Below, piece by piece: positions 1 to 64,000 of a stretch of 64,000 bases of DNA. The first letter of the stretch is position 1. Every line of letters begins with the position of its first letter. The notes under the pieces were generated by a model, which did no database searches, was not told where the DNA came from, and saw nothing but the letters and a program-made list of their open reading frames with translations. The DNA lies in the NCBI RefSeq assembly GCF_004339085.1, contig NZ_SMFX01000001.1:248001-312000 (forward strand). Reading direction: 5' to 3'. The DNA comes from Thiogranum longum. GTDB taxonomy: Bacteria > Pseudomonadota > Gammaproteobacteria > DSM-19610. A program made the position numbers and the translations under genes.

Positions 1-354
1 GGGAACATACTGGTCCGCTTCCATCTCTATCTGACTGTGGAGTTCGTCATCCGACAGGTTGTTCGGCATCGGAATCACCTTGGTGATCACCGAAGAGCCG
101 GCAACTGCGACTGCGGCGTTGCGGGTATGGGCGCCCGCGCGCTTCATCGCTCGCCGAACGGCCTCACCCACGGCTTCCACGTCGGTGATGTTCTTTTCGA
201 CGACAGAATTGGGCGGTAAGGGTTCGACCGCATAGCTTTCTACGCGGTAGCGGTTCCCGTTTCGGCTGAGTTCGAGTAATTTGACCGCGGATGAGCTGAT
301 ATCCAGCCCCACCACCGGCGGTTTTTTCCGTGTAAACAGTTGCGCGATCTGCAC
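1..354 (-). CDS. pilM: Type IV pilus assembly protein PilM (N-terminal part)
   Basis: Actin-like cytoplasmic ATPase of the type IV pilus inner-membrane platform, which in the family binds the PilN N-terminus. The minus strand reads 118 codons from a GTG at 354 and leaves the window still open. The N-terminus (MQIAQLFTRKKPPVVGLDIS, then SAVKLLELSR) shows the first phosphate-binding strand of the actin/FtsA fold, and later residues include VAVAGSSVITKVIPMP, as in PilM. An AGGGA ribosome site lies 7 bases before the GTG. It diverges from mrcA, the usual gammaproteobacterial order, so pilNOPQ should follow outside the window. Only the first third is visible. Confidence 0.9.
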   Translation of the reverse strand, partial: MQIAQLFTRKKPPVVGLDISSSAVKLLELSRNGNRYRVESYAVEPLPPNSVVEKNITDVEAVGEAVRRAMKRAGAHTRNAAVAVAGSSVITKVIPMPNNLSDDELHSQIEMEADQYVP

Positions 355-373
355 CGTTATTTCCCTTTAAATT

Positions 374-389
374 CACTGCAATTGCAGTG
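374..389. promoter_or_regulatory. 16-bp perfect palindrome in the pilM/mrcA divergent promoter region
   Basis: CACTGCAATTGCAGTG is a perfect inverted repeat 20 bases upstream of the pilM start, within the 193-base gap between pilM and mrcA. Its position suits an operator for a dimeric regulator. The protein that would bind it is not known, and no convincing -35/-10 pair was identified next to it. Confidence 0.35.
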
Positions 390-547
390 TATTGATACGG
401 TTATGGATTAGAGAGCAACACCAAATCATTGTCAATCAAGTGCTCTTTATCCTCTTGGGTTCGATTCAGAGTATCGGACGCTTTATACTGAAGTTTAGGA
501 ATCCTTTTGATTTTAATTTTGAACCCCATCACATCTCCGCCAAATAT

Positions 548-3052
548 ATGACACTTCATACCCGATTCTTGCGTTTTTTGCTTGCCTCAGTGTTCGCACT
601 CTCGACAGCAGTACTTATCGTCATTGTTGCTGCATTCTTTTATATATCACCCCAGTTGCCGCCCATTGAACGCCTCAAGGATGTCCAGTTACAGGTGCCG
701 CTGCGGGTTTATGCTCATACGGGGGAGCTGGTTGCAGAGTTCGGCGAGCAACATCGAGAGCCTGTACGCTATGAACAACTTCCCCAGGCCGTTATTGATG
801 CCATCCTGGCAACCGAGGATGATCGCTTCTTCCAGCACCCCGGTGTCGACTATCAGGGGCTGGTGCGTGCAGTGGTCAAATTAATCAGTACCGGTGAAAA
901 GCGTCAGGGTGGTAGTACCATCACCATGCAGGTGGCACGTAATTTTTTCCTGAGCAGCGAGAAGACTTACCTGCGCAAGCTGACTGAAATTTTTCTGGCG
1001 TTGAAAATCGAGCGCTACCTGAGCAAACAGGAGATTCTCGAACTTTACCTGAACAAGATTTATTTTGGTCATCGTGCCTACGGCATCGGTGCGGCGGCAC
1101 ATGTGTATTACGGTGTTGATATCGATCAGCTTACGATCCCGCAGATTGCCATGATTGCCGGTCTGCCGAAGGCTCCCTCGGCGAATAACCCGATCAGTAA
1201 TCCGAAGCGTGCGCTTGAGCGGCGGAACTATGTGCTCGGACGTATGTATTCGCTGGGTTTCCTCGACACGAACACCTACCGCGATGCGCTGGACGCCCTG
1301 GACAATGCCAGCCTGCACAAGGCGGCGGTGGAGCTGGAGGCCCCCTGGGTGGCCGAGATGGTGCGCAGCTACATGCTTGAACGTTATGGCGATGAGGCCT
1401 ACAGCGCCGGATACAATGTCCATACTACCCTGGATGCAGGGCGGCAGCGTGCGGCCAACGCCAGTGTGCGCAAGGCTCTGCTGGACTACGATCAGCGACA
1501 TGGTTATCGCGGTATTGTGCGCCATATAGAGCTGCCGGATGACTTTGACGATAAGCAGCTTGCCGTTGAATTGAAGGACATACGTCCCTACGGGCCACTA
1601 AAGCCGGCCCTGGTTCTCAAGGTCGAAGGTATGTCCGCACAGCTTGTCCTGCGGGATGGCAGCCCGATCGAGATTGGCGAGGAGGGTCTGGTCTGGGCCC
1701 GCCGCTATATTACCGTAAACCAGCGTGGCCCCAAACTCGAAAAGGCCAGCGAAGTCCTCGGGCGCGGTGATATTGTCTATGTCCAGCCGCTTGAGGAAGG
1801 CCGCTGGCGGCTGGCGCAGTTACCCAATGTATCGGGTGCGCTGGTGTCGGTCAGGCCCGGGGATGGCGCCTTGCAGGCCATGGTGGGTGGTTTTGATTTC
1901 TATCTCAGCAAGTTCAACCGGGCGGTACAGGCACAACGACAACCCGGCTCCAGTTTCAAGCCCTTCATCTATTCAGCCGCACTCAACAAGGGCTACACCG
2001 TGGCGAGCCTGTTTAACGATGCCCCGGTGGTATTTGATGACTCGTCGCTGGAAACTACCTGGCGGCCAGAAAACTACAGTGGCAAGTTTTATGGCCCGAC
2101 GCGCATGCGCGAGGCATTAACACGTTCACGCAACCTGGTCTCCATTCGCCTGTTGCGTGCCATCGGTCCGCGCTATGCGGCACGTTATGTACAACGTTTC
2201 GGTTTCCGGCCGGATCAGATTCCCAGGGATCTTTCTCTCGCGCTCGGCAGTGGTAACGCGACCCCTATGGAAATGGCGCGAGCCTACAGTGTCTGGGCCA
2301 ATGGCGGGTTTTACGTCGAGCCATTTTTTATCGAGGAAGTACGTGATGTAAACAACGAGACGTTGTTCCGTGCCCGTCCGGTGCTTACCTGCGATGATTG
2401 CAAACCTGATGAGGACGACGGAGAAGCCGACACTCTGGCGCAGGACGCTGCAGAGGAAACACCGAATGACAATCCGGCTGTAGAAGATACCGGCACTGCA
2501 GCCGAAGTTGCCGAGGACGGGCTTTCACAGGCCGTCGAAGAGCCCGAACCGGTTTACGCGGAGCGGGTAGTCGATGCGGCAAACGTCTACCTGATGAGTT
2601 CGATGATGCAGGATGTAGTTCGTCGTGGAACCGGGCGCCGGGCCATGGCGCTGGGTCGCAATGACCTTGCCGGTAAGACCGGGACCACCAACGACCAGCG
2701 TGATGCCTGGTTCTGCGGCTTTAATACACAACTGGTAACAACGGTGTGGGTGGGGTATGACCGGGTACAACAGCTGGGTAATGGAGAGACCGGCAGCCGT
2801 GCCGCGTTACCGATGTGGATGTCGTATATGGGTGAAGCTCTGAAGGGTGTACCTGAATCGGTGCTGCAGCCGCCGCCTGGCCTGATTACAGTGCGTATCG
2901 ACCCCAAGACCGGCCTGCGCATGCCGCCCGGACAGAGCGGCGGGATCTTCGAAATCTTCCGTCCCGAGTATGCGCCTCGCCAGTATAGCCAGCCGGCAGG
3001 AGCCGGTGGGTCGGGTGAGTCGTCAGGAACTTCGGCTGAGCCGCTCTTCTGA
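548..3052 (+). CDS. mrcA: Penicillin-binding protein 1A (bifunctional peptidoglycan synthase)
   Basis: Class A PBP that polymerises lipid II glycan strands and cross-links stem peptides at the inner membrane. The ATG at 548 gives 834 residues starting MTLHTRFLRFLL with an N-terminal membrane anchor (about 6-34); the frame is open further upstream (TTG at 392), but that extension does not look like the family. Glycosyltransferase GT51: EDDRFFQHPG with E90, then RQGGSTITMQ and ILELYLNKIYFG. Transpeptidase: SSFK with S468, SRN at 527-529, KTGTT at 710-714. An acidic insertion (about 615-670, starting CDDC and rich in Glu/Asp) lies between SRN and KTG. Length is typical for PBP1A. Confidence 0.95.
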   Translation: MTLHTRFLRFLLASVFALSTAVLIVIVAAFFYISPQLPPIERLKDVQLQVPLRVYAHTGELVAEFGEQHREPVRYEQLPQAVIDAILATEDDRFFQHPGVDYQGLVRAVVKLISTGEKRQGGSTITMQVARNFFLSSEKTYLRKLTEIFLALKIERYLSKQEILELYLNKIYFGHRAYGIGAAAHVYYGVDIDQLTIPQIAMIAGLPKAPSANNPISNPKRALERRNYVLGRMYSLGFLDTNTYRDALDALDNASLHKAAVELEAPWVAEMVRSYMLERYGDEAYSAGYNVHTTLDAGRQRAANASVRKALLDYDQRHGYRGIVRHIELPDDFDDKQLAVELKDIRPYGPLKPALVLKVEGMSAQLVLRDGSPIEIGEEGLVWARRYITVNQRGPKLEKASEVLGRGDIVYVQPLEEGRWRLAQLPNVSGALVSVRPGDGALQAMVGGFDFYLSKFNRAVQAQRQPGSSFKPFIYSAALNKGYTVASLFNDAPVVFDDSSLETTWRPENYSGKFYGPTRMREALTRSRNLVSIRLLRAIGPRYAARYVQRFGFRPDQIPRDLSLALGSGNATPMEMARAYSVWANGGFYVEPFFIEEVRDVNNETLFRARPVLTCDDCKPDEDDGEADTLAQDAAEETPNDNPAVEDTGTAAEVAEDGLSQAVEEPEPVYAERVVDAANVYLMSSMMQDVVRRGTGRRAMALGRNDLAGKTGTTNDQRDAWFCGFNTQLVTTVWVGYDRVQQLGNGETGSRAALPMWMSYMGEALKGVPESVLQPPPGLITVRIDPKTGLRMPPGQSGGIFEIFRPEYAPRQYSQPAGAGGSGESSGTSAEPLF

Positions 3053-3054
3053 GT

Positions 3055-3672
3055 ATGGCGCGAGCAGCATCTTCAGGCAAAAGCATGCAAATGCGGGCAC
3101 GTATTGCGCAGGAAGCCGCGCGTCTGATGGCAGAACAGGGCATTACCGATTTCTACGTGGCCAAGCGCAAGGCGGCGCGCCATCTCGGTGCGCCGGATAC
3201 GCGTAACATGCCGCGTAACGCCGAAGTGGAGGAGGCACTGGCATCGTACCATCGCCTGTTCCATGCAAGTGAACAGGCAGAGCACCTTGCGGAGCTGCGC
3301 ACCAGTGCAACCCAGGCGATGCGCTTTCTGGAAGACTTCAGCCCGCGGCTGGTCGGTTCGGTGCTGAGTGGCACGGCCGGGCCGCATTCGGATATCAACC
3401 TGCACCTGTTTGCCGATACAGCGGAACAGGTTGCCATGTTTCTGATGGAGCAGAATATTCCCTACGACAGCAAACTGAAGCGTTTCAGGCTGGGCGGAGA
3501 TGAAACGCAGGAATTTCCGGTATTCGGTTTTCGGGCCGGAGAGCACCCGGTCGAACTGACGGTGTTCCCGAGTGAAGGGAGACGGGAAGCGCCGCGCAGC
3601 CCGGTCGATGGAAAACCGATGCGCCGTGCTTCACTCACGGATGTCGAGTTTTTGCTTAACGAGGCGAAGTAA
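3055..3672 (+). CDS. Nucleotidyltransferase-fold protein of unknown role
   Basis: A 205-residue protein starting 2 bases after the mrcA stop and ending 5 bases before purT, so probably co-transcribed with both. The N-terminal half is basic and helical. Residues 101-116 read [16 protein letters not shown], the GSx3G...SDxDL signature of the DNA polymerase beta-like nucleotidyltransferase fold. The second metal-binding acid of the usual D-x-D pair is Asn here (D113-I-N115), which could weaken or abolish transfer activity. Similar small proteins sit beside purT in other gammaproteobacteria, as I recall, but no substrate is known. Cytoplasmic; no signal peptide or membrane segment. Confidence 0.6.
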
Positions 3673-3677
3673 CGCAC

Positions 3678-4880
3678 ATGATAAAAATTGGTACCCCCTT
3701 ATCGGAAACGGCAACACGGGTGATGTTGCTTGGCAGTGGCGAACTTGGCAAGGAGGTAATTATTGCCCTGCAGCGACTTGGCGTTGAAGTAATCGCAGTG
3801 GATCGCTATGCCAATGCGCCGGGACACCAGGTGGCCCATCGGGCACATGTCATCGATATGACAGACGGCGCAGCACTGCGCGCACTGATTGAAAAAGAAC
3901 AGCCACACATTATTGTGCCGGAAATTGAAGCTATCGCCACTGACATACTGGCTGATATCGAACGTGACAGTGTTGCACGAATTATTCCCACAGCACGTGC
4001 TGTGCAGCTGACTATGAACCGTGAAGGTATACGTCGACTGGCTGCCGAGGAGCTTGGGTTGCCGACCTCGGACTATGCTTTTGCAGAAAGTCTCGATGAA
4101 CTGACGGCCGCCATTGATGGGGGTATCGGCTACCCCTGTATTATCAAGCCGGTCATGTCCTCCTCCGGCAAAGGGCAGTCGCTGGTGAAAGACAGACAAG
4201 CGCTGGCTCATGCCTGGGACTACGCAAAGTCCGGCGGGCGTGTCGATCGTGGACGGGTGATTGTTGAAGCGCTGGTGCATTTTGACTATGAAATTACCCT
4301 GTTAACGATACGGTCGGTCGGTGCATCCGGTGAGGTTGAAACAACCTTTTGCGCGCCGGTCGGCCATATCCAGAAGCAGGGCGATTATGTCGAGAGCTGG
4401 CAACCGCAAGCGATGAGTGACGTTGCACTTGAACGTGCCAGGGAAATAGCCAGCGCGGTAACAGACAGCCTGGGGGGCCTGGGCCTGTTTGGCGTGGAGT
4501 TGTTTATTTCCGCTGACGATGTCTTGTTCAGCGAAGTCAGCCCGCGACCACACGATACCGGCATGGTTACCATGATTACGCAATGGCAGAATGAATTCGA
4601 GTTGCACGCACGCGCGATTCTGGGCTTGCCGGTCGATGCGTCGTTGCGAAATGCCGGGGCAAGCGCCGTCATTTATGGTGGCATGGATGAGAAGGGTATT
4701 GTGTTCACCGGCCTTGATCAGGCGCTGGCAGTGCCAGGCACCGAGCTGCGCCTGTTCGGCAAACCAGAGGCCTTTCAGCGGCGGCGCATGGGAGTGGCAC
4801 TTGCCCGGGGTGATTCGGTCGGAGAAGCACGTGAACGCGCGAGTAAGTCTGCATCGCTGGTCAGGCCGCTGGCGCCCTAG
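3678..4880 (+). CDS. purT: Formate-dependent phosphoribosylglycinamide formyltransferase (GAR transformylase 2)
   Basis: ATP-grasp enzyme of purine synthesis that makes formyl-GAR from GAR, formate and ATP, bypassing the folate-dependent PurN step. The 400-residue length is near the 392 of E. coli PurT. The N-terminus ([20 protein letters not shown]) is the pre-ATP-grasp Rossmann-like domain; [15 protein letters not shown] is the ATP-grasp lysine and Gly/Ser loop; [16 protein letters not shown] is the metal-binding acidic segment. It follows the nucleotidyltransferase-like gene by 5 bases. It converges with the malic enzyme gene, leaving 13 bases between stops and no obvious terminator. Confidence 0.96.
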
Positions 4881-4893
4881 CTTTCAGCCGTTG

Positions 4894-6150
4894 CTACAGG
4901 TGCGGTGCCGGCTTGTAGTGTTTGGGGAATCCGCAGCGCGCCACGCCTGAGTCAATCGCGGCCTGGGCCACGGCCGGCGGCACAAAATCCATCAGGCGCG
5001 GATCGAAAGGCTTGGGGATAATATAGTCCGGGCCAAACTCCATGTGGTCCTTGCGATAGGCTTCAAGAATTTCTGCCGGTACCGGTTCGTGTGTCAGGGC
5101 GCGCAGGCCTTCGACGGCTGCGATTTGCATGGCGTCATTGATGGCGCGTGCACGGACATCCAGTGCGCCACGGAAAATAAACGGAAACCCCAGAACGTTA
5201 TTGACCTGGTTGGGGTAGTCGCTGCGCCCGGTGGCCATAATGATGTCGTCACGTACCTTGTGCGCGAGTACCGGGCTGATCTCCGGGTCGGGGTTGGACA
5301 GGGCAAACACAATCGGTTTATCAGCCATACTGGCGAGCATGGCTTCTGTCACCAGGCCGGGACCGGATACGCCGATGAATACGTCGGCGCCGCGCATGGC
5401 ATCGGCCAGTGTTTTCCGTTCCGTGTCCACGGCAAACTCCTGCTTGTAGCGGTTCAGGTTACTACGCGAAGTGCTGAGAATACCTTTGCGATCAACCATG
5501 AAAATATTGTCTGCACGGGCGCCCAGTGCTTTCAGCAAACGCATGGACGCAATGCCGGCTGCACCTGCACCCAGGCATACGATGCGCGCATCCTTGAGTG
5601 CCTTGCCCTTGATTTCCAGGGCGTTGAGCAGGCCGGCGCAAATAATAATGGCAGTGCCATGCTGGTCGTCGTGGAAGACCGGGATATCAAGTTTTTCGAT
5701 CAGTGCCTGTTCGATTTCAAAGCAGCGCGGGGCGGCAATATCTTCGAGATTGATGCCACCAAAGCCACTGGCAATACGCGCCACAGTATTGATGAAGTCT
5801 TCGGTTTTTTCCGCCTCGACCTCAATGTCGTAGACATCGACATCAGCAAAGCGCTTGAACAATACGGCCTTGCCTTCCATCACCGGTTTACCGGCCAGTG
5901 CGCCGACATTGCCCAGCCCGAGGACAGCGGTTCCATCGGTGATAACCGCGACAAGGTTGCCCTTGCTGGTAAAGCGGAAGGCATCGTCAGGATTCTTTTC
6001 TATCGCACGAACCGGTTCTGCCACGCCGGGCGTGTAGGCCATCGACAGTTCCTGCTGGGTGGTACAAGGTTTGGTTACATGGGTGGCGATTTTCCCGGGT
6101 GTCGGGAATTCATGATAGTCGAGCGATTCTTTTTTCAGGTCATCAAACAT
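4894..6150 (-). CDS. maeB: Malic enzyme, short form without phosphotransacetylase domain
   Basis: Oxidatively decarboxylates malate to pyruvate and produces NADPH or NADH. 418 residues cover only the malic-enzyme core; E. coli MaeB (about 760) carries an added C-terminal phosphotransacetylase-like domain that is absent here. Seen: [10 protein letters not shown] with catalytic Y39, [11 protein letters not shown] with K94, the metal site FHDDQHGTA (D161-D162), and a Rossmann loop GAGAAGIA (194-201). The ATG at 6150 has GGAG 8 bases upstream. Cofactor preference (NAD or NADP) cannot be decided by eye, so the symbol is approximate. Confidence 0.9.
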
Positions 6151-6237
6151 GAAGGGGTCTCCGGGATTTCCGGTTTACGACAAATCTGCAACGGGTCATG
6201 GCGCTGCATGATAACAAGCTTGTGCCGCAACGGGTGA

Positions 6238-7713
6238 TTAACGGACGATTTTCAATCGTTGTCCCGCCACGGGTTCTCCGTCGGGAAAGAGGTTATTCAA
6301 CAGTCTCAGCTGTGCCTCCGCGTACTTTGGAATTGGCGATTGTCGCGCGAGTGTGGAGAAACGTATTCCAGGACTGGCAGTGATCAGCTTGATATGCAGT
6401 CCGCTGGCCAGCTGCTTTTCCTTTGCAGATAATCTGTGGAAGCTGCGTGCAATTTTCTGGAATAACGGGTCAAAGCGTGGCTGGTCTGTTTTCTCATGGC
6501 TCAGGCCGATGAACAGGTAGGCGTGTTTGTCAGCGTAGAGTACCGTCAGCCGCGTTATACGCTGCCCGAATTTGGTATTCAGCTCAGTCGTTGCCGTGTA
6601 GGCCCGTTGTCCTGCAATGGTGAGTTCGCGGCCATTGCGGAGGGTTTTAAAGCCTTTCTGTTGCAGGTAGCGGAATGGCGTCAGGGTGTCTTTCAGCGGT
6701 TCAACACGGATTTCCATATAGGCTTTCTGCTGCGGAGCCAGTGTGATCAGCCGATCCGGCAGGTTCTCGATTTTCCAGTCCTCTGGAAAGTTCAGACCAA
6801 AATCCAGCGGTTTGTGCAGAAAGCGCCCTTTAAGCACGACGCCGTTGTCTTCACTGTCGCCGAATGCCAGTCCATCCATGTAGTCCAGAAAACCCTCACG
6901 CGCAACGCGGGGCTTGCCACTGACCTTCAGGTGAGCCGCTTCGCCAACAACCTCTTGCAGGCGCTTGTCGTTTTTGGGATGGCTGGCGAAAACACCGTGG
7001 TAGCTGCGAGGTTCGCGTCCTTCTTCCCGGGCGCGCTGTTTTTCGAACAGTTCCTGGTTCTTGAGTACCCCGATGACTTCGATCATGGCCTGTGGGTCGT
7101 AGCCGGCGCGCGCCAGGTAGCGTGCGCCGAGCCGGTCCGCTTCCAGCTCGTGCTCCCGCCCATAACCGCTGAGCACAGCCTTGCCGGCCACGTTAAACAG
7201 GTCGCTACTGCCCTGCACACCAGTGGTGGCCTGCAAAATGGCGCCGGCCAGGCCGGTGACCGTGGCAGCACTTTGCTGGCGAACAGAATGGCGTGCCGTG
7301 ACATGACCGATTTCATGCCCCAGCACGGCGGCAAGTTCGGCTTCTGAATTAAGATAGGCCAGCAAGCCGCGGGTGATATAAATGTAGCCGCCGGGCAGGG
7401 CAAAGGCGTTGACTTCTTTGCTGTCCAGCAAGGTAAACTGGAAGCGCAACTGCGGGCGGTCACCGACGCGCGCCATTCGTTGACCGACCTGTTCAATATA
7501 GGCGGCCAGTTTCCGGTCCGGGTAAACCGGCATTTCTTTTGTGACCTGCTGGTGATATTTGCGGCCAAGGTTGATCTCATCGGCCTCCGACATCAGAACA
7601 AAGTCCTGCTTGCCGGTAACCGGGTTGGTCGCGCAGCCCTGTGGGCCGGCCAGCAGCGTGATTAGCAGAAAACAAAACGTCAGTGGATAGCGGAAATGGA
7701 AAATTTGTTTCAT
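6238..7713 (-). CDS. M48-family zinc metalloprotease, outer-membrane quality-control type lipoprotein
   Basis: 491 residues with a signal sequence ending in GPQGCATNP, giving a probable lipidated C27 (the lipobox is imperfect at -3). HEIGH at 133-137 supplies two zinc ligands and the catalytic Glu; HELEADRLG (about 188-196) supplies the third ligand. The first half matches BepA/LoiP-type periplasmic proteases that clear misassembled outer-membrane proteins. Unlike BepA, the C-terminal half has no obvious TPRs. It holds a globular segment (from about 300: FGLNFPEDWKIENLP) and a short basic C-terminal module (NNLFPDGEPVAGQRLKIV). Single gene; its start lies 82 bases from the thermonuclease stop. 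Confidence 0.88.
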   Translation of the reverse strand: MKQIFHFRYPLTFCFLLITLLAGPQGCATNPVTGKQDFVLMSEADEINLGRKYHQQVTKEMPVYPDRKLAAYIEQVGQRMARVGDRPQLRFQFTLLDSKEVNAFALPGGYIYITRGLLAYLNSEAELAAVLGHEIGHVTARHSVRQQSAATVTGLAGAILQATTGVQGSSDLFNVAGKAVLSGYGREHELEADRLGARYLARAGYDPQAMIEVIGVLKNQELFEKQRAREEGREPRSYHGVFASHPKNDKRLQEVVGEAAHLKVSGKPRVAREGFLDYMDGLAFGDSEDNGVVLKGRFLHKPLDFGLNFPEDWKIENLPDRLITLAPQQKAYMEIRVEPLKDTLTPFRYLQQKGFKTLRNGRELTIAGQRAYTATTELNTKFGQRITRLTVLYADKHAYLFIGLSHEKTDQPRFDPLFQKIARSFHRLSAKEKQLASGLHIKLITASPGIRFSTLARQSPIPKYAEAQLRLLNNLFPDGEPVAGQRLKIVR

Positions 7714-7795
7714 AGCTCCGGTTCATCTGGCCAGCAGGCGCGGGCTTGTCCGCGAACAGATATGGCGCGGAACCCGTTCGCGGTCGCCCCCGCGC

Positions 7796-8602
7796 CTACT
7801 GATCGCTTTTGGTGGGTTGCGAGGATAAGGTTAACATTGCCGGGTGATGCACGTTAACGCGCAATTTGCCGCGAACCCGGTACAGCCAGCCACGGACTTC
7901 CAGTGAGCGCCCCACCCATTCCGGCCCGGGTCCGTGCGGGAACCATGGCTGGTCTTCGTCAGCCAGTTTCAGTGTCAGGCGGTTATCCAGCGTGATCCAG
8001 GTGGCCCCTCCGCGACGGTTAACGCGCGTGACTTGTCCGCGTACTTGCCGGAACCCTGTGTCACGCAAGGTCAGTGTTTTTGCACGGTGTATTTTCCAGG
8101 CGGGGTGCCCCCAGACGCCACGGCCAGCCTTGTGCGCCACATTCTCTGCTACGGTGTAACAGTCCAGGTAACGGATATTGGGGGGTATGGCGATACTCCA
8201 GCCCAGCCCTTCACGCAGTAATTGCTCGGCAAGGCTCTGTTTGCGGGTATCCCATAGATTAGCCAGGTGACGCCCGTAGCGGTCTTTGCGATCTGCGCCA
8301 TACTGCAGCAGAACCTGGTTATCGCTGGCAAATACCAACTGGCGCAAGCGGTTGCGTGCACGGATAGCCAGCGCTTCAGGCGCTTTGCCATCACGTTCCA
8401 GTTCGGGTGTATTGATGCCAATGATGCGGATCTTGCGGTCATTGTCCAGCACCAGCGTGTCGCCATCGTGGACAAAACGGACATGTACGGTTTCGGCATT
8501 GGCAGGTGGGCTGCAATCCCGCGCCAGCGCGGAAGAGGTCCCGATAATGCCGGCGAGCACAAAAAAGGCGCCCGCGGGCGCCTCTTTTAACCAGTTCCGC
8601 AC
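7796..8602 (-). CDS. Secreted thermonuclease-family (SNase) protein
   Basis: 268 residues from the GTG at 8602. The reading frame continues upstream through rpmE, but this GTG has GAGG 6 bases ahead, overlapping the rpmE stop, and gives a clean signal peptide (MRNWLKEAPAGAFFVLAGII, cut after SSALA). The staphylococcal-nuclease domain follows: VHDGDTLVLDN, RIIGINTPE (Arg and Glu of the active site), DRKDRYGRHLANLW. A C-terminal OB-like segment (RQVRGQVTRVNRRGGATWIT) follows. Likely exported to the periplasm or medium to cut nucleic acid. Codons of the signal peptide form the intrinsic terminator after rpmE, so expression probably depends on readthrough. Confidence 0.85.
   Translation of the reverse strand: MRNWLKEAPAGAFFVLAGIIGTSSALARDCSPPANAETVHVRFVHDGDTLVLDNDRKIRIIGINTPELERDGKAPEALAIRARNRLRQLVFASDNQVLLQYGADRKDRYGRHLANLWDTRKQSLAEQLLREGLGWSIAIPPNIRYLDCYTVAENVAHKAGRGVWGHPAWKIHRAKTLTLRDTGFRQVRGQVTRVNRRGGATWITLDNRLTLKLADEDQPWFPHGPGPEWVGRSLEVRGWLYRVRGKLRVNVHHPAMLTLSSQPTKSDQ
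8561..8588 (-). terminator. Intrinsic terminator after rpmE, inside the thermonuclease signal-peptide codons
   Basis: On the minus strand an A-rich run leads into the perfect palindrome GGCGCCCGCGGGCGCC (8567-8582), followed at once by six T residues. This is a textbook rho-independent terminator 22 bases past the rpmE stop codon. It lies after the GTG start of the downstream nuclease gene and encodes its residues KEAPAGAFF. Confidence 0.85.
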
Positions 8603-8610
8603 GCGGAACC

Positions 8611-8820
8611 TCAGGATTTCTTCATGCCGTACTTGCGGCGGAAGCGATCCACACGGCCGCCAGTATCGACCATTTTCTGTTTGCCTGTGTAGAACGGGTG
8701 GCACTTGGAGCAGACTTCGATGTTCAGATCCTTGCCCACCGTGGAGCGGGTCTCGAAGCTGTTGCCGCAGCTACAGGTGACCTTGATATCGTCGTATGCC
8801 GGGTGGATGTCTGCTTTCAT
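8611..8820 (-). CDS. rpmE: Ribosomal protein bL31 (zinc-binding form)
   Basis: 69 residues, standard length for bL31 of the 50S subunit. The start [20 protein letters not shown] and the core [13 protein letters not shown] are typical. Four zinc-ligand cysteines are present (C16, C18, C37, C40), so this is the C+ form, which can store zinc and is swapped for a C- paralogue under zinc starvation in many bacteria. A strong hairpin terminator follows within the next gene. Confidence 0.97.
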
Positions 8821-8928
8821 TTAACTCTGCCTCAGAAACCTGGCGGCGTATCCCGATCAATTGCGGGGCGCCTGCCGAAAGGCCGCGAATAATACGGTAA
8901 TCCCGGGCGGCAGACAAGTCCCGCCGGC

Positions 8929-9300
8929 TCAGGCCTGTGGCTGGCGGGTTTCGAACCTCAGAATATCCGCATTTGGCAGCGGGTCGGTATTTTCGATGCT
9001 CATGCGGTCCAGCGCTTCCTTCAGACCACCGGGGCCGGTCAGGGAGTCCCACATCATTTCACTCAATTTGATACAGGCAGCCATGGGAGAACCGGCGCGG
9101 TCACGTACCTGGTCGATTTTCCACTGCAGGCAGCGCATGCGCTGTTGCTTGTGCTCCGGCATGCGTGCAATCAGTTCCTCTATCGCCTGTTCGCGGCGGA
9201 GCTCAAAGGCCGCAGGATCAGTCTGTGCGAGCTCTGCCCAGTCATCGAAGTCGATGAGCGGCTTGCGGGATTCAGTCTGTTTTGATTGTAATTCTTGCAT
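8929..9300 (-). CDS. DUF3135 family protein
   Basis: A 123-residue cytoplasmic protein of unknown function. The segment PLIDFDDWAELAQTDPAAFE followed by IEELIARMPEHKQQRMRCLQWKIDQ is characteristic of DUF3135, a small gammaproteobacterial family. Charged and helical, with no signal or membrane segment. The ATG at 9300 has a strong GGAGG ribosome site 6 bases upstream. It precedes rpmE on the same strand with a 108-base gap, so it may or may not share a transcript. Confidence 0.7.
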   Translation of the reverse strand: MQELQSKQTESRKPLIDFDDWAELAQTDPAAFELRREQAIEELIARMPEHKQQRMRCLQWKIDQVRDRAGSPMAACIKLSEMMWDSLTGPGGLKEALDRMSIENTDPLPNADILRFETRQPQA

Positions 9301-9854
9301 CTCTGACCTCCGACGGACTGTTGCATTTGTACTTGTTGTTATTTTGGACTACGAGGGTATCACAACAGTTGCTGGCTTCCCCAATTCAGCAGTATTTCTA
9401 TATAACATATTGTAAATCATAAAAAACTATTGACCCGGCGTGAGTGCGCAGGGTGATTTTCGGCTCATTTAAGGACATTTTCTTACAAAATGGCTGCCGA
9501 AAATCAGCAATTCGTCAAATTTTCGACCCGCTTTTTCAATATCTTACCGATCCTTATCCGGTGTGCGACGGATAAATGGCACTAACTGTCGCCGAGGCAC
9601 AGAAAATTGTAGCCATATGTCCAGCTTTTCTGGCTTGTTCTGATGCATTTCCTCATATTTTCTCTGCCCAAAAAACTACAGTAAAACAGCAGATTACCGA
9701 TAGATGTAGACACATTCAAAGAGAGACTGAAGTTGAAGCCCTGCATCTCCTTGAGGTTCAGTAACCTTGTCGACAACGCAATAAAGTTTCCTGCCTGGGA
9801 AGAGGATGTCGTGGGCGCCAGTTTGCTGCGACTCAAAATCAGGGAAGTGACTGT
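9301..9854. other. 554-base non-coding region with a nested inverted repeat
   Basis: No credible gene was found between the DUF3135 gene and the GGDEF/EAL gene, which diverge. The region is more AT-rich than its surroundings. A 51-base structure at 9455-9505 has outer arms GATTTTCGGC/GCCGAAAATC (10 bp, perfect) and inner arms CATTTT/AAAATG. TTGACC at 9430-9435 resembles a -35 box but has no good -10 at the right distance. Confidence 0.4.
9455..9505. repeat. Nested inverted repeat (possible structured RNA or cruciform)
   Basis: GATTTTCGGC (9455-9464) pairs perfectly with GCCGAAAATC (9496-9505). Inside, CATTTT (9476-9481) pairs with AAAATG (9487-9492). There is no U-tract on either strand, so it is not a simple terminator. 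Function unknown. Confidence 0.45.
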
Positions 9855-11993
9855 ATGAATGACAGGCATACTGTCCCTTCCACTTCACCATTGGCGATGC
9901 TCATCGACAATGATTTAACCATGCGCCTGCTGCTTCGGCAGTCACTGGAGCAGCACGGTTTCAGGGTTGAGGAAGCCAGCGGTGGAAAGCAGGCACTGGA
10001 GATGCTGACACACCTGCAGCCGGATATTATTTTGTTGGATGTTGCCATGCCTGACATGGACGGTTATGCCGTCTGTCAGCAGTTACGTCAAAGGTCAGGG
10101 TTCGAGCATACCCCGGTGGTCGTGGTTACCGGCATCGAAGACGTCAATTCCGTAAATCACGCTTACAAGGTCGGGGCTACGGACTTTGTCAGCAAACCGA
10201 TCAACTGGACCATTTTCGGGCATCGAATGCGGTATATTCTGCGTTCCTCGCAGGCTTTTACAGGCCTGAAAACATCCGAGGCAAGGAGTAACGCCCTGCT
10301 GCGCGCCATACCCGACATGATTTTCAGACAGGACGGTGCGGGGCGCTATATCGATTTCCAGGGTGGGCAGGGAGATATGTTACTCATGCCGCCCGAGCGG
10401 TTTATCGGCAAGATGATGGAAGATGTTCTGCCGCACGAAATTGCCGAGCCTGCATTGCAGCACCTTCGGCGTGTACTCAGTTCAGGTAGTGCACAGCGCT
10501 TTGAATACCAGCTGGAGATCGACGGAACCATGTGCTACTTCGAGGCCAGGATGGTCGCGAGTGGTGAAAATGAAGTGACCAGTCTGGTGCGTGATATCAC
10601 CGACCAGAAACTCTATGCAGACCAGATCCAGCAACTTGCATTCTATGACAATCTGACTGACCTTCCGAACCGACGCCTGTTCTACGAACACCTGGAACAT
10701 GAAATTCGGCAGTGTGATCGTACCGATGGAGTGCTCGCCATATTGTTCCTTGATCTGGACAGATTCAAGGTAATCAATGATACGCTGGGCCACAGTACCG
10801 GTGATGCCGTACTGGTGGAGGTGGGCAGGCGACTGACAGACTGCGTGCGTTCGGCAGATGCGGTAGCACGCCCCGGACATGAAGACAGTATGACGAGTGT
10901 GGCGCGGCTTGGCGGTGACGAGTTTACGATGCTCCTTGGGGGTATTCAGGATGCGCGGGATTCGGAGCCGGTTGCACGACGTATCCTGGAGGCTTTGTTC
11001 GTACCGATTAGTGTTGAGGGCCGAGACTTGTTTGTTACACCAAGTATCGGTATTGCCACCTATCCTGCGGACGGCAGTGACGCCGGAACCCTGTTAAAGA
11101 ACGCGGATGCGGCGATGTACAAGGCCAAGGAAGAGGGGCGTAACTGCATTCGTTTTTATTCAAACAGCATCAATGACCGTGCACTTGCCCGCTTCACGCT
11201 GGAGGCAGATCTGCGCAAGGCGCTGGATGAGGATGGACTGGAAGTGTATTACCAGCCGCAGGTCGACTTGCGTACGGGCAAGGCAACCGGAATGGAAGCC
11301 CTGGTGCGCTGGAATCATCCGCAGCGTGGCTTCATATCCCCTTCGGATTTTATTCCGGTTGCCGAGGAGGCAGGACTTATTGACGGACTCAGCCGTTGGG
11401 TTATGCATACGGCCTGTGCCCAGGCCCGGGCCTGGAGTCAGCAGGGAGCCGGCGAGGTTCGGATGGCCGTCAACCTTTCAGCCCGGCAGTTCTATGCCGG
11501 TAATCTTGCCCACGTTGTCGCGGATGTGCTGGCTTCAACCGGCCTGCCTTCCCGCCTGCTTGAAGTAGAGCTTACCGAGGGCATGGTGATGAAAGACCCG
11601 AAGGTAACGCTGGACGCGCTTGAAGCGTTGAAAGGGATGGGTGTCAGTATTGCGGTGGATGACTTCGGGACCGGATATTCATCATTGGCCTACCTGAAAA
11701 AATACCCGCTCGATGTGCTCAAGATCGACCGCAGTTTCGTGCGGGATATTGCGACGGATCCTGATGACGCTGCTATTGCCAGGGCCATTATCGTGATGGC
11801 GAAAAGCCTGGGTATGGTCGTGATCGGTGAAGGTGTGGAAACCGAGCAGCAACTGGCGTTCCTGAGAGAGAACGGTTGCGACCAGGCGCAGGGTTACCTG
11901 ATGGCCAGGCCGGCCAGTGCCGGAGATGCGGAGAAATACTTGCGTGGACACTTGCTGATAACAGATCATTTCAGAAAGCAGGCCGTGGACTGA
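9855..11993 (+). CDS. Receiver-PAS-GGDEF-EAL cyclic-di-GMP signalling protein
   Basis: 712 residues, no membrane segment. Domains in order: receiver (about 14-130; phospho-acceptor D62 in LLDVAMPDMDG), PAS-like sensor (about 145-255), GGDEF diguanylate cyclase (about 263-440; GGDEF at 353-357 intact) and EAL phosphodiesterase (about 450-700; E481-A-L, later VDDFGTGYSSL and GEGVET). Both catalytic signatures look intact, so it could make or break c-di-GMP under control of a partner kinase that is not in the window. Between the RSAD that could serve as inhibitory RxxD site and GGDEF there is an extra stretch (PGHEDSMTSVAR). Monocistronic; converges with the AAA ATPase gene. Confidence 0.92.
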   Translation: MNDRHTVPSTSPLAMLIDNDLTMRLLLRQSLEQHGFRVEEASGGKQALEMLTHLQPDIILLDVAMPDMDGYAVCQQLRQRSGFEHTPVVVVTGIEDVNSVNHAYKVGATDFVSKPINWTIFGHRMRYILRSSQAFTGLKTSEARSNALLRAIPDMIFRQDGAGRYIDFQGGQGDMLLMPPERFIGKMMEDVLPHEIAEPALQHLRRVLSSGSAQRFEYQLEIDGTMCYFEARMVASGENEVTSLVRDITDQKLYADQIQQLAFYDNLTDLPNRRLFYEHLEHEIRQCDRTDGVLAILFLDLDRFKVINDTLGHSTGDAVLVEVGRRLTDCVRSADAVARPGHEDSMTSVARLGGDEFTMLLGGIQDARDSEPVARRILEALFVPISVEGRDLFVTPSIGIATYPADGSDAGTLLKNADAAMYKAKEEGRNCIRFYSNSINDRALARFTLEADLRKALDEDGLEVYYQPQVDLRTGKATGMEALVRWNHPQRGFISPSDFIPVAEEAGLIDGLSRWVMHTACAQARAWSQQGAGEVRMAVNLSARQFYAGNLAHVVADVLASTGLPSRLLEVELTEGMVMKDPKVTLDALEALKGMGVSIAVDDFGTGYSSLAYLKKYPLDVLKIDRSFVRDIATDPDDAAIARAIIVMAKSLGMVVIGEGVETEQQLAFLRENGCDQAQGYLMARPASAGDAEKYLRGHLLITDHFRKQAVD

Positions 11994-12014
11994 TGCTTTC
12001 CGGAGTGTGCTCAC

Positions 12015-13490
12015 TCAGTTGGCTGAAACCGTACGATCACGGGCCCAGCGGCGCAAGGCTTCCAGAGGCTCTGACATCACAATGGAGAGCGGGCGTGTCT
12101 GTTCCAGCTCCGTAAGCAGATGCCGGGTATCCAGGCTGGCCTGTTGTTCTCGTGCAAGGTAAAGACCGGCGACGACCGCCTGTTCGATTTCAGCGCCGGA
12201 AAACCCTTCACTGTGATCGGCCAATACATTGAGATCGAAGTCGCTCGCTGACAGGCCACGCTTGTCCAGGTGGATTTCGAAAATCTGTCGGCGTACATCA
12301 GCATCCGGCAAATCGACAAAGAAAATCTCGTCCATGCGCCCCTTGCGGATCAGTTCCGGGGGCAACTGGTCGATGCGATTGGCTGTCGCAACAAGGAATA
12401 CCGGGGCATCACGTTCCGCGAGCCAGGTCAAAAGCGTACCCAGAACACGCTTCGAAGTACCGCTGTCATAGTCGCCGCTGGCGATGGCCTTTTCAATTTC
12501 ATCGACCCACAGCACGCAGGGCGACATGGCCGCAGCTGTATCGAGAGACTTGCGCAGATTGCGTTCGGTTTCGCCAAAGAACTTGTTATACAGCGTGCCG
12601 AAATCAAGCCGCAGCAGTGGCAGCCCCCAGAGTCCGGCAACCGCCTTGGCAGCCAGGCTTTTGCCGCCGCCCTGCACACCCACCAGCAGAATACCGCGCG
12701 GCGAGTCGAGTGCCGGGTCGGGTTCCAGGAAGGCGCGGCGTCGTTGTTCCAGCCAGCGTTTCAGCGCTGTCAGCCCGCCAACATCGGAGAAGGCCGCCGT
12801 GTCCAGTTCAAAGCTGAGGGCGCCACCCTGGTCCAGCAGTCGGTATTTGGCCTGGCTGACCTGTGGCAGGTCGGCATCGGTGATGGCGCCGTCATCATAA
12901 ACAGACTTGCGGATCAGGCGGCGCACGTCGGGTTCCGTCAGGCCGACCAGGTGGTTGATTAATTGCGCCAGCGTTGTTTCATCGGTTTTCACCTTTTTGC
13001 CCGGGTGGGCTTTGGCCCAGCTGCTGGCCTCCTCGTGCACCCAGCGTTTGATCTGTGTATCGTCCGGCAACGAGAGTGAGAAACGTGCGCTCAGGGGGTG
13101 CAGTTCTTCCGGCAGTTCACAGCGATGGCTGATAAACACCAGTGTATGGCTGGATTTGCCATACCCCAGTGCGATTTCCCGGATCAGGCGTATATGAGCA
13201 GGATCTTCAAGATAAGGATGAAAGTCGAGCATCAGGTAGATACCCTGCGTACCGGTGGCGCGGATCTGGGCAAGCGCCTGTGCCGGCTCGCGTGCGTGTG
13301 TTTGTGGTTCCAGGTCCAGGTCGATACGCTGCAGACCACTGGCGACTGACCAGCGCATCACAGGCTGGCCAAGCCGGATGGCAAGCTGGCGGAACAGGTC
13401 TACCGTGCGGCGTTCCTCGGCAGTTTCGATCAATATGATCGGTACGCGTGAGCGGACGAGGGTCTCGATGTCGTGAATGGAGTCTGGCAT
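12015..13490 (-). CDS. Ycf46-like AAA+ ATPase
   Basis: 491 residues. The N-terminal about 230 residues form a family-specific domain (VPIILIETAEERRTVDLFRQ). The AAA module follows: Walker A GVQGGGKS (271-278), Walker B VLWVDEIEKA (326-335), a sensor region VATANRID, and the Arg-finger segment RKGRMDEIF (about 382-390). The organisation matches the Ycf46 family of cyanobacteria and proteobacteria, whose role is unclear (photosynthesis or CO2-related in cyanobacteria). Cytoplasmic. Its start overlaps the start region of the divergent DUF2238 gene by up to 14 bases. Confidence 0.8.
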   Translation of the reverse strand: MPDSIHDIETLVRSRVPIILIETAEERRTVDLFRQLAIRLGQPVMRWSVASGLQRIDLDLEPQTHAREPAQALAQIRATGTQGIYLMLDFHPYLEDPAHIRLIREIALGYGKSSHTLVFISHRCELPEELHPLSARFSLSLPDDTQIKRWVHEEASSWAKAHPGKKVKTDETTLAQLINHLVGLTEPDVRRLIRKSVYDDGAITDADLPQVSQAKYRLLDQGGALSFELDTAAFSDVGGLTALKRWLEQRRRAFLEPDPALDSPRGILLVGVQGGGKSLAAKAVAGLWGLPLLRLDFGTLYNKFFGETERNLRKSLDTAAAMSPCVLWVDEIEKAIASGDYDSGTSKRVLGTLLTWLAERDAPVFLVATANRIDQLPPELIRKGRMDEIFFVDLPDADVRRQIFEIHLDKRGLSASDFDLNVLADHSEGFSGAEIEQAVVAGLYLAREQQASLDTRHLLTELEQTRPLSIVMSEPLEALRRWARDRTVSAN

Positions 13491-14022
13491 GGGAAGGATG
13501 TTAGCAGAGAATCTTCCGGTAATACTCCTGGTCAGTGCGATTGTCTGGATACACCGCTACCACAGGTTTTCACCCGCAAGTTACCTGTTTATGTCTGTCC
13601 TTGTGGTGCTGCACACGGTTGGCGGTCACTATACCTTCGAGCGGGTCCCCTTTGGTCTGGTGACTGACTTCTTCGGTTTCGAGCGAAATAACTATGACCG
13701 GTTTGCCCATTTCAGTGTAGGTTTCTACGCTTATCCGGTTGCAGAAATACTTTTAAAGAAACGGTTGGTACGGTCTCCGGCAATCCTGGCAATGTTCCCG
13801 GTATTCGCTATCTTTACTGTGGCAGGCAGCTACGAGATATTTGAATGGCTGTACGCCGTTTCCGCAGATTCGAGTGCCGGGATAGCCGTGCTGGGGTCGC
13901 AGGGCGACATATGGGATGCCCAGAAAGATATTCTGGCCGATGGCTCGGGTTCAATCTTTGCAACGCTGGTGTTTTTTTATAGCCATCGAGGTGAGATAAA
14001 GCTGATCAAAGCGCCTGCATGA
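13477..14022 (+). CDS. DUF2238 (YjdF-like) inner-membrane protein
   Basis: 181 residues with about five membrane segments; HTVGGHYTFERVPFG and the FERNNYDRFAHFSVGF stretch mark the family, and YEIFEWLYA lies in a later helix. The function of YjdF/DUF2238 is unknown. Relative to relatives I remember, the N-terminal first helix seems missing: an in-frame TGA stands just before the ATG at 13477. Other possible starts are ATG 13489 and ATG 13498, which would reduce overlap with the divergent ATPase gene. It ends 5 bases before the convergent rof stop. Confidence 0.75.
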   Translation: MESGMGRMLAENLPVILLVSAIVWIHRYHRFSPASYLFMSVLVVLHTVGGHYTFERVPFGLVTDFFGFERNNYDRFAHFSVGFYAYPVAEILLKKRLVRSPAILAMFPVFAIFTVAGSYEIFEWLYAVSADSSAGIAVLGSQGDIWDAQKDILADGSGSIFATLVFFYSHRGEIKLIKAPA

Positions 14023-14027
14023 CAGGA

Positions 14028-14264
14028 TCAGATGGTCTCTTTATGCACGATACGATCCAGCCTTATCTGCAGCTTTTCACCCTCACGGGTCTCTACCAGT
14101 AGAAACTCTTCGCTGTTGTGTGCTTGCAGGTCGAGCGGTTTTACCGGTTCGATGTGTGGCTGGCATGATTCGTCATGCCATTCCAGACGCAACATGTCAC
14201 CGTGCATAATGGCCAGCTCGTACTCGCTGTGCAGTCCACAGTCTATCGGTGTGTAGTCAGTCAT
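14028..14264 (-). CDS. rof: Rho-binding antiterminator (Rof/YaeO family)
   Basis: 78 residues. The start [20 protein letters not shown] and the end [20 protein letters not shown] match E. coli Rof, a small Sm-like barrel that binds Rho and blocks RNA loading, lowering Rho-dependent termination. The middle ([17 protein letters not shown]) is more divergent. The gene overlaps the CPXCG protein gene by 8 bases and ends a three-gene overlapping run hemW-CPXCG-rof, so all three are probably translated from one message. Confidence 0.78.
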
Positions 14265-14445
14265 TTTCCCGAGTGGCGGTTACGCCGAGCAGAACGCCGT
14301 CACTATCGCAGTTAGTGGTCACGAGAATGGGCTGACAGCAGACCGCACAGTCTTCGGTATATTGCTGGCCACCTGCGCTGCAATCTATTTCAATGTCGAA
14401 GGCTTCACCGCAATACGGGCATTCAATGCGCTCACTCTCCAGCAT
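14257..14445 (-). CDS. CPXCG-motif cysteine-rich protein
   Basis: 62 residues from the ATG at 14445, which has GGGAGG 6 bases upstream; the frame is open further upstream but this start is clearly best. [20 protein letters not shown] begins with a CPYCG knuckle, and CAVCCQP supplies a second Cys cluster, so the protein probably binds one zinc. The family is small, conserved in proteobacteria and uncharacterised. It overlaps hemW by 14 bases and rof by 8. Confidence 0.8.
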
Positions 14446-15622
14446 GATCAACCTCCCTGGGCAGGAACAGCTCGACAAGGTTGTCGAGGAATCGCCACCC
14501 TGTCCGGGTATGTTTCACCTGTTTGCCGTCGAAGTCCAGTAACCCGTCTTCACAGGCACGGGTAATCAGGGCTTGCAGGCTGGAAGCTGGCAGCCCGGTG
14601 GCGGCCTCGAATTCATCGAGGGTGAAGGGTTGTTTCAGCCGCAGGCGGTTGAGGGCAAATTCGAAAATGGCTTCGCTGGATTCAAGCTCGCGTTCGCCAT
14701 CGACAAAGCCGCCGCTGCGCGCGGCGGCAAGGTAGTCTTTCGGATGGCGTTTCTTCCAGCGGCGGATGATGGCGCTGCGTGCTGCGTCACTGATTTTCCC
14801 ATGGGCGCCGGCGCCAATACCAAGGTAGTCACCGAACTTCCAGTAGTTCAGGTTGTGGCGACATTGATGTCCGGGGCGGGCGTAGGCGGAAACTTCGTAC
14901 TGCGCGTAACCCGCTCCCGCAAGTCTGGTCTGCCCCTGTTCCTGCATGGCCCAACGGGCGTCATCATCGGGTAGCGTTGGTCGTTGTGTATAGAAAAGTG
15001 TGTTGGGTTCCAGTGTCAGCTGGTACCAGGATATGTGATCGGGTTGTAAGGCAATCAGCGCATCGAGGTCATCCAGTGCCTGCTGGATGCCCTGTTCCGG
15101 TAGTCCGAACATCAGGTCGAGGTTGATGTTGTCGAAACCGGCACGACGTGCTGCTTCGGCGACGTGGCGCGCTTCATCTGCGGTGTGGATTCGTCCCAGT
15201 ACCTTGAGGTGATCCGGGTTGAGGCTTTGCACGCCAATAGACAGACGATTGATGCCTGCCTCGCGATAGCCCTCAAAACGTGATTGTTCAACTGTGCCAG
15301 GGTTGGCCTCCAGCGTAATTTCAGCGTCCGGCTTCACTGGCAGACGCGCGCGTACGCCGGCCAGTAGCCGGTCCATGGCAGCAGGTGAGAACAGGCTGGG
15401 CGTCCCGCCGCCCATAAAAACGGTTTGTACGGTGCGGCCCCACACCCGGGGCAGTTCCTGTTCCAGGTCCAGAAGCAGGGCATCAATGTAGGCGTCTTCC
15501 GGCAGGTCATCTTTTACTGCGTGTGAGTTGAAGTCGCAGTAGGGGCACTTGCGGACGCACCAGGGGAAATGGATGTACAGCGATAGTGGGGGTGTTGCAG
15601 TGAACCGGAACAGATCCGTCAT
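14432..15622 (-). CDS. hemW: Radical SAM haem chaperone HemW
   Basis: 396 residues. Radical SAM cluster [10 protein letters not shown] (C22, C26, C29) with the adjacent cysteine-free FNSHA typical of HemW rather than HemN, then the glycine motif [10 protein letters not shown] and the C-terminal HemN-type helical domain. HemW binds haem and is thought to deliver it to respiratory enzymes; older databases call it oxygen-independent coproporphyrinogen oxidase-like. Downstream of rdgB on the same strand (18-base gap), as in many gammaproteobacteria. Confidence 0.94.
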
Positions 15623-15640
15623 AATAAGTTACCGGGTGCG

Positions 15641-16237
15641 TCAGGTGGCGCGCAACAGGGTAATTAATTGTTGCAATGCCTGGCCGCGATGGCTGAGCCG
15701 GTTCTTTACTTCCGGCGCCAGCTCCGCCGAGCTGCAGCTCTGTTCCGGGATGTAAAATACCGGGTCGTAGCCAAAACCGTTATCGCCGCGCGGGGTGTGC
15801 AGGATGGTGCCTTCCCAGGTGCCTTGCACAATGCGCGGGGTCGGGTCGGCAGCGTGACGCATGTAGACCATCAGGCACTGGAAGCGCGCGCCACGTTCGT
15901 TATCGGGTGTGTTTTTCAGGGCATCAAGCAGTTTCAGCAAGTTATCTTCGTCGCTGGCGCCTTCACCGGCATAGCGCGCGGAGTAGATACCGGGTGCCCC
16001 ATCCAGCGCGTCGACTTCCAGCCCCGAGTCATCAGCTATGGCTGGCAGGCCCGTGTGTTGCGCGGCATTACGTGCTTTGAGGATGGCGTTTTCCACGAAG
16101 GTCAGGCCGGTTTCCTCGATGTCCGGTACGCCATATACCGACTGCGGCACCACTTCGAGATTACTGCCTTCCAGCAGTTCGTTGAATTCGCGCACCTTGC
16201 CGGTGTTGCTGCTGGCGAGAATGATTTTGTGGTTCAT
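15641..16237 (-). CDS. rdgB: XTP/dITP pyrophosphatase (RdgB/HAM1)
   Basis: 198 residues, the normal family length. Hydrolyses non-canonical purine triphosphates (dITP, XTP) to keep them out of DNA and RNA. Seen: SSNTGKVREFNELL near the N-terminus, the metal/catalytic region ADDSGLEVDALDGAPGIYSA, and the late motif GDNGFGYDPVF with the substrate-binding aromatic. Located between rph and hemW on the minus strand; a mobile-type repeat element separates it from rph. Confidence 0.96.
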   Translation of the reverse strand: MNHKIILASSNTGKVREFNELLEGSNLEVVPQSVYGVPDIEETGLTFVENAILKARNAAQHTGLPAIADDSGLEVDALDGAPGIYSARYAGEGASDEDNLLKLLDALKNTPDNERGARFQCLMVYMRHAADPTPRIVQGTWEGTILHTPRGDNGFGYDPVFYIPEQSCSSAELAPEVKNRLSHRGQALQQLITLLRAT

Positions 16238-16252
16238 GGTTCAGTGTCCCCC

Positions 16253-16387
16253 GTCATTGCGAGCGCAGCGCGGCAATCTCTCTCAGCATGGTGCGAGACT
16301 CAAAAAGATTGCCGCGCTGCGCCCATAGAATCCCCACGGGCTTCATTACGGATACCTTACCCTTACGGGTCAAGGCATCGCAATGAC
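16253..16387. repeat. MITE/REP-like palindromic element, 135 bases
   Basis: Terminal inverted repeats GTCATTGCGA (16253-16262) and TCGCAATGAC (16378-16387) are perfect. Inside, GCGCAGCGCGGCAATCT (16263-16279) is the exact reverse complement of 16306-16322. A second small hairpin (CCCTTACGGG near 16360-16369) lies in the right half. The whole sits in the rdgB-rph gap with no coding potential. This type of GTCATTGCGAGC repeat is widely dispersed in bacterial genomes and is probably moved by a transposase elsewhere. Confidence 0.8.
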
Positions 16388-16416
16388 AGTATTGTTGGTT
16401 GGGTGGACAGAGTTTG

Positions 16417-17133
16417 TCAGCCTTTCAGGGCAGTCTGCTGGATCCGGGTCAGTTCGCCAATACCCTTTTTTGCCAGAGCCAGCATCTGGTTCATCTCATC
16501 TTCCGTGAAGGGATGGCCCTCGGCGGTACCCTGCACTTCAATGAAGGCACCTGCATCGGTCATGACCACGTTCATGTCCGTTTCCGCATTGGAGTCTTCC
16601 GGATAGTCCAGGTCGAGTACAGGTGTACCTTTATATATACCCACGGATACCGAGGCCACCGAACCGCACAGCGGATTTTCAGTCAGCGTGCCATCCTCGA
16701 CCAGTTTCCCGATGGCATCTGCCAGCGCGACAAAGCCGCCAGTGATACTTGCGGTACGGGTGCCGCCGTCGGCCTGAATCACATCGCAGTCGATGGTGAC
16801 AGTGCGTTCGCCGAGTTTTTCCATGTCCATTACGGCGCGTAGTGAACGGCCGATCAGGCGCTGGATTTCCATGGTGCGACCGCCCTGCTTGCCACGTGCC
16901 GCTTCCCGGCCCATGCGTTGCGTGGTCGAGCGTGGCAGCATGCCGTACTCCGCGGTCACCCAACCCTGCCCCTTGCCACGCAGGAAGCCTGGCACGCGAT
17001 CTTCGATGCTGGCATTGCACAGGACTTTGGTGTTGCCGAACTCGATCAATACCGAGCCTTCGGCGTGCATGGTGTAGTTGCGACGGATGGAGACCGGACG
17101 CATTTCGTCCGGCTGGCGTTTGCTGGGGCGCAT
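16417..17133 (-). CDS. rph: Ribonuclease PH
   Basis: 238 residues, typical length. Phosphorolytic 3'-to-5' exoribonuclease trimming tRNA and other RNA 3' ends. [20 protein letters not shown] is the canonical start; [20 protein letters not shown] and RTHRGRTMEIQ-like [20 protein letters not shown] carry the phosphate-binding arginines; [18 protein letters not shown] is the conserved RNase PH core. The C-terminus is complete, unlike the frameshifted E. coli K-12 copy. Opposite in orientation to yicC, with the phosphatase/kinase pair between. Confidence 0.97.
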
Positions 17134-17200
17134 GGAAGATCCTCGGAATCAAAAACTGGCGGCATTATAGCGAAGCCCGGGAACTTTGGGTGGTGTCTGG

Positions 17201-18082
17201 CTATTTCTTCATTTCCGAGGCGTATTCCAGCATGGCGCGATGGATATCCTCGATGGCCTGTTCCAGCTCATCCTTGTTTTCCGTTGATTCGGCTACGGGC
17301 ATGTCGGGCGCGGTTCCATCCTGACCGGTTGCGCTGAATGACCTGTCTGCCGCAAGCCAGCGCAGTACGACGCCGCTGATATTGTCACTGTTCGGATAGC
17401 TGGCCGACTCCGCTTCCCCGGCAAGCTGGCTGAGGCTTTGCTCCAGTTCACCCGGGCCCTGGATGCTCACCAGCAGGGATTCAGGCACAGCAGACCAGAG
17501 GCCATCGGAGCACAGTAGCAGGATATCTTCTGCAGCCAGAATTTCCTGATCGAAGCTGATTTCGGGGAAGCGTGGCGAGCCGCCAAGGCAGCGATTGACA
17601 CTGTTACGCAAGGGGTGGTTGCGCAGTTCTTCTTCGCTCACCAGGCCACTTTGGAACAGTTCTTCCACCGGGGTGTGGTCACGGGTGCGTTTGAATAATT
17701 CGCCTGCCCGCAACAGGTAAAGACGGCTGTCGCCGACGTGCGCCCAGTAGGCCGTATCATTCTGTACCAGGCAGACCACGCAGGTGGTGCGCGGTGTAAT
17801 GGGCGGGTTGTGGCTGCGGCCAGTATCTACAACATCGAGATGAGCGGTATGTATGGCCTGTTTCAGGAACGCCTGCGGGTCGCTAACAGGCAGGCTGGCG
17901 CGCTGGAAACTGCGTGCCAGGCTGTCAATGGTGGTTTGCGCGGCAAGATCACCACGCGCGTGGCCACCCATGCCATCCGCGACCACCAGCAGGACATGGC
18001 CGGGTTTCTTTTCCACCAGGCACCTGTCCTGGTTGCTGGAACGGTTTCCCAACCGGCTGGTGGCTGCGACCAGGGTTTTCAT
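17201..18082 (-). CDS. PP2C-family serine/threonine phosphatase
   Basis: 293 residues. Manganese-dependent protein phosphatase: SSNQDRCLVE, VADGMGGHARGDLA, LLLCSDGLWSAV and SDNISGVVLRW supply the metal-binding aspartates of the PP2C fold. A low-complexity, acidic C-terminal tail (about 255-293) follows. Cytoplasmic, no membrane segment. Its start overlaps the kinase stop by 4 bases (ATGA), so the two are translationally coupled and presumably act on shared targets. No type VI secretion genes are nearby. Confidence 0.9.
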   Translation of the reverse strand: MKTLVAATSRLGNRSSNQDRCLVEKKPGHVLLVVADGMGGHARGDLAAQTTIDSLARSFQRASLPVSDPQAFLKQAIHTAHLDVVDTGRSHNPPITPRTTCVVCLVQNDTAYWAHVGDSRLYLLRAGELFKRTRDHTPVEELFQSGLVSEEELRNHPLRNSVNRCLGGSPRFPEISFDQEILAAEDILLLCSDGLWSAVPESLLVSIQGPGELEQSLSQLAGEAESASYPNSDNISGVVLRWLAADRSFSATGQDGTAPDMPVAESTENKDELEQAIEDIHRAMLEYASEMKK

Positions 18083-19023
18083 GATGAAGACCTGCCCAGT
18101 AACGCACTGGCGAGTCGGCCAATGGCCGAACGGGCAGGCTCTGGTGCGGTGTCCGCGGTTAATGCCGCGCGAAATGCGGCGATGCTTTGCGGTCGCAGCG
18201 TTGGGTCCAGATCCATTGCCCAGTCGATGGCACGTAGCAAGTTGTCTGAATAGCGTCCACGGAATGCGATCTGGGCGGATTTCAGGGTGTCGCGCTCGCG
18301 GCGGTGTTTGGCGTCCAGCGGTGCGTGGCCCTCAATGCAGGCACGCATGGTGGCGCCCAGCGCATAGAGATCCGTCCACGGGCCGACATAGCCCTGGTTC
18401 TGGTATTGCTCGGTGGGGGAGAAGCCCGGGCTGATGACTTGCCCCGGTTGTTCCTGCCGGCTCTGGGGGAAACCGTGGACTGCGCCGAAGTCCAGCAATA
18501 GCGGCTGGCCGCCCCGGCAGATGTGAATATTGCCTGGCTTGATATCCAGGTGAAGCAAATCATTGTTATGGATCAGTTCCAGGCCATCGAGCAGGGGTGG
18601 GAACACCGTGCGCAGGAAACGTTCACTGAGGCCCCTGCCACGCCGTGCTTGCAGGTAGTGTTGCAGGTTTTCGCCAGCCTGGTACTCCATCACCATGTAT
18701 ACTGTGCCGTTGGCCTGGAAGAAGCTGAACACGTTGACAATATTCGGGTGCTTGAGGGTGGCCAGGGTGCGTGCCTCCTGGAAAAACAGCTTCCGGCCGC
18801 GCACAAAGCGTGCCTCAGTGTTTGCGTTGCGTGCCTGCACATGGCCATCACTGCCTCTGCAGGCCAGTTTGTTGGGGATATATTCCTTGATCACCACGCG
18901 CTGGTTGTCGCGCAGATTACGGGCAAGATAGACCACGCTGAAGCCACCACCACCGAGCGGTCTTTCCAGCTTGTAGCCATCCAGGCATGTACCAGGTTTC
19001 AGACTGTCTAGCTTTTTACCCAT
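18079..19023 (-). CDS. Hanks-type serine/threonine protein kinase
   Basis: 314 residues, essentially a kinase domain. Glycine loop LGGGGFSVVYLA (23-34), ATP lysine K46 in VVIKEYIP, catalytic loop LLHLDIKPGNI with D160 (HLD instead of HRD), and DFG at 178-180. No transmembrane segment and no PASTA, FHA or other sensor domain in the remaining C-terminus. First gene of a kinase-phosphatase pair. It diverges from yicC; the 104-base gap should hold both promoters. Targets cannot be told from sequence. Confidence 0.9.
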   Translation of the reverse strand: MGKKLDSLKPGTCLDGYKLERPLGGGGFSVVYLARNLRDNQRVVIKEYIPNKLACRGSDGHVQARNANTEARFVRGRKLFFQEARTLATLKHPNIVNVFSFFQANGTVYMVMEYQAGENLQHYLQARRGRGLSERFLRTVFPPLLDGLELIHNNDLLHLDIKPGNIHICRGGQPLLLDFGAVHGFPQSRQEQPGQVISPGFSPTEQYQNQGYVGPWTDLYALGATMRACIEGHAPLDAKHRRERDTLKSAQIAFRGRYSDNLLRAIDWAMDLDPTLRPQSIAAFRAALTADTAPEPARSAIGRLASALLGRSSS

Positions 19024-19127
19024 GATCCTCTAGACTGTGCGGGCAGAATCTTTGTCGATGTGAAATCATCCACAAAAACATATTGTTGCGAATCAAGTAT
19101 AGCGGCAGAGAATGGGAGTGACTTGAG

Positions 19128-19994
19128 ATGATACGCAGTATGACCGCGTTTGCCCGGGTGGACGGTGAAGTGGAGGGCGCAGAGCTGGCCTGGGAGCTGC
19201 GCTCGGTGAATCACCGCTATCTGGAGTGCTTTGTCCGGCTGCCCGAGGAATTGCGCGCGCTGGAGCCTAAAGTCCGTGAGCGGGCCAGTGCGCGGCTGGG
19301 GCGCGGAAAGCTGGAATGCGTACTGCGTCTGCGCCTTTCAAGCCAGGCGGCTGCGGCACTCGCGCTTGATGATGAACGGCTGCATGCCCTGCTTGAGGCT
19401 TGTCGTGAGGTGGAAATACGCTCGGTAGAGGCCAGCTCGCCTGGTGTTATGGATTTACTGCGCTGGCCGGGCGTGGTGAAGGAGGCGGAACCTGACCGGA
19501 AACCGGTACAGGAGAAGGCGCTTCTGTTTTTTGAAGAGGCACTTGATCAGCTGATTGCGACACGTGAGCGTGAAGGTGAGCAGATCCGTCAGTTACTGCT
19601 GACGCGGCTTGATGGTATCGATGAGCAGGTGCGCAAAGCGCGCCAGCGGTTGCCCGAAGTGCGCGATCGGCTGCGTGAAAAACTGCTGGCGCGGCTGGAA
19701 GAATTACAGGTCAGGGTGGATAACGACCGCATCGAGCAGGAGCTGGTGATGCTGGCGCAGAAGATGGATGTGGATGAAGAGCTGGATCGTCTCGAAGGCC
19801 ATGTTGCGGAAACCCGTCGCGTACTGGAACGTGATGAACCGGTTGGTCGGCGACTGGATTTTCTCATGCAGGAGTTCAACCGTGAGGCAAACACCCTGGG
19901 TTCGAAATCGGCTGACAGCGATACCACGGCGGTTGCCGTTGAGCTGAAAGTGCTCATCGAGCAGATGCGCGAACAGGTGCAGAATGTGGAATAA
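19128..19994 (+). CDS. yicC: YicC-family endoribonuclease
   Basis: 288 residues, usual size. MIRSMTAFARVDGEVEGAEL at the N-terminus and NREANTLGSKSADSDTTAVA at the C-terminus are family signatures. Family members in E. coli and B. subtilis have been shown to cleave RNA; this one is likely a cytoplasmic ribonuclease. A long charged helical region covers about 140-250. It precedes gmk at 150 bases, with a REP-like repeat in the gap; yicC-gmk-rpoZ-spoT is a common gammaproteobacterial order. Confidence 0.93.
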   Translation: MIRSMTAFARVDGEVEGAELAWELRSVNHRYLECFVRLPEELRALEPKVRERASARLGRGKLECVLRLRLSSQAAAALALDDERLHALLEACREVEIRSVEASSPGVMDLLRWPGVVKEAEPDRKPVQEKALLFFEEALDQLIATREREGEQIRQLLLTRLDGIDEQVRKARQRLPEVRDRLREKLLARLEELQVRVDNDRIEQELVMLAQKMDVDEELDRLEGHVAETRRVLERDEPVGRRLDFLMQEFNREANTLGSKSADSDTTAVAVELKVLIEQMREQVQNVE

Positions 19995-20034
19995 ACGGTC
20001 ATAGTTGAATGAACAGTCATAGCGGAAGTCAACC

Positions 20035-20106
20035 GTCATACCGGCGCAGGCCGGTATCCATCTCCCTTCCCTGAAACCACTGGATTCTGGCATGCGCCAG
20101 AATGAC
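20035..20106. repeat. REP-like imperfect palindrome between yicC and gmk
   Basis: The ends GTCAT (20035) and ATGAC (20102-20106) are inverted. ATCCA (20056-20060) and TGGAT (20081-20085) pair as a second layer, and each arm has its own hairpin: CCGGCGCAGGCCGG (left) and CTGGCATGCGCCAG (right). This layout is that of the widespread GTCAT...GGATTC...AATGAC intergenic repeats. It lies entirely between yicC and the gmk ribosome site. Confidence 0.75.
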
Positions 20107-20128
20107 GAAGAATGAATACATCAGATAA

Positions 20129-20767
<639 letters not shown>

Positions 20768-20816
20768 TTCGCGTACACTTGCGCGTCCTTATTAGCGAAT
20801 ATCTGGCAAAAACAGC

Positions 20817-21125
20817 ATGGCACGAGTTACCGTAGAAGATTGTCTCGACAAGGTTGATAACCGTTTTCAGCTGGTTCTGGTGGCGACCAAGCGCGCGCGC
20901 CAGCTGGCCAAGGGCGCAGAGCCGTTCGTGGAGTGGGAGAACGACAAGCCCACGGTAGTGGCGCTGCGCGAAATTGCCGAAGACTACATCACACCGGCCA
21001 TTCTCGACGAAAAGCCCGAGGATACCGAAGCTGCAGAAGTGGAAATGGGTGAAGCCCTGACCGCCGTGGACGAGCAGGGCGAGGCAATGGCTACCGCAAA
21101 GCCGACGGACACCCCCGAAGCCTGA
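20817..21125 (+). CDS. rpoZ: RNA polymerase omega subunit
   Basis: 102 residues. [20 protein letters not shown] is the nearly invariant omega N-terminus, followed by [14 protein letters not shown] and [11 protein letters not shown]. The acidic tail after about residue 70 is variable, as in other species. Omega helps assemble RNA polymerase and forms part of ppGpp site 1 in E. coli. A strong hairpin terminator follows, so spoT may rely on readthrough or its own promoter. Confidence 0.97.
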
Positions 21126-21152
21126 TCTCCCGCAACAATCAGAACGTACTAC

Positions 21153-21189
21153 AAAAAAGCCGCAGCGGTTCACCCGCTGCGGCTTTTTT
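21153..21189 (+). terminator. Intrinsic terminator after rpoZ
   Basis: GCCGCAGCGG (21159-21168) and CCGCTGCGGC (21174-21183) form a 10-bp perfect stem with a 5-base loop, flanked by six A before and six T after. It is symmetrical, so it could stop transcription in either direction. It lies 28 bases past the rpoZ stop and 81 before spoT. Confidence 0.9.
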
Positions 21190-21269
21190 GCGTCTGTCGC
21201 CGTGCAGGCGCGGGATATTTCGCCTATGATCTTTGCGCGATAGTTCAACCGGGAAACGACAGACGATAA

Positions 21270-23435
21270 ATGGCGAGCACGCTGACAAAACCGGTACCTG
21301 ATGCACAGCGCTTCCTGATCAGCGACCTGTGCGACCTGTTAGAAACCTATCTTGATAAAGAGCAGGTCAGCGAGGTGTACCGCGCCTACCTGATCGGCGC
21401 CGAGGCGCATGAGGGTCAGCACCGTAAATCCGGAGAGCCTTATATCTACCATCCGGTAGCGGTGGCACGCATCCTGGCCGAGATGCACATGGATCCGCAG
21501 AGCATCATTGCCGCGATCCTGCACGACGTGATCGAAGACACCGCTATTGCCAAGGAGACTATCGAGAAAGAATTCGGCGAGGAGGTGGCGGAGCTGGTGG
21601 ATGGCGTCAGTAAGCTCACCCAGATCAAGTTCGAAAGCCAGGCCGAGGCGCAGGCAGAAAACTTCCGCAAAATGATGCTGGCCATGGTGCGTGATATCCG
21701 CGTTATCCTCGTCAAGCTTGCCGACCGTTTACACAATATGCGCACGCTCGGTGTGATGCGGGCGGATAAACGCCGTCGTATTGCGCGTGAAACCCTGGAA
21801 ATCTATGCCCCCATTGCCAACCGGCTGGGTATGAACCAGATCCGCCTGGAGCTGGAAGAGCTGGGTATGGCGGCGCTGTACCCGATGCGTTACCGCGTAT
21901 TGTCGGACGTAGTCAAAAAGGCGCGTGGCAACCGCAAGGAAATTCTCAACAAGATCGAATCGGCTATCCAGCAAAGGCTCGACGAGGAAAAGCTCCACTG
22001 TCGGCTGCAGAGCCGTGAAAAGCACGTCTACAGCCTGTACAAAAAGATTCGTGACCGTGTTGGTTCGTTCAACGAAGTGTTCGACGTGTATGCGTTCCGT
22101 ATTATCGTCGACAGCGTGGATACCTGTTACCGCGTGCTGGGTATGATGCACAATCTTTATAAACCCGTGCCCGGAAAGTTCAAGGACTACATTGCCATTC
22201 CCAAGGCCAACGGCTACCAGTCCCTGCATACTGTTTTATTCGGCCCCTATGGTGTGCCGGTCGAAGTGCAGATTCGTACCGAGGACATGGAGCGTGTGGC
22301 GGAATCCGGTATCGCTGCACACTGGTTATACAAGAGCAGTGAAAGCTCCGTTGGCGCCAATAATGCGCAGACACGGGCACGCGAGTGGTTGCGTGAACTG
22401 CTTGAAATGCAGCGCAATGCCGGTAATTCACTCGAGTTCCTGGAGAACGTAAAAATCGATCTGTTCCCGGACGAGGTCTATGTGTTCACGCCGGCCGGCG
22501 ATATCCTTAACCTCAAGCGTGGCGCCACGGCAGTAGACTTTGCCTACGCCGTGCACACCGATGTCGGCAACACCTGCATTGCTGCCAAGATCGACCGTCG
22601 TCTTGCGCCGCTGCGTACTCCGTTGCTGAACGGACAGACAGTTGAGGTGATCACTGCCGCCGGAGCGCATCCCAACCCGGCCTGGCTGAATTTTGTAGCG
22701 ACCGCAAAAGCGCGTTCCAATATTCGCCATTACCTGAAAAACCTGCAGAATGACGAAGCGGCGCAGCTGGGTAAACGCATGCTCGACAAGGCATTGCAGG
22801 GGCTGGGCAGTAGTCTGCAGGACATTCCCGGGCCAGAGTTGTCGCAGGTTACCGAAGAATTCGGGTTTGAGTCCTGTGATGCGTTGTGCGCGGATATCGG
22901 CCTGGGCAATCGTGCTGCCATGCTGGTCGCGCGTCGTCTGGTGCCGGCCGAAGAAGGTGCCGAAGTGCCGGTGCCGGATGACAAACACAGCCGGCCACTG
23001 GCCATACGCGGTACCGAAGGTATGGTTGTACACTTTGCGCGCTGTTGTCGGCCTATCCCCGGCGATAACATCATCGGTTTTATCAGTGCGGGCCGCGGGC
23101 TGGTGATCCACACTGAAACCTGTAATAACCTGACGGATTACCGCAGTCGTCCCGACAAGTGGATCGATGTCGAGTGGCAGCCCGGTATCGAGGGTGAGTT
23201 TCCGGTAGAGGTGCGTGTTGATGTCAGCAACCAGAAAGGTGTACTGGCAACAATTGCCGCCGAAATATCAGAGCTGGAATCGAACATCGAAAATGTCTCG
23301 ATCGAGGAACGTGACGGTCTGGACACTGCGCTTGATTTTACCCTGACGGTACGTGACCGTCAGCATCTGGCGCGTGTCATGCGCGGTATCCGCAAGTTGC
23401 CGGCGGTTATGCGCATCACGCGCACCAAACACTGA
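21270..23435 (+). CDS. spoT: Bifunctional (p)ppGpp synthetase/hydrolase SpoT
   Basis: 721 residues with the full RelA/SpoT domain order. The hydrolase HD domain keeps HDVIEDT (H85-D86). The synthetase domain has YAFRIIVD and PGKFKDYIAIPKANGYQS; the charge motif reads KxKD where bifunctional enzymes usually have RxKD, and differs from the RelA ExDD type. The TGS domain (about 390-450, VYVFTPAGDILNLKRGAT) and C-terminal ACT domain (about 645-720) complete it. An intact HD site with the positively charged motif supports SpoT rather than RelA. Followed by ridA after 9 bases. Confidence 0.95.
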   Translation: MASTLTKPVPDAQRFLISDLCDLLETYLDKEQVSEVYRAYLIGAEAHEGQHRKSGEPYIYHPVAVARILAEMHMDPQSIIAAILHDVIEDTAIAKETIEKEFGEEVAELVDGVSKLTQIKFESQAEAQAENFRKMMLAMVRDIRVILVKLADRLHNMRTLGVMRADKRRRIARETLEIYAPIANRLGMNQIRLELEELGMAALYPMRYRVLSDVVKKARGNRKEILNKIESAIQQRLDEEKLHCRLQSREKHVYSLYKKIRDRVGSFNEVFDVYAFRIIVDSVDTCYRVLGMMHNLYKPVPGKFKDYIAIPKANGYQSLHTVLFGPYGVPVEVQIRTEDMERVAESGIAAHWLYKSSESSVGANNAQTRAREWLRELLEMQRNAGNSLEFLENVKIDLFPDEVYVFTPAGDILNLKRGATAVDFAYAVHTDVGNTCIAAKIDRRLAPLRTPLLNGQTVEVITAAGAHPNPAWLNFVATAKARSNIRHYLKNLQNDEAAQLGKRMLDKALQGLGSSLQDIPGPELSQVTEEFGFESCDALCADIGLGNRAAMLVARRLVPAEEGAEVPVPDDKHSRPLAIRGTEGMVVHFARCCRPIPGDNIIGFISAGRGLVIHTETCNNLTDYRSRPDKWIDVEWQPGIEGEFPVEVRVDVSNQKGVLATIAAEISELESNIENVSIEERDGLDTALDFTLTVRDRQHLARVMRGIRKLPAVMRITRTKH

Positions 23436-23444
23436 GGAGACAGT

Positions 23445-23831
23445 ATGCAACGCAAGGTGATTCATACCGACTCGGCGCCGCAGGCGATCGGGACATACTC
23501 ACAGGCTGTGCAATGTGGGAGTACAGTTTACCTGTCCGGACAGATACCGCTTGTTCCCGAAACCATGGAGATGGTTGATGGCAATATAGAGGCACAGATC
23601 CGTCGTGTGTTCGACAACCTGTCCGCAGTGGCAGAAGCAGCCGGTGGCAGCCTTGCGGATATAGCCAAACTGAATATTTTTCTTACTGACCTGGGGCACT
23701 TTCCGCTGGTGAACCAGGTCATGGCAGATTATTTCCAGGAACCTTACCCGGCACGTGCTGCCGTGGGTGTGGCAGCGTTGCCCAAGGATGCGGCAGTTGA
23801 GATGGATGCGGTACTGGTACTGAATGGCTGA
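23445..23831 (+). CDS. ridA: RidA-family enamine/imine deaminase
   Basis: 128 residues, the normal RidA length. Cleans up reactive 2-aminoacrylate and related imines made by PLP enzymes. Seen: [18 protein letters not shown], the conserved R104 in [13 protein letters not shown], and the C-terminal VEMDAVLVL. The ATG has GGAG upstream and lies 9 bases after spoT. Its last 8 bases overlap recG, so spoT-ridA-recG are probably one transcript; in E. coli the spoT-recG interval holds trmH instead. Confidence 0.95.
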
Positions 23832-25926
23832 AACACGGGCAAGGCAGGAAGCTATGCTCGACGAAACACCGGTTGTTACACTACGTGGCGTTGGGCCAAA
23901 GTCGGCAGAAAAGCTGGCAGCGTTTGGTATCGAAACGGTCCAGGATGTATTGTTCCATTTGCCGCGTCGATACGAAGACAGGACTCGTGTGGTGCCACTC
24001 GGCGGACTGCGTCCCGGTGATCATGCGGTAGCGGAAGTTAGCGTCGACCTGGCAGAGGTCAAATTCGGCCGACGGCGTAGTTTGCTGGTCCGGGTCAGTG
24101 ATGGAACCGGGTCGCTGATATTACGCTTTTTCCATTTCAGCAAGGCTCAACAGGCCGGTTTCGAGCGTGGTGTGCGCCTGCGCCTGTACGGTGAAGTGCG
24201 GCGCGGACCGGCTTCACTGGAGATGGTGCACCCGGAATATCAACGTCTTGCTGAAGGCGACAGTCTCCCGACCGAAGATCGTTTAACGCCGATATACCCG
24301 ACCGGTGACGGCATTCATCAGTTGACCCTGCGCAATCTCAGCGATCAGGCGCTGGAAATGCTTGATGATGACAATCTCCCCGAGTGGTTACCGGGTACGC
24401 TGCGTGAATCAATGGGGCTTTCGGACTTGCGGGCTGCGCTGCGCTACGTTCACAGGCCGCCGGTTGGAGCTGATCTCGCCGCCCTGGAGGCGGGTGTCCA
24501 CCCGGGCCAGCAACGTCTGGCATTTGAGGAAATGCTCGCACACCATCTCAGTCTGCGCGCCGTACGGCAGCGCGCTACCCGCCTGCAGGCCCCGCAGCTG
24601 GGTGAAGGGGATGCGCTGATGCAGCAGTTTTACCAGCAGCTGTCATTTACCCTGACCGGTGCACAGCAGCGCGTCGTAGAAGAAATTCTGCATGACCTTG
24701 CGCAGCCACATCCCATGATGCGACTGGTGCAGGGTGATGTTGGCTCCGGCAAGACCGTTGTTGCGGCTGTTGCTGCCGTGCGCGCACTGGCCAGCGGGTA
24801 CCAGGTTGCCGTGATGGCACCAACCGAACTGCTGGCGGAACAGCACTTTGATAATTTCCAGCGCTGGTTCGATGCGCTGGGTATTCGCACGGGCTGGTTG
24901 TCGGGGCGTGTTAAAGGGAAAGCACGTCGCGAGCTGATGGAAGCGATTCAGTCGGGTGAATTGCAACTGCTGATTGGTACACACGCATTGTTTCAGGATG
25001 ATGTGGTATTTGGCCGGCTGGGACTGGTCATTATCGATGAGCAGCATCGCTTTGGCGTGCACCAGCGTCTCGCGTTACGCGATAAGGGGCGTGAGAATCG
25101 CCTGGTACCCCACCAGCTGATTATGACGGCAACACCGATTCCGAGGACGCTGGCCATGGCCCTGTATGCCGATCTCGACAGCTCGGTTATTGACGAGTTG
25201 CCACCGGGACGCACACCAGTGCAAACCGTGGCGCTGGCAGAAAGTCGTCGTGCAGAAGTGGTGCAGCGGGTGCAGGAGGCCTGTCGCGACGGTCGTCAGG
25301 CCTACTGGGTGTGTACGCTCATCGAGGAGTCCGAGTCCCTGCAATGCCAGGCTGCAGAAGATACAGCGGCGCAATTGGCCGAGGCATTACCGGAACTGCG
25401 TGTCGAGCTGGTTCATGGTCGATTGAAAGACACTGACAAGGCGCAACGCATGGGCGCTTTCAAGCAAGGTGAAGTTGATCTTCTGGTAGCGACGACAGTA
25501 ATAGAAGTCGGTGTCGATGTGCCCAATGCTTCATTGATGATTATTGAAAATGCAGAACGCCTTGGTCTTGCCCAGCTACACCAGTTGCGCGGGCGGGTTG
25601 GGCGTGGCAGCGCGAAGAGCAGTTGTGTGCTGCTGTACAAGGGTCCGCTTTCACAAATGGCGCGTGAGCGGCTTGCCGTGTTGCGCGAAACCAGTGACGG
25701 GTTCGAGATAGCACGACGCGACCTGGAGTTGCGCGGTCCCGGTGAAGTGCTGGGTACGCGCCAGACCGGTATGATGCAGTTTCGTATTGCAGACCTGTTG
25801 CGGGATCAGGCGCTGGTGCCATCAGTGGAGCGGTCGGCAGTCTGGTTGTTGCGGCAGGCGCCTGGCCATGTGGCACCGATTATTCGTCGTTGGCTGGGGC
25901 ATGCGACCCGCTACGCGCAGGCATGA
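23824..25926 (+). CDS. recG: ATP-dependent DNA helicase RecG
   Basis: 700 residues. Remodels stalled replication forks and branched DNA. The N-terminal wedge/OB region contains [20 protein letters not shown] and the [11 protein letters not shown] signature. Helicase motif I GDVGSGKT (304-311), motif Ia [10 protein letters not shown], motif II DEQH in [14 protein letters not shown], motif [14 protein letters not shown], and motif [11 protein letters not shown] are all present. The C-terminal TRG region ([20 protein letters not shown]) is typical. Translation overlaps ridA by 8 bases. It converges with the M48-like gene 11 bases on. Confidence 0.97.
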
Positions 25927-25937
25927 ATATACCAGCA

Positions 25938-27440
25938 TCATGCCTGCGCCTTGTGCTCTTCCGGAGGTTTGTTGAGCCACGCACAGTTTTGCTCGTTAAT
26001 CATTGCGTGTGCCCGGTGCGCCAGTGACTGGTCAAGTTCGGCGGCGCGCTGCAGTGCCTGGCAACCGGTCCGGGCACGTCCGGATTCGATCAGACGTCGT
26101 CCACAGGAAAAGTTCAATGCGGGGTCATTGCGATTACTCTCGCAAACAGACTGGCAAATTTCTGCAAGCTCATCCATGTCGACCAGTTGTTCAGCCAGTT
26201 CTACGTAGCGCATGGCAGGCTCGCCGTGCAGCACCTGTTCGGCGTGCTGTTGCCGGAGTTGATTGAAACGCTTCAGATCGTGCTGGAACCTTGCATGGTG
26301 TTCGTCCCACTCTGACTGAATGCGGATTTGCCAGGCCCGGTCGAGTGCTTTCAGGACGTTGCCAGGGACAAGGCCATTGATGGCAGGTGTTTCCGGCAGA
26401 CCTGACCAGGTCAGGCGCTCAAGCCTCAGCCCGGCCAGCATGTCACGTACTTCACGGTTATCGTTGTTGCTGGTTTGTGCCTGCAGCAACCAGCGGTTGG
26501 CGGTGTCACGGTTAAGTGTTTTTCCCAGCAGCAGTTCAAAATGACTGAACGGCTTTACGACCGGTGACGGACAGCGATCGGCCGCTTTCATGACCATGGG
26601 CCAGTACTGGCGTTGCAGGAACAGTCCGGTCAGTATCTGGGCGGCCAGCAGCTGCTCAGCCTGCTGTTCGTCGGTGTGCTCAGCAACCCACTGCCCGGCA
26701 TCCTGCTGAAGTTCTGCGCGCATTTCCTGGCCGAGAAGATGGTTCAGTGAATCCAGTCGCTGCAGTACCGGCAGGAACAGGCGGGCAAAAAGAGATGGAC
26801 GATTTTGAAGCGCCTCAATGACCTGCGGCCAGTCTTCACAACGGCGAATGATCCAGCCGCGCAGGCCATGTTGTTTGCGAGCATGGGCGGCAACAGCACC
26901 TGCAAGTGCCAGCCGGAACAGGTCGCGGGACAGAAAGAACAGCAGGGGGGCGCCAATAGCCAGGATGGATTTATGACCGAACGGGATGACAGTATGTGGC
27001 ACCTGGCGGATAGAAAGCCTTGCTTCATCAGTAAGGATGACCAGGTCTGGCGCAGGAGTATCAAAATGTGAAGTACGGCGCTCCAGCATGGAAAACAGCT
27101 CCGGGCAGTCCTGCTCTTCGAGATGGACACCTTCAGACTGCCTGGGGCGGGTAAGGTACTGCTGTATGGCTACCCAGCCGGAAACCAGTGCCAGTGCACA
27201 AAGCGCTTCGGTGAAAAACCAGTCGAGTGGTCCATTGATATGGTTATACAGCCATATTGCCGAAAGTGATGCGCTGGACAGCGTAATCGCTGGAGAAAGT
27301 AACATCAGACTGGCTGCGCCATTAAGTAGGCCCAGAACGGCCAGCCGCAGGGCCGGATTTCGATCGAGGACACGCTTTGCACGAAGACCGAAAGAGTGGG
27401 ATACGTGGTGAGGTGAGTTGTTGAGGGCCTGATAGTGCAT
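25938..27440 (-). CDS. Degenerate M48-like membrane protein lacking the zinc motif
   Basis: 500 residues. Two hydrophobic segments (about 33-64 and 75-95) precede a domain laid out like M48 peptidases: PDLVILTDEARLSIRQ, then ILAIGAPLLFFLSRDLFRLALAGAVAAH. Active members have HExxH in the helix after this; here residues 186-191 read HARKQH, so the zinc site is lost. The C-terminal half (about 370-490) has W-x3-HH, a helical repeat region and TPR-like segments, as in large M48 proteins. I infer a pseudo-peptidase, perhaps a scaffold. It could instead be an unrelated helical membrane protein. Faces ubiA divergently. Confidence 0.55.
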   Translation of the reverse strand: MHYQALNNSPHHVSHSFGLRAKRVLDRNPALRLAVLGLLNGAASLMLLSPAITLSSASLSAIWLYNHINGPLDWFFTEALCALALVSGWVAIQQYLTRPRQSEGVHLEEQDCPELFSMLERRTSHFDTPAPDLVILTDEARLSIRQVPHTVIPFGHKSILAIGAPLLFFLSRDLFRLALAGAVAAHARKQHGLRGWIIRRCEDWPQVIEALQNRPSLFARLFLPVLQRLDSLNHLLGQEMRAELQQDAGQWVAEHTDEQQAEQLLAAQILTGLFLQRQYWPMVMKAADRCPSPVVKPFSHFELLLGKTLNRDTANRWLLQAQTSNNDNREVRDMLAGLRLERLTWSGLPETPAINGLVPGNVLKALDRAWQIRIQSEWDEHHARFQHDLKRFNQLRQQHAEQVLHGEPAMRYVELAEQLVDMDELAEICQSVCESNRNDPALNFSCGRRLIESGRARTGCQALQRAAELDQSLAHRAHAMINEQNCAWLNKPPEEHKAQA

Positions 27441-27514
27441 GATGATTCCCTGCCTTCTGGTTTCAGGTGATCAGCATGCGCTGCAGGCGACAGAGATTCC
27501 GCGATAGGTGTCAC

Positions 27515-27722
27515 ACCGGAGTGGATGGAATATGTGAGGTGTGTCCCAGCTTTCCAGGTTGGCGGCTGACGCAGTCACGCGTGGGTCAAATATGCAATAA
27601 TCATACTTTTATCGGAGCCTTGTATGCCGCGCAGGCCATGGGCAATCTGGGGGGCGTCGTTCCGTGTTGGCGGCAAGCCATTACTTGTCAGCGAGATTTT
27701 CTTACCCGGGATCGGTGCGGAG
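27515..27722 (+). pseudogene. ubiC: Decayed 3' remnant of ubiC (chorismate lyase)
   Basis: Immediately upstream of ubiA, the frame ending TAA at 27722 encodes GGKPLLVSEIFLPGIGAE, which matches the UbiC C-terminus (E. coli SGKPLLLTELFLPASPLY). The preceding part continues in another frame: ICNNHTF and ALYAAQAMGNL line up with the E. coli stretch ending AGLW without gaps. Restoring one T inside the run of G near 27650 and one lost copy of a 7-base repeat TCCGTGT near 27665 would rebuild WGRRSVFRVGGKP. Further upstream only scraps (VRCVPAF, compare a UbiC R-x-VxP motif) remain. The gene is truncated and frameshifted and cannot make chorismate lyase. Confidence 0.7.
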
Positions 27723-27731
27723 TAACTAACC

Positions 27732-28628
27732 GTGAAATCAGGCAATATCAGGGAACGCATGGAGCAATATGCAAGGCTGATGCGGCTCGACAAGCCCATT
27801 GGTATTTATCTGTTACTGTGGCCGACGCTGTGGGCACTGTGGATTGCAGGTAAAGGCAAGCCTGACTTGCCGGTGGTGGGTGTTTTTATCCTGGGTGTTG
27901 TACTGATGCGTTCAGCGGGCTGCGTTATCAATGATTATGCGGACAGGAATATTGACCCGCATGTGGCGCGCACCTGTAACCGACCCATTGCCTGCGGCAA
28001 GGTAACGCCGCGTGAGGCACTGATTCTGTTTGCGGTGTTGTGCATGCTGGCCTTTGTTCTGGTGTTGTTCATGAATACACTGACCATATACCTGTCATTC
28101 GTTGCTGTGGCGCTGGCGGCACTATATCCGTTTATGAAACGTCATACGCATTTGCCGCAAGTTGTGCTCGGTGCTGCATTCGGCTGGGCGGTGCCCATGG
28201 CCTTTGCGGCGCAAACCGGCGAAGTGCCACGTGTTGCCTGGTTACTTTTTGTGGCGACGGTGTTGTGGACGACGGCCTACGACACCATATATGGCATGGT
28301 TGACCGCGAAGACGACCTGAAGGTAGGTGTGAAATCGACGGCTATCCTGTTCGGAGATTCAGACCGGCTGTTGATCGGGATTTTACAGGTACTGGCGCTC
28401 GGAGCGCTGGCGCTTGTCGGGCAGGCGGCATCGTTGGGCGGTTATTTTTATTTTGGTCTTGCACTGGCCGCCGGCCTTGCCCTGTACCAGCAGTATCTGA
28501 TCCGGGAGCGTGAACCCAAAGCCTGCTTCAGGGCGTTTCTTGATAACAACTGGTTTGGTGCAGCGGTCTTCTCCGGTATCGTACTGGCCTATCTTGCCGG
28601 TGCGGGAGTGGTTAACAGCACCCAGTGA
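27732..28628 (+). CDS. ubiA: 4-hydroxybenzoate octaprenyltransferase
   Basis: 298 residues, about eight to nine membrane helices. Attaches the polyprenyl tail to 4-hydroxybenzoate in ubiquinone synthesis. Start [10 protein letters not shown] then [20 protein letters not shown] is typical. First Asp motif NDYADRNID (N67, D68, D71); second [20 protein letters not shown]. The GTG at 27732 has GGAG 9 bases upstream, overlapping the stop of the ubiC remnant; ATG 27759 is an alternative. Its stop abuts the convergent AgmX-like gene with no gap. Confidence 0.96.
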
Positions 28629-29573
28629 TCATGCGGGCAAGAAGTCGATTGGGTAAGTAACCGTAACATCACCGACCTGCTTGGCACCGAAGTTAAACAT
28701 TTTTATACGCCTTAACAGTTTCTGTTCCAGCTTTGCATCACCCAGTTCACTTGAGACCAGCTTTATACCGGTGATTTTTCCGGAAGGAGCTATCGTAAGA
28801 CTGATAACCATTTTTCCCTGCAAGCTCGGGTCCTTGCGCAAAGCGCGATTATAGAGGCTGTAAATCGCCCCCTTGTTGCGGTCAAAGACAATCTGGATAT
28901 CTTCATAGCTGCGCGAAGCAGTACGGCTGTTGCGCTGTTTCTTGTTGAGTGAAGTTTTTGCTATCGAGCTTTTGACTTCCGTCGCTGTGCGTGACGCCAG
29001 CTTCGTAGAGCCGGTATCACGGCTAAGCCTGGAGGTGTTGATACCTTTACTGGCGCTGCCCACTTTTGAAGTGATCAACGAACGTTCGGTCTTGCGTGCC
29101 GTTGTAGCCGTGCTGCTTACACGCCTGGCGCCGCGCAGTTCATCAACAGACTGGTCACGCAGGTCGGAGAGCGAGTCTTGCAGCGCCAGCAGGCCTGCAC
29201 TGGACGCCTTCTTGCGTGCCTGCTCGAGTGCGTCGACCTTCGGCTTTTTCGGGGGCTGTTTTTTGACCACTTTGGTCGGCGGTCTTTTCTTTGCCTTGAC
29301 CTTCTTTTTCACGGGGTCGGGTTTTTTCCTGACCACTTCGGGTTTAGGTTTGGGTTTAGGTTTGGGTTCGATGTGTTTCTCGAAAACCAGTTTGGCGACA
29401 CGCGGTGGAAGCTCGACCTCATCCTCGACCGGTTTCTTGAACACTGGCAAGTAAGGGATGGCAATCGCCAGTACAACCGTCAACACCAGGGTAATAGTGA
29501 GGGCCTTGCGGAAGCGTCGTTCATCTTCCGCGGAAATCGACCAGGGCAGTGAGAGTGAGTGCGAATAGACCAT
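28629..29573 (-). CDS. TonB-like energy transducer with AgmX/PglI C-terminal domain
   Basis: 314 residues. One membrane anchor (about 23-42), then a Lys/Pro-rich periplasm-spanning segment (EPKPKPKPKPEVVRKKPDP, continuing to about 110), a Ser/Thr/Arg-rich linker, and a C-terminal domain (about 225-314: YEDIQIVFDRNKGAIYSLYN, GKMVISLTIAPSGKITGIKL) of the AgmX/PglI type, a TonB-C-like fold. Family members couple inner-membrane proton channels to outer-membrane partners; Myxococcus GltG/GltJ carry it. Last gene of a nine-gene run, 8 bases after the ExbD-like gene. Confidence 0.82.
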   Translation of the reverse strand: MVYSHSLSLPWSISAEDERRFRKALTITLVLTVVLAIAIPYLPVFKKPVEDEVELPPRVAKLVFEKHIEPKPKPKPKPEVVRKKPDPVKKKVKAKKRPPTKVVKKQPPKKPKVDALEQARKKASSAGLLALQDSLSDLRDQSVDELRGARRVSSTATTARKTERSLITSKVGSASKGINTSRLSRDTGSTKLASRTATEVKSSIAKTSLNKKQRNSRTASRSYEDIQIVFDRNKGAIYSLYNRALRKDPSLQGKMVISLTIAPSGKITGIKLVSSELGDAKLEQKLLRRIKMFNFGAKQVGDVTVTYPIDFLPA

Positions 29574-29581
29574 GTCTTTTC

Positions 29582-30088
29582 CTAGCTTTCCTGTGCCGGT
29601 TTCTGGAGTACAGCAAGTGAGATCTTGCCGAAACCTGCATCCGTGCAGGTGGCCATGACTTTCTTCAGCAGCTGGTAGGGGATTTCCTTGCTACCCATTA
29701 TCGTGACTTCGGGGGGTGCAACCTTTTGGTTTGAGGTCTTGATAATGCGGCGTTTGTTCTTCGCTTCAAGCGCATACCTGAGTGGTTCGATGGTCAGTTT
29801 ACCATCGTCCGGGATGTTGCTGACACGCAGGATCCGGGTGCCTTGCACAAGGATTTCCTTGTCGGTGACCATGACCACAATATTCTGGCGAGGCTTCTGT
29901 TCAGAAATCGATTCGGGCAGGGCTACGTCCTTTGCACTGGGCAGCACTTCACCTTCTCCCGAGTTCACCAGCAGGAAGAAGACCAGGATCGTAAAGATAT
30001 CCATCAGTGACACCATGTTGAATCCCGGTGTTCCTTTGCTGCGCTTGTGGTGGCGTTCCATGCGCTTTGCGCGGCGTGACATTTTCAT
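29582..30088 (-). CDS. ExbD/TolR-like proton-channel subunit, Asp-bearing copy
   Basis: 168 residues: a basic N-terminus (MKMSRRAKRMERHHKRS), one membrane helix (about 27-43) with SLMDIFTILVFFLLV, and a periplasmic domain. D30 is at the place of the essential proton-carrying Asp of ExbD/TolR. It overlaps the second ExbD-like gene by 4 bases upstream and stops 8 bases before the AgmX-like gene. With the TolQ-like protein it should form an inner-membrane, proton-driven stator. Confidence 0.88.
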   Translation of the reverse strand: MKMSRRAKRMERHHKRSKGTPGFNMVSLMDIFTILVFFLLVNSGEGEVLPSAKDVALPESISEQKPRQNIVVMVTDKEILVQGTRILRVSNIPDDGKLTIEPLRYALEAKNKRRIIKTSNQKVAPPEVTIMGSKEIPYQLLKKVMATCTDAGFGKISLAVLQKPAQES

Positions 30089-30618
30089 GGAGTGTTCCTT
30101 TTTACAGTGCGCAGCTTGCCGGCCGGTGCATCGCCAATGGAAATTGCAGGAAACAATTCTGCCATAACGATTTCGCCGTCGCGTTCGACACGTGCGATGC
30201 GCAGGGTATCCATCATTCCCACCAGCCGGTCATAGGATGTATCCGTTTCCAGCAGCAGGGTAATGTCCTTTTTGTCCGGGAAACGTGCCTTGATCTGTTG
30301 CAGCATGTCGGATACCTGTTGCAGGTGACTTCCATCTGCGGCAACCGCGACAGATTTCAGCAGCCCACGTTTTCGGTCACCGATTTCAATGACGTTACGA
30401 CGCACAATTACCTCCAGCTGCAGCTGTTCCTTTTCATCCCTGGCCACTTCTTTTGAAGGTGCGCCTTCAGTCGGAAGGTTGAGCTCCAGAATGGTGATGC
30501 GTGAGAACACTGCCGTAATCAGCAGGAACGGTACCAGTATGACCATCAGGTTCATAAAGGCCGTGATGTTAACCTCGGTTGGTTCACCGGTAACCTTTTT
30601 GCGCCAGCGACGTTTCAT
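30085..30618 (-). CDS. ExbD/TolR-like protein with Asn in place of the channel Asp
   Basis: 177 residues, same architecture as its downstream paralogue: basic N-terminus (MKRRWRKKVTGEPTEVN), one helix (about 18-40), periplasmic domain with strands such as DITLLLETDTSYDRLV. The helix reads ITAFMNLMVILVPFLLIT; N23 sits where the partner has the conserved Asp, so this copy should not carry protons. Overlaps the ExbB-like gene and the next ExbD-like gene by 4 bases each, implying fixed stoichiometry. Confidence 0.85.
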   Translation of the reverse strand: MKRRWRKKVTGEPTEVNITAFMNLMVILVPFLLITAVFSRITILELNLPTEGAPSKEVARDEKEQLQLEVIVRRNVIEIGDRKRGLLKSVAVAADGSHLQQVSDMLQQIKARFPDKKDITLLLETDTSYDRLVGMMDTLRIARVERDGEIVMAELFPAISIGDAPAGKLRTVKRNTP

Positions 30619-31262
30619 CCGGCAGACGCCCGGTTGCGTTCAGTCAGGATGTTCAGGAACTTGACCGAGGCCATTTCCAGACTGTCGACCAGCTCGGTCG
30701 TCTTGGTTTGCAGCACCGTGTAGATGAGCAACAGTGGGATGGCCGCCATCAGTCCGAAAGCTGTTGTGTTCATCGCAACCGAGATACTGGCGGACAGCAT
30801 GTCAGCCTTTTCGGCCGGGTTGGCGTTGGCCACAGCGGTAAACGCCTGTATCAGGCCCATGATAGTACCCAGCAGTCCGAGCAGCGTGGCAATGTTGGCG
30901 AAGGTAGCCAGGTAGTGGGTGCGTTTCTCCAGTCGCGGAACGGTTTCCATCAGGCCTTCTTCCATGGCAACCTCGACGTCATCACGGCGTACATCACTGC
31001 CTGCACGATCCAGCCCGTAGCGCAGGATGCGACTCAGGGCCGCCTTTGATTTTTCGGTAATAGCAACTGCCTGGCTGTAGTTGCCCTCCATCAGCATTGG
31101 CATGACCTTCTTCCATACGCGCTGGTTGGTTGCACGTGCTGTCGTCAAATAGATATAGCGTTCGGCGGCAATGGCCACGCCCAGTGCCAGCACCACCACA
31201 ATGGGGTACATAAACAGGCCGCCGGCCTGAAAAAATTGTACGAGTGAAGAATAGATATCCAT
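30615..31262 (-). CDS. ExbB/TolQ/MotA-family proton channel protein
   Basis: 215 residues with three membrane helices (about 13-31, a pair at about 120-150 and 160-190) and a cytoplasmic loop between helices 1 and 2. LATFANIATLLGLLGTIMGL and ISVAMNTTAFGLMAAIPLLL are the conserved pore helices of the MotA/TolQ/ExbB family. It forms the channel with the two ExbD-like proteins directly downstream. Order ExbB-ExbD-ExbD-AgmX is the same as AglR-AglQ-AglS plus a Glt TonB-like protein in gliding myxobacteria. Confidence 0.92.
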   Translation of the reverse strand: MDIYSSLVQFFQAGGLFMYPIVVVLALGVAIAAERYIYLTTARATNQRVWKKVMPMLMEGNYSQAVAITEKSKAALSRILRYGLDRAGSDVRRDDVEVAMEEGLMETVPRLEKRTHYLATFANIATLLGLLGTIMGLIQAFTAVANANPAEKADMLSASISVAMNTTAFGLMAAIPLLLIYTVLQTKTTELVDSLEMASVKFLNILTERNRASAG

Positions 31263-31289
31263 GGTGAACTCCTTGATGTAGTCCCTTGT

Positions 31290-31586
31290 TTACGGGGTTT
31301 CGGCCGTGTACCTTGAGCCGTTTTTGTGAACTGTGTCGAAATATTGCAATTTGCGTCGGAAAACATCCGGGTCAACCGGCTGCAGACTATTGTTTATCAG
31401 GCTGTTTACCGGTCTGTCGGGTGCCAGTGCCGCTTCCGGATCTTTCCAGGGAACAATAAACAGCGCTTTTGGAAGTTCGCGGTTACCGATGATAGACATG
31501 CCGTCGAGGTCGAGTGTCTCTTCAGCTTGCAAGGTTGATGACGTACAAAATAACAGTATGTAAACCAGCAGCTTGATGTGCTTCAT
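31290..31586 (-). CDS. Small secreted protein of the AgmX/ExbBD cluster
   Basis: 98 residues, unrecognised. Signal peptide MKHIKLLVYILLFCTSSTLQ with cleavage near A21-E22 and no lipobox, so soluble and periplasmic after export. The mature part contains DLDGMSIIGNRELPKALFIV, which in similar clusters accompanies TPR proteins. Its start overlaps the upstream TPR lipoprotein gene by 4 bases and it ends 27 bases before the ExbB-like gene, so it belongs to the same operon. Confidence 0.65.
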   Translation of the reverse strand: MKHIKLLVYILLFCTSSTLQAEETLDLDGMSIIGNRELPKALFIVPWKDPEAALAPDRPVNSLINNSLQPVDPDVFRRKLQYFDTVHKNGSRYTAETP

Positions 31587-32191
31587 GGTGTGGTCCTCGC
31601 CTGTGCGCTACCGCTGCGGCGCTCCAGGTCCATAACCCAGCCGCTGACAGTGGTGTCTTCCCCATCCGTCAGGGAAAGGTATTTCCGGTAATGCTCAAGC
31701 GCCAGCGCAGGCTGTTGCAGATACAGGTCATACAGGATGCCGATATTGCGGTGTGCGAGGGCATAGTTCGGATCCAGTTCCAGGGCTTTTCGGTAGGCAT
31801 CGAGTGCGGCACTGAAGTCACCCTGGCTGCGGTACAAAATAGCCAGCTGGTGCCAGACGGAAGGGTTTTCGGGGTTGAGTTGCAGCGCATGATTGAGGGC
31901 ATCGGCAGCTGCGTCCTCCTGTCCGGTTAACCGGTAAGCAATACCGAGGTTCAGGTAGGGGCCGGCAAAACCGGGCTTGCTGGCGATAAAGACATTCAAT
32001 ACGGGGATGGCAGCCTGGTAGTTGCCGCTCTTCATCAATACCAGCGCATTGTCATAGTTGCGCGGCAGTTTTTGTTCCTGTTTTGCTTTTCCGTCTTCTG
32101 CAGGAGATGAGGATGTGCGCACGCTGCTGCAACCTGCAGCAAGCAAAATTAATAGAGGAACAAGCAGGGCTTTACTGAAGTACGGCAACAA
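31583..32191 (-). CDS. TPR lipoprotein
   Basis: 202 residues. Lipobox LLAAGC with C21 predicts lipidation and probably outer-membrane placement. About four tetratricopeptide repeats follow (about 48-185), for example PYLNLGIAYRLTGQEDAAAD and AHRNIGILYDLYLQQPALAL. The start is a TTG at 32191 (or the next codon TTG), with GGGGAAG upstream; there is no ATG. It overlaps the preceding large TPR lipoprotein gene by 20 bases. It is similar in layout to Myxococcus GltE/AglT, a TPR lipoprotein, but this equation is inference. Confidence 0.78.
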   Translation of the reverse strand: MLPYFSKALLVPLLILLAAGCSSVRTSSSPAEDGKAKQEQKLPRNYDNALVLMKSGNYQAAIPVLNVFIASKPGFAGPYLNLGIAYRLTGQEDAAADALNHALQLNPENPSVWHQLAILYRSQGDFSAALDAYRKALELDPNYALAHRNIGILYDLYLQQPALALEHYRKYLSLTDGEDTTVSGWVMDLERRSGSAQARTTP

Positions 32192-34955
32192 AATCTTCCC
32201 CTTTTTCCTGTTTGGCGTAGCGCACCGGCATCAGCTCTGCGAGTTCCGCGAGACTCTTGCGTACCCACGCGTCATACAGTCCGTCGGTTGTGCGCTGGGC
32301 ATTGGTTTCGTGGATTTCGATGGCCTTTTCCTCGAATGGATAGGCCTGTTCCTCGAGCAGGATTTCATACTGCTCCAGTTCTTCTTCGTTCAGATTGCGC
32401 GGTCGTTCCGAAGTCATCAACGCAGCGCCGAAATCCTGGTAAATTTTTCCAATTCGGAAAGTGGCCTCGGTTGATACTTCGGCTACCTTGTAGGCGGCGG
32501 CCTCGGTGTAACCCTTGATAGCCGCCTTCATATGCTTCTTTTTCTTTGCCAGGCTTTTCTTGAGGGGTTCTTTCAGCAGAACCTGGCGGTAGGCGGTCTG
32601 TTCGCCGGCAACCAGTGCCAGTCGGGCGTGCGCAGCCAGGTAGCGTGTGCGGTCGGTGCGCTGTTTTCCGGCAGCTCGATCTGATTTGACCAGTTGACCC
32701 TGCCAGTAGAGTTTCCTGTCCGCCTGGCCTGCCTTGTCATACAGCTGTACCAGCTGGTACTGCGCTTCCATGGCCGGCTCTACGGGCTGCGGGAATTCCT
32801 TGATGAAACGTTTGTAAGCTTCTATAGCCCTGTCGCCACGCCCCGCCTGCTGGTACAGGCTGGCTGTGGTGAGTCGTGCTTCCCGACGCAGGGCAGGATC
32901 TTTCTCGGTGCTGGCGATACGTTCAAACTCACCAGCAGCGAGTACAGGTTGTCCGTTCTCACGATAGAGTACAGCAAGCTTGCGTGTTACATCTGGCTGC
33001 AGTTTGTGCTTCGGGTTGGCCTTGCGCCAGGGCTCCAGTATACGGATGGCATCAGGCCAGCGCTTAAGCGCAATGTAAGCGGCGGCGGCATCGTACTGGG
33101 CCGTTACGTTGATCGGCGAGCGCGGCACAGCGGATGCGATCCTCAGGAAATGACCGGCTGCGGCTGCAAGGTCGCCACTTGAACGGGCCTGTTCGCCCTG
33201 TTTATAGATGCTGGCAGCCAGTTTCTCCTGTAACGCATTTCGTTTTTCGTCATTGTTTGGCGTGCGGGCAAGTACTTCCTGGTAGGCTGCTTCCGCCTTG
33301 AGATAGTCCTGCAGGTCAAAACGGCTGTGGGCAATGACGGTCCAGGCAGACAATGACAAGGCAGTAGTCGCGCGTGGATTTTCTGTAACTGGCAAGGCGG
33401 CAGCAATAGCGCCCTGGTAGTCCTTGAGCGCATACAATTGCTGGGCAGCCAATGTGCGTACCGGCAAGGCTTGCTTATGCCCGGGAAACTTTGTGGCGAA
33501 GTGCAGTGCGCTGGTGATGCCTGCAAGGTGCCAGTCGGTACGTTTTCTGCCCTGCAATGCAGATTCATGTTTTCTGTAAGCAAGGAGAGCGGCATAACCG
33601 GATTCAGCCGCTTTCTCATGTTCACCATAGTTATAGGCTGTACGTTCGTATTGCAGTGCGGCTTCCCCGTGCGAACCGGCGCTGGTCAGCAGTTCGGCAT
33701 ACAGGAAGTTCATGTAAGGTGCCTGCTTGCTGGCCGGGAATGCGCTCAGGAACAGGCGATACCAGCGACCTGCCTCAGTATAGGCGGCCGGCTTTTTCTG
33801 TTGTTGTGCCTGTGCGTGGTAATGCTCGGCGACATCGCGCAGGTGTCGCTGCACCTGGTTAAGTACATCCGGTGAATCTTCCGGATTGTGCTGCTGCCAG
33901 TAATTACCGGCAGGTTGATAGCGTTCGACAAAGGCCTGTTTCTCTTCCAGGACGCGGGCACCAAAGCCGGCCTTTTTATAGACATCGATGACCCTCGACT
34001 GGAACAGAGGAGCTTCACGATGTTGCGGGTGTGCTTCGGCGAACAGGCGGTATGTGTCAGCAGCATCACTGTAGCGTTCCTTGGACAGATGAAGTCCTGC
34101 CAGACGGGCATAAAGCAGTGGCTCATACGGTTTGTTACCCTGGCGCGAGAAATAGCCTTGTATGGATTTTGTATCACCAAGGTACGAAAAACTCAGGCTG
34201 ACAGCGCGTAGTGTGTCATCAAGGCGCTCCTGGTCAGCACGTGCCAGTCCATCCGGCAGCTCGGTGCTGTCATGCGCACCGAGTATTTCATCCAGCAGAC
34301 TGATGTAGGCATGAAGTGCGGATTCATAGTCATTTTGCTTGAATCTGGCCCAGCCAAGTTTGTAGAGCGCCTGTTGGTGGAAGTCAGAGTCGGCACCGGT
34401 ATCGAGGACGGCCTGGTAAGCGGCTTCGGCATCGCGGAACTGGCGACGGACAAACAGGTATTCACCGCGCCGGAACTGGGCTTCGTCATACTTGTCATTT
34501 TCTGAATACTTGTCCGCATAGTGGCTCAGTGCCTGCATGGCAGGCTCGGTTTCACCTGACTGTTCGTAGGCTCGTGCCAGCTGATACAGCGCCGTATCGT
34601 TTCGTTTGTGGTCCGGGTAGCGCTTAAGCAGCTGCGCATAGAGCTGTGCAGCGCGTGAGGTGCTGCCGGCGACAGCCTGCCCTTCCCCCAGCGCGTCCTG
34701 CTCGTCGGCGAGGTACAGGTCTGCAAGCCGACGCATGGCTTCAGGCACAAATACGTTCTCCGGCGATTCATCCAGGAAAGCCTGGTAATGCTGTATGGCA
34801 GCTTTTCGTGGATTATCACTTTGTTGCCGGGGTGCGTCAGGCAGTTGTGGCGCTTCGAGAGAACCGATGGTGGGCTCCCTGGAAGAGCCGGGCAGGTGAA
34901 CGGATGAACAGCCGGCAAGCAGTAGCGCAGTCAGTAATGCGGGGCAGGTTCTCAT
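32172..34955 (-). CDS. Large TPR lipoprotein
   Basis: 927 residues. LLLAGCSSV gives a lipobox with C16. The rest is almost wholly helical TPR-like repeats of the YbgF/PilF type (GEYLFVRRQFRDAEAAYQAV; KPYEPLLYARLAGLHLSKER; AVLYRENGQPVLAAGEFERI). Likely an outer-membrane-anchored periplasmic scaffold. The ATG at 34955 overlaps the stop of the previous TPR gene (4 bases). No catalytic motif seen. It resembles the long TPR proteins (GltD/GltI type) of gliding-machinery-like clusters. Confidence 0.75.
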   Translation of the reverse strand: MRTCPALLTALLLAGCSSVHLPGSSREPTIGSLEAPQLPDAPRQQSDNPRKAAIQHYQAFLDESPENVFVPEAMRRLADLYLADEQDALGEGQAVAGSTSRAAQLYAQLLKRYPDHKRNDTALYQLARAYEQSGETEPAMQALSHYADKYSENDKYDEAQFRRGEYLFVRRQFRDAEAAYQAVLDTGADSDFHQQALYKLGWARFKQNDYESALHAYISLLDEILGAHDSTELPDGLARADQERLDDTLRAVSLSFSYLGDTKSIQGYFSRQGNKPYEPLLYARLAGLHLSKERYSDAADTYRLFAEAHPQHREAPLFQSRVIDVYKKAGFGARVLEEKQAFVERYQPAGNYWQQHNPEDSPDVLNQVQRHLRDVAEHYHAQAQQQKKPAAYTEAGRWYRLFLSAFPASKQAPYMNFLYAELLTSAGSHGEAALQYERTAYNYGEHEKAAESGYAALLAYRKHESALQGRKRTDWHLAGITSALHFATKFPGHKQALPVRTLAAQQLYALKDYQGAIAAALPVTENPRATTALSLSAWTVIAHSRFDLQDYLKAEAAYQEVLARTPNNDEKRNALQEKLAASIYKQGEQARSSGDLAAAAGHFLRIASAVPRSPINVTAQYDAAAAYIALKRWPDAIRILEPWRKANPKHKLQPDVTRKLAVLYRENGQPVLAAGEFERIASTEKDPALRREARLTTASLYQQAGRGDRAIEAYKRFIKEFPQPVEPAMEAQYQLVQLYDKAGQADRKLYWQGQLVKSDRAAGKQRTDRTRYLAAHARLALVAGEQTAYRQVLLKEPLKKSLAKKKKHMKAAIKGYTEAAAYKVAEVSTEATFRIGKIYQDFGAALMTSERPRNLNEEELEQYEILLEEQAYPFEEKAIEIHETNAQRTTDGLYDAWVRKSLAELAELMPVRYAKQEKGEDFVAVLQ

Positions 34956-36826
34956 TGCTTGCCCCCCGCTCCATTTTGTCCTGCAAGCTGGTCATAGCTG
35001 CGTGCCAGTGCATAACGTGCCTGGGCACGGTAACTGACCAGGCGTTCGCGACGTGCGCCCAGTTCCTGCATGGCGAGTTTATATATCTGCTGTCCGGCAT
35101 TGCGCCTGGCTTCATGGATTGCAGGTTGCAGCATGTGAATGCGGTTGCGCAGGGTTTCGATGCGCTTGTCATACCCGCTAAATGAATCTGGTACAGTCTT
35201 CAGCCCCTGCTCAATGGTGTTGTGTGCTGCAAGCAGCTGTTCGGTTGGTTGTTTCAGGGCTTGCAGTTGTTTGCGAACATCCCACAGCCGTTGCGGGTAG
35301 TCCGCCTGAATCTGCCAGTACAAAATGCCATGCAGCCAGCGCGCCTTGTCCTGAAGGACGTGTTTTCGTTTGTGGCTGTCGGGCAGGCGCGCAAGTGTTT
35401 TCTCTACCTTGTCCAGGGTTGCAAGCTGCTGTTGTTCCTTGCCGGTAGCAAGACCGAGGGGGGTTTTGCTTTGCACCTGTATCTCGAGTTTTTCACCAAG
35501 ATTCAGCCAGCGTGCATGTAATGTCTGCGCCTGTTGTTGCTCAAGGCGCTCGCGGATAGCGGGAGATCGTTTTTCATAGGCCAGGCGGCGCGTGTCGACC
35601 ATGTCGTGTAACAGTTCGATATTCGACAGACGGCGGGTCAGTAGCGCCTGGAGAAACCCCAGGTCCCGATAGTCTTTCAGATTCTCCTGGAAAGCGTGTT
35701 GTGACAGTACATCAACCAGATAGCGACCCGAAGGGATATCTTTCAGCGCAGGTGCATCATGTAACCAGCCGCCAGATTCATGTGTGTCCGCCTGGGCCAG
35801 TAACTCCAGCAGCGCACCTGATTCGGCGGCCTGAATAGCGGCGTCGATATCTGCCTGTTCGGTATCATATGAATCGATGGCCTGCTCATAAAAATAGATG
35901 GCCCGGTCCCGGTCTCCCAGTTGCGCAAAGGAGTAGGGGACAGCAAGCCGGACTTCAAGTGCGGCCGGCTGCTTGCTGTCGAGTTTGTTGAGTCTCAGCC
36001 AGGGCGTCAGCGCAGCTTCATAGTTGCCGCGTTCAGCATCGGCCCAACCGGCGCCGAGCAGGGCTTCCTGCATAAAAGGTCCGCGCAGTCGAACACGGTC
36101 CAGGTATTTTCTGGCCTGCTCTGCTTCACCTTCACGTAGCAGCTGGTATCCCAGGGCCAGGTTGGCGCGATCACGCAGAGCAAGGAGCTCTTCGCTGTCG
36201 GCATCCTCGCGACCGAGTTTATCCAGGGTTGCCTGACCTGCCTTGATGTCCCCGGCTCGCAGTTGTGCAATACCTTTGTTGATCTGGAGATATTCTTTCC
36301 AGCCCTCGGGCGCACGCACCTTGTCGAGAATGTCCGTGGCGGTTGCGTCCTTGCCCATAGCCATATAGATGTTGGCACCCAGTACGGCGAGCTCTGCCTG
36401 CATGGCCTTGTTGCCTGAAAGCTCAACACGCTTGAAGGCTTTTGCCGCATTTTCGTAGAGGCCGTGCTGGTAGGAAATCTTGGTCAGGTAGAACCAGGCA
36501 CGGTTACGCAGGTCGAGATTTGTATCCGGGTCGAGCAGGTTTTCAAAGCGCTCTTCGGCCTGGTCGAGCATGCCGTAGGAAAGTTGCAGTCCGCCCAGCA
36601 GCAATTCTGCCTCATCATGATGGTGTGGTAGTTGTGATTGTGCCTGCGCTGCCATCAGGTGGGAGATTGCAGTGAAATAATCGTCCTGATAAAAATGGAA
36701 CAGGACCTCGCCATACTGGAGATCCTGGACCTGTTGTGGCTTGTCAGCGCCGGCAAAGCTGCCGGTCGAGAACAGGCCCAGAAACAGCAACATCATGTGC
36801 TGCAGGGTGTGGCGAGACATTACCAT
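34952..36826 (-). CDS. Exported TPR-repeat protein
   Basis: 624 residues. Signal peptide MVMSRHTLQHMMLLFLGLFS, cut near SFAGA. N-terminal half has TPR-like helices (YGEVLFHFYQDDYFTAISHL; RAWFYLTKISYQHGLYENAA); the C-terminal half is a long alpha-helical, Gln/Leu/Arg-rich region (about 380-600) that may form coiled coils. Soluble periplasmic scaffold by inference. It overlaps the upstream gene by 7 bases and the downstream TPR lipoprotein by 4. Confidence 0.72.
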   Translation of the reverse strand: MVMSRHTLQHMMLLFLGLFSTGSFAGADKPQQVQDLQYGEVLFHFYQDDYFTAISHLMAAQAQSQLPHHHDEAELLLGGLQLSYGMLDQAEERFENLLDPDTNLDLRNRAWFYLTKISYQHGLYENAAKAFKRVELSGNKAMQAELAVLGANIYMAMGKDATATDILDKVRAPEGWKEYLQINKGIAQLRAGDIKAGQATLDKLGREDADSEELLALRDRANLALGYQLLREGEAEQARKYLDRVRLRGPFMQEALLGAGWADAERGNYEAALTPWLRLNKLDSKQPAALEVRLAVPYSFAQLGDRDRAIYFYEQAIDSYDTEQADIDAAIQAAESGALLELLAQADTHESGGWLHDAPALKDIPSGRYLVDVLSQHAFQENLKDYRDLGFLQALLTRRLSNIELLHDMVDTRRLAYEKRSPAIRERLEQQQAQTLHARWLNLGEKLEIQVQSKTPLGLATGKEQQQLATLDKVEKTLARLPDSHKRKHVLQDKARWLHGILYWQIQADYPQRLWDVRKQLQALKQPTEQLLAAHNTIEQGLKTVPDSFSGYDKRIETLRNRIHMLQPAIHEARRNAGQQIYKLAMQELGARRERLVSYRAQARYALARSYDQLAGQNGAGGKQ

Positions 36827-37335
36827 TCCTTGACACTGAATTCCGGTTGCTGGTTATTCGTGGCATCAACAATCCGTAATTCCACATACTTCGGTCCCAG
36901 GCCTTTTTTTATAGTCGTTGTCGAACCGCGTCGGTAATCGCGACCATGCGGCCCCTTGCCGGTAAAAAAGGCGACCAGTTCGTGTTCACCATTTTTTATG
37001 TTCCCGATATGGATACGTTGTACGCCACCGCGTATCAGCGCATCGATTTCTCGCGGTGTATACAGATAGTTGGCGACTTCCTTGCCATCCAGTTTTACAG
37101 AAACAGAATCGAGCTGGAAAAATGTTCCGACATCCATGGACAGAAAGACCGATACCTGGGTGTTGGATGGGAAAAGCAATTCTTCTTCCAGCAGGAAAAG
37201 ATCACGATTGAGTTCAAGCACCTGTTTTTTCAGATTCTGGACATCTTCCTGCATACCGGTCGGCTGTTTTTCAGCCAGCACCACCAACGGCCAGGCCATC
37301 AGGCCGGCCAGGATTACACCTAACAGTGATTTCAT
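36820..37335 (-). CDS. Exported coiled-coil/beta protein, first gene of the AgmX cluster
   Basis: 171 residues. Signal peptide ends at VVLAEKQ. Residues about 28-52 form a short heptad coil (MQEDVQNLKKQVLELNRDLF), then a beta-rich domain (VSVFLSMDVGTFFQLDSVSV; GGVQRIHIGNIKNGEHELVA). I do not know a function. Being first in the run of overlapping genes and export-competent, it probably belongs to the same envelope complex. The 273 bases upstream to the apbE stop should contain the promoter. Confidence 0.65.
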   Translation of the reverse strand: MKSLLGVILAGLMAWPLVVLAEKQPTGMQEDVQNLKKQVLELNRDLFLLEEELLFPSNTQVSVFLSMDVGTFFQLDSVSVKLDGKEVANYLYTPREIDALIRGGVQRIHIGNIKNGEHELVAFFTGKGPHGRDYRRGSTTTIKKGLGPKYVELRIVDATNNQQPEFSVKEW

Positions 37336-37608
37336 AACGCCCTCCTGCGGCGTTGCGGAACTATGCGCATACGTGCACGCGAGTATCGCGTTTATCTATG
37401 GCTGATTTCTGATACAGGGTTCACAGAAAGGCTGTGTATTTCGACACAGCTGGCCCGGAACTTGTCCCTGTCATGAATTGATAAAGCAAGGTCTGTACCA
37501 TGTAGCCGGAAAGCTTGCTTTGCGCGGTATCAGGCAGATTTCTGTCTCATTTGGGCGACAGACAGGGGAGAGAAGGAATGTGTAGCGTCCCTGGACATTT
37601 TCCCGTCT

Positions 37609-38622
37609 TCAGGGGGCTACGGCTGGTGACGGTCCATTGACGCCGGAGTGCAGATTTCTGGCAGGTTCAAGGTCATTTGAATAGTGCAGGGCGCCGTGAT
37701 TATCGACCAGAATGGCATCGATACCTGGCAGACGGTTAATCAGCTTCATACCATCCTGCAGTCCAAGCACAAATACACTGGTGGACAGGGCATCAGTGGT
37801 GGTGGCGTCGCTACCAATAATAGTGGCACTTTGCAGTTCGCGGGCCGAGTCTCCGGTACGTGGGTTGATGATGTGGTGATAACGGACACCATCCCGCTCA
37901 AAAAAGCGTTCGTAATCACCGGAGGTGGAAACAGCAACGTCGACCAGAGGGATGACTGCTACAACACCTTCGCGGTCCCGGGGATCACGAACACCGATGC
38001 TCCAGGGGCGACCCCAGCGTTCACCCGAGACACGACTGTCACCGCCGGCGCGCACCAGGGCGTTGTGTATATCCAGTTGTTCCAGCAGCTCCATGCAGCG
38101 GTCAACGGCATAACCTTTTGCAATTCCACCGAGGTCGATTCGCATGCCGGATTTTACAAAATGTACTGTCTGCTGTACCTCGTTGAGCTGCAGCTGGTGA
38201 TAATTGACCAGAGTCGTGGCCCTGGCGCGCTGCTCATCGTCCGGGCGGATACCTCTGCGGTAATCGTAGAGGTATCCGACACTGGCAAAGGTGATATCAA
38301 AGGCGCCATGGGTCAAGGTCGATACCCGGTTTGCGCGTCGTAGCAGCCGGAACAGTTCAGCGCTGATTTTTACGGGCTGCTGTGCTGCCTCCCGGTTGAC
38401 AAGCGACAGTTCGCTGCTGTCGATGAAGGGACTCATTGCTGCATCGATCCGCCGCATTTCTGCCAGCACGGTTTGCACACCTTGTTGTGCGACAGCCGGG
38501 TCCTGATGGTAAAGCTCGACAACGATGCGGGTTCCCATGATATCCGCTTCTTTTTTCAGCCAGCCGGCCATCCCGTTTGTCGAGAATAGCAGGGTGACGA
38601 CCAGGCAGAAGAAACATCGCAT
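37609..38622 (-). CDS. apbE: FAD:protein FMN transferase (ApbE)
   Basis: 337 residues from the ATG at 38622; a TTG 30 bases earlier is less likely because MRCFFCLVVTLLFSTNGMAG is a complete signal peptide. ApbE covalently attaches FMN from FAD to a Thr/Ser of periplasmic or membrane proteins. Seen: MGTRIVVELYH, IDLGGIAKGYAVDR, RAGGDSRVSGERW, the Mg/FAD segment YHHIINPRTGD and the TTTDALSTSVFVLG motif. No lipobox, so periplasmic. Last gene of TlpA-DUF4266-DUF3570-ApbE; its flavin-accepting partner is not evident here. Confidence 0.93.
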   Translation of the reverse strand: MRCFFCLVVTLLFSTNGMAGWLKKEADIMGTRIVVELYHQDPAVAQQGVQTVLAEMRRIDAAMSPFIDSSELSLVNREAAQQPVKISAELFRLLRRANRVSTLTHGAFDITFASVGYLYDYRRGIRPDDEQRARATTLVNYHQLQLNEVQQTVHFVKSGMRIDLGGIAKGYAVDRCMELLEQLDIHNALVRAGGDSRVSGERWGRPWSIGVRDPRDREGVVAVIPLVDVAVSTSGDYERFFERDGVRYHHIINPRTGDSARELQSATIIGSDATTTDALSTSVFVLGLQDGMKLINRLPGIDAILVDNHGALHYSNDLEPARNLHSGVNGPSPAVAP

Positions 38623-38632
38623 GGGGTGAGCG

Positions 38633-39775
38633 TCAGTACCAGATTGAGGCAAACGCCTGGATCACGCTGGCCGAGAATTCGTAATCTGGCAGACTCGAGT
38701 CTGACAGGTCGGTGAAGTTGTCATATTTAAACAGAATGTAGCTGTACTTGAGGTTAAGCGTTGTTTTGTCAATAAAGCCGCGTTTCCCGCCGGGCAGGTC
38801 ATAACTTACGCCAAGGCTGATGGTATGGTCTGTGAACTGGCTGAGCTCTTTGTCGCGCGCCTTGAAATTCTGTGCATCTGCACGCGGAAAAAAGTCCGCA
38901 TAGAATTCCGCTTCTGACTGGGTATAGAAGCGGTAGCCTGTCTCGAATATCCAGTGCTTTCCGAACGGGTGTACATAGGCCAGTTCGGCGGTGTGCGCAG
39001 CGATATCCCAGTCGTCGGCATAGTAGCGATAGCCGGCCTTGATGGTTGCGCGGTAGGGCAGGTAGTACAGAAAATTGGCAGATACAGCATTGCTGGTACG
39101 CGTATTGGGGTAGGCTTCAGGTTCAAAGCCAATACCTGAAGGTGTACTGGTGTCCAGGAACGCAACTGACCGATACGGGTTGTTCAGGAAGCCTTCGTCA
39201 GTGACTGCATCATAGTTCAGGCTGAGTAAAAGGTCCCTGGTCAGAACCTGGGTGAGTGACATGTGGTAGTTCTGGTGATCGGCAGTTTCGGAAAAACTTG
39301 TGTCCCCGTTACGGAACACATCATCAAAACCGCGTGAGTAACCCAGGTTGACGGTGGTCATGTTGCCGAACAGGGTCTGGGAGAAAGTGACACTGTAGGT
39401 GTCGGCTTTATAGTCACTTTCCTCGCTGTTGGTATAAGCCAGTGACATGGTTGTGTCGGCGTGAAGGTAATCGAGACCAACCGAATACTGGTCGCGGCTC
39501 TCGGAGTATTCACTGCCCTGGGTAACGACGTCGATAGATGCACTGCTGATGCTGTCTGCGTAGTAGTTGGCGCTGGCGGAAAAGCGTTTTGCATCACCCT
39601 TGCGTACCAGAATTGACGGGCCGGTAACGGTGACGCCGCCGCCATCATAGGAATGGTAAAGGGCATCAGCACGATCCTCGGGGAGGATGGCGCTATGTGT
39701 CAGTGCCGGCAGTAGCAGCAGTATTGCGGCGATCCGGTGTCGCCATGCTCTAGTTGCAGCCACAGCCGCCTCCAT
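38633..39775 (-). CDS. DUF3570 predicted outer-membrane beta-barrel
   Basis: 380 residues from the ATG at 39775; a longer frame begins at a GTG (39850) but that part is the overlapping DUF4266 gene. Signal peptide MEAAVAATRAWRHRIAAILL, cut after THSA. The mature chain alternates polar and aromatic residues as in barrels (TMSLAYTNSEESDYKADTYS; LLLSLNYDAVTDEGFLNNPY) and ends in Trp-Tyr. DUF3570 proteins occur with DUF4266, TlpA and ApbE; function unknown. It overlaps the DUF4266 gene by 26 bases and stops 10 bases before apbE. Confidence 0.8.
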   Translation of the reverse strand: MEAAVAATRAWRHRIAAILLLLPALTHSAILPEDRADALYHSYDGGGVTVTGPSILVRKGDAKRFSASANYYADSISSASIDVVTQGSEYSESRDQYSVGLDYLHADTTMSLAYTNSEESDYKADTYSVTFSQTLFGNMTTVNLGYSRGFDDVFRNGDTSFSETADHQNYHMSLTQVLTRDLLLSLNYDAVTDEGFLNNPYRSVAFLDTSTPSGIGFEPEAYPNTRTSNAVSANFLYYLPYRATIKAGYRYYADDWDIAAHTAELAYVHPFGKHWIFETGYRFYTQSEAEFYADFFPRADAQNFKARDKELSQFTDHTISLGVSYDLPGGKRGFIDKTTLNLKYSYILFKYDNFTDLSDSSLPDYEFSASVIQAFASIWY

Positions 39776-39980
39776 GCCCGCCTTCTGCGCCACGCGCACC
39801 TTCCCTGACCTGGTAAATGTGACCGTTATAGGCGCTTGATACAGGGTCACGGCTGAAACTCATGATCGGGTCAGCCAGATGAGTCCTTTCGTAGGGTTTT
39901 ACCCATGGTTCGATACCACTACATCCTCCAAGCAGGATTAGCAGGCAAGCCATGGTCAGCATTCGATTCACAGTTTTCAT
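39750..39980 (-). CDS. DUF4266 small lipoprotein with C-terminal Gly/Cys motif
   Basis: 76 residues. Lipobox LLGGC with C20. The short mature chain holds EPWVKPYERTHLADPIMSF, a conserved DUF4266 core, and ends in GGHGGGCGCN; the His and two Cys in a glycine run are invariant-looking and suit metal binding or a thiol modification. It overlaps the TlpA gene by 4 bases (ATGA) and the DUF3570 gene by 26. Function is unknown; neighbours suggest a redox or thiol-linked role at the outer membrane. Confidence 0.82.
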   Translation of the reverse strand: MKTVNRMLTMACLLILLGGCSGIEPWVKPYERTHLADPIMSFSRDPVSSAYNGHIYQVREGARGAEGGHGGGCGCN

Positions 39981-40489
39981 TCCCTGATCAGTTCACGTAC
40001 CTGCTGCTGGTACTGTTCCTCGTAGCCCGGCTTGTAACCGTGATGCAGGTAACGCATATTTCCATCCCGGTCTACGAGTATCGATGTGGGCATGGCGACA
40101 ACATTATACAGCTTGCTGACCGTGCTTCGTGTATCAAGCATGATCGGGAAGCTGACTGGAATGTCCTCCAGCATGGAGAGTGCCTTGCTGCTGTCCTCTT
40201 CGACATTAACGCCCAGTATGGTGAAGCCAAGGGGCTGGTACTGGGTATAGAGTTCTTCAAGCAGCGGCATTTCCTGGCGACAAGGTGCGCACCAGGATGC
40301 CCAGAAGTTAATCATGACAACTTCACCGCGGTGTTCACTGAGGCGGGTGTTTTCTCCGCCCGATGTTTTCAGTGCGAAGTCGGGTGCAGGTCCCTGTGGC
40401 GCGGCAGCCTGTAGCTGGCCAGAGACCAGCAGCAGCCAGCCCATGAGCGGCAGTGCGAGGAGTTTTATACAAGCGTTTTTTGATTTCAT
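39977..40489 (-). CDS. TlpA-like periplasmic thioredoxin
   Basis: 170 residues from the ATG at 40489, chosen for its GGAG 6 bases upstream; a GTG 27 bases earlier is possible. Signal peptide ends near LQAAA. Thioredoxin/AhpC-TSA fold with active site WCAPC (C67, C70) in MINFWASWCAPCRQEMP, and the cis-Pro region VVAMPTSILVD. Likely a reducing or disulfide-handling protein; the natural clients are the two Cys of the adjacent DUF4266 lipoprotein, by inference. First gene of the four-gene ApbE module. Confidence 0.9.
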   Translation of the reverse strand: MKSKNACIKLLALPLMGWLLLVSGQLQAAAPQGPAPDFALKTSGGENTRLSEHRGEVVMINFWASWCAPCRQEMPLLEELYTQYQPLGFTILGVNVEEDSSKALSMLEDIPVSFPIMLDTRSTVSKLYNVVAMPTSILVDRDGNMRYLHHGYKPGYEEQYQQQVRELIRE

Positions 40490-40629
40490 ATCAATCTCCA
40501 AATTCTTCATATGCACGGTAGTAGCGGCCGGACCATGACGGGGTTAAGCCATGTCGGGCCGTTGTCGCACAGGCGATGCCGTGCAGTTTCCGTGAGCCAT
40601 GCCCGCCGTAACAGGGCATAGCTCACAAA

Positions 40630-41283
40630 TCAGAAAAATATTGACAGGCCTCCGCTGAATTCCAGGTTGTGCGTAGTACGTTTTTCGCCCAGCAGATCCA
40701 GGTCAAAAACATGATCACGGGCATCGACGCGCAGTGCCAGCCAGTCATTCAGCAGCACCTTGTAACCGAAGCCTGCGTTCCATGTCAGCATGTCATCGCC
40801 GGCAAAGCTGGTACTGCCGATACCGCCAATCACGAAGAAGGCAGAGGTAAAGGCCCAGCGCTTACCAATGAAGGATTCGCCAGGGAGAATATTGAAGCCG
40901 AACGACAAGTTGTAGTAGTCAAGATCCCTCTCATCGTCAGTCAGGATTTTTGCGGCACCACTGAGACGTTCGAAACTGGTTTCTCCGCCACGGGTTCTGG
41001 CGTATGCGCCTTCAAGGAATATATCCTCGGTGACGTGATAGGTTGCACGGATGCCATAAATCGGGTTGGAGCCAAAATCTTCTATGCTCATTATGCCGGC
41101 CCAGGCACCGACTTCGAAGTCTTCTGTGTCAATGGCATCTTCGTGTACTTCGCGACGTTTGATTTCAGGTTGTACTACCTGGTCATCACTGGCGGCGAAA
41201 ACGGCGGGAGACCAGGCGGGCGCCAGAAGTATGCCCAGGCCAAGTGCTGTATTCAGAAAAAGACGGACAGTCCGGCTTGCCAT
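40630..41283 (-). CDS. Outer-membrane beta-barrel domain protein
   Basis: 217 residues. Signal peptide to about FAAS (residue 32), then a charged region (QPEIKRREVHEDAIDTEDFE) and an eight-stranded-type barrel: VGAWAGIMSIEDFGSNPIYG, AYARTRGGETSF, YYNLSFGFNILPG, ending with GGLSIFF (C-terminal Phe as outer-membrane insertion signal). It shares strand patterns and ending with its neighbour (41253-42035), suggesting duplication. Similar barrels accompany AgmX/ExbBD clusters. Overlaps the neighbour by 31 bases. Confidence 0.8.
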   Translation of the reverse strand: MASRTVRLFLNTALGLGILLAPAWSPAVFAASDDQVVQPEIKRREVHEDAIDTEDFEVGAWAGIMSIEDFGSNPIYGIRATYHVTEDIFLEGAYARTRGGETSFERLSGAAKILTDDERDLDYYNLSFGFNILPGESFIGKRWAFTSAFFVIGGIGSTSFAGDDMLTWNAGFGYKVLLNDWLALRVDARDHVFDLDLLGEKRTTHNLEFSGGLSIFF

Positions 41284-42035
41284 TCGTTTATCTCCTGGTT
41301 GTCATCGGTGCTCTGAAAGATAAGGTAGTTCTTGTATTGTGCGCGAAACATAAATTGCCTGGTAAGGTAGACACGGACGCCGACGCCGACGTGGGCGAGT
41401 TGGTCAATGCGGTCGCGTTCCTGGACCAGGGTGGTTTTAGGATTTGTCCGGATAATGCCTGTTCCAACAGTGAAAAACGGCGAAATGCGCCATTCCGGGA
41501 AAGGGTGGATCAGCAAACCGAGGTTAGCCATTTCTGCATCTGAAAAAGGAGAAAACAGTTTGGAGGCAGACAGCTCTGCGGATAGATTGGGTGTGAACGA
41601 ATAAGCACCATAAAACGTCATGACGTCGGCACCCTCGAAGTCTCCACCCATGGCACCTGTTTCCAGGCGGTGAAATGAAAACTCCTCGAAAGTGGCATCG
41701 CGGATTTCGGTATTTTCGCCGGCTGGCGTCAGGGTGTGTTCCAGTTGCTCTCTCGCTACCCAGCCCTGCTTGCCTTTGCGGGTGCGTACCTTGAACCAGT
41801 CTGTTTTACGTTTGAGTATTTCAATCCATTCCCCCTGCTCCTCGACGTGAAAGACGGGGTAACCACGCCCTGCGCCGGTATGTAACTCGATGTAGGGGTC
41901 GGCAATCTGGACTTCCATTGGCTGATCATCGCCAAACAGGCGACTGAATATATCCGCTGAAGCACAGGCTGGCAGCAGGAAGATCCAGATAAACAGAAGG
42001 CTGGAGAGTGTGCGTAGGTACGCGGCAGATTTCAA
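41253..42035 (-). CDS. SH3-domain plus outer-membrane beta-barrel protein
   Basis: 260 residues from a TTG at 42035 (AGGG 7 bases upstream; no in-frame ATG). Signal peptide MKSAAYLRTLSSLLFIWIFL cut near ASA. Bacterial SH3 domain (about 42-105): PYIELHTGAGRGYPVFHVEE and GKQGWVAREQLEH, a fold that often binds peptidoglycan. The C-terminal barrel (about 125-260: VMTFYGAYSFTPNLSAELSA) ends GLSVFF. So one end may hold the wall and the other sit in the outer membrane. Probably the first gene of the barrel pair; 54 bases downstream of the HzsA-like gene. Confidence 0.8.
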   Translation of the reverse strand: MKSAAYLRTLSSLLFIWIFLLPACASADIFSRLFGDDQPMEVQIADPYIELHTGAGRGYPVFHVEEQGEWIEILKRKTDWFKVRTRKGKQGWVAREQLEHTLTPAGENTEIRDATFEEFSFHRLETGAMGGDFEGADVMTFYGAYSFTPNLSAELSASKLFSPFSDAEMANLGLLIHPFPEWRISPFFTVGTGIIRTNPKTTLVQERDRIDQLAHVGVGVRVYLTRQFMFRAQYKNYLIFQSTDDNQEINEWQAGLSVFF

Positions 42036-42089
42036 AGGTACATCCCTGTGTTGTTGGTAGAGTCCATATTCAGTCTGGTGTACGGACGC

Positions 42090-44726
42090 TCATGGTGGTA
42101 CGTCAAACGGATTATTGTAGTATTGGGCACCGATATCCAGCCATTCGGCAATCAGTTTCAGCTCTGCCGTCGTAAGCCGCCCGGCGTGTGTTCCGCCAGG
42201 AGCGAAAATATTGAAAAAGCGTGGGCTGGACAGTGCACCGGCAGCGCTCATTGGCGGACTTGCCGGAATAGTAACCATGACGGGGATCGGGTTCCCGTTC
42301 ACATCAAGAATCTGGTTGCCATTCTGGTCGAGCAGAAACAGGGGATTGCCGTTGCCGTCGGTCGCCTGGACCAGTGTGTCGACCAGGTTGCCCATGGCGT
42401 CCAGCTCCTGCACATTGTCGCCGAACAGCAGTTCCCGGTAGGACTTGAAGTGATTGGCATTCTGGTCAGAGATACCATCGGTAAGGTCCAGTTGTGCATC
42501 CGGAATGCGGTCAGCACCCGCCATATCGGCATTGGTGTGGCAGTTGATGCAGGTGTCTACGGGACCACGATCAACCCCCCAGATCGGGTGGATGCCGGTT
42601 TCGTAGTTGATGATGATTCTGCACAGGTAGTTCCAGTTACTCTGGCAATTAGTACTGGCCGGTGCCGTGACAACCGGATCAAGGTCGGCATAGAGGTAGC
42701 TGAAGCTGGTGTCCTTCAGCCGGCCGGAAGCGACTTCATCGGTCCACACATCGTCATAAAAGATATCAACTGAGGGTGTCAGTGCGGTGGGATCAATGCG
42801 AGTTCTGGCCTGTGCCATGGTATCGCCTGCATCAGCGAAAAAAGCGGCTTCCGTATTGGGGAAGGTGTAACCATCAAAGGGGGCGCCGGTGTTAAGTGGT
42901 GCAAAGGCATTCGGGTTCCCGTGTGACATACCGCTTGCAGGATCGTGGCAGCCCGAGCAGTTCATAACTTCACCTGCCCGTAGTTGCAGCCAGTTATCGT
43001 GTCGTTGGCCAATACGGCGGCCTTCCTTGTCCAGCACGCTGATCGTGAAGGGGACATTGGCCGGGACTTTTACGCGTACCGAGCCATCCGGTTCAATGGG
43101 CGCGTAGCCCAGTATTTCACGCATGCCGAGTGAACGGTTGGGGCCGAAGTTGGCGCCCATCAGGTTGACAATAGTGTCGTCAGGCAGGCTGACGGCCTTG
43201 ACCAGCCTGAGGAAACGCGCCGGGCGCTGGTCAGCCAGTATTTGCTGGGGGTCTGCCAGCATGGAAAGATCAGCTGCCGGGCCGCCGAGCGCGTTGTACT
43301 GGCTGTCAAAGTCATACACGCTGGCAATGTGCAGTATGCCGACATTTTCATCAACCAGAACCTGGTCGACGTCGACACCGGGGACGGCATCAAAAACAAT
43401 AGTCGGCAGAGTTCGCGGCTGGGTAGCTACTACATCGCGGTAAAACATGCCTTCCTGCGGTGTAAATACCGGACGCTGGGTATTGTCGCCAAAATCATAC
43501 AGGTAGACGCTGTACAGGGGAGGGGCTTCAAGCAGTGCAGGATCTGCAATTGTCTGGTCAGTGCAGGGCAGGATCAGCGTGCCATCTGTCATGCGACACT
43601 GGCTCCATGTGATCAGTGCGCGATCAGTGCCGTCCCATAGCGGGTAGAAGGTATTGAAGCGCCCGGCCGGTGACGGCTGGTCATCGGTACGAACTTCACC
43701 AAAGCTCCGCGATACTTGTGCAGGACCCGCCAGAGCGCCCAGGTTAGCGGACGTGGGCTGGGTGTTTTCAACGTAATTGTTGACGTCGATAGCGACAATA
43801 TCGCCACCCTGGTTATTGCCAGTGAAGGGTTTGATAAGTACGGCGATTTCACCATCCGGTAATTCACGCGGCTGGAGAAACTGGATTGTTGCCCCATTGG
43901 TGCCGGTGTCATGACTTGCAGCGCCATATAACAGGCGTAGCTGGCTGCCGTCCGGGTTCATTTTGTACAAATTGATGGCGCTGCTGTTTCCTGCGTTGTC
44001 CCAGCGCGAGAAAACGATCTCCCCGTTTGTTAACACAATCGGGTCAAGGTCGTGGCTCTGGTTGAATGAGACCTGGGTAATGTTCTGCCGTATTTCATCG
44101 ATAATATGTAGAACCATTGCCGGCTCGTTCTCGTCTTCATCAAGTGCGGCGAACTGGGGCTTGCCTTCATCGATAAGTATGGCGCCGGCAGCGCGCTGGC
44201 GTGTTGACGAGAAAATAATGCGATTGTCCGGGAGGTAGTGTGGCGCGACATCCTGTCCTTCCTCGGCAATGATGTCAGATGCGATAACCCGGCTCAGTGT
44301 GTCCGTGGCGATTTCATATTCCCACAGGTTCCAGGTTGGCTGGTCCTCCGGGTCTGCGCCCTCGATATCCGGGAGTCGCAGCGCAAACAACAGGCGCGAG
44401 CCGTCAAAGGAAGCCTCGACATCCTTGACATCGCCCATCCCGCCAGTGACGCGTTCGGTAATATTGCGTTCCTTGGCAACCGGTGATGCAAGATCCCGGT
44501 AGATCAAGTCTCCGCCAGCCTGGAAGGTGGCGGGTTCGCGTACATCGGCAGTATCCATTTCCGGTACGGGCTGCCTGACGTAGGCAATGCCGAAGTCCTC
44601 GACAAGCGGGTCGGGACCAGCGGAGCTGGTGCTTTCACCACCACCACAGGCCGAGAGCAGCATTGCCACCATAAGGGAGGCAATACGACGGTTCAGCGGC
44701 GATTTTATCGGTGACCAACGGGGCAT
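42090..44726 (-). CDS. HzsA-related lipoprotein with beta-propeller and two haem c sites
   Basis: 878 residues from the ATG at 44726 (GGGAG 6 bases upstream; an earlier in-frame start is less likely). Lipobox MLLSACGGG. The N-terminal two-thirds look like a propeller (VEASFDGSRLLFALRLPD; HDLDPIVLTNGEIVFSRWDN), as in hydrazine synthase alpha. Two CxxCH haem-binding motifs: CSGCH (about 590) and CINCH (about 726). HzsA-related proteins occur in many non-anammox bacteria, where their job is unknown; no HzsB/HzsC is seen here. A periplasmic or outer-membrane redox enzyme is inferred. Diverges from the three-gene cytochrome operon. Confidence 0.82.
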   Translation of the reverse strand: MPRWSPIKSPLNRRIASLMVAMLLSACGGGESTSSAGPDPLVEDFGIAYVRQPVPEMDTADVREPATFQAGGDLIYRDLASPVAKERNITERVTGGMGDVKDVEASFDGSRLLFALRLPDIEGADPEDQPTWNLWEYEIATDTLSRVIASDIIAEEGQDVAPHYLPDNRIIFSSTRQRAAGAILIDEGKPQFAALDEDENEPAMVLHIIDEIRQNITQVSFNQSHDLDPIVLTNGEIVFSRWDNAGNSSAINLYKMNPDGSQLRLLYGAASHDTGTNGATIQFLQPRELPDGEIAVLIKPFTGNNQGGDIVAIDVNNYVENTQPTSANLGALAGPAQVSRSFGEVRTDDQPSPAGRFNTFYPLWDGTDRALITWSQCRMTDGTLILPCTDQTIADPALLEAPPLYSVYLYDFGDNTQRPVFTPQEGMFYRDVVATQPRTLPTIVFDAVPGVDVDQVLVDENVGILHIASVYDFDSQYNALGGPAADLSMLADPQQILADQRPARFLRLVKAVSLPDDTIVNLMGANFGPNRSLGMREILGYAPIEPDGSVRVKVPANVPFTISVLDKEGRRIGQRHDNWLQLRAGEVMNCSGCHDPASGMSHGNPNAFAPLNTGAPFDGYTFPNTEAAFFADAGDTMAQARTRIDPTALTPSVDIFYDDVWTDEVASGRLKDTSFSYLYADLDPVVTAPASTNCQSNWNYLCRIIINYETGIHPIWGVDRGPVDTCINCHTNADMAGADRIPDAQLDLTDGISDQNANHFKSYRELLFGDNVQELDAMGNLVDTLVQATDGNGNPLFLLDQNGNQILDVNGNPIPVMVTIPASPPMSAAGALSSPRFFNIFAPGGTHAGRLTTAELKLIAEWLDIGAQYYNNPFDVPP

Positions 44727-45168
44727 GTGTTTCTCCCGGAATTTCTGTGGATTAAATTTTTCATTCTCTGAGCACATATTTAATGCAATTATCGGGCCGG
44801 ATCCTGGCTGTTAAGCCTGCACGTAATTGTCCGTTTATGTGGCCTCAGTTCTTGCGGTGCCGGGCCTGTCCTGTCGTGTGGTGCCGACACCGTCTTCATA
44901 TAGCTACAGCCGGTCGATACAGTGGTATTGGCAATATAGCCAGTCATCCCGTAAGGAAACTGAGACGTCTGTCACACTCCCGGGAAATTAATTTTAATTC
45001 CTGATCAGGGGGTTAAATGGACTGGAGGTTTTGCCGCTAAGTGAGAACTGTTTCACAGTTGTTATAGAACCCGTGGTCTATATTGCGATCACAAGGGCGT
45101 AGAACCGGGGTGGTTCGGTAATTGCTTGGAGCAGGACTGGATAAAACCAAACTTGAAGGGGCGTCTCA
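44727..45168. other. 442-base divergent promoter region
   Basis: Between the HzsA-like gene and the plus-strand cytochrome operon; no gene was found. It should hold both promoters. AACTGTTTCACAGTT (45046-45060) is an inverted repeat that could be an operator for the plus-strand operon, and TATATT at 45079-45084 could be a -10 box, but no -35 at the right spacing is convincing. AT-rich stretches lie near 44748-44790 and 44990-45000. Confidence 0.4.
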
Positions 45169-46398
45169 ATGTTTTTGACGTGCGAACAACAACAGAATAC
45201 GGCTTGGGGTAAGGGGGCGGCGAGTTTTCGCGGCATCCTGATCATATTTGCCCTTACGGCATGCGCAGCCTCATCGGCGTTTGCAGGTGATGCTGAGCGT
45301 TTGCAAGCGAAGCGAATTCATGACCGCCTGACCGGCGTGCCACCAACACCTGCAGTCCTGACGGCAATGGAAGCCGAGATTACCGGGCCTGGTGGTGCTG
45401 TCGATGCTGCAATTCTTGCTATTGATCCTGCGCGTAACCCTCGCGCTTTCAATTTTTATAATACGACGCTGAAGAATTTTGCGACGCCGTGGACAAATGA
45501 GGCGCAATCGGTCTTTGATCCGCTGAATGATTACACGGCGACCGTAATAGGAATGATAAGGGATGATGTTCCTTTTAATACCCTGCTTTCTGCAGACACG
45601 GTATATGTTGGTGATAGCAGTATTTCCGGTGTTTCAGCCTATTCACCTTCTGATAATACGCATTACGAGAACCTGGAAGACCTGAGTGTCGACCTGAGTG
45701 ATACGTCCAACCTGTTTCCGGTATCCCAGTCGGTCCAGAACAGTATTCCGGTTGCGGGTGTGGCGGGCATTATGACGACCCGCGCTGCCGCGCAGGCCTT
45801 CTTTATTGACGGTACCAACCGCGCAATGTTCCGCTTCACTATGCTGAATCATCTCTGCAATGACCTGGAGCAGGTAAAGGATACGACACGGTCGGCAGAC
45901 AGGGTTCGTCAGGACGTCAGTCGGAGTCCGGGTGGTGACAGTCGCCTGTTTCTCAATGCCTGCGTCGGTTGTCATTCCGGCATGGATCCGATGGCTCAGG
46001 CATTTGCCTACCACAACTACGATGAAAGCCAGGGCAGGATGGTTTACACACCCGGCCAGGTACAACCCAAATATCTCATCAATGCCGACAATTTTGAGTA
46101 CGGTTACATAACGCCTGATGATCGGTGGGACAACTACTGGCGCAGTGGCCAGAATGCGGTACTGGGCTGGAGTAGTGGTCTCCCTGGAAATGGTAAAGGT
46201 GCGGCATCATTGGGGCAGGAGCTTGCAAACAGTACTGCTTTCGCAGGCTGCCAGGTCAGGAAGGCCTACCGCACAGTGTGTCTGAATGAGCCAAGTCAGG
46301 CACAGATGGTTGCTTTACGAGACGTGTTGACCAACCAGACCAACTACAACATGAAACAGGTATTCGCCGAAGCCGCTGCCCAGTGCGCGGGCAACTAG
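45169..46398 (+). CDS. Secreted monohaem cytochrome-like protein
   Basis: 409 residues. N-terminal export signal (GILIIFALTACAASSAFAGD) with cleavage near SAFA. Early segment RIHDRLTGVPPTPAVLTAME resembles the RL-x-GxPPT start of planctomycete-type cytochrome proteins (DUF1549 class). One CxxCH: CVGCHSGMDPMAQ at about 265, followed by AFAYHNYDE. Two further Cys near the C-terminus (GCQVRKAYRTVC) may form a disulfide. The specific family is not certain. First gene of an operon with the LamG lipoprotein (24 bases on) and the DUF1501-like protein; all three are exported. Confidence 0.68.
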   Translation: MFLTCEQQQNTAWGKGAASFRGILIIFALTACAASSAFAGDAERLQAKRIHDRLTGVPPTPAVLTAMEAEITGPGGAVDAAILAIDPARNPRAFNFYNTTLKNFATPWTNEAQSVFDPLNDYTATVIGMIRDDVPFNTLLSADTVYVGDSSISGVSAYSPSDNTHYENLEDLSVDLSDTSNLFPVSQSVQNSIPVAGVAGIMTTRAAAQAFFIDGTNRAMFRFTMLNHLCNDLEQVKDTTRSADRVRQDVSRSPGGDSRLFLNACVGCHSGMDPMAQAFAYHNYDESQGRMVYTPGQVQPKYLINADNFEYGYITPDDRWDNYWRSGQNAVLGWSSGLPGNGKGAASLGQELANSTAFAGCQVRKAYRTVCLNEPSQAQMVALRDVLTNQTNYNMKQVFAEAAAQCAGN

Positions 46399-46422
46399 GC
46401 GGTCACAGGTGAGGGGATGATT

Positions 46423-48984
46423 ATGAGCACGTATTCGAAAAGTGTGCGATGGGGTTACATGTCTGCTCCTGGCAGGGTGTTCCGTCAGATTGCGGTACTG
46501 ATGTCAGTGGCTATTCTTTCCGCCTGTGGTGGTGGTGCCGAGACAAGTTCAAACCCGCAGACAAGCAATGGTGGATCTGTGGGTGCATCCAGCTATACCG
46601 GTCCTGTTGCCCAGACGACGGATATTCGGGAGTTTCAGGTCAATGTCTGGGAGCCATTGCGGGCGTCAAACCGTTGTGGAGCCTGTCATGTGCCTGGTAT
46701 TCAGTCGCCTACGTTTGTACAGCAGGACGATGTTAACCAGGCATATGCTGAAGCTACACCGCTCGTGGACCTGGATGTACCGGCCAGTTCACGCCTGGTG
46801 ACCAAGGTTGCCGGGGGGCACAATTGCTGGCTGACCAGTGATGCGGCATGCGCAACCATCATTCAGAATTATATAGAAGCATGGGCAAATGGCGTGTCAG
46901 GCGGACAACGCGAGATCCAGCTGACCGCGCCGGTCATAAAGGATCCGGGAGCAACGAAAAACTTCCCGGGGACTTCGTCGGATTTTACCGCAACAGTATG
47001 GCCTCTGCTTACAGCAAACTGTGCCGGCTGTCATGTGGACTCATCTCCGACAGCACAATCCCCCTTCTTTGCAAGCCCGGTTGCTGACGATGCCTATGAG
47101 GCTGCCAAATCCAAGATGGACCTCAATACGCCTTCTAACTCGCGGCTGGTCGTGCGTTTGCGTGATGAAGCGCATAATTGCTGGACAGCCAGTTGTGCAA
47201 GTGATGCAAGTGATATGCAGGCTGCTATTACAGCATTTGCCAATACCGTTTCACCAACAGTCGTAAACCCCTCGCTGGTTATCAGCAAGGCGCTGACAGT
47301 GGGGGATGGCGTGGTAGCAAGCGGTGGCAGTCGTTACGAATCAGATGTGATCGCCCTGTACGAGTTCAAATCCATGTCTGGTAACGTAGCCATCGATTCC
47401 AGCGGTGTTGAGCCTGCATTACACCTGACACTCACCGATGCTAACAGCTGGGTCGGTGGTTGGGGTATCGAGCTTGGTAACGGTCGACGTGCCCAGGGTT
47501 CAACCACGGCGAGCAAGAAATTGAGCGACCTGATCAAGGCGACGGGTGAATATTCCATCGAAGCCTGGGTTGCGCCGGCCAACGTGACGCAGGAAGGTCC
47601 CGCACGGATCGTTAGTTACTCGGCGAGCACGACTGCACGCAACTTTACGCTGGGTCAGACCCAGTACAATTATGACTTCCTGCAGCGATCGAGTACGACG
47701 GACGGAAATGGTGAGCCGGCACTGTCAACGGCTGATGCCGATGAGGATCTGCAGGCTACTCTGCAACACGTGGTTGTGACTTTCGACCCGATCAATGGGC
47801 GACGGATTTATGTCAATGGCGTATTTACCGATGACATGGATCCTGTTACGCCGGGTAACCTGACGGAGTGGGATGATACTTTTGCGCTCGTGCTCGGAAA
47901 CGAGGTATCCGGTGACCGCCAGTGGGCCGGACAGATTCGTATGCTGGCCATTCACAATCGCGCGCTCACCCAGGAACAGATCCTGCAGAACTTCGATGTA
48001 GGTGTCGGTGAGAAGTTCTTCCTGCTGTTTTCCATTGGGGATGTGATTGCCTTGCCTGACAGCTACATTGTATTTGAAGTTAGTCAGTACGATTCATACA
48101 GCTACCTGTTCAGCAAACCCTTCTTCATCAACCTGGATCCGGCAATAACGCCTTCCAGTTTCCCGTTGCAGGCTATGCGAATCGGAATCAATGGCCGCGA
48201 GGCAACGGTTGGTCAGGCATGGAACAATCTGAATACGGTTATTGGCGGCGCCGGTTATGACCCGCTGACGGGCCAGGTATTGTCGGATCGCGGTACTATT
48301 ATCGCACTTGAAAACGGCCCGGCCTCGGATGAGTTCTTCCTCACTTTCGAGCAGCTGGGTTCGCAGTCGAATGCGTTTACCGAGAATTCACCGCTGACAC
48401 CACCTGATCTGGCACCGCCGCCGGTTGTGTCCGGGATCGGTGTGCGCACCTTTGACGAGGTTAATGCCAGCATGGCATCACTGACCGGTGTTGCCCCGAC
48501 GGTCGTGCAGTCAAGCTTCCAGACGCTACGGCAACAGCTGCCGGCAGTGGAAAGTCTGGATGGCTTCCTGTCTGCACACCAGATGGGGATTGCGCAACTG
48601 TCTATAGAGTATTGCAGTGCTCTGGTTGATGACCCTGCATTACGCAGTACTTTCTTTGGTGCCTTTGGATTTACGCAGGATGTCAGTACAGCGTTTGGTT
48701 CAGGTGATTCTCCTGCGAAAAACCAGGTTGTGAATGCGCTGTATGACAAGATGATTGGACTGGCAGAGGGCGCCAGCAATGATCTGCTCGATGCGCCAAC
48801 GCGGGATGAAGTCAAGACCGAACTGATTGGTTACGATCTTGGCGGTGCGCTGGCAAATACCAATAACCTGTTCGATCGACTGACATCAGCCTGCCCTGCC
48901 GGTTGTGATGTGGCGCGAACACAGGCAATTGTCAAGGCAATGTGCGGGTCGGCGCTGGCCAGTGCCGCAGTTCTGGTTCAATAG
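46423..48984 (+). CDS. LamG-domain lipoprotein with duplicated haem-binding modules
   Basis: 853 residues from the ATG at 46423, which has GAGGGG 6 bases ahead; ATG 46417 is immediately adjacent to that site and so less likely. Lipobox VAILSACGGG. Two similar modules follow, each with CxxCH then HNCW: CGACH at about 85 and CAGCH at about 200. A LamG/concanavalin-like domain (about 305-530: VIALYEFKSMSGNVAIDSSG; EYSIEAWVAPANVT) could bind carbohydrate or protein. The C-terminal part (about 620-853) is unrecognised. Likely an outer-membrane or surface cytochrome that works with the HzsA-like protein. Confidence 0.75.
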   Translation: MSTYSKSVRWGYMSAPGRVFRQIAVLMSVAILSACGGGAETSSNPQTSNGGSVGASSYTGPVAQTTDIREFQVNVWEPLRASNRCGACHVPGIQSPTFVQQDDVNQAYAEATPLVDLDVPASSRLVTKVAGGHNCWLTSDAACATIIQNYIEAWANGVSGGQREIQLTAPVIKDPGATKNFPGTSSDFTATVWPLLTANCAGCHVDSSPTAQSPFFASPVADDAYEAAKSKMDLNTPSNSRLVVRLRDEAHNCWTASCASDASDMQAAITAFANTVSPTVVNPSLVISKALTVGDGVVASGGSRYESDVIALYEFKSMSGNVAIDSSGVEPALHLTLTDANSWVGGWGIELGNGRRAQGSTTASKKLSDLIKATGEYSIEAWVAPANVTQEGPARIVSYSASTTARNFTLGQTQYNYDFLQRSSTTDGNGEPALSTADADEDLQATLQHVVVTFDPINGRRIYVNGVFTDDMDPVTPGNLTEWDDTFALVLGNEVSGDRQWAGQIRMLAIHNRALTQEQILQNFDVGVGEKFFLLFSIGDVIALPDSYIVFEVSQYDSYSYLFSKPFFINLDPAITPSSFPLQAMRIGINGREATVGQAWNNLNTVIGGAGYDPLTGQVLSDRGTIIALENGPASDEFFLTFEQLGSQSNAFTENSPLTPPDLAPPPVVSGIGVRTFDEVNASMASLTGVAPTVVQSSFQTLRQQLPAVESLDGFLSAHQMGIAQLSIEYCSALVDDPALRSTFFGAFGFTQDVSTAFGSGDSPAKNQVVNALYDKMIGLAEGASNDLLDAPTRDEVKTELIGYDLGGALANTNNLFDRLTSACPAGCDVARTQAIVKAMCGSALASAAVLVQ

Positions 48985-49003
48985 AGAAACGGGGAATCCT
49001 AAA

Positions 49004-50608
49004 ATGGCTAAACGTACAAAAAACCTGAGTCCCGACGAACCGCTCTATCATCAGGACCATTCGCGCCCGGTAACGCGTCGTGATTTTCTGCGCCAGGGCT
49101 TTATCTCGGGTACCGGCATGGTCATGGGCGGCTCCATTTTCAGCCTGTTTTCCAACCCACGCATGGCGCAGGCTGCACTTTCCTCAGATCTGACCACGCT
49201 TGCGAGTAGCATCGGGTGTTCGCTCGGCGGAATAGGCGGTGGAAAAATCCCCTTTATCTGCTTTGATCTGGCGGGTGGTGCGAATATATCCGGTTCCAAT
49301 GTGCTCGTTGGTCGCAACACGCAAATGGATTTTTTGACTACTGCCGGTTACAGCAAGCTGGGCTTGCCAGGGGATATGATACCGGGTGGCGTGGAAGCCG
49401 CAGCAACAGCCACCAGTAATGGTGACTTTACGGATACAACATTGGGGCTGGCCTTCCACTCTGACAGTGCTTTTCTGAGAGGTATCCTGGAAAAGGCGGG
49501 CGGTCGCGGCCCTAACATTAATGGCTGTGTCATTCCGGCGCGTTCCGATAATGACACCGGCAACAATCCGCACAACCCGATGTACGGCATTGCTGCTGCA
49601 GGCGCAGCAGGGGGAGTGGTGACGCTGGTCGGATCACGCAACTCGGATTCCGGCGGTAATTCCATGTCGCCGGCGAATATGATTAACACAGAAGTTCGCC
49701 CGACCAAGGTGGATCGCCCCAGTGATGTAACGGGTATGGTGGATACAGGAAATCTGACCGGCATACTCAGTGATCCCGCAGATGTTGTCGCCGTTATGGA
49801 GTCAGTTGCACGTATCAGCAACAGCAAGCTGGGCTGGGCAAATACCGGTCTTGCAGGAACAATCAATACGGGCGCGGATGCTGTCGTCAAGGACCTGGTG
49901 CGCTGTGGTTACCTCAAGGCGGCTGATATCGCTGAACGGTTTGCGGGTGTGAACATTGACCCTTCCCTTGATGGCGATATTGTTGACGGGGCCGACCCGG
50001 CCAATCCTGCGCAGGGTATCTTTACTGCGGCTGAATTTAACGGTGACGGTGAATTCCGTAAAACCGCTTCGGTCATGAAAATGGTAGTCGATGGTCACGC
50101 CGGTGCGGGTACCATCGCAATGGGTGGTTACGATTATCACACCGGCGACCGTAGTACAGGTGAACTTCGTGATCTGCGTGCAGGACGTTGTATGGGCGCC
50201 TGCCTGGAATATGCCGCACGTCGTGGTGTGCCACTCATGATGTATGTGTTCAGTGATGGCTCATTGGCCAGCAACGGTACCGTTGATAACAGTGTTGATG
50301 GGCGCGGCAAGGGTGTCTGGACCGGTGATAACTCATCGACCGCAGCCTCTTTCTTCCTGGTCTATAACCCCAATGGCGCAATACCGGCAATCAGGCAGCA
50401 GATTGGCTACTTTCGTGCAGACGGGTCGGTCGAGACGACATCCAGTCCGGCAGCAAACAACGTCAACCTGCTGGTCGAGACACTAATCCTGAATTACATG
50501 TCACTGAATGGTGATCGCGCAAACTTCGGTAATCTGTTTACCGGTTTTGGTAATCCGCCCAGTGCTGCGTTCCTGGACACACTGACGGCTTTCAATACAC
50601 TGACCTGA
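49004..50608 (+). CDS. Tat-exported DUF1501-like protein
   Basis: 534 residues from the ATG at 49004 (GGGGA upstream; the frame is open earlier but overlaps the previous gene). Twin-arginine signal RPVTRRDFLRQGF with a following hydrophobic stretch ending near RMAQAA, so it is exported folded. GGYDYHTGDRSTG and VFSDGSLASNGTVDNSVDGR recall DUF1501 (alkaline-phosphatase-like) proteins, which pair with DUF1549-type cytochromes in other phyla; the match is distant. It could bind metal or a cofactor before export. Last gene of the operon; a 20-base gap to comF follows. Confidence 0.65.
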   Translation: MAKRTKNLSPDEPLYHQDHSRPVTRRDFLRQGFISGTGMVMGGSIFSLFSNPRMAQAALSSDLTTLASSIGCSLGGIGGGKIPFICFDLAGGANISGSNVLVGRNTQMDFLTTAGYSKLGLPGDMIPGGVEAAATATSNGDFTDTTLGLAFHSDSAFLRGILEKAGGRGPNINGCVIPARSDNDTGNNPHNPMYGIAAAGAAGGVVTLVGSRNSDSGGNSMSPANMINTEVRPTKVDRPSDVTGMVDTGNLTGILSDPADVVAVMESVARISNSKLGWANTGLAGTINTGADAVVKDLVRCGYLKAADIAERFAGVNIDPSLDGDIVDGADPANPAQGIFTAAEFNGDGEFRKTASVMKMVVDGHAGAGTIAMGGYDYHTGDRSTGELRDLRAGRCMGACLEYAARRGVPLMMYVFSDGSLASNGTVDNSVDGRGKGVWTGDNSSTAASFFLVYNPNGAIPAIRQQIGYFRADGSVETTSSPAANNVNLLVETLILNYMSLNGDRANFGNLFTGFGNPPSAAFLDTLTAFNTLT

Positions 50609-50628
50609 ACCTGCTTCAGGCAGGTTGA

Positions 50629-51336
50629 TTATCGCGTTCCTGGACCAGCTGTTCGCGCAATGACCCAGGCTTCTACTTTCACTGCGCCAGCCTCCTTGAG
50701 GCTGGCCGCCAGAGAGTTGAGCGTTGAGCCTGTCGTAAAAACATCATCAATCAGTACGATGTTGTTGCCTTTTACGCTGTGCCGTACCTCGAAAGCATCA
50801 TGCAGATTGTGAAGGCGTGCCTTTGCCGGTAGTTCCGACTGTGGTGGAGTATGCCGCTTTCGGCTGCAGCAGTGTGCATCTATCCTGTAACCACGACGTC
50901 GTAGCGGGCGCGCAATTTCCAGTGCCTGGTTGAACCCTCTCTGGCGCAGTCGATGACGGTGCAGAGGCACCGGTACAAGCAATACATTTTGTCTTTCCGG
51001 GGCATGTTCAGCCAGTAGCTGCCCGAGTAATTTTGCCAGTGTCAGGTCACCGTGGAACTTGAGTCCGCGAACCCACTGATCAACCGGAGCTCTGTATTCG
51101 AAAAGCGCAAGGACGCGATCCAGGTCCGGTGACAGACGCAAACAGGCTTCACATTGCGTGAGATTCCCGGCCGTTGGTTGCGGCGTGGCGCAGGTAGTGC
51201 ATCCTGGTGGAAGCCACGGGAGTTCCCGGTAGCAGTGGTGGCAGATTGATAGCTCATGGTGTGTTGCTGCAGCGCATAACCGGCAGGAGGCCGGAAATAG
51301 CCAGTTTCGCGTTATATTTAGCCAGTTGTAAACCAT
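50629..51336 (-). CDS. comF: ComF-family amidophosphoribosyltransferase-like protein
   Basis: 235 residues from the ATG at 51336 (a TTG upstream is less likely). Two zinc-ribbon Cys clusters (CRLCAAATHHELSICHHC and CTTC...CEAC) precede a phosphoribosyltransferase fold with the PRPP loop VLIDDVFTTGSTLN. ComF supports DNA uptake and transformation in several bacteria. ComF next to the biotin operon is conserved, as in Pseudomonas. The second to fourth codons (GTT TAC AAC) form half of a BirA operator, so comF transcription may also respond to biotin. Confidence 0.92.
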   Translation of the reverse strand: MVYNWLNITRNWLFPASCRLCAAATHHELSICHHCYRELPWLPPGCTTCATPQPTAGNLTQCEACLRLSPDLDRVLALFEYRAPVDQWVRGLKFHGDLTLAKLLGQLLAEHAPERQNVLLVPVPLHRHRLRQRGFNQALEIARPLRRRGYRIDAHCCSRKRHTPPQSELPAKARLHNLHDAFEVRHSVKGNNIVLIDDVFTTGSTLNSLAASLKEAGAVKVEAWVIARTAGPGTR

Positions 51337-51359
51337 AGACAACCTTCCCTGGTTGACAT
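51326..51359. promoter_or_regulatory. BirA operator of the biotin operon
   Basis: TTGTAAACC (51326-51334), 16 bases, then GGTTGACAT (51351-51359). The E. coli bioO is TTGTAAACC-N16-GGTTTACAA, so the left half is perfect, the right half matches 7 of 9 and the spacing is identical. The right half contains the -35 box TTGACA, and the left half lies at the comF start, so bound BirA would block both. Confidence 0.87.
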
Positions 51360-51382
51360 TGAGTGGTCGCAGCAAGCATAGT
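51353..51382 (+). promoter_or_regulatory. Predicted promoter of the biotin operon
   Basis: TTGACA (51353-51358) with an 18-base spacer to CATAGT (51377-51382), which matches 4 of 6 of TATAAT. It overlaps the BirA operator's right half and lies 38 bases before the first gene. The -35 is perfect; the -10 is weak. Confidence 0.55.
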
Positions 51383-51419
51383 CCGACCTTGTTAGTCGCA
51401 GTCTATCTCATTGAAGCCA

Positions 51420-51845
51420 ATGACCGAATCCGAAATCTCTCCACTGGGTCAGAGTATACCGGTACGACTCCCGGGTCGTAAGGCCCGACGTGCGGCCGCG
51501 CTGTTCAATTACGGCAATATTCTTGCGGTTCTGGTTCCTATACCACTCGGGATGTTATGGCTGGGTCTGTCGATGCTGGTCTATGCCATGAACCGGCACC
51601 ACCCGAATGAAAAGGTTGGCCATTACACGCAACAGGCCGCCTATCGATTTTATGCGATTACCGGTTTTTTTGTGGCGGCAGCGACATTTATCCCGGGCGA
51701 AGACTGGACCTGGTACCTCATTGCCTGGGCGTTTACAGCCCTGATCCTTATCCCCTGGTCAATTGTGGATTTGATACGTATTCACAAGGACAACTGGACG
51801 GATACAGAACTGCCCGTGGAGTCTCATGAATCACACAGCCACTGA
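51420..51845 (+). CDS. Membrane protein of unknown function, first gene of the biotin operon
   Basis: 141 residues from the ATG at 51420 (TTG 51411 possible). About three helices: 32-55 ([20 protein letters not shown]), 76-92 ([17 protein letters not shown]) and 97-117 ([20 protein letters not shown]), then a His-rich tail HESHSH. The [11 protein letters not shown] loop recalls DUF4870-type small membrane proteins, but I cannot place it firmly. Its 3' end overlaps bioB by 20 bases and it lies directly behind the BirA operator, so it should be co-expressed with biotin synthesis. A role in biotin or precursor transport is only speculation. Confidence 0.7.
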
Positions 51846-52809
51846 CGAAGTAACCCGCCAGGAACCTGCTGCATTACGTTTTGACTGGCAACAGGACGAA
51901 ATACGGAGTTTGTTCGAGTTATCGTTTAATGATCTGCTGTTTCGTGCGCAGCAGGTGCACCGCCAGCACTTCGATCCCAACGAGGTACAGGTAAGCACCC
52001 TGCTAAGTATCAAAACGGGAGGTTGTCCCGAGGATTGCGGCTATTGTCCGCAGAGTGTTCATCACGAAACGGCGGTAGAGCCGGAAAAGCTGATGGATGT
52101 CGAAGCGGTCATTGAGGCCGCGCGCGCCGCCAAACAGGCCGGCGCCAGCCGTTTTTGTATGGGTGCGGCGTGGCGTAACCCGCGCGGTAAAAATTTCGAG
52201 CGCGTACTGGAAATGGTGGAACGGGTACGCGAAGAAGGCCTCGAAACCTGTGTGACACTGGGTATGCTGGATGGCGAACAGGCAAACCGCCTGGCCGGGG
52301 CAGGGCTGGATTACTACAACCATAACCTGGATACCTCGCCTGAATTTTACGGAGATATTATCTCCACCCGTACCTACCAGGACCGCCTGGAGACGCTCGG
52401 GAATGTACGAGAGGCCGGCATCCATGTCTGCTGCGGGGGAATTGTCGGGATGGGTGAAGGGCGCGCGGACCGCGTATCCCTGCTTGAGCAGCTGGCAAAA
52501 CAGAAGCCGCACCCCGAGAGTGTACCGGTCAATATGCTGGTACAGGTGGAAGGTACACCACTGGATGACGTCGAGCCGATCGACCCGTTTGAATTTATTC
52601 GTACGCTGGCGGTGGCGCGCATCCTGATGCCGACGTCACATGTTCGCTTGTCTGCCGGTCGTGAAATGATGAGTGACGAAATGCAGGCGTTATGCTTTAT
52701 GGCCGGTGCGAATTCAATCTTTTACGGTGAAAAACTGTTGACCACAGGCAACCCCGAGGCGGACCACGATCGCCGCCTGTTCGACAGGCTTGGCCTGCGC
52801 CCGGTGTGA
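51826..52809 (+). CDS. bioB: Biotin synthase
   Basis: 327 residues. Radical SAM enzyme that inserts sulfur into dethiobiotin, using a 4Fe-4S and an auxiliary 2Fe-2S cluster. [11 protein letters not shown] carries the C-x3-C-x2-C cluster; [32 protein letters not shown] and [11 protein letters not shown]-like [17 protein letters not shown] are signatures, and [13 protein letters not shown] near the end has the conserved Arg. GGAG lies 4 bases before the ATG. Translationally overlapped with the membrane gene upstream. Confidence 0.98.
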
Positions 52810-52815
52810 TCGCTG

Positions 52816-53988
52816 GTGCGCGATCTTGTTCCCGCGCTGGAGCGTCGCAGGCAGCAGCACCTGTACCGTCAGCGACAGACGCTGGGTACCCCGCAGGGCG
52901 TTGAAATCACGGTCGATGGCACGCCATACCTTTCCTTTTGCAGTAATGACTATCTTGGCCTTGCGAATCACCCTGCCCTGGTCAGGGCTCTGGCAGAAGG
53001 TGCACGGCGCTTCGGAGTCGGTAGCGGTGCGGCGCACCTTATAACCGGTCACAGCTATGCACACCAGGCGCTGGAAGAGGATCTGGCGGCATTTACCGGC
53101 AGGCCGCGCGCATTGCTTTTCTCGACTGGTTACATGGCGAATCTGGGTATCGCTTCGGCCTTGCTCCGGCGCGGTGACACACTGGTCGAGGACCGTCTCA
53201 ACCACGCGTCTCTCATCGATGCCGCTCAGCTTAGCGGGGCAAGGCTGGTGCGTTACCGACACACCGATATGGATAGTCTGGCGCGGCGTCTGAGCGGTGT
53301 GAGTAGTGGTGACACACTCGTCGCAACCGATGCGGTGTTCAGTATGGATGGTGACTGTGCGCCGCTGGCGGACATGCAGGCGCTGTGCAATCGGCATGAT
53401 GCCTGGTTGCTGGCAGATGACGCGCACGGATTCGGTGTGCTGGGCGAACAGGGTGGCGGCTGGCTCAAGAGCCAGGTCGGTGAGGGCGCCGCGAATACTG
53501 TTCTGATGGCAACACTCGGCAAGGCGCTGGGAACGTTTGGTGCTTTTGTTGCCGGGTCTGATGCATTGATCGAGACGCTGGTTCAGCAGTCCCGCACCTA
53601 TGTCTATACAACAGCGACACCGCCGGCCGTGGCGTGGGCAACGCGTACAGCCTTGCGTCTTGTCCGGGAAGGAGACGACCTGCGCACACACCTGAATGAG
53701 TTAATCAAGCGTTTCCGCACGGCTGCGGCACAACTTGAATTGCCGTTAATGGCGTCATTGACACCCATACAGCCATTGCAGGTCGGAGATGCGGCGATGG
53801 CGCTGGGCCTGGGAGATGCCTTGCGCCGACAGGGCATACTGGCGGGCGTGATTCGCCCTCCAACCGTGCCGGAAGGTGCGGCCCGTCTGCGCATTACCCT
53901 GTCAGCACAGCATACTCCTGAACAGGTAGACCGGCTGCTCGATGTGCTTGGCAAGAGCTATCGGGAGGTGATGAATGCTGCATCGTGA
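52816..53988 (+). CDS. bioF: 8-amino-7-oxononanoate synthase
   Basis: 390 residues from a GTG 7 bases after bioB. PLP enzyme joining pimeloyl-ACP/CoA and L-alanine. SFCSNDYLGLANHP, GVGSGAAHLITGHS, LLADDAHGFGVLGEQGGG, and the PLP lysine region TLGKALGTFGAFV are present. No strong ribosome site precedes the GTG, so translation is probably coupled to bioB. Its end overlaps bioH by 14 bases. Confidence 0.97.
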   Translation: MRDLVPALERRRQQHLYRQRQTLGTPQGVEITVDGTPYLSFCSNDYLGLANHPALVRALAEGARRFGVGSGAAHLITGHSYAHQALEEDLAAFTGRPRALLFSTGYMANLGIASALLRRGDTLVEDRLNHASLIDAAQLSGARLVRYRHTDMDSLARRLSGVSSGDTLVATDAVFSMDGDCAPLADMQALCNRHDAWLLADDAHGFGVLGEQGGGWLKSQVGEGAANTVLMATLGKALGTFGAFVAGSDALIETLVQQSRTYVYTTATPPAVAWATRTALRLVREGDDLRTHLNELIKRFRTAAAQLELPLMASLTPIQPLQVGDAAMALGLGDALRRQGILAGVIRPPTVPEGAARLRITLSAQHTPEQVDRLLDVLGKSYREVMNAAS

Positions 53989-54737
53989 CGAATACGGTCA
54001 GGGTCCTGAGCTGGTGCTGTTGCATGGTTGGGGTATGCACGGCGGACTGTTGCGGATATTCGCCGAACAGCTCGGCGAATATTTTCATGTCAGCGTGGTT
54101 GATTTGCCCGGGCACGGTAACAGTGACTGGGACGCTCCTGTTTCGCTGAATGACTGGGCGAGACAGGTACTTGATTGCACCCCGCAATCAGCCTGCTGGA
54201 TAGGCTGGTCACTGGGCGGGCTGGTTGCACTGGCGGCTGCGCAACGTGCGCCGCAGCGGCTGCAGGGGTTGATGTTGATGGCTTCGACGCCAAAATTTGT
54301 CACGGCGCCGGATTGGTCCTGTGCGATCGAGAAAACTATTTTTGAGCAATTCGCCAGTAACCTGGAAGCAGATGCGATGAAGACGCTGGCACGCTTTCTT
54401 TCGTTACAGGTGCGTAGCTCCGAACAGAGTAGTGAATTATTGAGACAGCTGCGTCACGAACTGAAGCAGCGGCCCCCTGCGGAAGCAGCTGCGTTGCGCA
54501 CCGGCCTGGAATTCTTGCAGGAAACAGACCTGCGTAAACAGCTCGGGGAAGCCGATGTTCCCTTGTTTGGTGTATTCGGTGAGCGCGACACGCTGGTACC
54601 CGCCTCGGTGGCAGCTCTGTTCGAAAAGGATCACAGCGTTGTAGTGGAGGGGGCGGGTCACACTCCTTTTTTGTCCCACCCGGACGTCTGCGTAGAAGTC
54701 GCCAGGCGCTGGTTCGGATCAGATGATGGAGTTGCCA

Positions 54738-54748
<11 letters not shown>
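53975..54748 (+). CDS. bioH: Pimeloyl-ACP methyl ester carboxylesterase
   Basis: 257 residues, alpha/beta hydrolase. Removes the methyl group from pimeloyl-ACP methyl ester, freeing the chain for BioF. Nucleophile S79 in IGWSLGGLVAL, acid in FGERDTLVP, and His in VEGAGHTPFLSHP. LVLLHGWGMHGG is the oxyanion segment. GGGAGG precedes the ATG. Shares ends with bioF and bioC. Confidence 0.95.
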
Positions 54749-56748
<2,000 letters not shown>

Positions 56749-57137
56749 AGCATTTTCCCTGCCGACATTCTTAATGGAATCTGGCGGCGTATACGTATGT
56801 CTATCTGATGTTTCGGCTGTAATGACAGTCACTTGAATGCTTTCCAGTGCGCGGGGCCGGGAATAGTGAGTAAAATCTGTCGAGTATGATGGCAGGTGTC
56901 CGGGTGAAGAGTGCTGTTTGCCGGGCTAAATCACAAGCGCTGCCGCGCTTTCCCTGAGCAATATAAGCGTATTAGCAAATAACTATATAATGGTTTACAA
57001 GTATCTGATATAGCTAATATTTATGACCATAAATTTTAAATTTTTTTGCACCTGATTTGTGCGGTGCTGTAGCATGCGGCCCAGTGCACGAAACTGCGGT
57101 TATTTCGTGGCCCGGATGGTTTGTAAGAGGTAGTGCG
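56749..57137. other. 389-base divergent region upstream of the oxidase operon
   Basis: No gene seen. The segment about 56955-57050 is strikingly AT-rich compared with its surroundings. TTTACA (56994-56999) and TAATAT (57015-57020) could be -35 and -10 boxes for the DUF2244/cytochrome oxidase operon, but the 15-base spacer is short. The minus-strand side should hold the Sel1-protein promoter. Confidence 0.4.
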
Positions 57138-57611
57138 GTGGTTGCAACCCAGTTTGACAGTTTCAACGCTTCTCAGCGGATCATGATCCGGCCAAATTGT
57201 TCCTTACCCTGGCGGGAAACGGTGCAGTTTTACCTGGGGATGGTTATCGTTTCGTTCAGTATTGCAATTGCATTTGCAATGAAAGGAATGTGGTTGATTC
57301 TCCCGTTTGCCGGTCTGGAAATGCTTGTACTTGGTATCGCGCTGTATGTAGTGGCGCGCCGCAGCATGCGCTGGCAGATGTTGAATATCCATGATAATTA
57401 TGTTGATATCGTTGAATGTGTAAACAGGATACAGAATCGCAGCAGTTTTCAGCGGGCCTGGGTGCGAGTTCATTTCGAGGCAGCAAACATCAAGGGGCAT
57501 CCTTCGCGATTGTTTCTCGGGTCGCACGGTCGCAGTACAGAGATAGGCGAGTATCTGACGGAGCAGGAAAAGCGAAAACTCGCGCTTCAACTGCGTGAAG
57601 TGCTTGGTTAG
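57138..57611 (+). CDS. DUF2244 membrane protein
   Basis: 157 residues from the GTG at 57138 (AAGAGG 7 bases upstream); a TTG at 57057 gives an N-terminal extension unlike the family. Start ends in IMIRPNCSLPWRETVQFYLG, characteristic of DUF2244, then two helices (about 32-50 and 52-72) and a cytoplasmic domain ending LGSHGRSTEIGEYLTEQEKR. DUF2244 genes commonly lie upstream of coxB in proteobacteria; function unknown, probably oxidase assembly or stability. 75 bases before ctaC. Confidence 0.82.
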   Translation: MVATQFDSFNASQRIMIRPNCSLPWRETVQFYLGMVIVSFSIAIAFAMKGMWLILPFAGLEMLVLGIALYVVARRSMRWQMLNIHDNYVDIVECVNRIQNRSSFQRAWVRVHFEAANIKGHPSRLFLGSHGRSTEIGEYLTEQEKRKLALQLREVLG

Positions 57612-57686
57612 TGAAATGAGTTGCAGGGTTACAAAACAATAATTTTTCGAGATTCAGGTTCAGGATTTGGAAGGAGACACAGTGGT

Positions 57687-58814
57687 ATGTTGGTTACAAG
57701 AATGAAACGATTGCTCTCGGCAATGACAGGTGCGCTGGCAATGCTGTTTGCAAATGGCGCGTCTGCCGAATATGGCCTCAATCTGCCGCGTGGCGTTACA
57801 CCGATCAGTCAGGAAGCTTACAACCTTCACATGCTGATTTTCTGGTTGTGTGTAGCGATTGCAGTAGTAGTTTTCGGTGCCATGTTTATATCGATCATCA
57901 AACACCGCAAATCAAAAGGTGCGGTGGCTTCGCAGTTCCATGAAAGCACTACTGTCGAGATTCTCTGGACTGTGGTTCCGTTCCTTATCCTGGTAGGTAT
58001 GGCGATTCCTGCAACCAAGGCGCTGGTTAATATGGAAGATACCAGCAACTCGGACCTCAGTATCAAGGTGACGGGGTACCAGTGGAAATGGGGTTATGAG
58101 TATATTGATGATGACATCAGCTTCATCAGCTCATTGTCCACACCACACGACCAGATTTATAACCTGGCTGACAAGGGTGAAAATTATCTTCTCGAAGTGG
58201 ATAACCCGCTTGTCGTTCCTGTGAACAAGAAAGTTCGCCTGCTTATTACGGCCAATGATGTGATTCACGCCTGGTGGGTGCCGCAGCTTGGAATGAAAAA
58301 AGATGCGATCCCGGGCTTCATTAACGCGATATGGATCAAGGTTGAAAAAGAGGGTACCTACCGCGGGCAGTGTGCCGAGCTTTGCGGCAAGGACCACGGC
58401 TTTATGCCGATTGTGGTTGTCGCCAAGAATGACGCAGATTATGCGCAGTGGGTGAGTGATCAGAAGTCAGCCGCTGACGCAGATGTTGCGGCAGCGGGTA
58501 AGGCATGGGTCAAGGCGGATTTGGTGGCGCGTGGAGAGAAGGTCTATAAGGCCAACTGTGCAGCCTGCCACCAGGCAAACGGTGAAGGTGTGCCCGGGGC
58601 ATTCCCCGCAATCAAGGGCAGTGCAATCGCTACAGGCCCGGCGGCAGGACATGTAAGTATTGTCATGAATGGCAAATCCGGCACAGCCATGGCGTCTTTT
58701 GCCGGTCAGTTGAATGATATCGATATCGCTGCCGTCATAACCTACCAGCGTAATTCCTTGGGTAACAATACCGGTGATCTGGTTCAACCCTCAGATGTAA
58801 AGGCTGCCCGTTAA
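57687..58814 (+). CDS. ctaC: Cytochrome c oxidase subunit II with fused cytochrome c domain (caa3 type)
   Basis: 375 residues from ATG 57687 (AAGGAG upstream); ATG 57702 is also possible. Signal peptide to about NGASA, two helices (LIFWLCVAIAVVVFGAMFIS; VPFLILVGMAIP), then the CuA domain: HAWWVPQLGMKKDAIPG and CAELCGKDHGFM (C229, C233). A C-terminal cytochrome c domain has CAACH at about 291 and a distal Met in the GTAMASF region, so subunit II accepts electrons through its own haem. Followed by ctaD after 22 bases. Confidence 0.95.
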   Translation: MLVTRMKRLLSAMTGALAMLFANGASAEYGLNLPRGVTPISQEAYNLHMLIFWLCVAIAVVVFGAMFISIIKHRKSKGAVASQFHESTTVEILWTVVPFLILVGMAIPATKALVNMEDTSNSDLSIKVTGYQWKWGYEYIDDDISFISSLSTPHDQIYNLADKGENYLLEVDNPLVVPVNKKVRLLITANDVIHAWWVPQLGMKKDAIPGFINAIWIKVEKEGTYRGQCAELCGKDHGFMPIVVVAKNDADYAQWVSDQKSAADADVAAAGKAWVKADLVARGEKVYKANCAACHQANGEGVPGAFPAIKGSAIATGPAAGHVSIVMNGKSGTAMASFAGQLNDIDIAAVITYQRNSLGNNTGDLVQPSDVKAAR

Positions 58815-58836
58815 GGGCCGTGGAGGAGAAGAAGTA

Positions 58837-60408
58837 ATGAGTACTGCAACAGCACATGACGATCATCACGGACCTGCAAGCGGACTATTGCGCTGGGTCT
58901 TTACTACCAATCACAAGGACATTGGTACCCTGTACCTGTTGTTCTCGCTGCTTATGTTTATGGTGGGTGGCGCCATGGCGATGGTAATTCGCGCAGAACT
59001 GTTCGAGCCCGGATTGCAGTTTGTCGAGCCGCAGTTCTTTAATTCCATGACAACCATGCACGCGCTGATCATGATTTTCGGTGCCGTTATGCCGGGTTTT
59101 GTCGGGCTCGCCAACTGGCTGGTGCCGATGATGATCGGGGCCCCGGACATGGCGTTGCCGAGGATGAATAACTGGAGTTTCTGGATCCTCCCGTTTGCCT
59201 TTACCATGCTGCTTTCGACACTGTTTATGGAAGGTGGTGCCCCGGCGGGTGGCTGGACCATGTATCCGCCACTGGTTCTGCAAACCGGCAACGCATTTCC
59301 GTTCCTGATCTTCTCGGTTCACCTGATGGGCATATCGTCCATTATGGGCGCTATCAATATCGTGGTGACCATAGTCAACATGCGTGCACCCGGCATGACA
59401 TTGATGAAGATGCCCTTGTTTGTATGGACCTGGTTGATTACGGCCTACCTGTTAATCGCGGTTATGCCGGTGCTCGCTGGTTCTGTCACCATGCTGCTGA
59501 CAGACAGATTCTTCGATACCTCGTTCTTTGATGCCGCCGGTGGCGGTGACCCGGTTATGTTCCAGCATATCTTCTGGTTCTTTGGTCACCCCGAGGTGTA
59601 TATCATGATCCTGCCGGCATTCGGTATTGTGTCGCAGATCATCCCGACCTTCGCACGCAAGCCATTGTTCGGCTACAGTTCCATGGTGTACGCCACATCA
59701 TCGATCGCTTTCCTGTCCTTTATCGTGTGGGCGCACCATATGTTTACGGTGGGAATGCCGTTGACCGGTGAATTGTTCTTTATGTATGCCACCATGCTGA
59801 TTGCGGTTCCGACCGGTGTGAAAGTCTTTAACTGGGTTTCCACCATGTGGAAGGGTTCCATGACGTTTGAAACGCCGATGCTGTTTGCTATCGGTTTTGT
59901 GGTGATGTTCACCATCGGTGGTTTCTCGGGCCTGATGCTTGCCATTACGCCGGTTGACTTCCAGTACCACGACACCTATTTCGTGGTGGCGCATTTCCAC
60001 TACGTGCTGGTGACGGGTGCGGTGTTCTCGATCATGGCGGCGGCCTATTACTGGATGCCGAAATGGACGGGCAACATGTACAACGAAAAGCTCGGCAAAC
60101 TGCACTTCTGGTTGTCGACGATTTTCGTGAATGTGCTGTTTTTCCCCCAGCACTTCCTCGGGCTGGCCGGTATGCCGCGTCGTATCCCTGATTACTCGCC
60201 TCAGTTCACCGAGTTTAACCAGATTTCGAGTATTGGCGGTTTTGCATTCGGACTGACCCAGTTGTTATTTGTCTATATCGTATTCAAGACGATAAGAGGC
60301 GGTGAGAAGGCAACTGACCGGGTATGGGAAGGCGCCAACGGACTGGAGTGGACACTGAGTTCGCCACCGCCTTATCACAGTTTTACGACGGCGCCTGAAG
60401 TCAAGTAA
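58837..60408 (+). CDS. ctaD: Cytochrome c oxidase subunit I
   Basis: 523 residues, 12 helices. Haem a, haem a3-CuB catalytic subunit. FWFFGHPEVYIMILPAFGI contains the CuB His and the cross-linked Tyr of A-type enzymes; HDTYFVVAHFHYVL has the haem ligands; TMHALIMIFGAVMPGFVGLAN is the N-terminal haem a region. The H-P-E-V-Y stretch indicates the A1 class. A stem-loop follows before the small gene. Quite probably a proton pump. Confidence 0.98.
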   Translation: MSTATAHDDHHGPASGLLRWVFTTNHKDIGTLYLLFSLLMFMVGGAMAMVIRAELFEPGLQFVEPQFFNSMTTMHALIMIFGAVMPGFVGLANWLVPMMIGAPDMALPRMNNWSFWILPFAFTMLLSTLFMEGGAPAGGWTMYPPLVLQTGNAFPFLIFSVHLMGISSIMGAINIVVTIVNMRAPGMTLMKMPLFVWTWLITAYLLIAVMPVLAGSVTMLLTDRFFDTSFFDAAGGGDPVMFQHIFWFFGHPEVYIMILPAFGIVSQIIPTFARKPLFGYSSMVYATSSIAFLSFIVWAHHMFTVGMPLTGELFFMYATMLIAVPTGVKVFNWVSTMWKGSMTFETPMLFAIGFVVMFTIGGFSGLMLAITPVDFQYHDTYFVVAHFHYVLVTGAVFSIMAAAYYWMPKWTGNMYNEKLGKLHFWLSTIFVNVLFFPQHFLGLAGMPRRIPDYSPQFTEFNQISSIGGFAFGLTQLLFVYIVFKTIRGGEKATDRVWEGANGLEWTLSSPPPYHSFTTAPEVK

Positions 60409-60420
60409 GTGTAGTAGTGG

Positions 60421-60451
60421 CTCCGGGCAGTGTCACTATGGCTGCCCGGAG
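60421..60451 (+). other. Stem-loop between ctaD and the small oxidase gene
   Basis: CTCCGGGCAG (60421-60430) pairs perfectly with CTGCCCGGAG (60442-60451), an 11-base loop between. There is no T run after it, so it is not a full terminator; it may protect the 3' end of the ctaD message or lower expression of the assembly genes that follow. Confidence 0.6.
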
Positions 60452-60466
60452 TTCAAAGGAAGTTTT

Positions 60467-60580
60467 ATGAATGAGCAAGGCATGAGTAAACGCGCACGTA
60501 TTATGGCAGTAATGCTTGGCATGATAGCCGTTGTGTTGTACTTCGGTTTCATGTGGCTTACCGCGAACGGATCCCTGTAA
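60467..60580 (+). CDS. Small membrane protein of the oxidase operon (37 residues)
   Basis: A 37-residue frame with AAGGAAG upstream of the ATG, ending directly at the start of ctaG. Basic N-terminus (MNEQGMSKRARIM) then one helix (AVMLGMIAVVLYFGFMWLTA). Tiny single-helix proteins at this place between coxA and ctaG are annotated as cytochrome oxidase small assembly proteins in other proteobacteria. The good ribosome site and zero gap to ctaG support a real gene. Confidence 0.72.
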   Translation: MNEQGMSKRARIMAVMLGMIAVVLYFGFMWLTANGSL

Positions 60581-61123
60581 ATGCCGGAAAATGATTTGGG
60601 GCAGGCGAATCGTCGGACTGTAAAACGGCTGCTGTTTCTGGTGGCCGGTATGTTCGGTTTCGTGTTTGCTCTTGTGCCGCTGTATAGCGTGTTTTGTGAT
60701 ATTACCGGGCTTAACGGGAAAACAGCAGACGGCCCTGCCAGGGCTGTTGTTGTTGAACCGGATCTTTCGCGTACGGTTATGGTCGAGTTTCTGGCAAGCG
60801 TGAACGAGGATATGCCCTGGGATTTTCGGCCTGTACGTGTGCGAATGGAAGTCCATCCAGGCAAGATGTACCGCACGTCTTTTGTGGCACGCAATCGTAC
60901 CGGTCAGGCTATGGTTGGACAGGCTATACCGAGCGTGACGCCAGGGATTGCGGCGAGCCATTTCAAAAAAACAGAGTGTTTCTGTTTTACAGAACAAAAA
61001 TTTGAAGCAGGTGAAGAGCGTGATATGCCATTGTTGTTCATGGTCGACACGGAGCTTCCGGAAGAGATAGAAGAGGTCACTCTGGCCTACACTTTCTTCG
61101 ATAAAAACAAGCTGTTGAACTAA
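60581..61123 (+). CDS. ctaG: Cytochrome c oxidase assembly protein CtaG/Cox11
   Basis: 180 residues. Delivers copper to the CuB site of subunit I. One N-terminal helix (LLFLVAGMFGFVFALVPLYS) then a periplasmic immunoglobulin-like domain; the copper motif is CFCFTEQ in KTECFCFTEQKFEAGEERDM. VFCDITGLNGKT is a further family signature. Begins with no gap after the small protein gene. Confidence 0.96.
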   Translation: MPENDLGQANRRTVKRLLFLVAGMFGFVFALVPLYSVFCDITGLNGKTADGPARAVVVEPDLSRTVMVEFLASVNEDMPWDFRPVRVRMEVHPGKMYRTSFVARNRTGQAMVGQAIPSVTPGIAASHFKKTECFCFTEQKFEAGEERDMPLLFMVDTELPEEIEEVTLAYTFFDKNKLLN

Positions 61124-61146
61124 TACTATTTAAAGAGGATGCTGGA

Positions 61147-62007
61147 ATGAGCGAAGCGCATGGTGGCTATTATGTACCCCACGGCACCAGTTGGCCGATT
61201 ATAGGATCCATCGGCCTGACGACACTGGTGGTCGGATTTGCCAATTTTCTGAATGGTTCCAGTGTGGGCATGACGATGATGCTGGCAGGTCTGGGCATCA
61301 CACTGCTGATGATGTTTGGCTGGTTTGGCACGGTTATACGCGAAAGTCAGGCCGGTATGTACAACGAACAGGTCGACAAGTCATTCCGCTGGGGAATGAG
61401 CTGGTTTATCTTCTCGGAAGTCATGTTCTTCGCGGCCTTCTTCGGCGCACTGTACTACGCGCGTGTTTTGTCCGTGCCGTGGCTGGGTGGAGCGGATGTG
61501 GAGACCAATGAGTTCCTGTGGAGTGGCTGGGAAGCAGCCTGGCCAACTAACGGTCCGGGTGATATGGGCGGTGAGTACGAGGCCATGGGGGCTTGGGGTA
61601 TACCGGCCATCAATACACTTTTACTTTTGAGTAGTGGTGTAACCATCACATTCGCCCATTGGGCCTTGAAGAAGGGGCAGCGTAGCGCGCTTGTTTTGTG
61701 GTTGCTGGCAACCGTGGTGCTGGGCTTCACCTTCCTTGGTTTCCAGATTTATGAATATTCACACGCCTACCACGAGATGAATCTGACACTGGCTTCAGGC
61801 ATCTATGGGTCAACATTCTACATGTTGACCGGCTTCCATGGGATGCACGTAACCATTGGTGCCATAATGCTGACCATCATCATGCTGCGCAGCATGAAAG
61901 GGCACTTCACGGCAGATCATCATTTTGCTTTTGAGGCGGTTGCCTGGTACTGGCACTTTGTCGATGTCGTCTGGCTTGGCTTGTTTATTTTTGTCTATGT
62001 GCTCTGA
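61147..62007 (+). CDS. ctaE: Cytochrome c oxidase subunit III
   Basis: 286 residues, seven helices. Start MSEAHGGYYVPHGTSWPIIG is typical. Signature regions: SFRWGMSWFIFSEVMFFAAF with the conserved Glu, TINFAHWAL-like TITFAHWALKKGQRS, and the end AVAWYWHFVDVVWLGLFIFV. Last core subunit gene; a bidirectional terminator follows 15 bases later. Confidence 0.98.
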   Translation: MSEAHGGYYVPHGTSWPIIGSIGLTTLVVGFANFLNGSSVGMTMMLAGLGITLLMMFGWFGTVIRESQAGMYNEQVDKSFRWGMSWFIFSEVMFFAAFFGALYYARVLSVPWLGGADVETNEFLWSGWEAAWPTNGPGDMGGEYEAMGAWGIPAINTLLLLSSGVTITFAHWALKKGQRSALVLWLLATVVLGFTFLGFQIYEYSHAYHEMNLTLASGIYGSTFYMLTGFHGMHVTIGAIMLTIIMLRSMKGHFTADHHFAFEAVAWYWHFVDVVWLGLFIFVYVL

Positions 62008-62022
62008 CAGTCGGTTATAATG

Positions 62023-62052
62023 AAAAAAGGCGCCCTGCGGGGCGCCTTTTTT
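62023..62052. terminator. Bidirectional intrinsic terminator between ctaE and the DUF2909 gene
   Basis: Six A, then GGCGCCC (62029-62035) and GGGCGCC (62040-62046) forming a 7-bp GC stem with a 4-base loop, then six T. Symmetry allows termination of both the plus-strand oxidase operon and the minus-strand DUF2909 gene. Confidence 0.9.
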
Positions 62053-62067
62053 ATGCGGGGCTGGTAT

Positions 62068-62316
62068 CTACTTTGCGATACGTGCCTGTGAATTGACAGG
62101 GTGATTTGCCGGGTAGATGCCGTGTGGTTTGAGATGGCCGGTGGCAATGGCCAGCATGAGTAACCCGAAGAGAGAAACAGACAGGGCAATCCTCATGGTC
62201 AGCGCCTTGACTGTGCGAGTCGATTTTCCCTTGTCTCGAACCATGAAGATCATGCCGCTCAGCAGGCTGGCGACAATAGCGATAAGTACGGCAATCGTGA
62301 ATATTTTGATTAGCAT
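62068..62316 (-). CDS. Twin-transmembrane protein, DUF2909 family
   Basis: 82 residues from the ATG at 62316 (AGGGA 5 bases upstream; the frame is open earlier). Two helices: MLIKIFTIAVLIAIVASLLS and the region ALSVSLFGLLMLAIATGHL, joined by a basic loop (MVRDKGKSTRTVK) typical of DUF2909. The family lies beside SURF1 in oxidase loci; function unknown, presumably assembly. Diverges from the SURF1 gene (87-base gap). Confidence 0.8.
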   Translation of the reverse strand: MLIKIFTIAVLIAIVASLLSGMIFMVRDKGKSTRTVKALTMRIALSVSLFGLLMLAIATGHLKPHGIYPANHPVNSQARIAK

Positions 62317-62403
62317 GAGTTTCCCTGGACCGATCAGATTTTCTGAGTATAGGGTAAGCAGATTCCGCTTGCGAGGCTGCGGCACGGTCAGTAGGCTCGC
62401 GGC

Positions 62404-63135
62404 ATGCGATTTGGCAGTCTGGAATTTCGCCCCGGCCTCTGGCCAACTTTGATAACCCTGATTATGTTCGGGATTCTGGTTTCGCTGGGATTCTGGCAAT
62501 TGGACAGGGCTGCGCAGAAGCGTGCACTACTGGAAGAGTACCGGGCTGAAACTAATGATGCCCCGTTACGGCTTGATCCATTACGTGAAAATTACCAGGG
62601 TATGGGTTATCGGGTGGTTGTTGCGAGCGGGCATTTCGATGGTGCCCGGCAGCTTCTTTTGGACAACCGTACATATAATGGAAGGGTAGGTTATCAGGTT
62701 CTTACCCCGTTTGTGCTGGATGGGACAGAACGCAGGGTATTGGTAAACCGGGGATGGGTGCCGCTGGGCAACAACCGGGATGCTTTGCCCGACCTGCCGG
62801 TACCGGCAGGCAAGCAGCACATTATTGCGCGTATCAAGTTGCCGTCGGACAAGATATTTATGCTGGCCGACGAGGAGCCGCGTAAAGGCTGGCCGTGGCG
62901 CGTACAGGCGGTTCAGATAGAGCTGTTTGAAAAAGAGCTGGGATACCCGCTCATGCCGCTGATCTTGTTACTGGAAAGTGATACTGGTGATGGTTTTGTG
63001 CGCGACTGGCATCCGCTGACCTATGGCCCCGAACGCAACGAGGGGTACGCGGTACAGTGGTTCGGATTGGCATTGACGCTACTGATTATTTATCTCGTTG
63101 TTAATACAAGCAAAGTAGACAAGGCTCATGAATAA
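62404..63135 (+). CDS. SURF1-family oxidase assembly protein
   Basis: 243 residues. Two helices: about 14-33 (TLITLIMFGILVSLGFWQLD) and near the C-terminus (WFGLALTLLIIYLVV), with a periplasmic domain between. LGFWQLDRAAQKRALLE and LVNRGWVPLG are SURF1/Shy1 signatures. It brings haem a to subunit I. Overlaps the next gene by 8 bases. Confidence 0.94.
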   Translation: MRFGSLEFRPGLWPTLITLIMFGILVSLGFWQLDRAAQKRALLEEYRAETNDAPLRLDPLRENYQGMGYRVVVASGHFDGARQLLLDNRTYNGRVGYQVLTPFVLDGTERRVLVNRGWVPLGNNRDALPDLPVPAGKQHIIARIKLPSDKIFMLADEEPRKGWPWRVQAVQIELFEKELGYPLMPLILLLESDTGDGFVRDWHPLTYGPERNEGYAVQWFGLALTLLIIYLVVNTSKVDKAHE

Positions 63136-63751
63136 AATTGTTTCCAGAACCCGCTCGCGGGCGGCGCTGGTTTTGTTGTTACTGGTATTTGCAGCACCGG
63201 TTATTCTGGCCTGGCTGGTGTTTTTCGTGTTCCCGGAGTTTCGGCCGACCGATACCATGAATCACGGTGAACTGGTGGTACCGGCGCGACCGTTGCCGGC
63301 CTTCCATTTGCAGGGTATCGGGACTGACACGGTCGACCAGAATTTTCTGCGAGGTAAATGGACGTTTGTGTATCTTGCTGAAGGCGCTTGCGAAAAACCC
63401 TGTGTGGATCAGCTCTACAAGATGCGCCAGGTACGCCTGACGCAGGGTAAGAACATCAAACGTCTGCAGCGACTATTTCTGTGGAATACCGAAGGCATCG
63501 GCGAAGCACAACGCCTCGAACTGGCGAAGCACTTCCCGGGGCTTGTTATTGGCAATATACAGTCTGGTGGCCAGGCAGACAGTCTGATAAACAGTTTCAG
63601 GCTGGAAGATGGTGCAGACCCTTATTCCTCCGGACGTTTGTACCTGGTTGACCCGATGGGCAACCTGATGATGAGTTATGAGCCTGACACGGTACCGCGC
63701 GGAATCACCAAGGATCTGGAAAGACTCTTAAAGTACTCCGGATTGGGTTAA
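63128..63751 (+). CDS. SCO/thioredoxin-like cytochrome oxidase assembly protein
   Basis: 207 residues: one N-terminal helix (about 12-35), then a thioredoxin-like domain with [20 protein letters not shown]; the C-x3-C (CEKPC) is the spacing of the copper-binding site in Sco1, though the protein is shorter and distant. Later parts ([19 protein letters not shown]) match the Sco/thioredoxin beta-hairpin. Proteins of this kind regularly follow SURF1. A copper or thiol role in CuA assembly is inferred. The next gene starts 55 bases on. Confidence 0.78.
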
Positions 63752-63806
63752 AATACCCGGCTCTATCAATTTGCTGACGCGCGCCAGACCGGCGCCGGGG
63801 ACGGGC

Positions 63807-64000
63807 ATGGGCTATTCAATGACAGCGGCGCTGGGCACGCATTGGCGGGACTACCTGGGAGTATGCAAGCTCAAGGTGGTGGCGCTGATTGTGTTCACCG
63901 CGCTGGTCGGAATGTTTCTCGCCGTACCTGGTATGGTCCCCTGGCAGCCGTTGGTTTTCGGTACCCTGGGCATTGGTATGGCGGCTGCATCGGCCGCGGC
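63807..64000 (+). CDS. ctaB: Protohaem IX farnesyltransferase (haem O synthase), N-terminal part
   Basis: 64 codons before the window ends. [20 protein letters not shown] then [20 protein letters not shown] is the CtaB/CyoE N-terminus with the first helix. Converts haem b to haem o for the oxidase. ATG 63807 is preceded by GGGGACGGG; ATG 63819 is an alternative. Haem A synthase (ctaA), which often lies just before ctaB, is not between it and SURF1. Confidence 0.9.

Follow-up and report, generated by a model that had tools for sequence, protein, structure and literature searches.

The locus of Thiogranum longum described here is made of parts that were each known separately before, and we found no paper linking the HzsA-like, flavinylation and Glt-like parts. 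It resembles the Agl-Glt and Agl-Nfs machines of Myxococcus xanthus in having a TolQ-like and two TolR-like proteins, a transducer with an AgmX/PglI C-terminal domain, and TPR proteins. Two paralogous small barrels recall the outer-membrane part of Glt/Nfs and are set by description only beside GltA and GltB, which have been described as paralogous barrels (PMC4488436). The available part of a 2011 paper (PMC3169522) places gltA and gltB in Myxococcales and Bdellovibrionales only, and describes the gammaproteobacterial Glt core complex as functional but without a known role. Unlike Agl-Glt, the locus has flavin and haem genes built in, and half of the HzsA genomes read from other families have no motor genes next to their TPR genes. 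M. xanthus GltG has an FHA domain, whereas none was found in the host transducer (Pfam gives TonB_C only).

The locus also resembles the ApbE/DUF3570 extracytosolic flavinylation systems (PMC8238504), since the ApbE, DUF3570, DUF4266 and thioredoxin-like genes are all four present side by side. The accessible text of that paper demonstrates flavinylation of a Chlorobium DUF3570 and makes no mention of hydrazine, DUF1501, gliding, ExbB, ExbD or TPR. In contrast to these systems, the DsbD gene lies outside the host's cluster, elsewhere in the genome, and the host's DUF3570 falls in the lower-scoring group.

A further likeness is to hydrazine synthase (HZS) alpha (5c2v), on which the propeller, the middle domain and the haem domain at the C-terminus can be overlaid and with which the first haem motif is conserved; the host protein, however, is a predicted lipoprotein, and the 19 genes include no beta or gamma partner for it. 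According to the sections available of a 2025 paper (PMC12758564), no top structural match to HZS alpha has a confirmed function, and the non-anammox homologues lack the Tyr591 ligand, as does the host protein, whose neighbourhood differs from those given there for clades I-IV (beta-gamma and FG-GAP). As for the planctomycete-type PSCyt/PSD (DUF1585/DUF1588) and DUF1501 sets, relatives of our ORF2 match DUF1585/DUF1588 at E<=1, but ORF4 is not detectably a DUF1501 protein.

Layout of the locus

Between 28629 and 50608 of the window (the whole stretch of 64,000 nucleotides of T. longum DNA that was analysed) we found 19 genes in three putative operons (Table 1). Operon (a), Glt-like, includes p171, three TPR proteins, ExbB, two ExbD and the TonB-like protein with the AgmX/PglI C-terminus. 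Operon (b) unites the ApbE/DUF3570/DUF4266/thioredoxin-like genes, the two outer-membrane barrels and the HzsA-like lipoprotein, and operon (c), divergent from it, is the cytochrome/LamG/alkaline-phosphatase-fold trio. By kind of protein the locus divides into three modules: a Glt/Agl-like cluster together with the barrel pair, the flavinylation set, and the haem proteins with their Tat-exported partner. The four open reading frames of the preliminary description (895, 409, 855 and 567 aa) were confirmed in their places, and they make up about a fifth of this larger locus, which reaches left to 28629. Reading of the sequence puts the translation start of HzsA probably later than the frame, at about 44726, and that of ORF4 probably at about 49004.

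Judged from sequence, this is a cell-envelope locus, mostly retained in relatives, in which a flavin-haem redox set is joined to parts of a gliding-type machine. The gene set is established in this way; its powering, surface exposure, electron path and substrate are what we infer from it, and haem loading, flavinylation and surface exposure of the proteins are predictions.

Table 1. Genes and putative promoters of the locus, with the basis of each assignment (positions in the window).
Feature	Position	Strand	Basis
TonB-like transducer, AgmX/PglI C-terminal domain, GltG-like	28629..29573	-	NF033768, 74 bits (cut-off 40)
ExbD/TolR-like	29582..30088	-	PF02472, 62 bits
ExbD/TolR-like, second copy	30085..30618	-	PF02472, 53 bits
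ExbB/TolQ proton channel, AglR-like	30615..31262	-	PF01618, 105 bits
s98, small Glt-like cluster protein, exported as judged by eye	31290..31586	-	no family
TPR lipoprotein, GltE-like	31583..32191	-	lipobox; GltE model at 51 bits (cut-off of 225 not reached)
927-aa TPR lipoprotein, likened to GltD on place and type only	32172..34955	-	TPR families, lipobox
TPR protein, 624 aa, GltC-like by place and type only, exported as judged by eye	34952..36826	-	weak TPR matches, conserved order
p171, conserved protein, exported as judged by eye	36820..37335	-	no family matched
Sigma-54-type promoter (GG-N10-GC) before p171-TPR-motor operon	37485..37501	-	score 10 of 13
ApbE, FAD:protein FMN transferase	37609..38652	-	PF02424, 285 bits
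DUF3570 protein, flavinylation predicted; translation probably begins later	38633..39850	-	PF12094, 143 bits
DUF4266 small lipoprotein, C-terminal end GGGCGCN	39750..39980	-	PF14086, 82 bits
TlpA/ResA-like thioredoxin-fold protein, WCAPC	39977..40516	-	PF00578, 99 bits
Outer-membrane barrel TIGR04565 (OMP_myx_plus)	40630..41283	-	162 bits (cut-off 60)
SH3 domain and outer-membrane barrel	41253..42035	-	PF13505 and SH3_3, both above cut-off
HzsA-like lipoprotein with propeller, HZS-alpha middle domain and haem domain at the C-terminus; two CxxCH	42090..44777	-	PF18582, model
Sigma-54-type promoter before HzsA operon	44784..44800	-	score 11 of 13
Sigma-54-type promoter before cytochrome/LamG/Tat operon	45110..45126	+	score 10 of 13
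ORF2, exported mono-haem protein probably related to DUF1585/DUF1588	45169..46398	+	family matches of relatives
Lipoprotein with two tandem haem domains and LamG/ConA-like domain	46417..48984	+	PF13385, 78 bits
ORF4, Tat-exported protein, probable alkaline-phosphatase-type fold	49004..50608 (ORF opens at 48905)	+	RR motif, model

The predicted sigma-54-type promoters are common to all three operons in the host's family only. Before the p171-TPR-motor operon a site scoring at least 10 was present in 10/10 family loci (0.86 expected), before the cytochrome/LamG/Tat operon such a site was found in 10 of 11 (0.84 expected) and before the HzsA operon in 7 of 12 (0.90 expected), while 12 other gene starts in the family gave 0-2. 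Outside the family the sites are mostly absent at the same operon starts.

The HzsA-like protein and the divergent trio

The relation to HzsA proposed in the preliminary description was borne out. The middle domain matches PF18582 at 59.1 bits (gathering cut-off 26.6), and the sole PDB match at E<=1 is hydrazine synthase alpha, 5c2v. The structure model (pLDDT 88) superposes as a whole chain on 5c2v_A with Z 33.9 and rmsd 3.6 over 599 aligned residues. The second-best fold match is that of E. coli TolB to the propeller (Z 26.5 over 272 residues), which may be shared shape only because other propellers come next at Z about 22. Identity with hydrazine synthase itself was rejected: the NCBIfam equivalog gave 48 bits against a cut-off of 800, and the haem ligand of the Tyr591 type, four residues after CxxCH, is missing, with no Tyr within the 8 residues that follow the motif in 37 of 37 sequences. 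Family searches among the 19 genes revealed no HzsB/HzsC-like families.

Lipidation of HzsA and of the LamG protein is predicted, as had been suggested, from the lipobox LSAC at C44 and C37, respectively, and C44 is invariant in 37/37. Haem motifs occur in three of the four proteins (HzsA, ORF2 and LamG) and in none of the ORF4 relatives. Full-length HzsA relatives nearly always have two CxxCH, with three in one distant group and one in L093; ORF2 has one in every full-length relative; LamG relatives usually have two, some one, and one none. The two haem domains of the LamG lipoprotein are mutually related (hhalign 99.6). Among 34 relatives of ORF2, 22 match DUF1585 and 15 match DUF1588 at E<=1 (best 1.6e-7 and 0.025), and the window's own protein matches only DUF1588, weakly (E 0.11).

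The predicted Tat export of ORF4 was upheld by an RR motif whose R58 and R59 are invariant in 33 sequences. The claim that it is DUF1501-like was dropped, homology being undetectable both by Pfam (0 of 33 members match PF07394) and by hhalign (probability 1.4% in comparison with five genuine DUF1501 proteins). Its model matches 3q3q best (Z 12.1, 244 aligned, rmsd 4.7; Foldseek alone gave E 0.02 at best), and the best 50 fold matches span Z 10.7-12.1. They comprise phosphatases, sulfatases, phosphodiesterases, phosphoethanolamine transferases and mutases, taken here to be the alkaline phosphatase superfamily.

Distribution of the redox and machine genes

Candidate flavinylation sites of the DUF3570 protein are SSAS at 102-105 and TQGS at 110-113. 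The second departs from [S/T]GA[S/T], and its S113 is kept in at least 95% of 45 sequences. The two barrels are paralogous (hhalign 96.95, E 1.3e-10; control comparisons with TlpA and p171 reached 3.7 at most, and with DUF3570 6.8 at most). The transducer falls below the cut-off of the GltG model, which it matches at the C-terminus (44.5 of 650 bits), and of the GltJ model (residues 19-311, 33.6 of 450 bits); the 927-aa TPR lipoprotein matches the YbgF model at 118 bits (cut-off 90).

How constantly do these parts occur together? Among 229 sampled genomes of the host's class, HzsA was found in 34, the barrel in 36, and p171, our marker for the Glt-like cluster, in 50. The barrel accompanies HzsA in 32 of 34 genomes (Fisher 2.5e-32) and p171 in 33 of 34 (Fisher 4e-26), and all 36 barrel genomes have p171. 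With one genome per family (n=161, families inferred from handle numbers), 22 had HzsA, 21 of them with the barrel and 21 with p171. Such co-occurrence is also expected if the block was inherited or transferred whole. HzsA and the Tat protein occur together in 29 of the 34 HzsA genomes; the Tat protein is missing from 5/34, and HzsA without LamG and without the Tat protein was also seen in 5/34. HzsA is bound tighter to the barrel and p171 than to the trio. The four genes are not the complete surface redox system of the preliminary description, but the exported HzsA/cytochrome/LamG/Tat set itself is real. Two outcomes named beforehand as refuting, lack of co-occurrence in other genomes and membership of a characterised pathway, did not come up: the gene-neighbourhood check found the genes together elsewhere, and no characterised pathway matching the set was found.

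In distant families, with HzsA identity of about 35%, the order HzsA-SH3OMP-OMPmyx-TlpA-DUF4266-DUF3570-p171-TPR is retained. Beyond the family, 32 HzsA loci were read on stretches of at most 20 kb, many of them stopping at a contig end; among these we counted SH3OMP in 31, OMPmyx in 30, DUF3570 in 28, DUF4266 in 27, TlpA in 26, p171 in 20, the trio in 18 and ApbE in 10. ApbE adjoins p171 even with HzsA elsewhere (L102, L104, L106). HzsA and p171 are separated in G094, G185, G197, G221 and one of the two G055 loci; in G062 and G202 a distance of 11-18 kb separates HzsA/p171 from the closest trio gene, and some genomes (such as G063, G094, G221 and G231) carry the trio at another place. The one-contig genome G053 has a truncated HzsA with barrel and p171 absent, and G002 (99% complete) is without HzsA, trio, barrel and p171.

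Motor genes directly follow the TPR genes in 3/3 family genomes read to that point of the locus (G000, G009, G019), and s98 follows them in most, not all, loci that extend to its place. Of 26 HzsA genomes read outside the family, 13 have motor genes adjoining the TPR genes, two of these calls being ExbB only, at the stretch edge. In the other 13 they are absent from the 5 to 14 kb read past the TPR genes (G055, second copy, G075, G083, G094, G096, G099, G146, G197, G211, G215, G221, G222, G223), and from the G055 and G197 stretches the large TPR gene is also missing. Of the 50 p171 genomes, 17 have the Glt-like cluster but no HzsA; the five such clusters read (L114-L117, L123) have motor genes and neighbours that look ordinary by eye.

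Possible functions of the locus

Our best explanation, held tentatively (probability about 0.45), is a Glt/Nfs-like envelope machine whose outer-membrane part bears a flavin-haem redox complex. The HzsA-like protein would be the haem part of this conserved envelope system, an ordinary c-haem electron carrier or enzyme and not a hydrazine synthase. Electrons would pass between periplasm and outer membrane via FMN on DUF3570 and the haems of HzsA and LamG, the periplasmic end of the path being perhaps DsbD or TlpA thiols, or periplasmic cytochromes. The Glt-like part would assemble, display or move the redox complex at the outer membrane by proton-motive force, with the locus's own motor or, where the locus has no motor genes, one from another place in the genome, much as Nfs of Myxococcus relies on borrowed AglRQS. 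A surface polymer would be bound or processed by LamG and the alkaline-phosphatase-fold protein. The co-occurrence counts, the gene order retained in distant families, the family's promoters and the AgmX/PglI domain speak for this explanation. Counting against it are the HzsA genomes with no motor genes after the TPR genes, the HzsA-free Glt-like clusters, the genomes in which HzsA, p171 and the trio lie apart, the TQGS site, the scarcity of sigma-54-type sites outside the family, and the fact that no single protein has more than three haem motifs.

It is rather unlikely that the locus is an Nfs-like polymer machine, in which the Glt-like part would move or pack surface polysaccharide, LamG bind it and the alkaline-phosphatase-fold protein trim it, with the haem, flavin and thiol proteins only sensing redox or driving maturation. 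A LamG/ConA-like domain and a probable alkaline-phosphatase-type fold are present, and Nfs, the closest studied Glt paralogue, handles spore-coat polymer according to the available parts of the sources (PMC12288465, PMC3858216; paralogy PMC3169522). However, none of the 19 genes belongs to glycan synthesis or export families, sensing would hardly call for as many as five conserved haem sites and FMN, and some HzsA genomes, as counted above, do without both LamG and the Tat protein. We also doubt that DUF3570, HzsA, the cytochromes and the barrels form a motor-free outer-membrane electron-transfer or respiratory chain, with p171 and the TPR proteins as scaffold or as neighbours of separate role. 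The HzsA genomes with no motor beside the TPR genes, the HzsA-free Glt-like clusters and the genomes where the two lie apart speak for such a chain. Against it stand the near-constant presence of p171 with HzsA and with the barrel, the gene order conserved in distant families, the sigma-54-type promoters shared in the host's family with the motor operon, and the presence within the redox operon of two paralogous barrels of the GltA/GltB type.

Little probability, in our estimate, attaches to a motor-coupled surface redox organelle, in which a Glt/Nfs-type machine driven by proton-motive force would present or drag flavin- and haem-bearing outer-membrane lipoproteins against a solid or polymeric substrate. 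If true, extracellular redox work would be mechanically coupled, and the core complex would have here an ancestral or alternative use, with gliding derived from it. Acquisition of iron or another metal, with extracytosolic reduction tied to ExbBD/TonB-like uptake, is highly improbable: the locus has ExbB/ExbD/TonB-like genes, and the available text of PMC8238504 reports the VIT1 iron transporter in 25 clusters of DUF3570 sets, but the 19 genes include no TonB-dependent receptor or metal permease families and the transducer is of the AgmX/PglI kind. A hydrazine-synthase-like nitrogen enzyme, despite the PF18582 match and the superposition on HZS alpha, is hardly credible given the missing tyrosine ligand, the equivalog score and the lack of HzsB/HzsC-like families among the 19 genes, and in the available part of PMC12758564 key residues are lacking in other non-anammox homologues as well.

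The locus suggests that, in a group of gammaproteobacteria, three problems left open by earlier work belong to a single system, and therefore a mutant in any one module should look like mutants in the other two. This is directly testable, and a machine of the motility type could in this way be linked to redox chemistry on the cell surface.

Extent of the locus and its promoter pattern

An ORF check of the window sequence confirmed that all four ORFs of the preliminary description are real. The leftward operon extends past HzsA with genes for an SH3-barrel protein, a TIGR04565 barrel, a TlpA-like protein, DUF4266, DUF3570 and ApbE, all on the same strand, and a further cluster begins with the conserved protein p171. 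To the right, the genes for the cytochrome, the LamG protein and the Tat protein (hereafter the trio) are followed by a ComF-named gene; bioB and bioF, named by eye, also lie on this side, and a few kb beyond these biotin genes are genes of an aa3-type cytochrome c oxidase. The host genome of 2.9 Mb, in one contig, has one HZS_alpha match in total. A scan of genome contigs gave two named close relatives, a Thiogranum sp. and a Thiohalobacter sp. MAG.

Coordinates of features in the window and in three related locus stretches
Sequence	Position	Feature	Remark
Window	28629-37335	Nine genes, p171 to TonB-like	Same strand as HzsA; include three TPR proteins, ExbB and two ExbD
Window	37485-37501	GG-N10-GC (sigma-54-type)	Upstream of p171
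Window	44784-44800	GG-N10-GC (sigma-54-type)	Upstream of HzsA
Window	45110-45126	GG-N10-GC (sigma-54-type)	Upstream of cytochrome
Window	57621-64000	aa3-type cytochrome c oxidase genes	Named by eye from translations
L066	9726-10250	Small exported lipoprotein	Beside HzsA
L074	9290-9796	Small exported lipoprotein	In the place of HzsA
L103	8435-10255	HzsA-like gene	Two truncated pieces
L103	986-1258, 16995-17288	Repeated element	By eye

The window as a whole contains 30 sigma-54-type sites scoring at least 10, where 19 are expected per 64 kb at score 10 and 4 at score 11; single matches are within chance, and only conservation at the three operon starts counts. In the other loci of the host's family, sites with at least 10 of 13 were found upstream of HzsA in 7/12, of the cytochrome in 10/11 and of p171 in 10/10, against an expected 0.84-0.90 from order-1 Markov shuffles of family loci L024-L037 (L-numbers denote locus stretches, G-numbers the sampled genomes). 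Twelve other gene starts had 0 to 2 sites each. The divergent region around the conserved sites aligns poorly within the family. Outside it the sites are mostly missing at the three starts, and the few present (e.g. L086, L101) lie at a different distance. A simple pattern detected no sigma-54 activator motif in the window, and a scan of the divergent region no sigma-70 promoter or terminator. The listed start of HzsA lies only 6 bases beyond the end of its sigma-54-type site; judged from the sequence, codon 18, immediately in front of the lipoprotein signal, is therefore the probable translation start.

Occurrence and linkage of the genes

How constant is this gene set in other genomes? Among 229 sampled genomes of the class, HzsA was found in 34, the cytochrome in 30, LamG in 33 (retaining LamG-domain-only matches in G041, G103 and G226 and a weak match in G054), the Tat protein in 32 (retaining a weak partial match in G020), the barrel in 36 and p171 in 50; absences in fragmented genomes (e.g. 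G086, G111, G204) may be assembly gaps. The expected co-occurrence of the four genes elsewhere was borne out, as 29 of the 34 HzsA genomes also have the Tat protein. Their description as a complete surface redox system was not: HzsA is more closely tied to the barrel (32/34) and to p171 (33/34), and neighbouring genes, the loci of relatives and the co-occurrence counts all point to a larger unit.

The Tat protein accompanies the cytochrome in 30/30 genomes, and p171 the barrel in 36/36. With one genome per family (161 genomes, assuming from the rows listed that G020-G179 represent one family each), 22 have HzsA, and the barrel and p171 are each present in 21 of these. No HzsA was found in 17 of the 50 p171 genomes. 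Five HzsA genomes gave no Tat protein at the cut-off (G075, G144, G175, G205, G211), and three have a Tat-protein match without HzsA (G020, by its weak partial match, G054 and G119).

In the host's family, whose 20 genomes also make up the order-level sample, 15 carry an HzsA-like gene; none of the six searched genes was found in G002. Of 14 family stretches, 10 include the trio as well as the barrel-flavin side. The exceptions are L026, cut and showing the trio side only, L033 and L037, cut and showing the barrel-flavin side only, and L028, also with the barrel-flavin side only, where a run of N interrupts HzsA.

Outside the family, 32 HzsA loci were read over 20 kb or less, many of them truncated at a contig end. 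The two barrels are present in 31 and 30 of these stretches, DUF3570 in 28, DUF4266 in 27, TlpA in 26, p171 in 20, the trio in 18 and ApbE in 10. At an HzsA identity of 33-36%, seven distant loci (L066, L068, L069, L070, L072, L078, L080) still show the gene order HzsA-barrels-TlpA-DUF4266-DUF3570-p171-TPR, the sole exception being L070, without TlpA and DUF4266. From these counts, the order and the overlaps we regard HzsA-barrel-flavin as a tight unit, p171-TPR as its usual neighbour and the trio as an often-linked satellite. p171 lies away from HzsA in G094, G185, G197, G221 and one G055 locus, and in G062 and G202 the nearest trio gene is 11-18 kb from p171. Gene linkage by itself is no proof of a physical complex.

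Proteins and natural variants

The AlphaFold model of HzsA (pLDDT 88) matches hydrazine synthase alpha in VIA-align with Z 33.9 over 599 residues (model 59-895, 20% identity); the next structural match, TolB (Z 26.5), covers the propeller alone. Cys44, His593, CxxCH 607-611 and 743-747, and His864 are invariant in 37 aligned sequences; the second haem motif is altered in spacing in a relative, L093. None of 37 HzsA-like sequences has an equivalent of the tyrosine that ligates haem alpha-I in hydrazine synthase; on this absence and a score far under the cut-off, hydrazine synthase identity was rejected. Other non-anammox homologues are already described without that tyrosine in a passage of PMC12758564. 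A plasmid search with HzsA gave partial matches only (23-27% identity, Bacteroidota); on these plasmid records, H1-H4, three of the four matching proteins carry a SUMF1/EgtB annotation.

ORF2, the cytochrome, is a probable relative of DUF1585/DUF1588, and the LamG protein combines a ConA-like domain with two haem domains that are related to each other. ORF4, the Tat protein, had been called DUF1501-like; this label was rejected, as Pfam and hhalign detected no similarity, and structure comparison of the model pointed to a probable alkaline-phosphatase-type fold instead. The SH3-barrel and TIGR04565 barrel are paralogues, as are GltA and GltB of Myxococcus according to a part of PMC4488436. DUF3570 has SSAS and TQGS at the expected ApbE sites, where flavin would be loaded.

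A distant HzsA group carries a third, C-terminal haem motif. Compared with the LamG haem domains, this third domain scored 85-97 in hhalign, in a comparison without an unrelated-cytochrome control, and the likeness may be that of a common small cytochrome domain. G063 and G231, with three-haem HzsA, have a single LamG haem domain, which most resembles the second domain of the usual two, and G055 has both HzsA types plus one LamG of each kind. In L066 and L074 a small exported lipoprotein with CxxxCH or CxxxxCH precedes the barrels. G053 has kept the trio with a truncated HzsA; the barrel and p171 were not found there. In its stretch, L103, the trio is intact and a repeated element seemingly flanks both sides.

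Motor genes and proposed function

Each module is already of a known kind. In the open-access literature, with most subscription journals lying outside the search, no paper was found that unites them in one locus, and the passages and terms searched in the flavinylation (PMC8238504) and Glt evolution (PMC3169522) papers do not mention the union. For such thiol/flavin clusters a passage of the former proposes extracytosolic electron transfer, and the presence of such a set implies it here too; the haem lipoproteins, whose predicted place is the outer membrane, would offer a plausible outward path from the periplasm. The Glt-like part may assemble, display or move components of the outer membrane. 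Parts of PMC12288465 describe how in Myxococcus the lipoprotein adhesin CglB is unmasked by the engaged machine and how the Nfs version moves spore-coat polymer. The thiol/flavin set, the haem lipoproteins and the Glt-like part with these precedents lead us to the proposal that a flavin-haem complex is presented at the surface with the help of a Glt/Nfs-like machine, driven by the motor in those genomes that have one. The genes, their order and co-occurrence, the folds and the promoter pattern are observations; where the proteins sit, whether they carry their cofactors, the path of the electrons, the coupling to a motor and the substrate are inferred. We give this envelope system, our main reading, a probability of roughly 0.45.

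ExbB, both ExbD and the TonB-like gene directly follow the TPR genes in the window, in G009 and G019 of the family, and outside it in G033, G062, G067, G144, G149, G155, G157, G172, G175, G185 and G202; G063 and G064 were counted as positive on ExbB alone, at the stretch edge. No motor genes were found within 5-14 kb beyond the TPR genes in G055 (second copy), G075, G083, G094, G096, G099, G146, G197, G211, G215, G221, G222 and G223. By these tallies 13 of 26 HzsA genomes outside the family have the motor beside the TPR genes, a count that omits G053 (no cluster), G086, G095, G204, G205 and G231 (stretch ends early) and 11 family genomes. Among the stretches, p171-TPR without motor genes next to it was seen in L136, L138, L139, L141, L142, L144 and L146-L149. 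Glt-like clusters without HzsA (L114, L115, L116, L117, L123) have either the full motor gene set or the start of it in place, and so do L076 and L118, two clusters with barrel genes that were grouped with them.

The frequency of 13/26 makes p171 a less reliable sign of a core complete with its motor. It also lowered the weight we put on the main reading and on the motor-coupled organelle considered below, and raised that of an outer-membrane electron-transfer chain needing no motor, which we still hold to be unlikely. Parts of PMC3169522 and PMC12288465 describe a single Myxococcus motor, AglRQS, for both Glt and Nfs, so a putative motor acting in trans is possible in the motor-less HzsA loci. 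A motor-coupled surface redox organelle, in which a Glt/Nfs-type machine would present or drag flavin-haem lipoproteins against a substrate, appears quite unlikely. Returning to the envelope flavin-haem system, its gene content suggests that the locus would be a Glt/Nfs-like machine into which a redox part is built, and a candidate, partly tested member of the Glt family.
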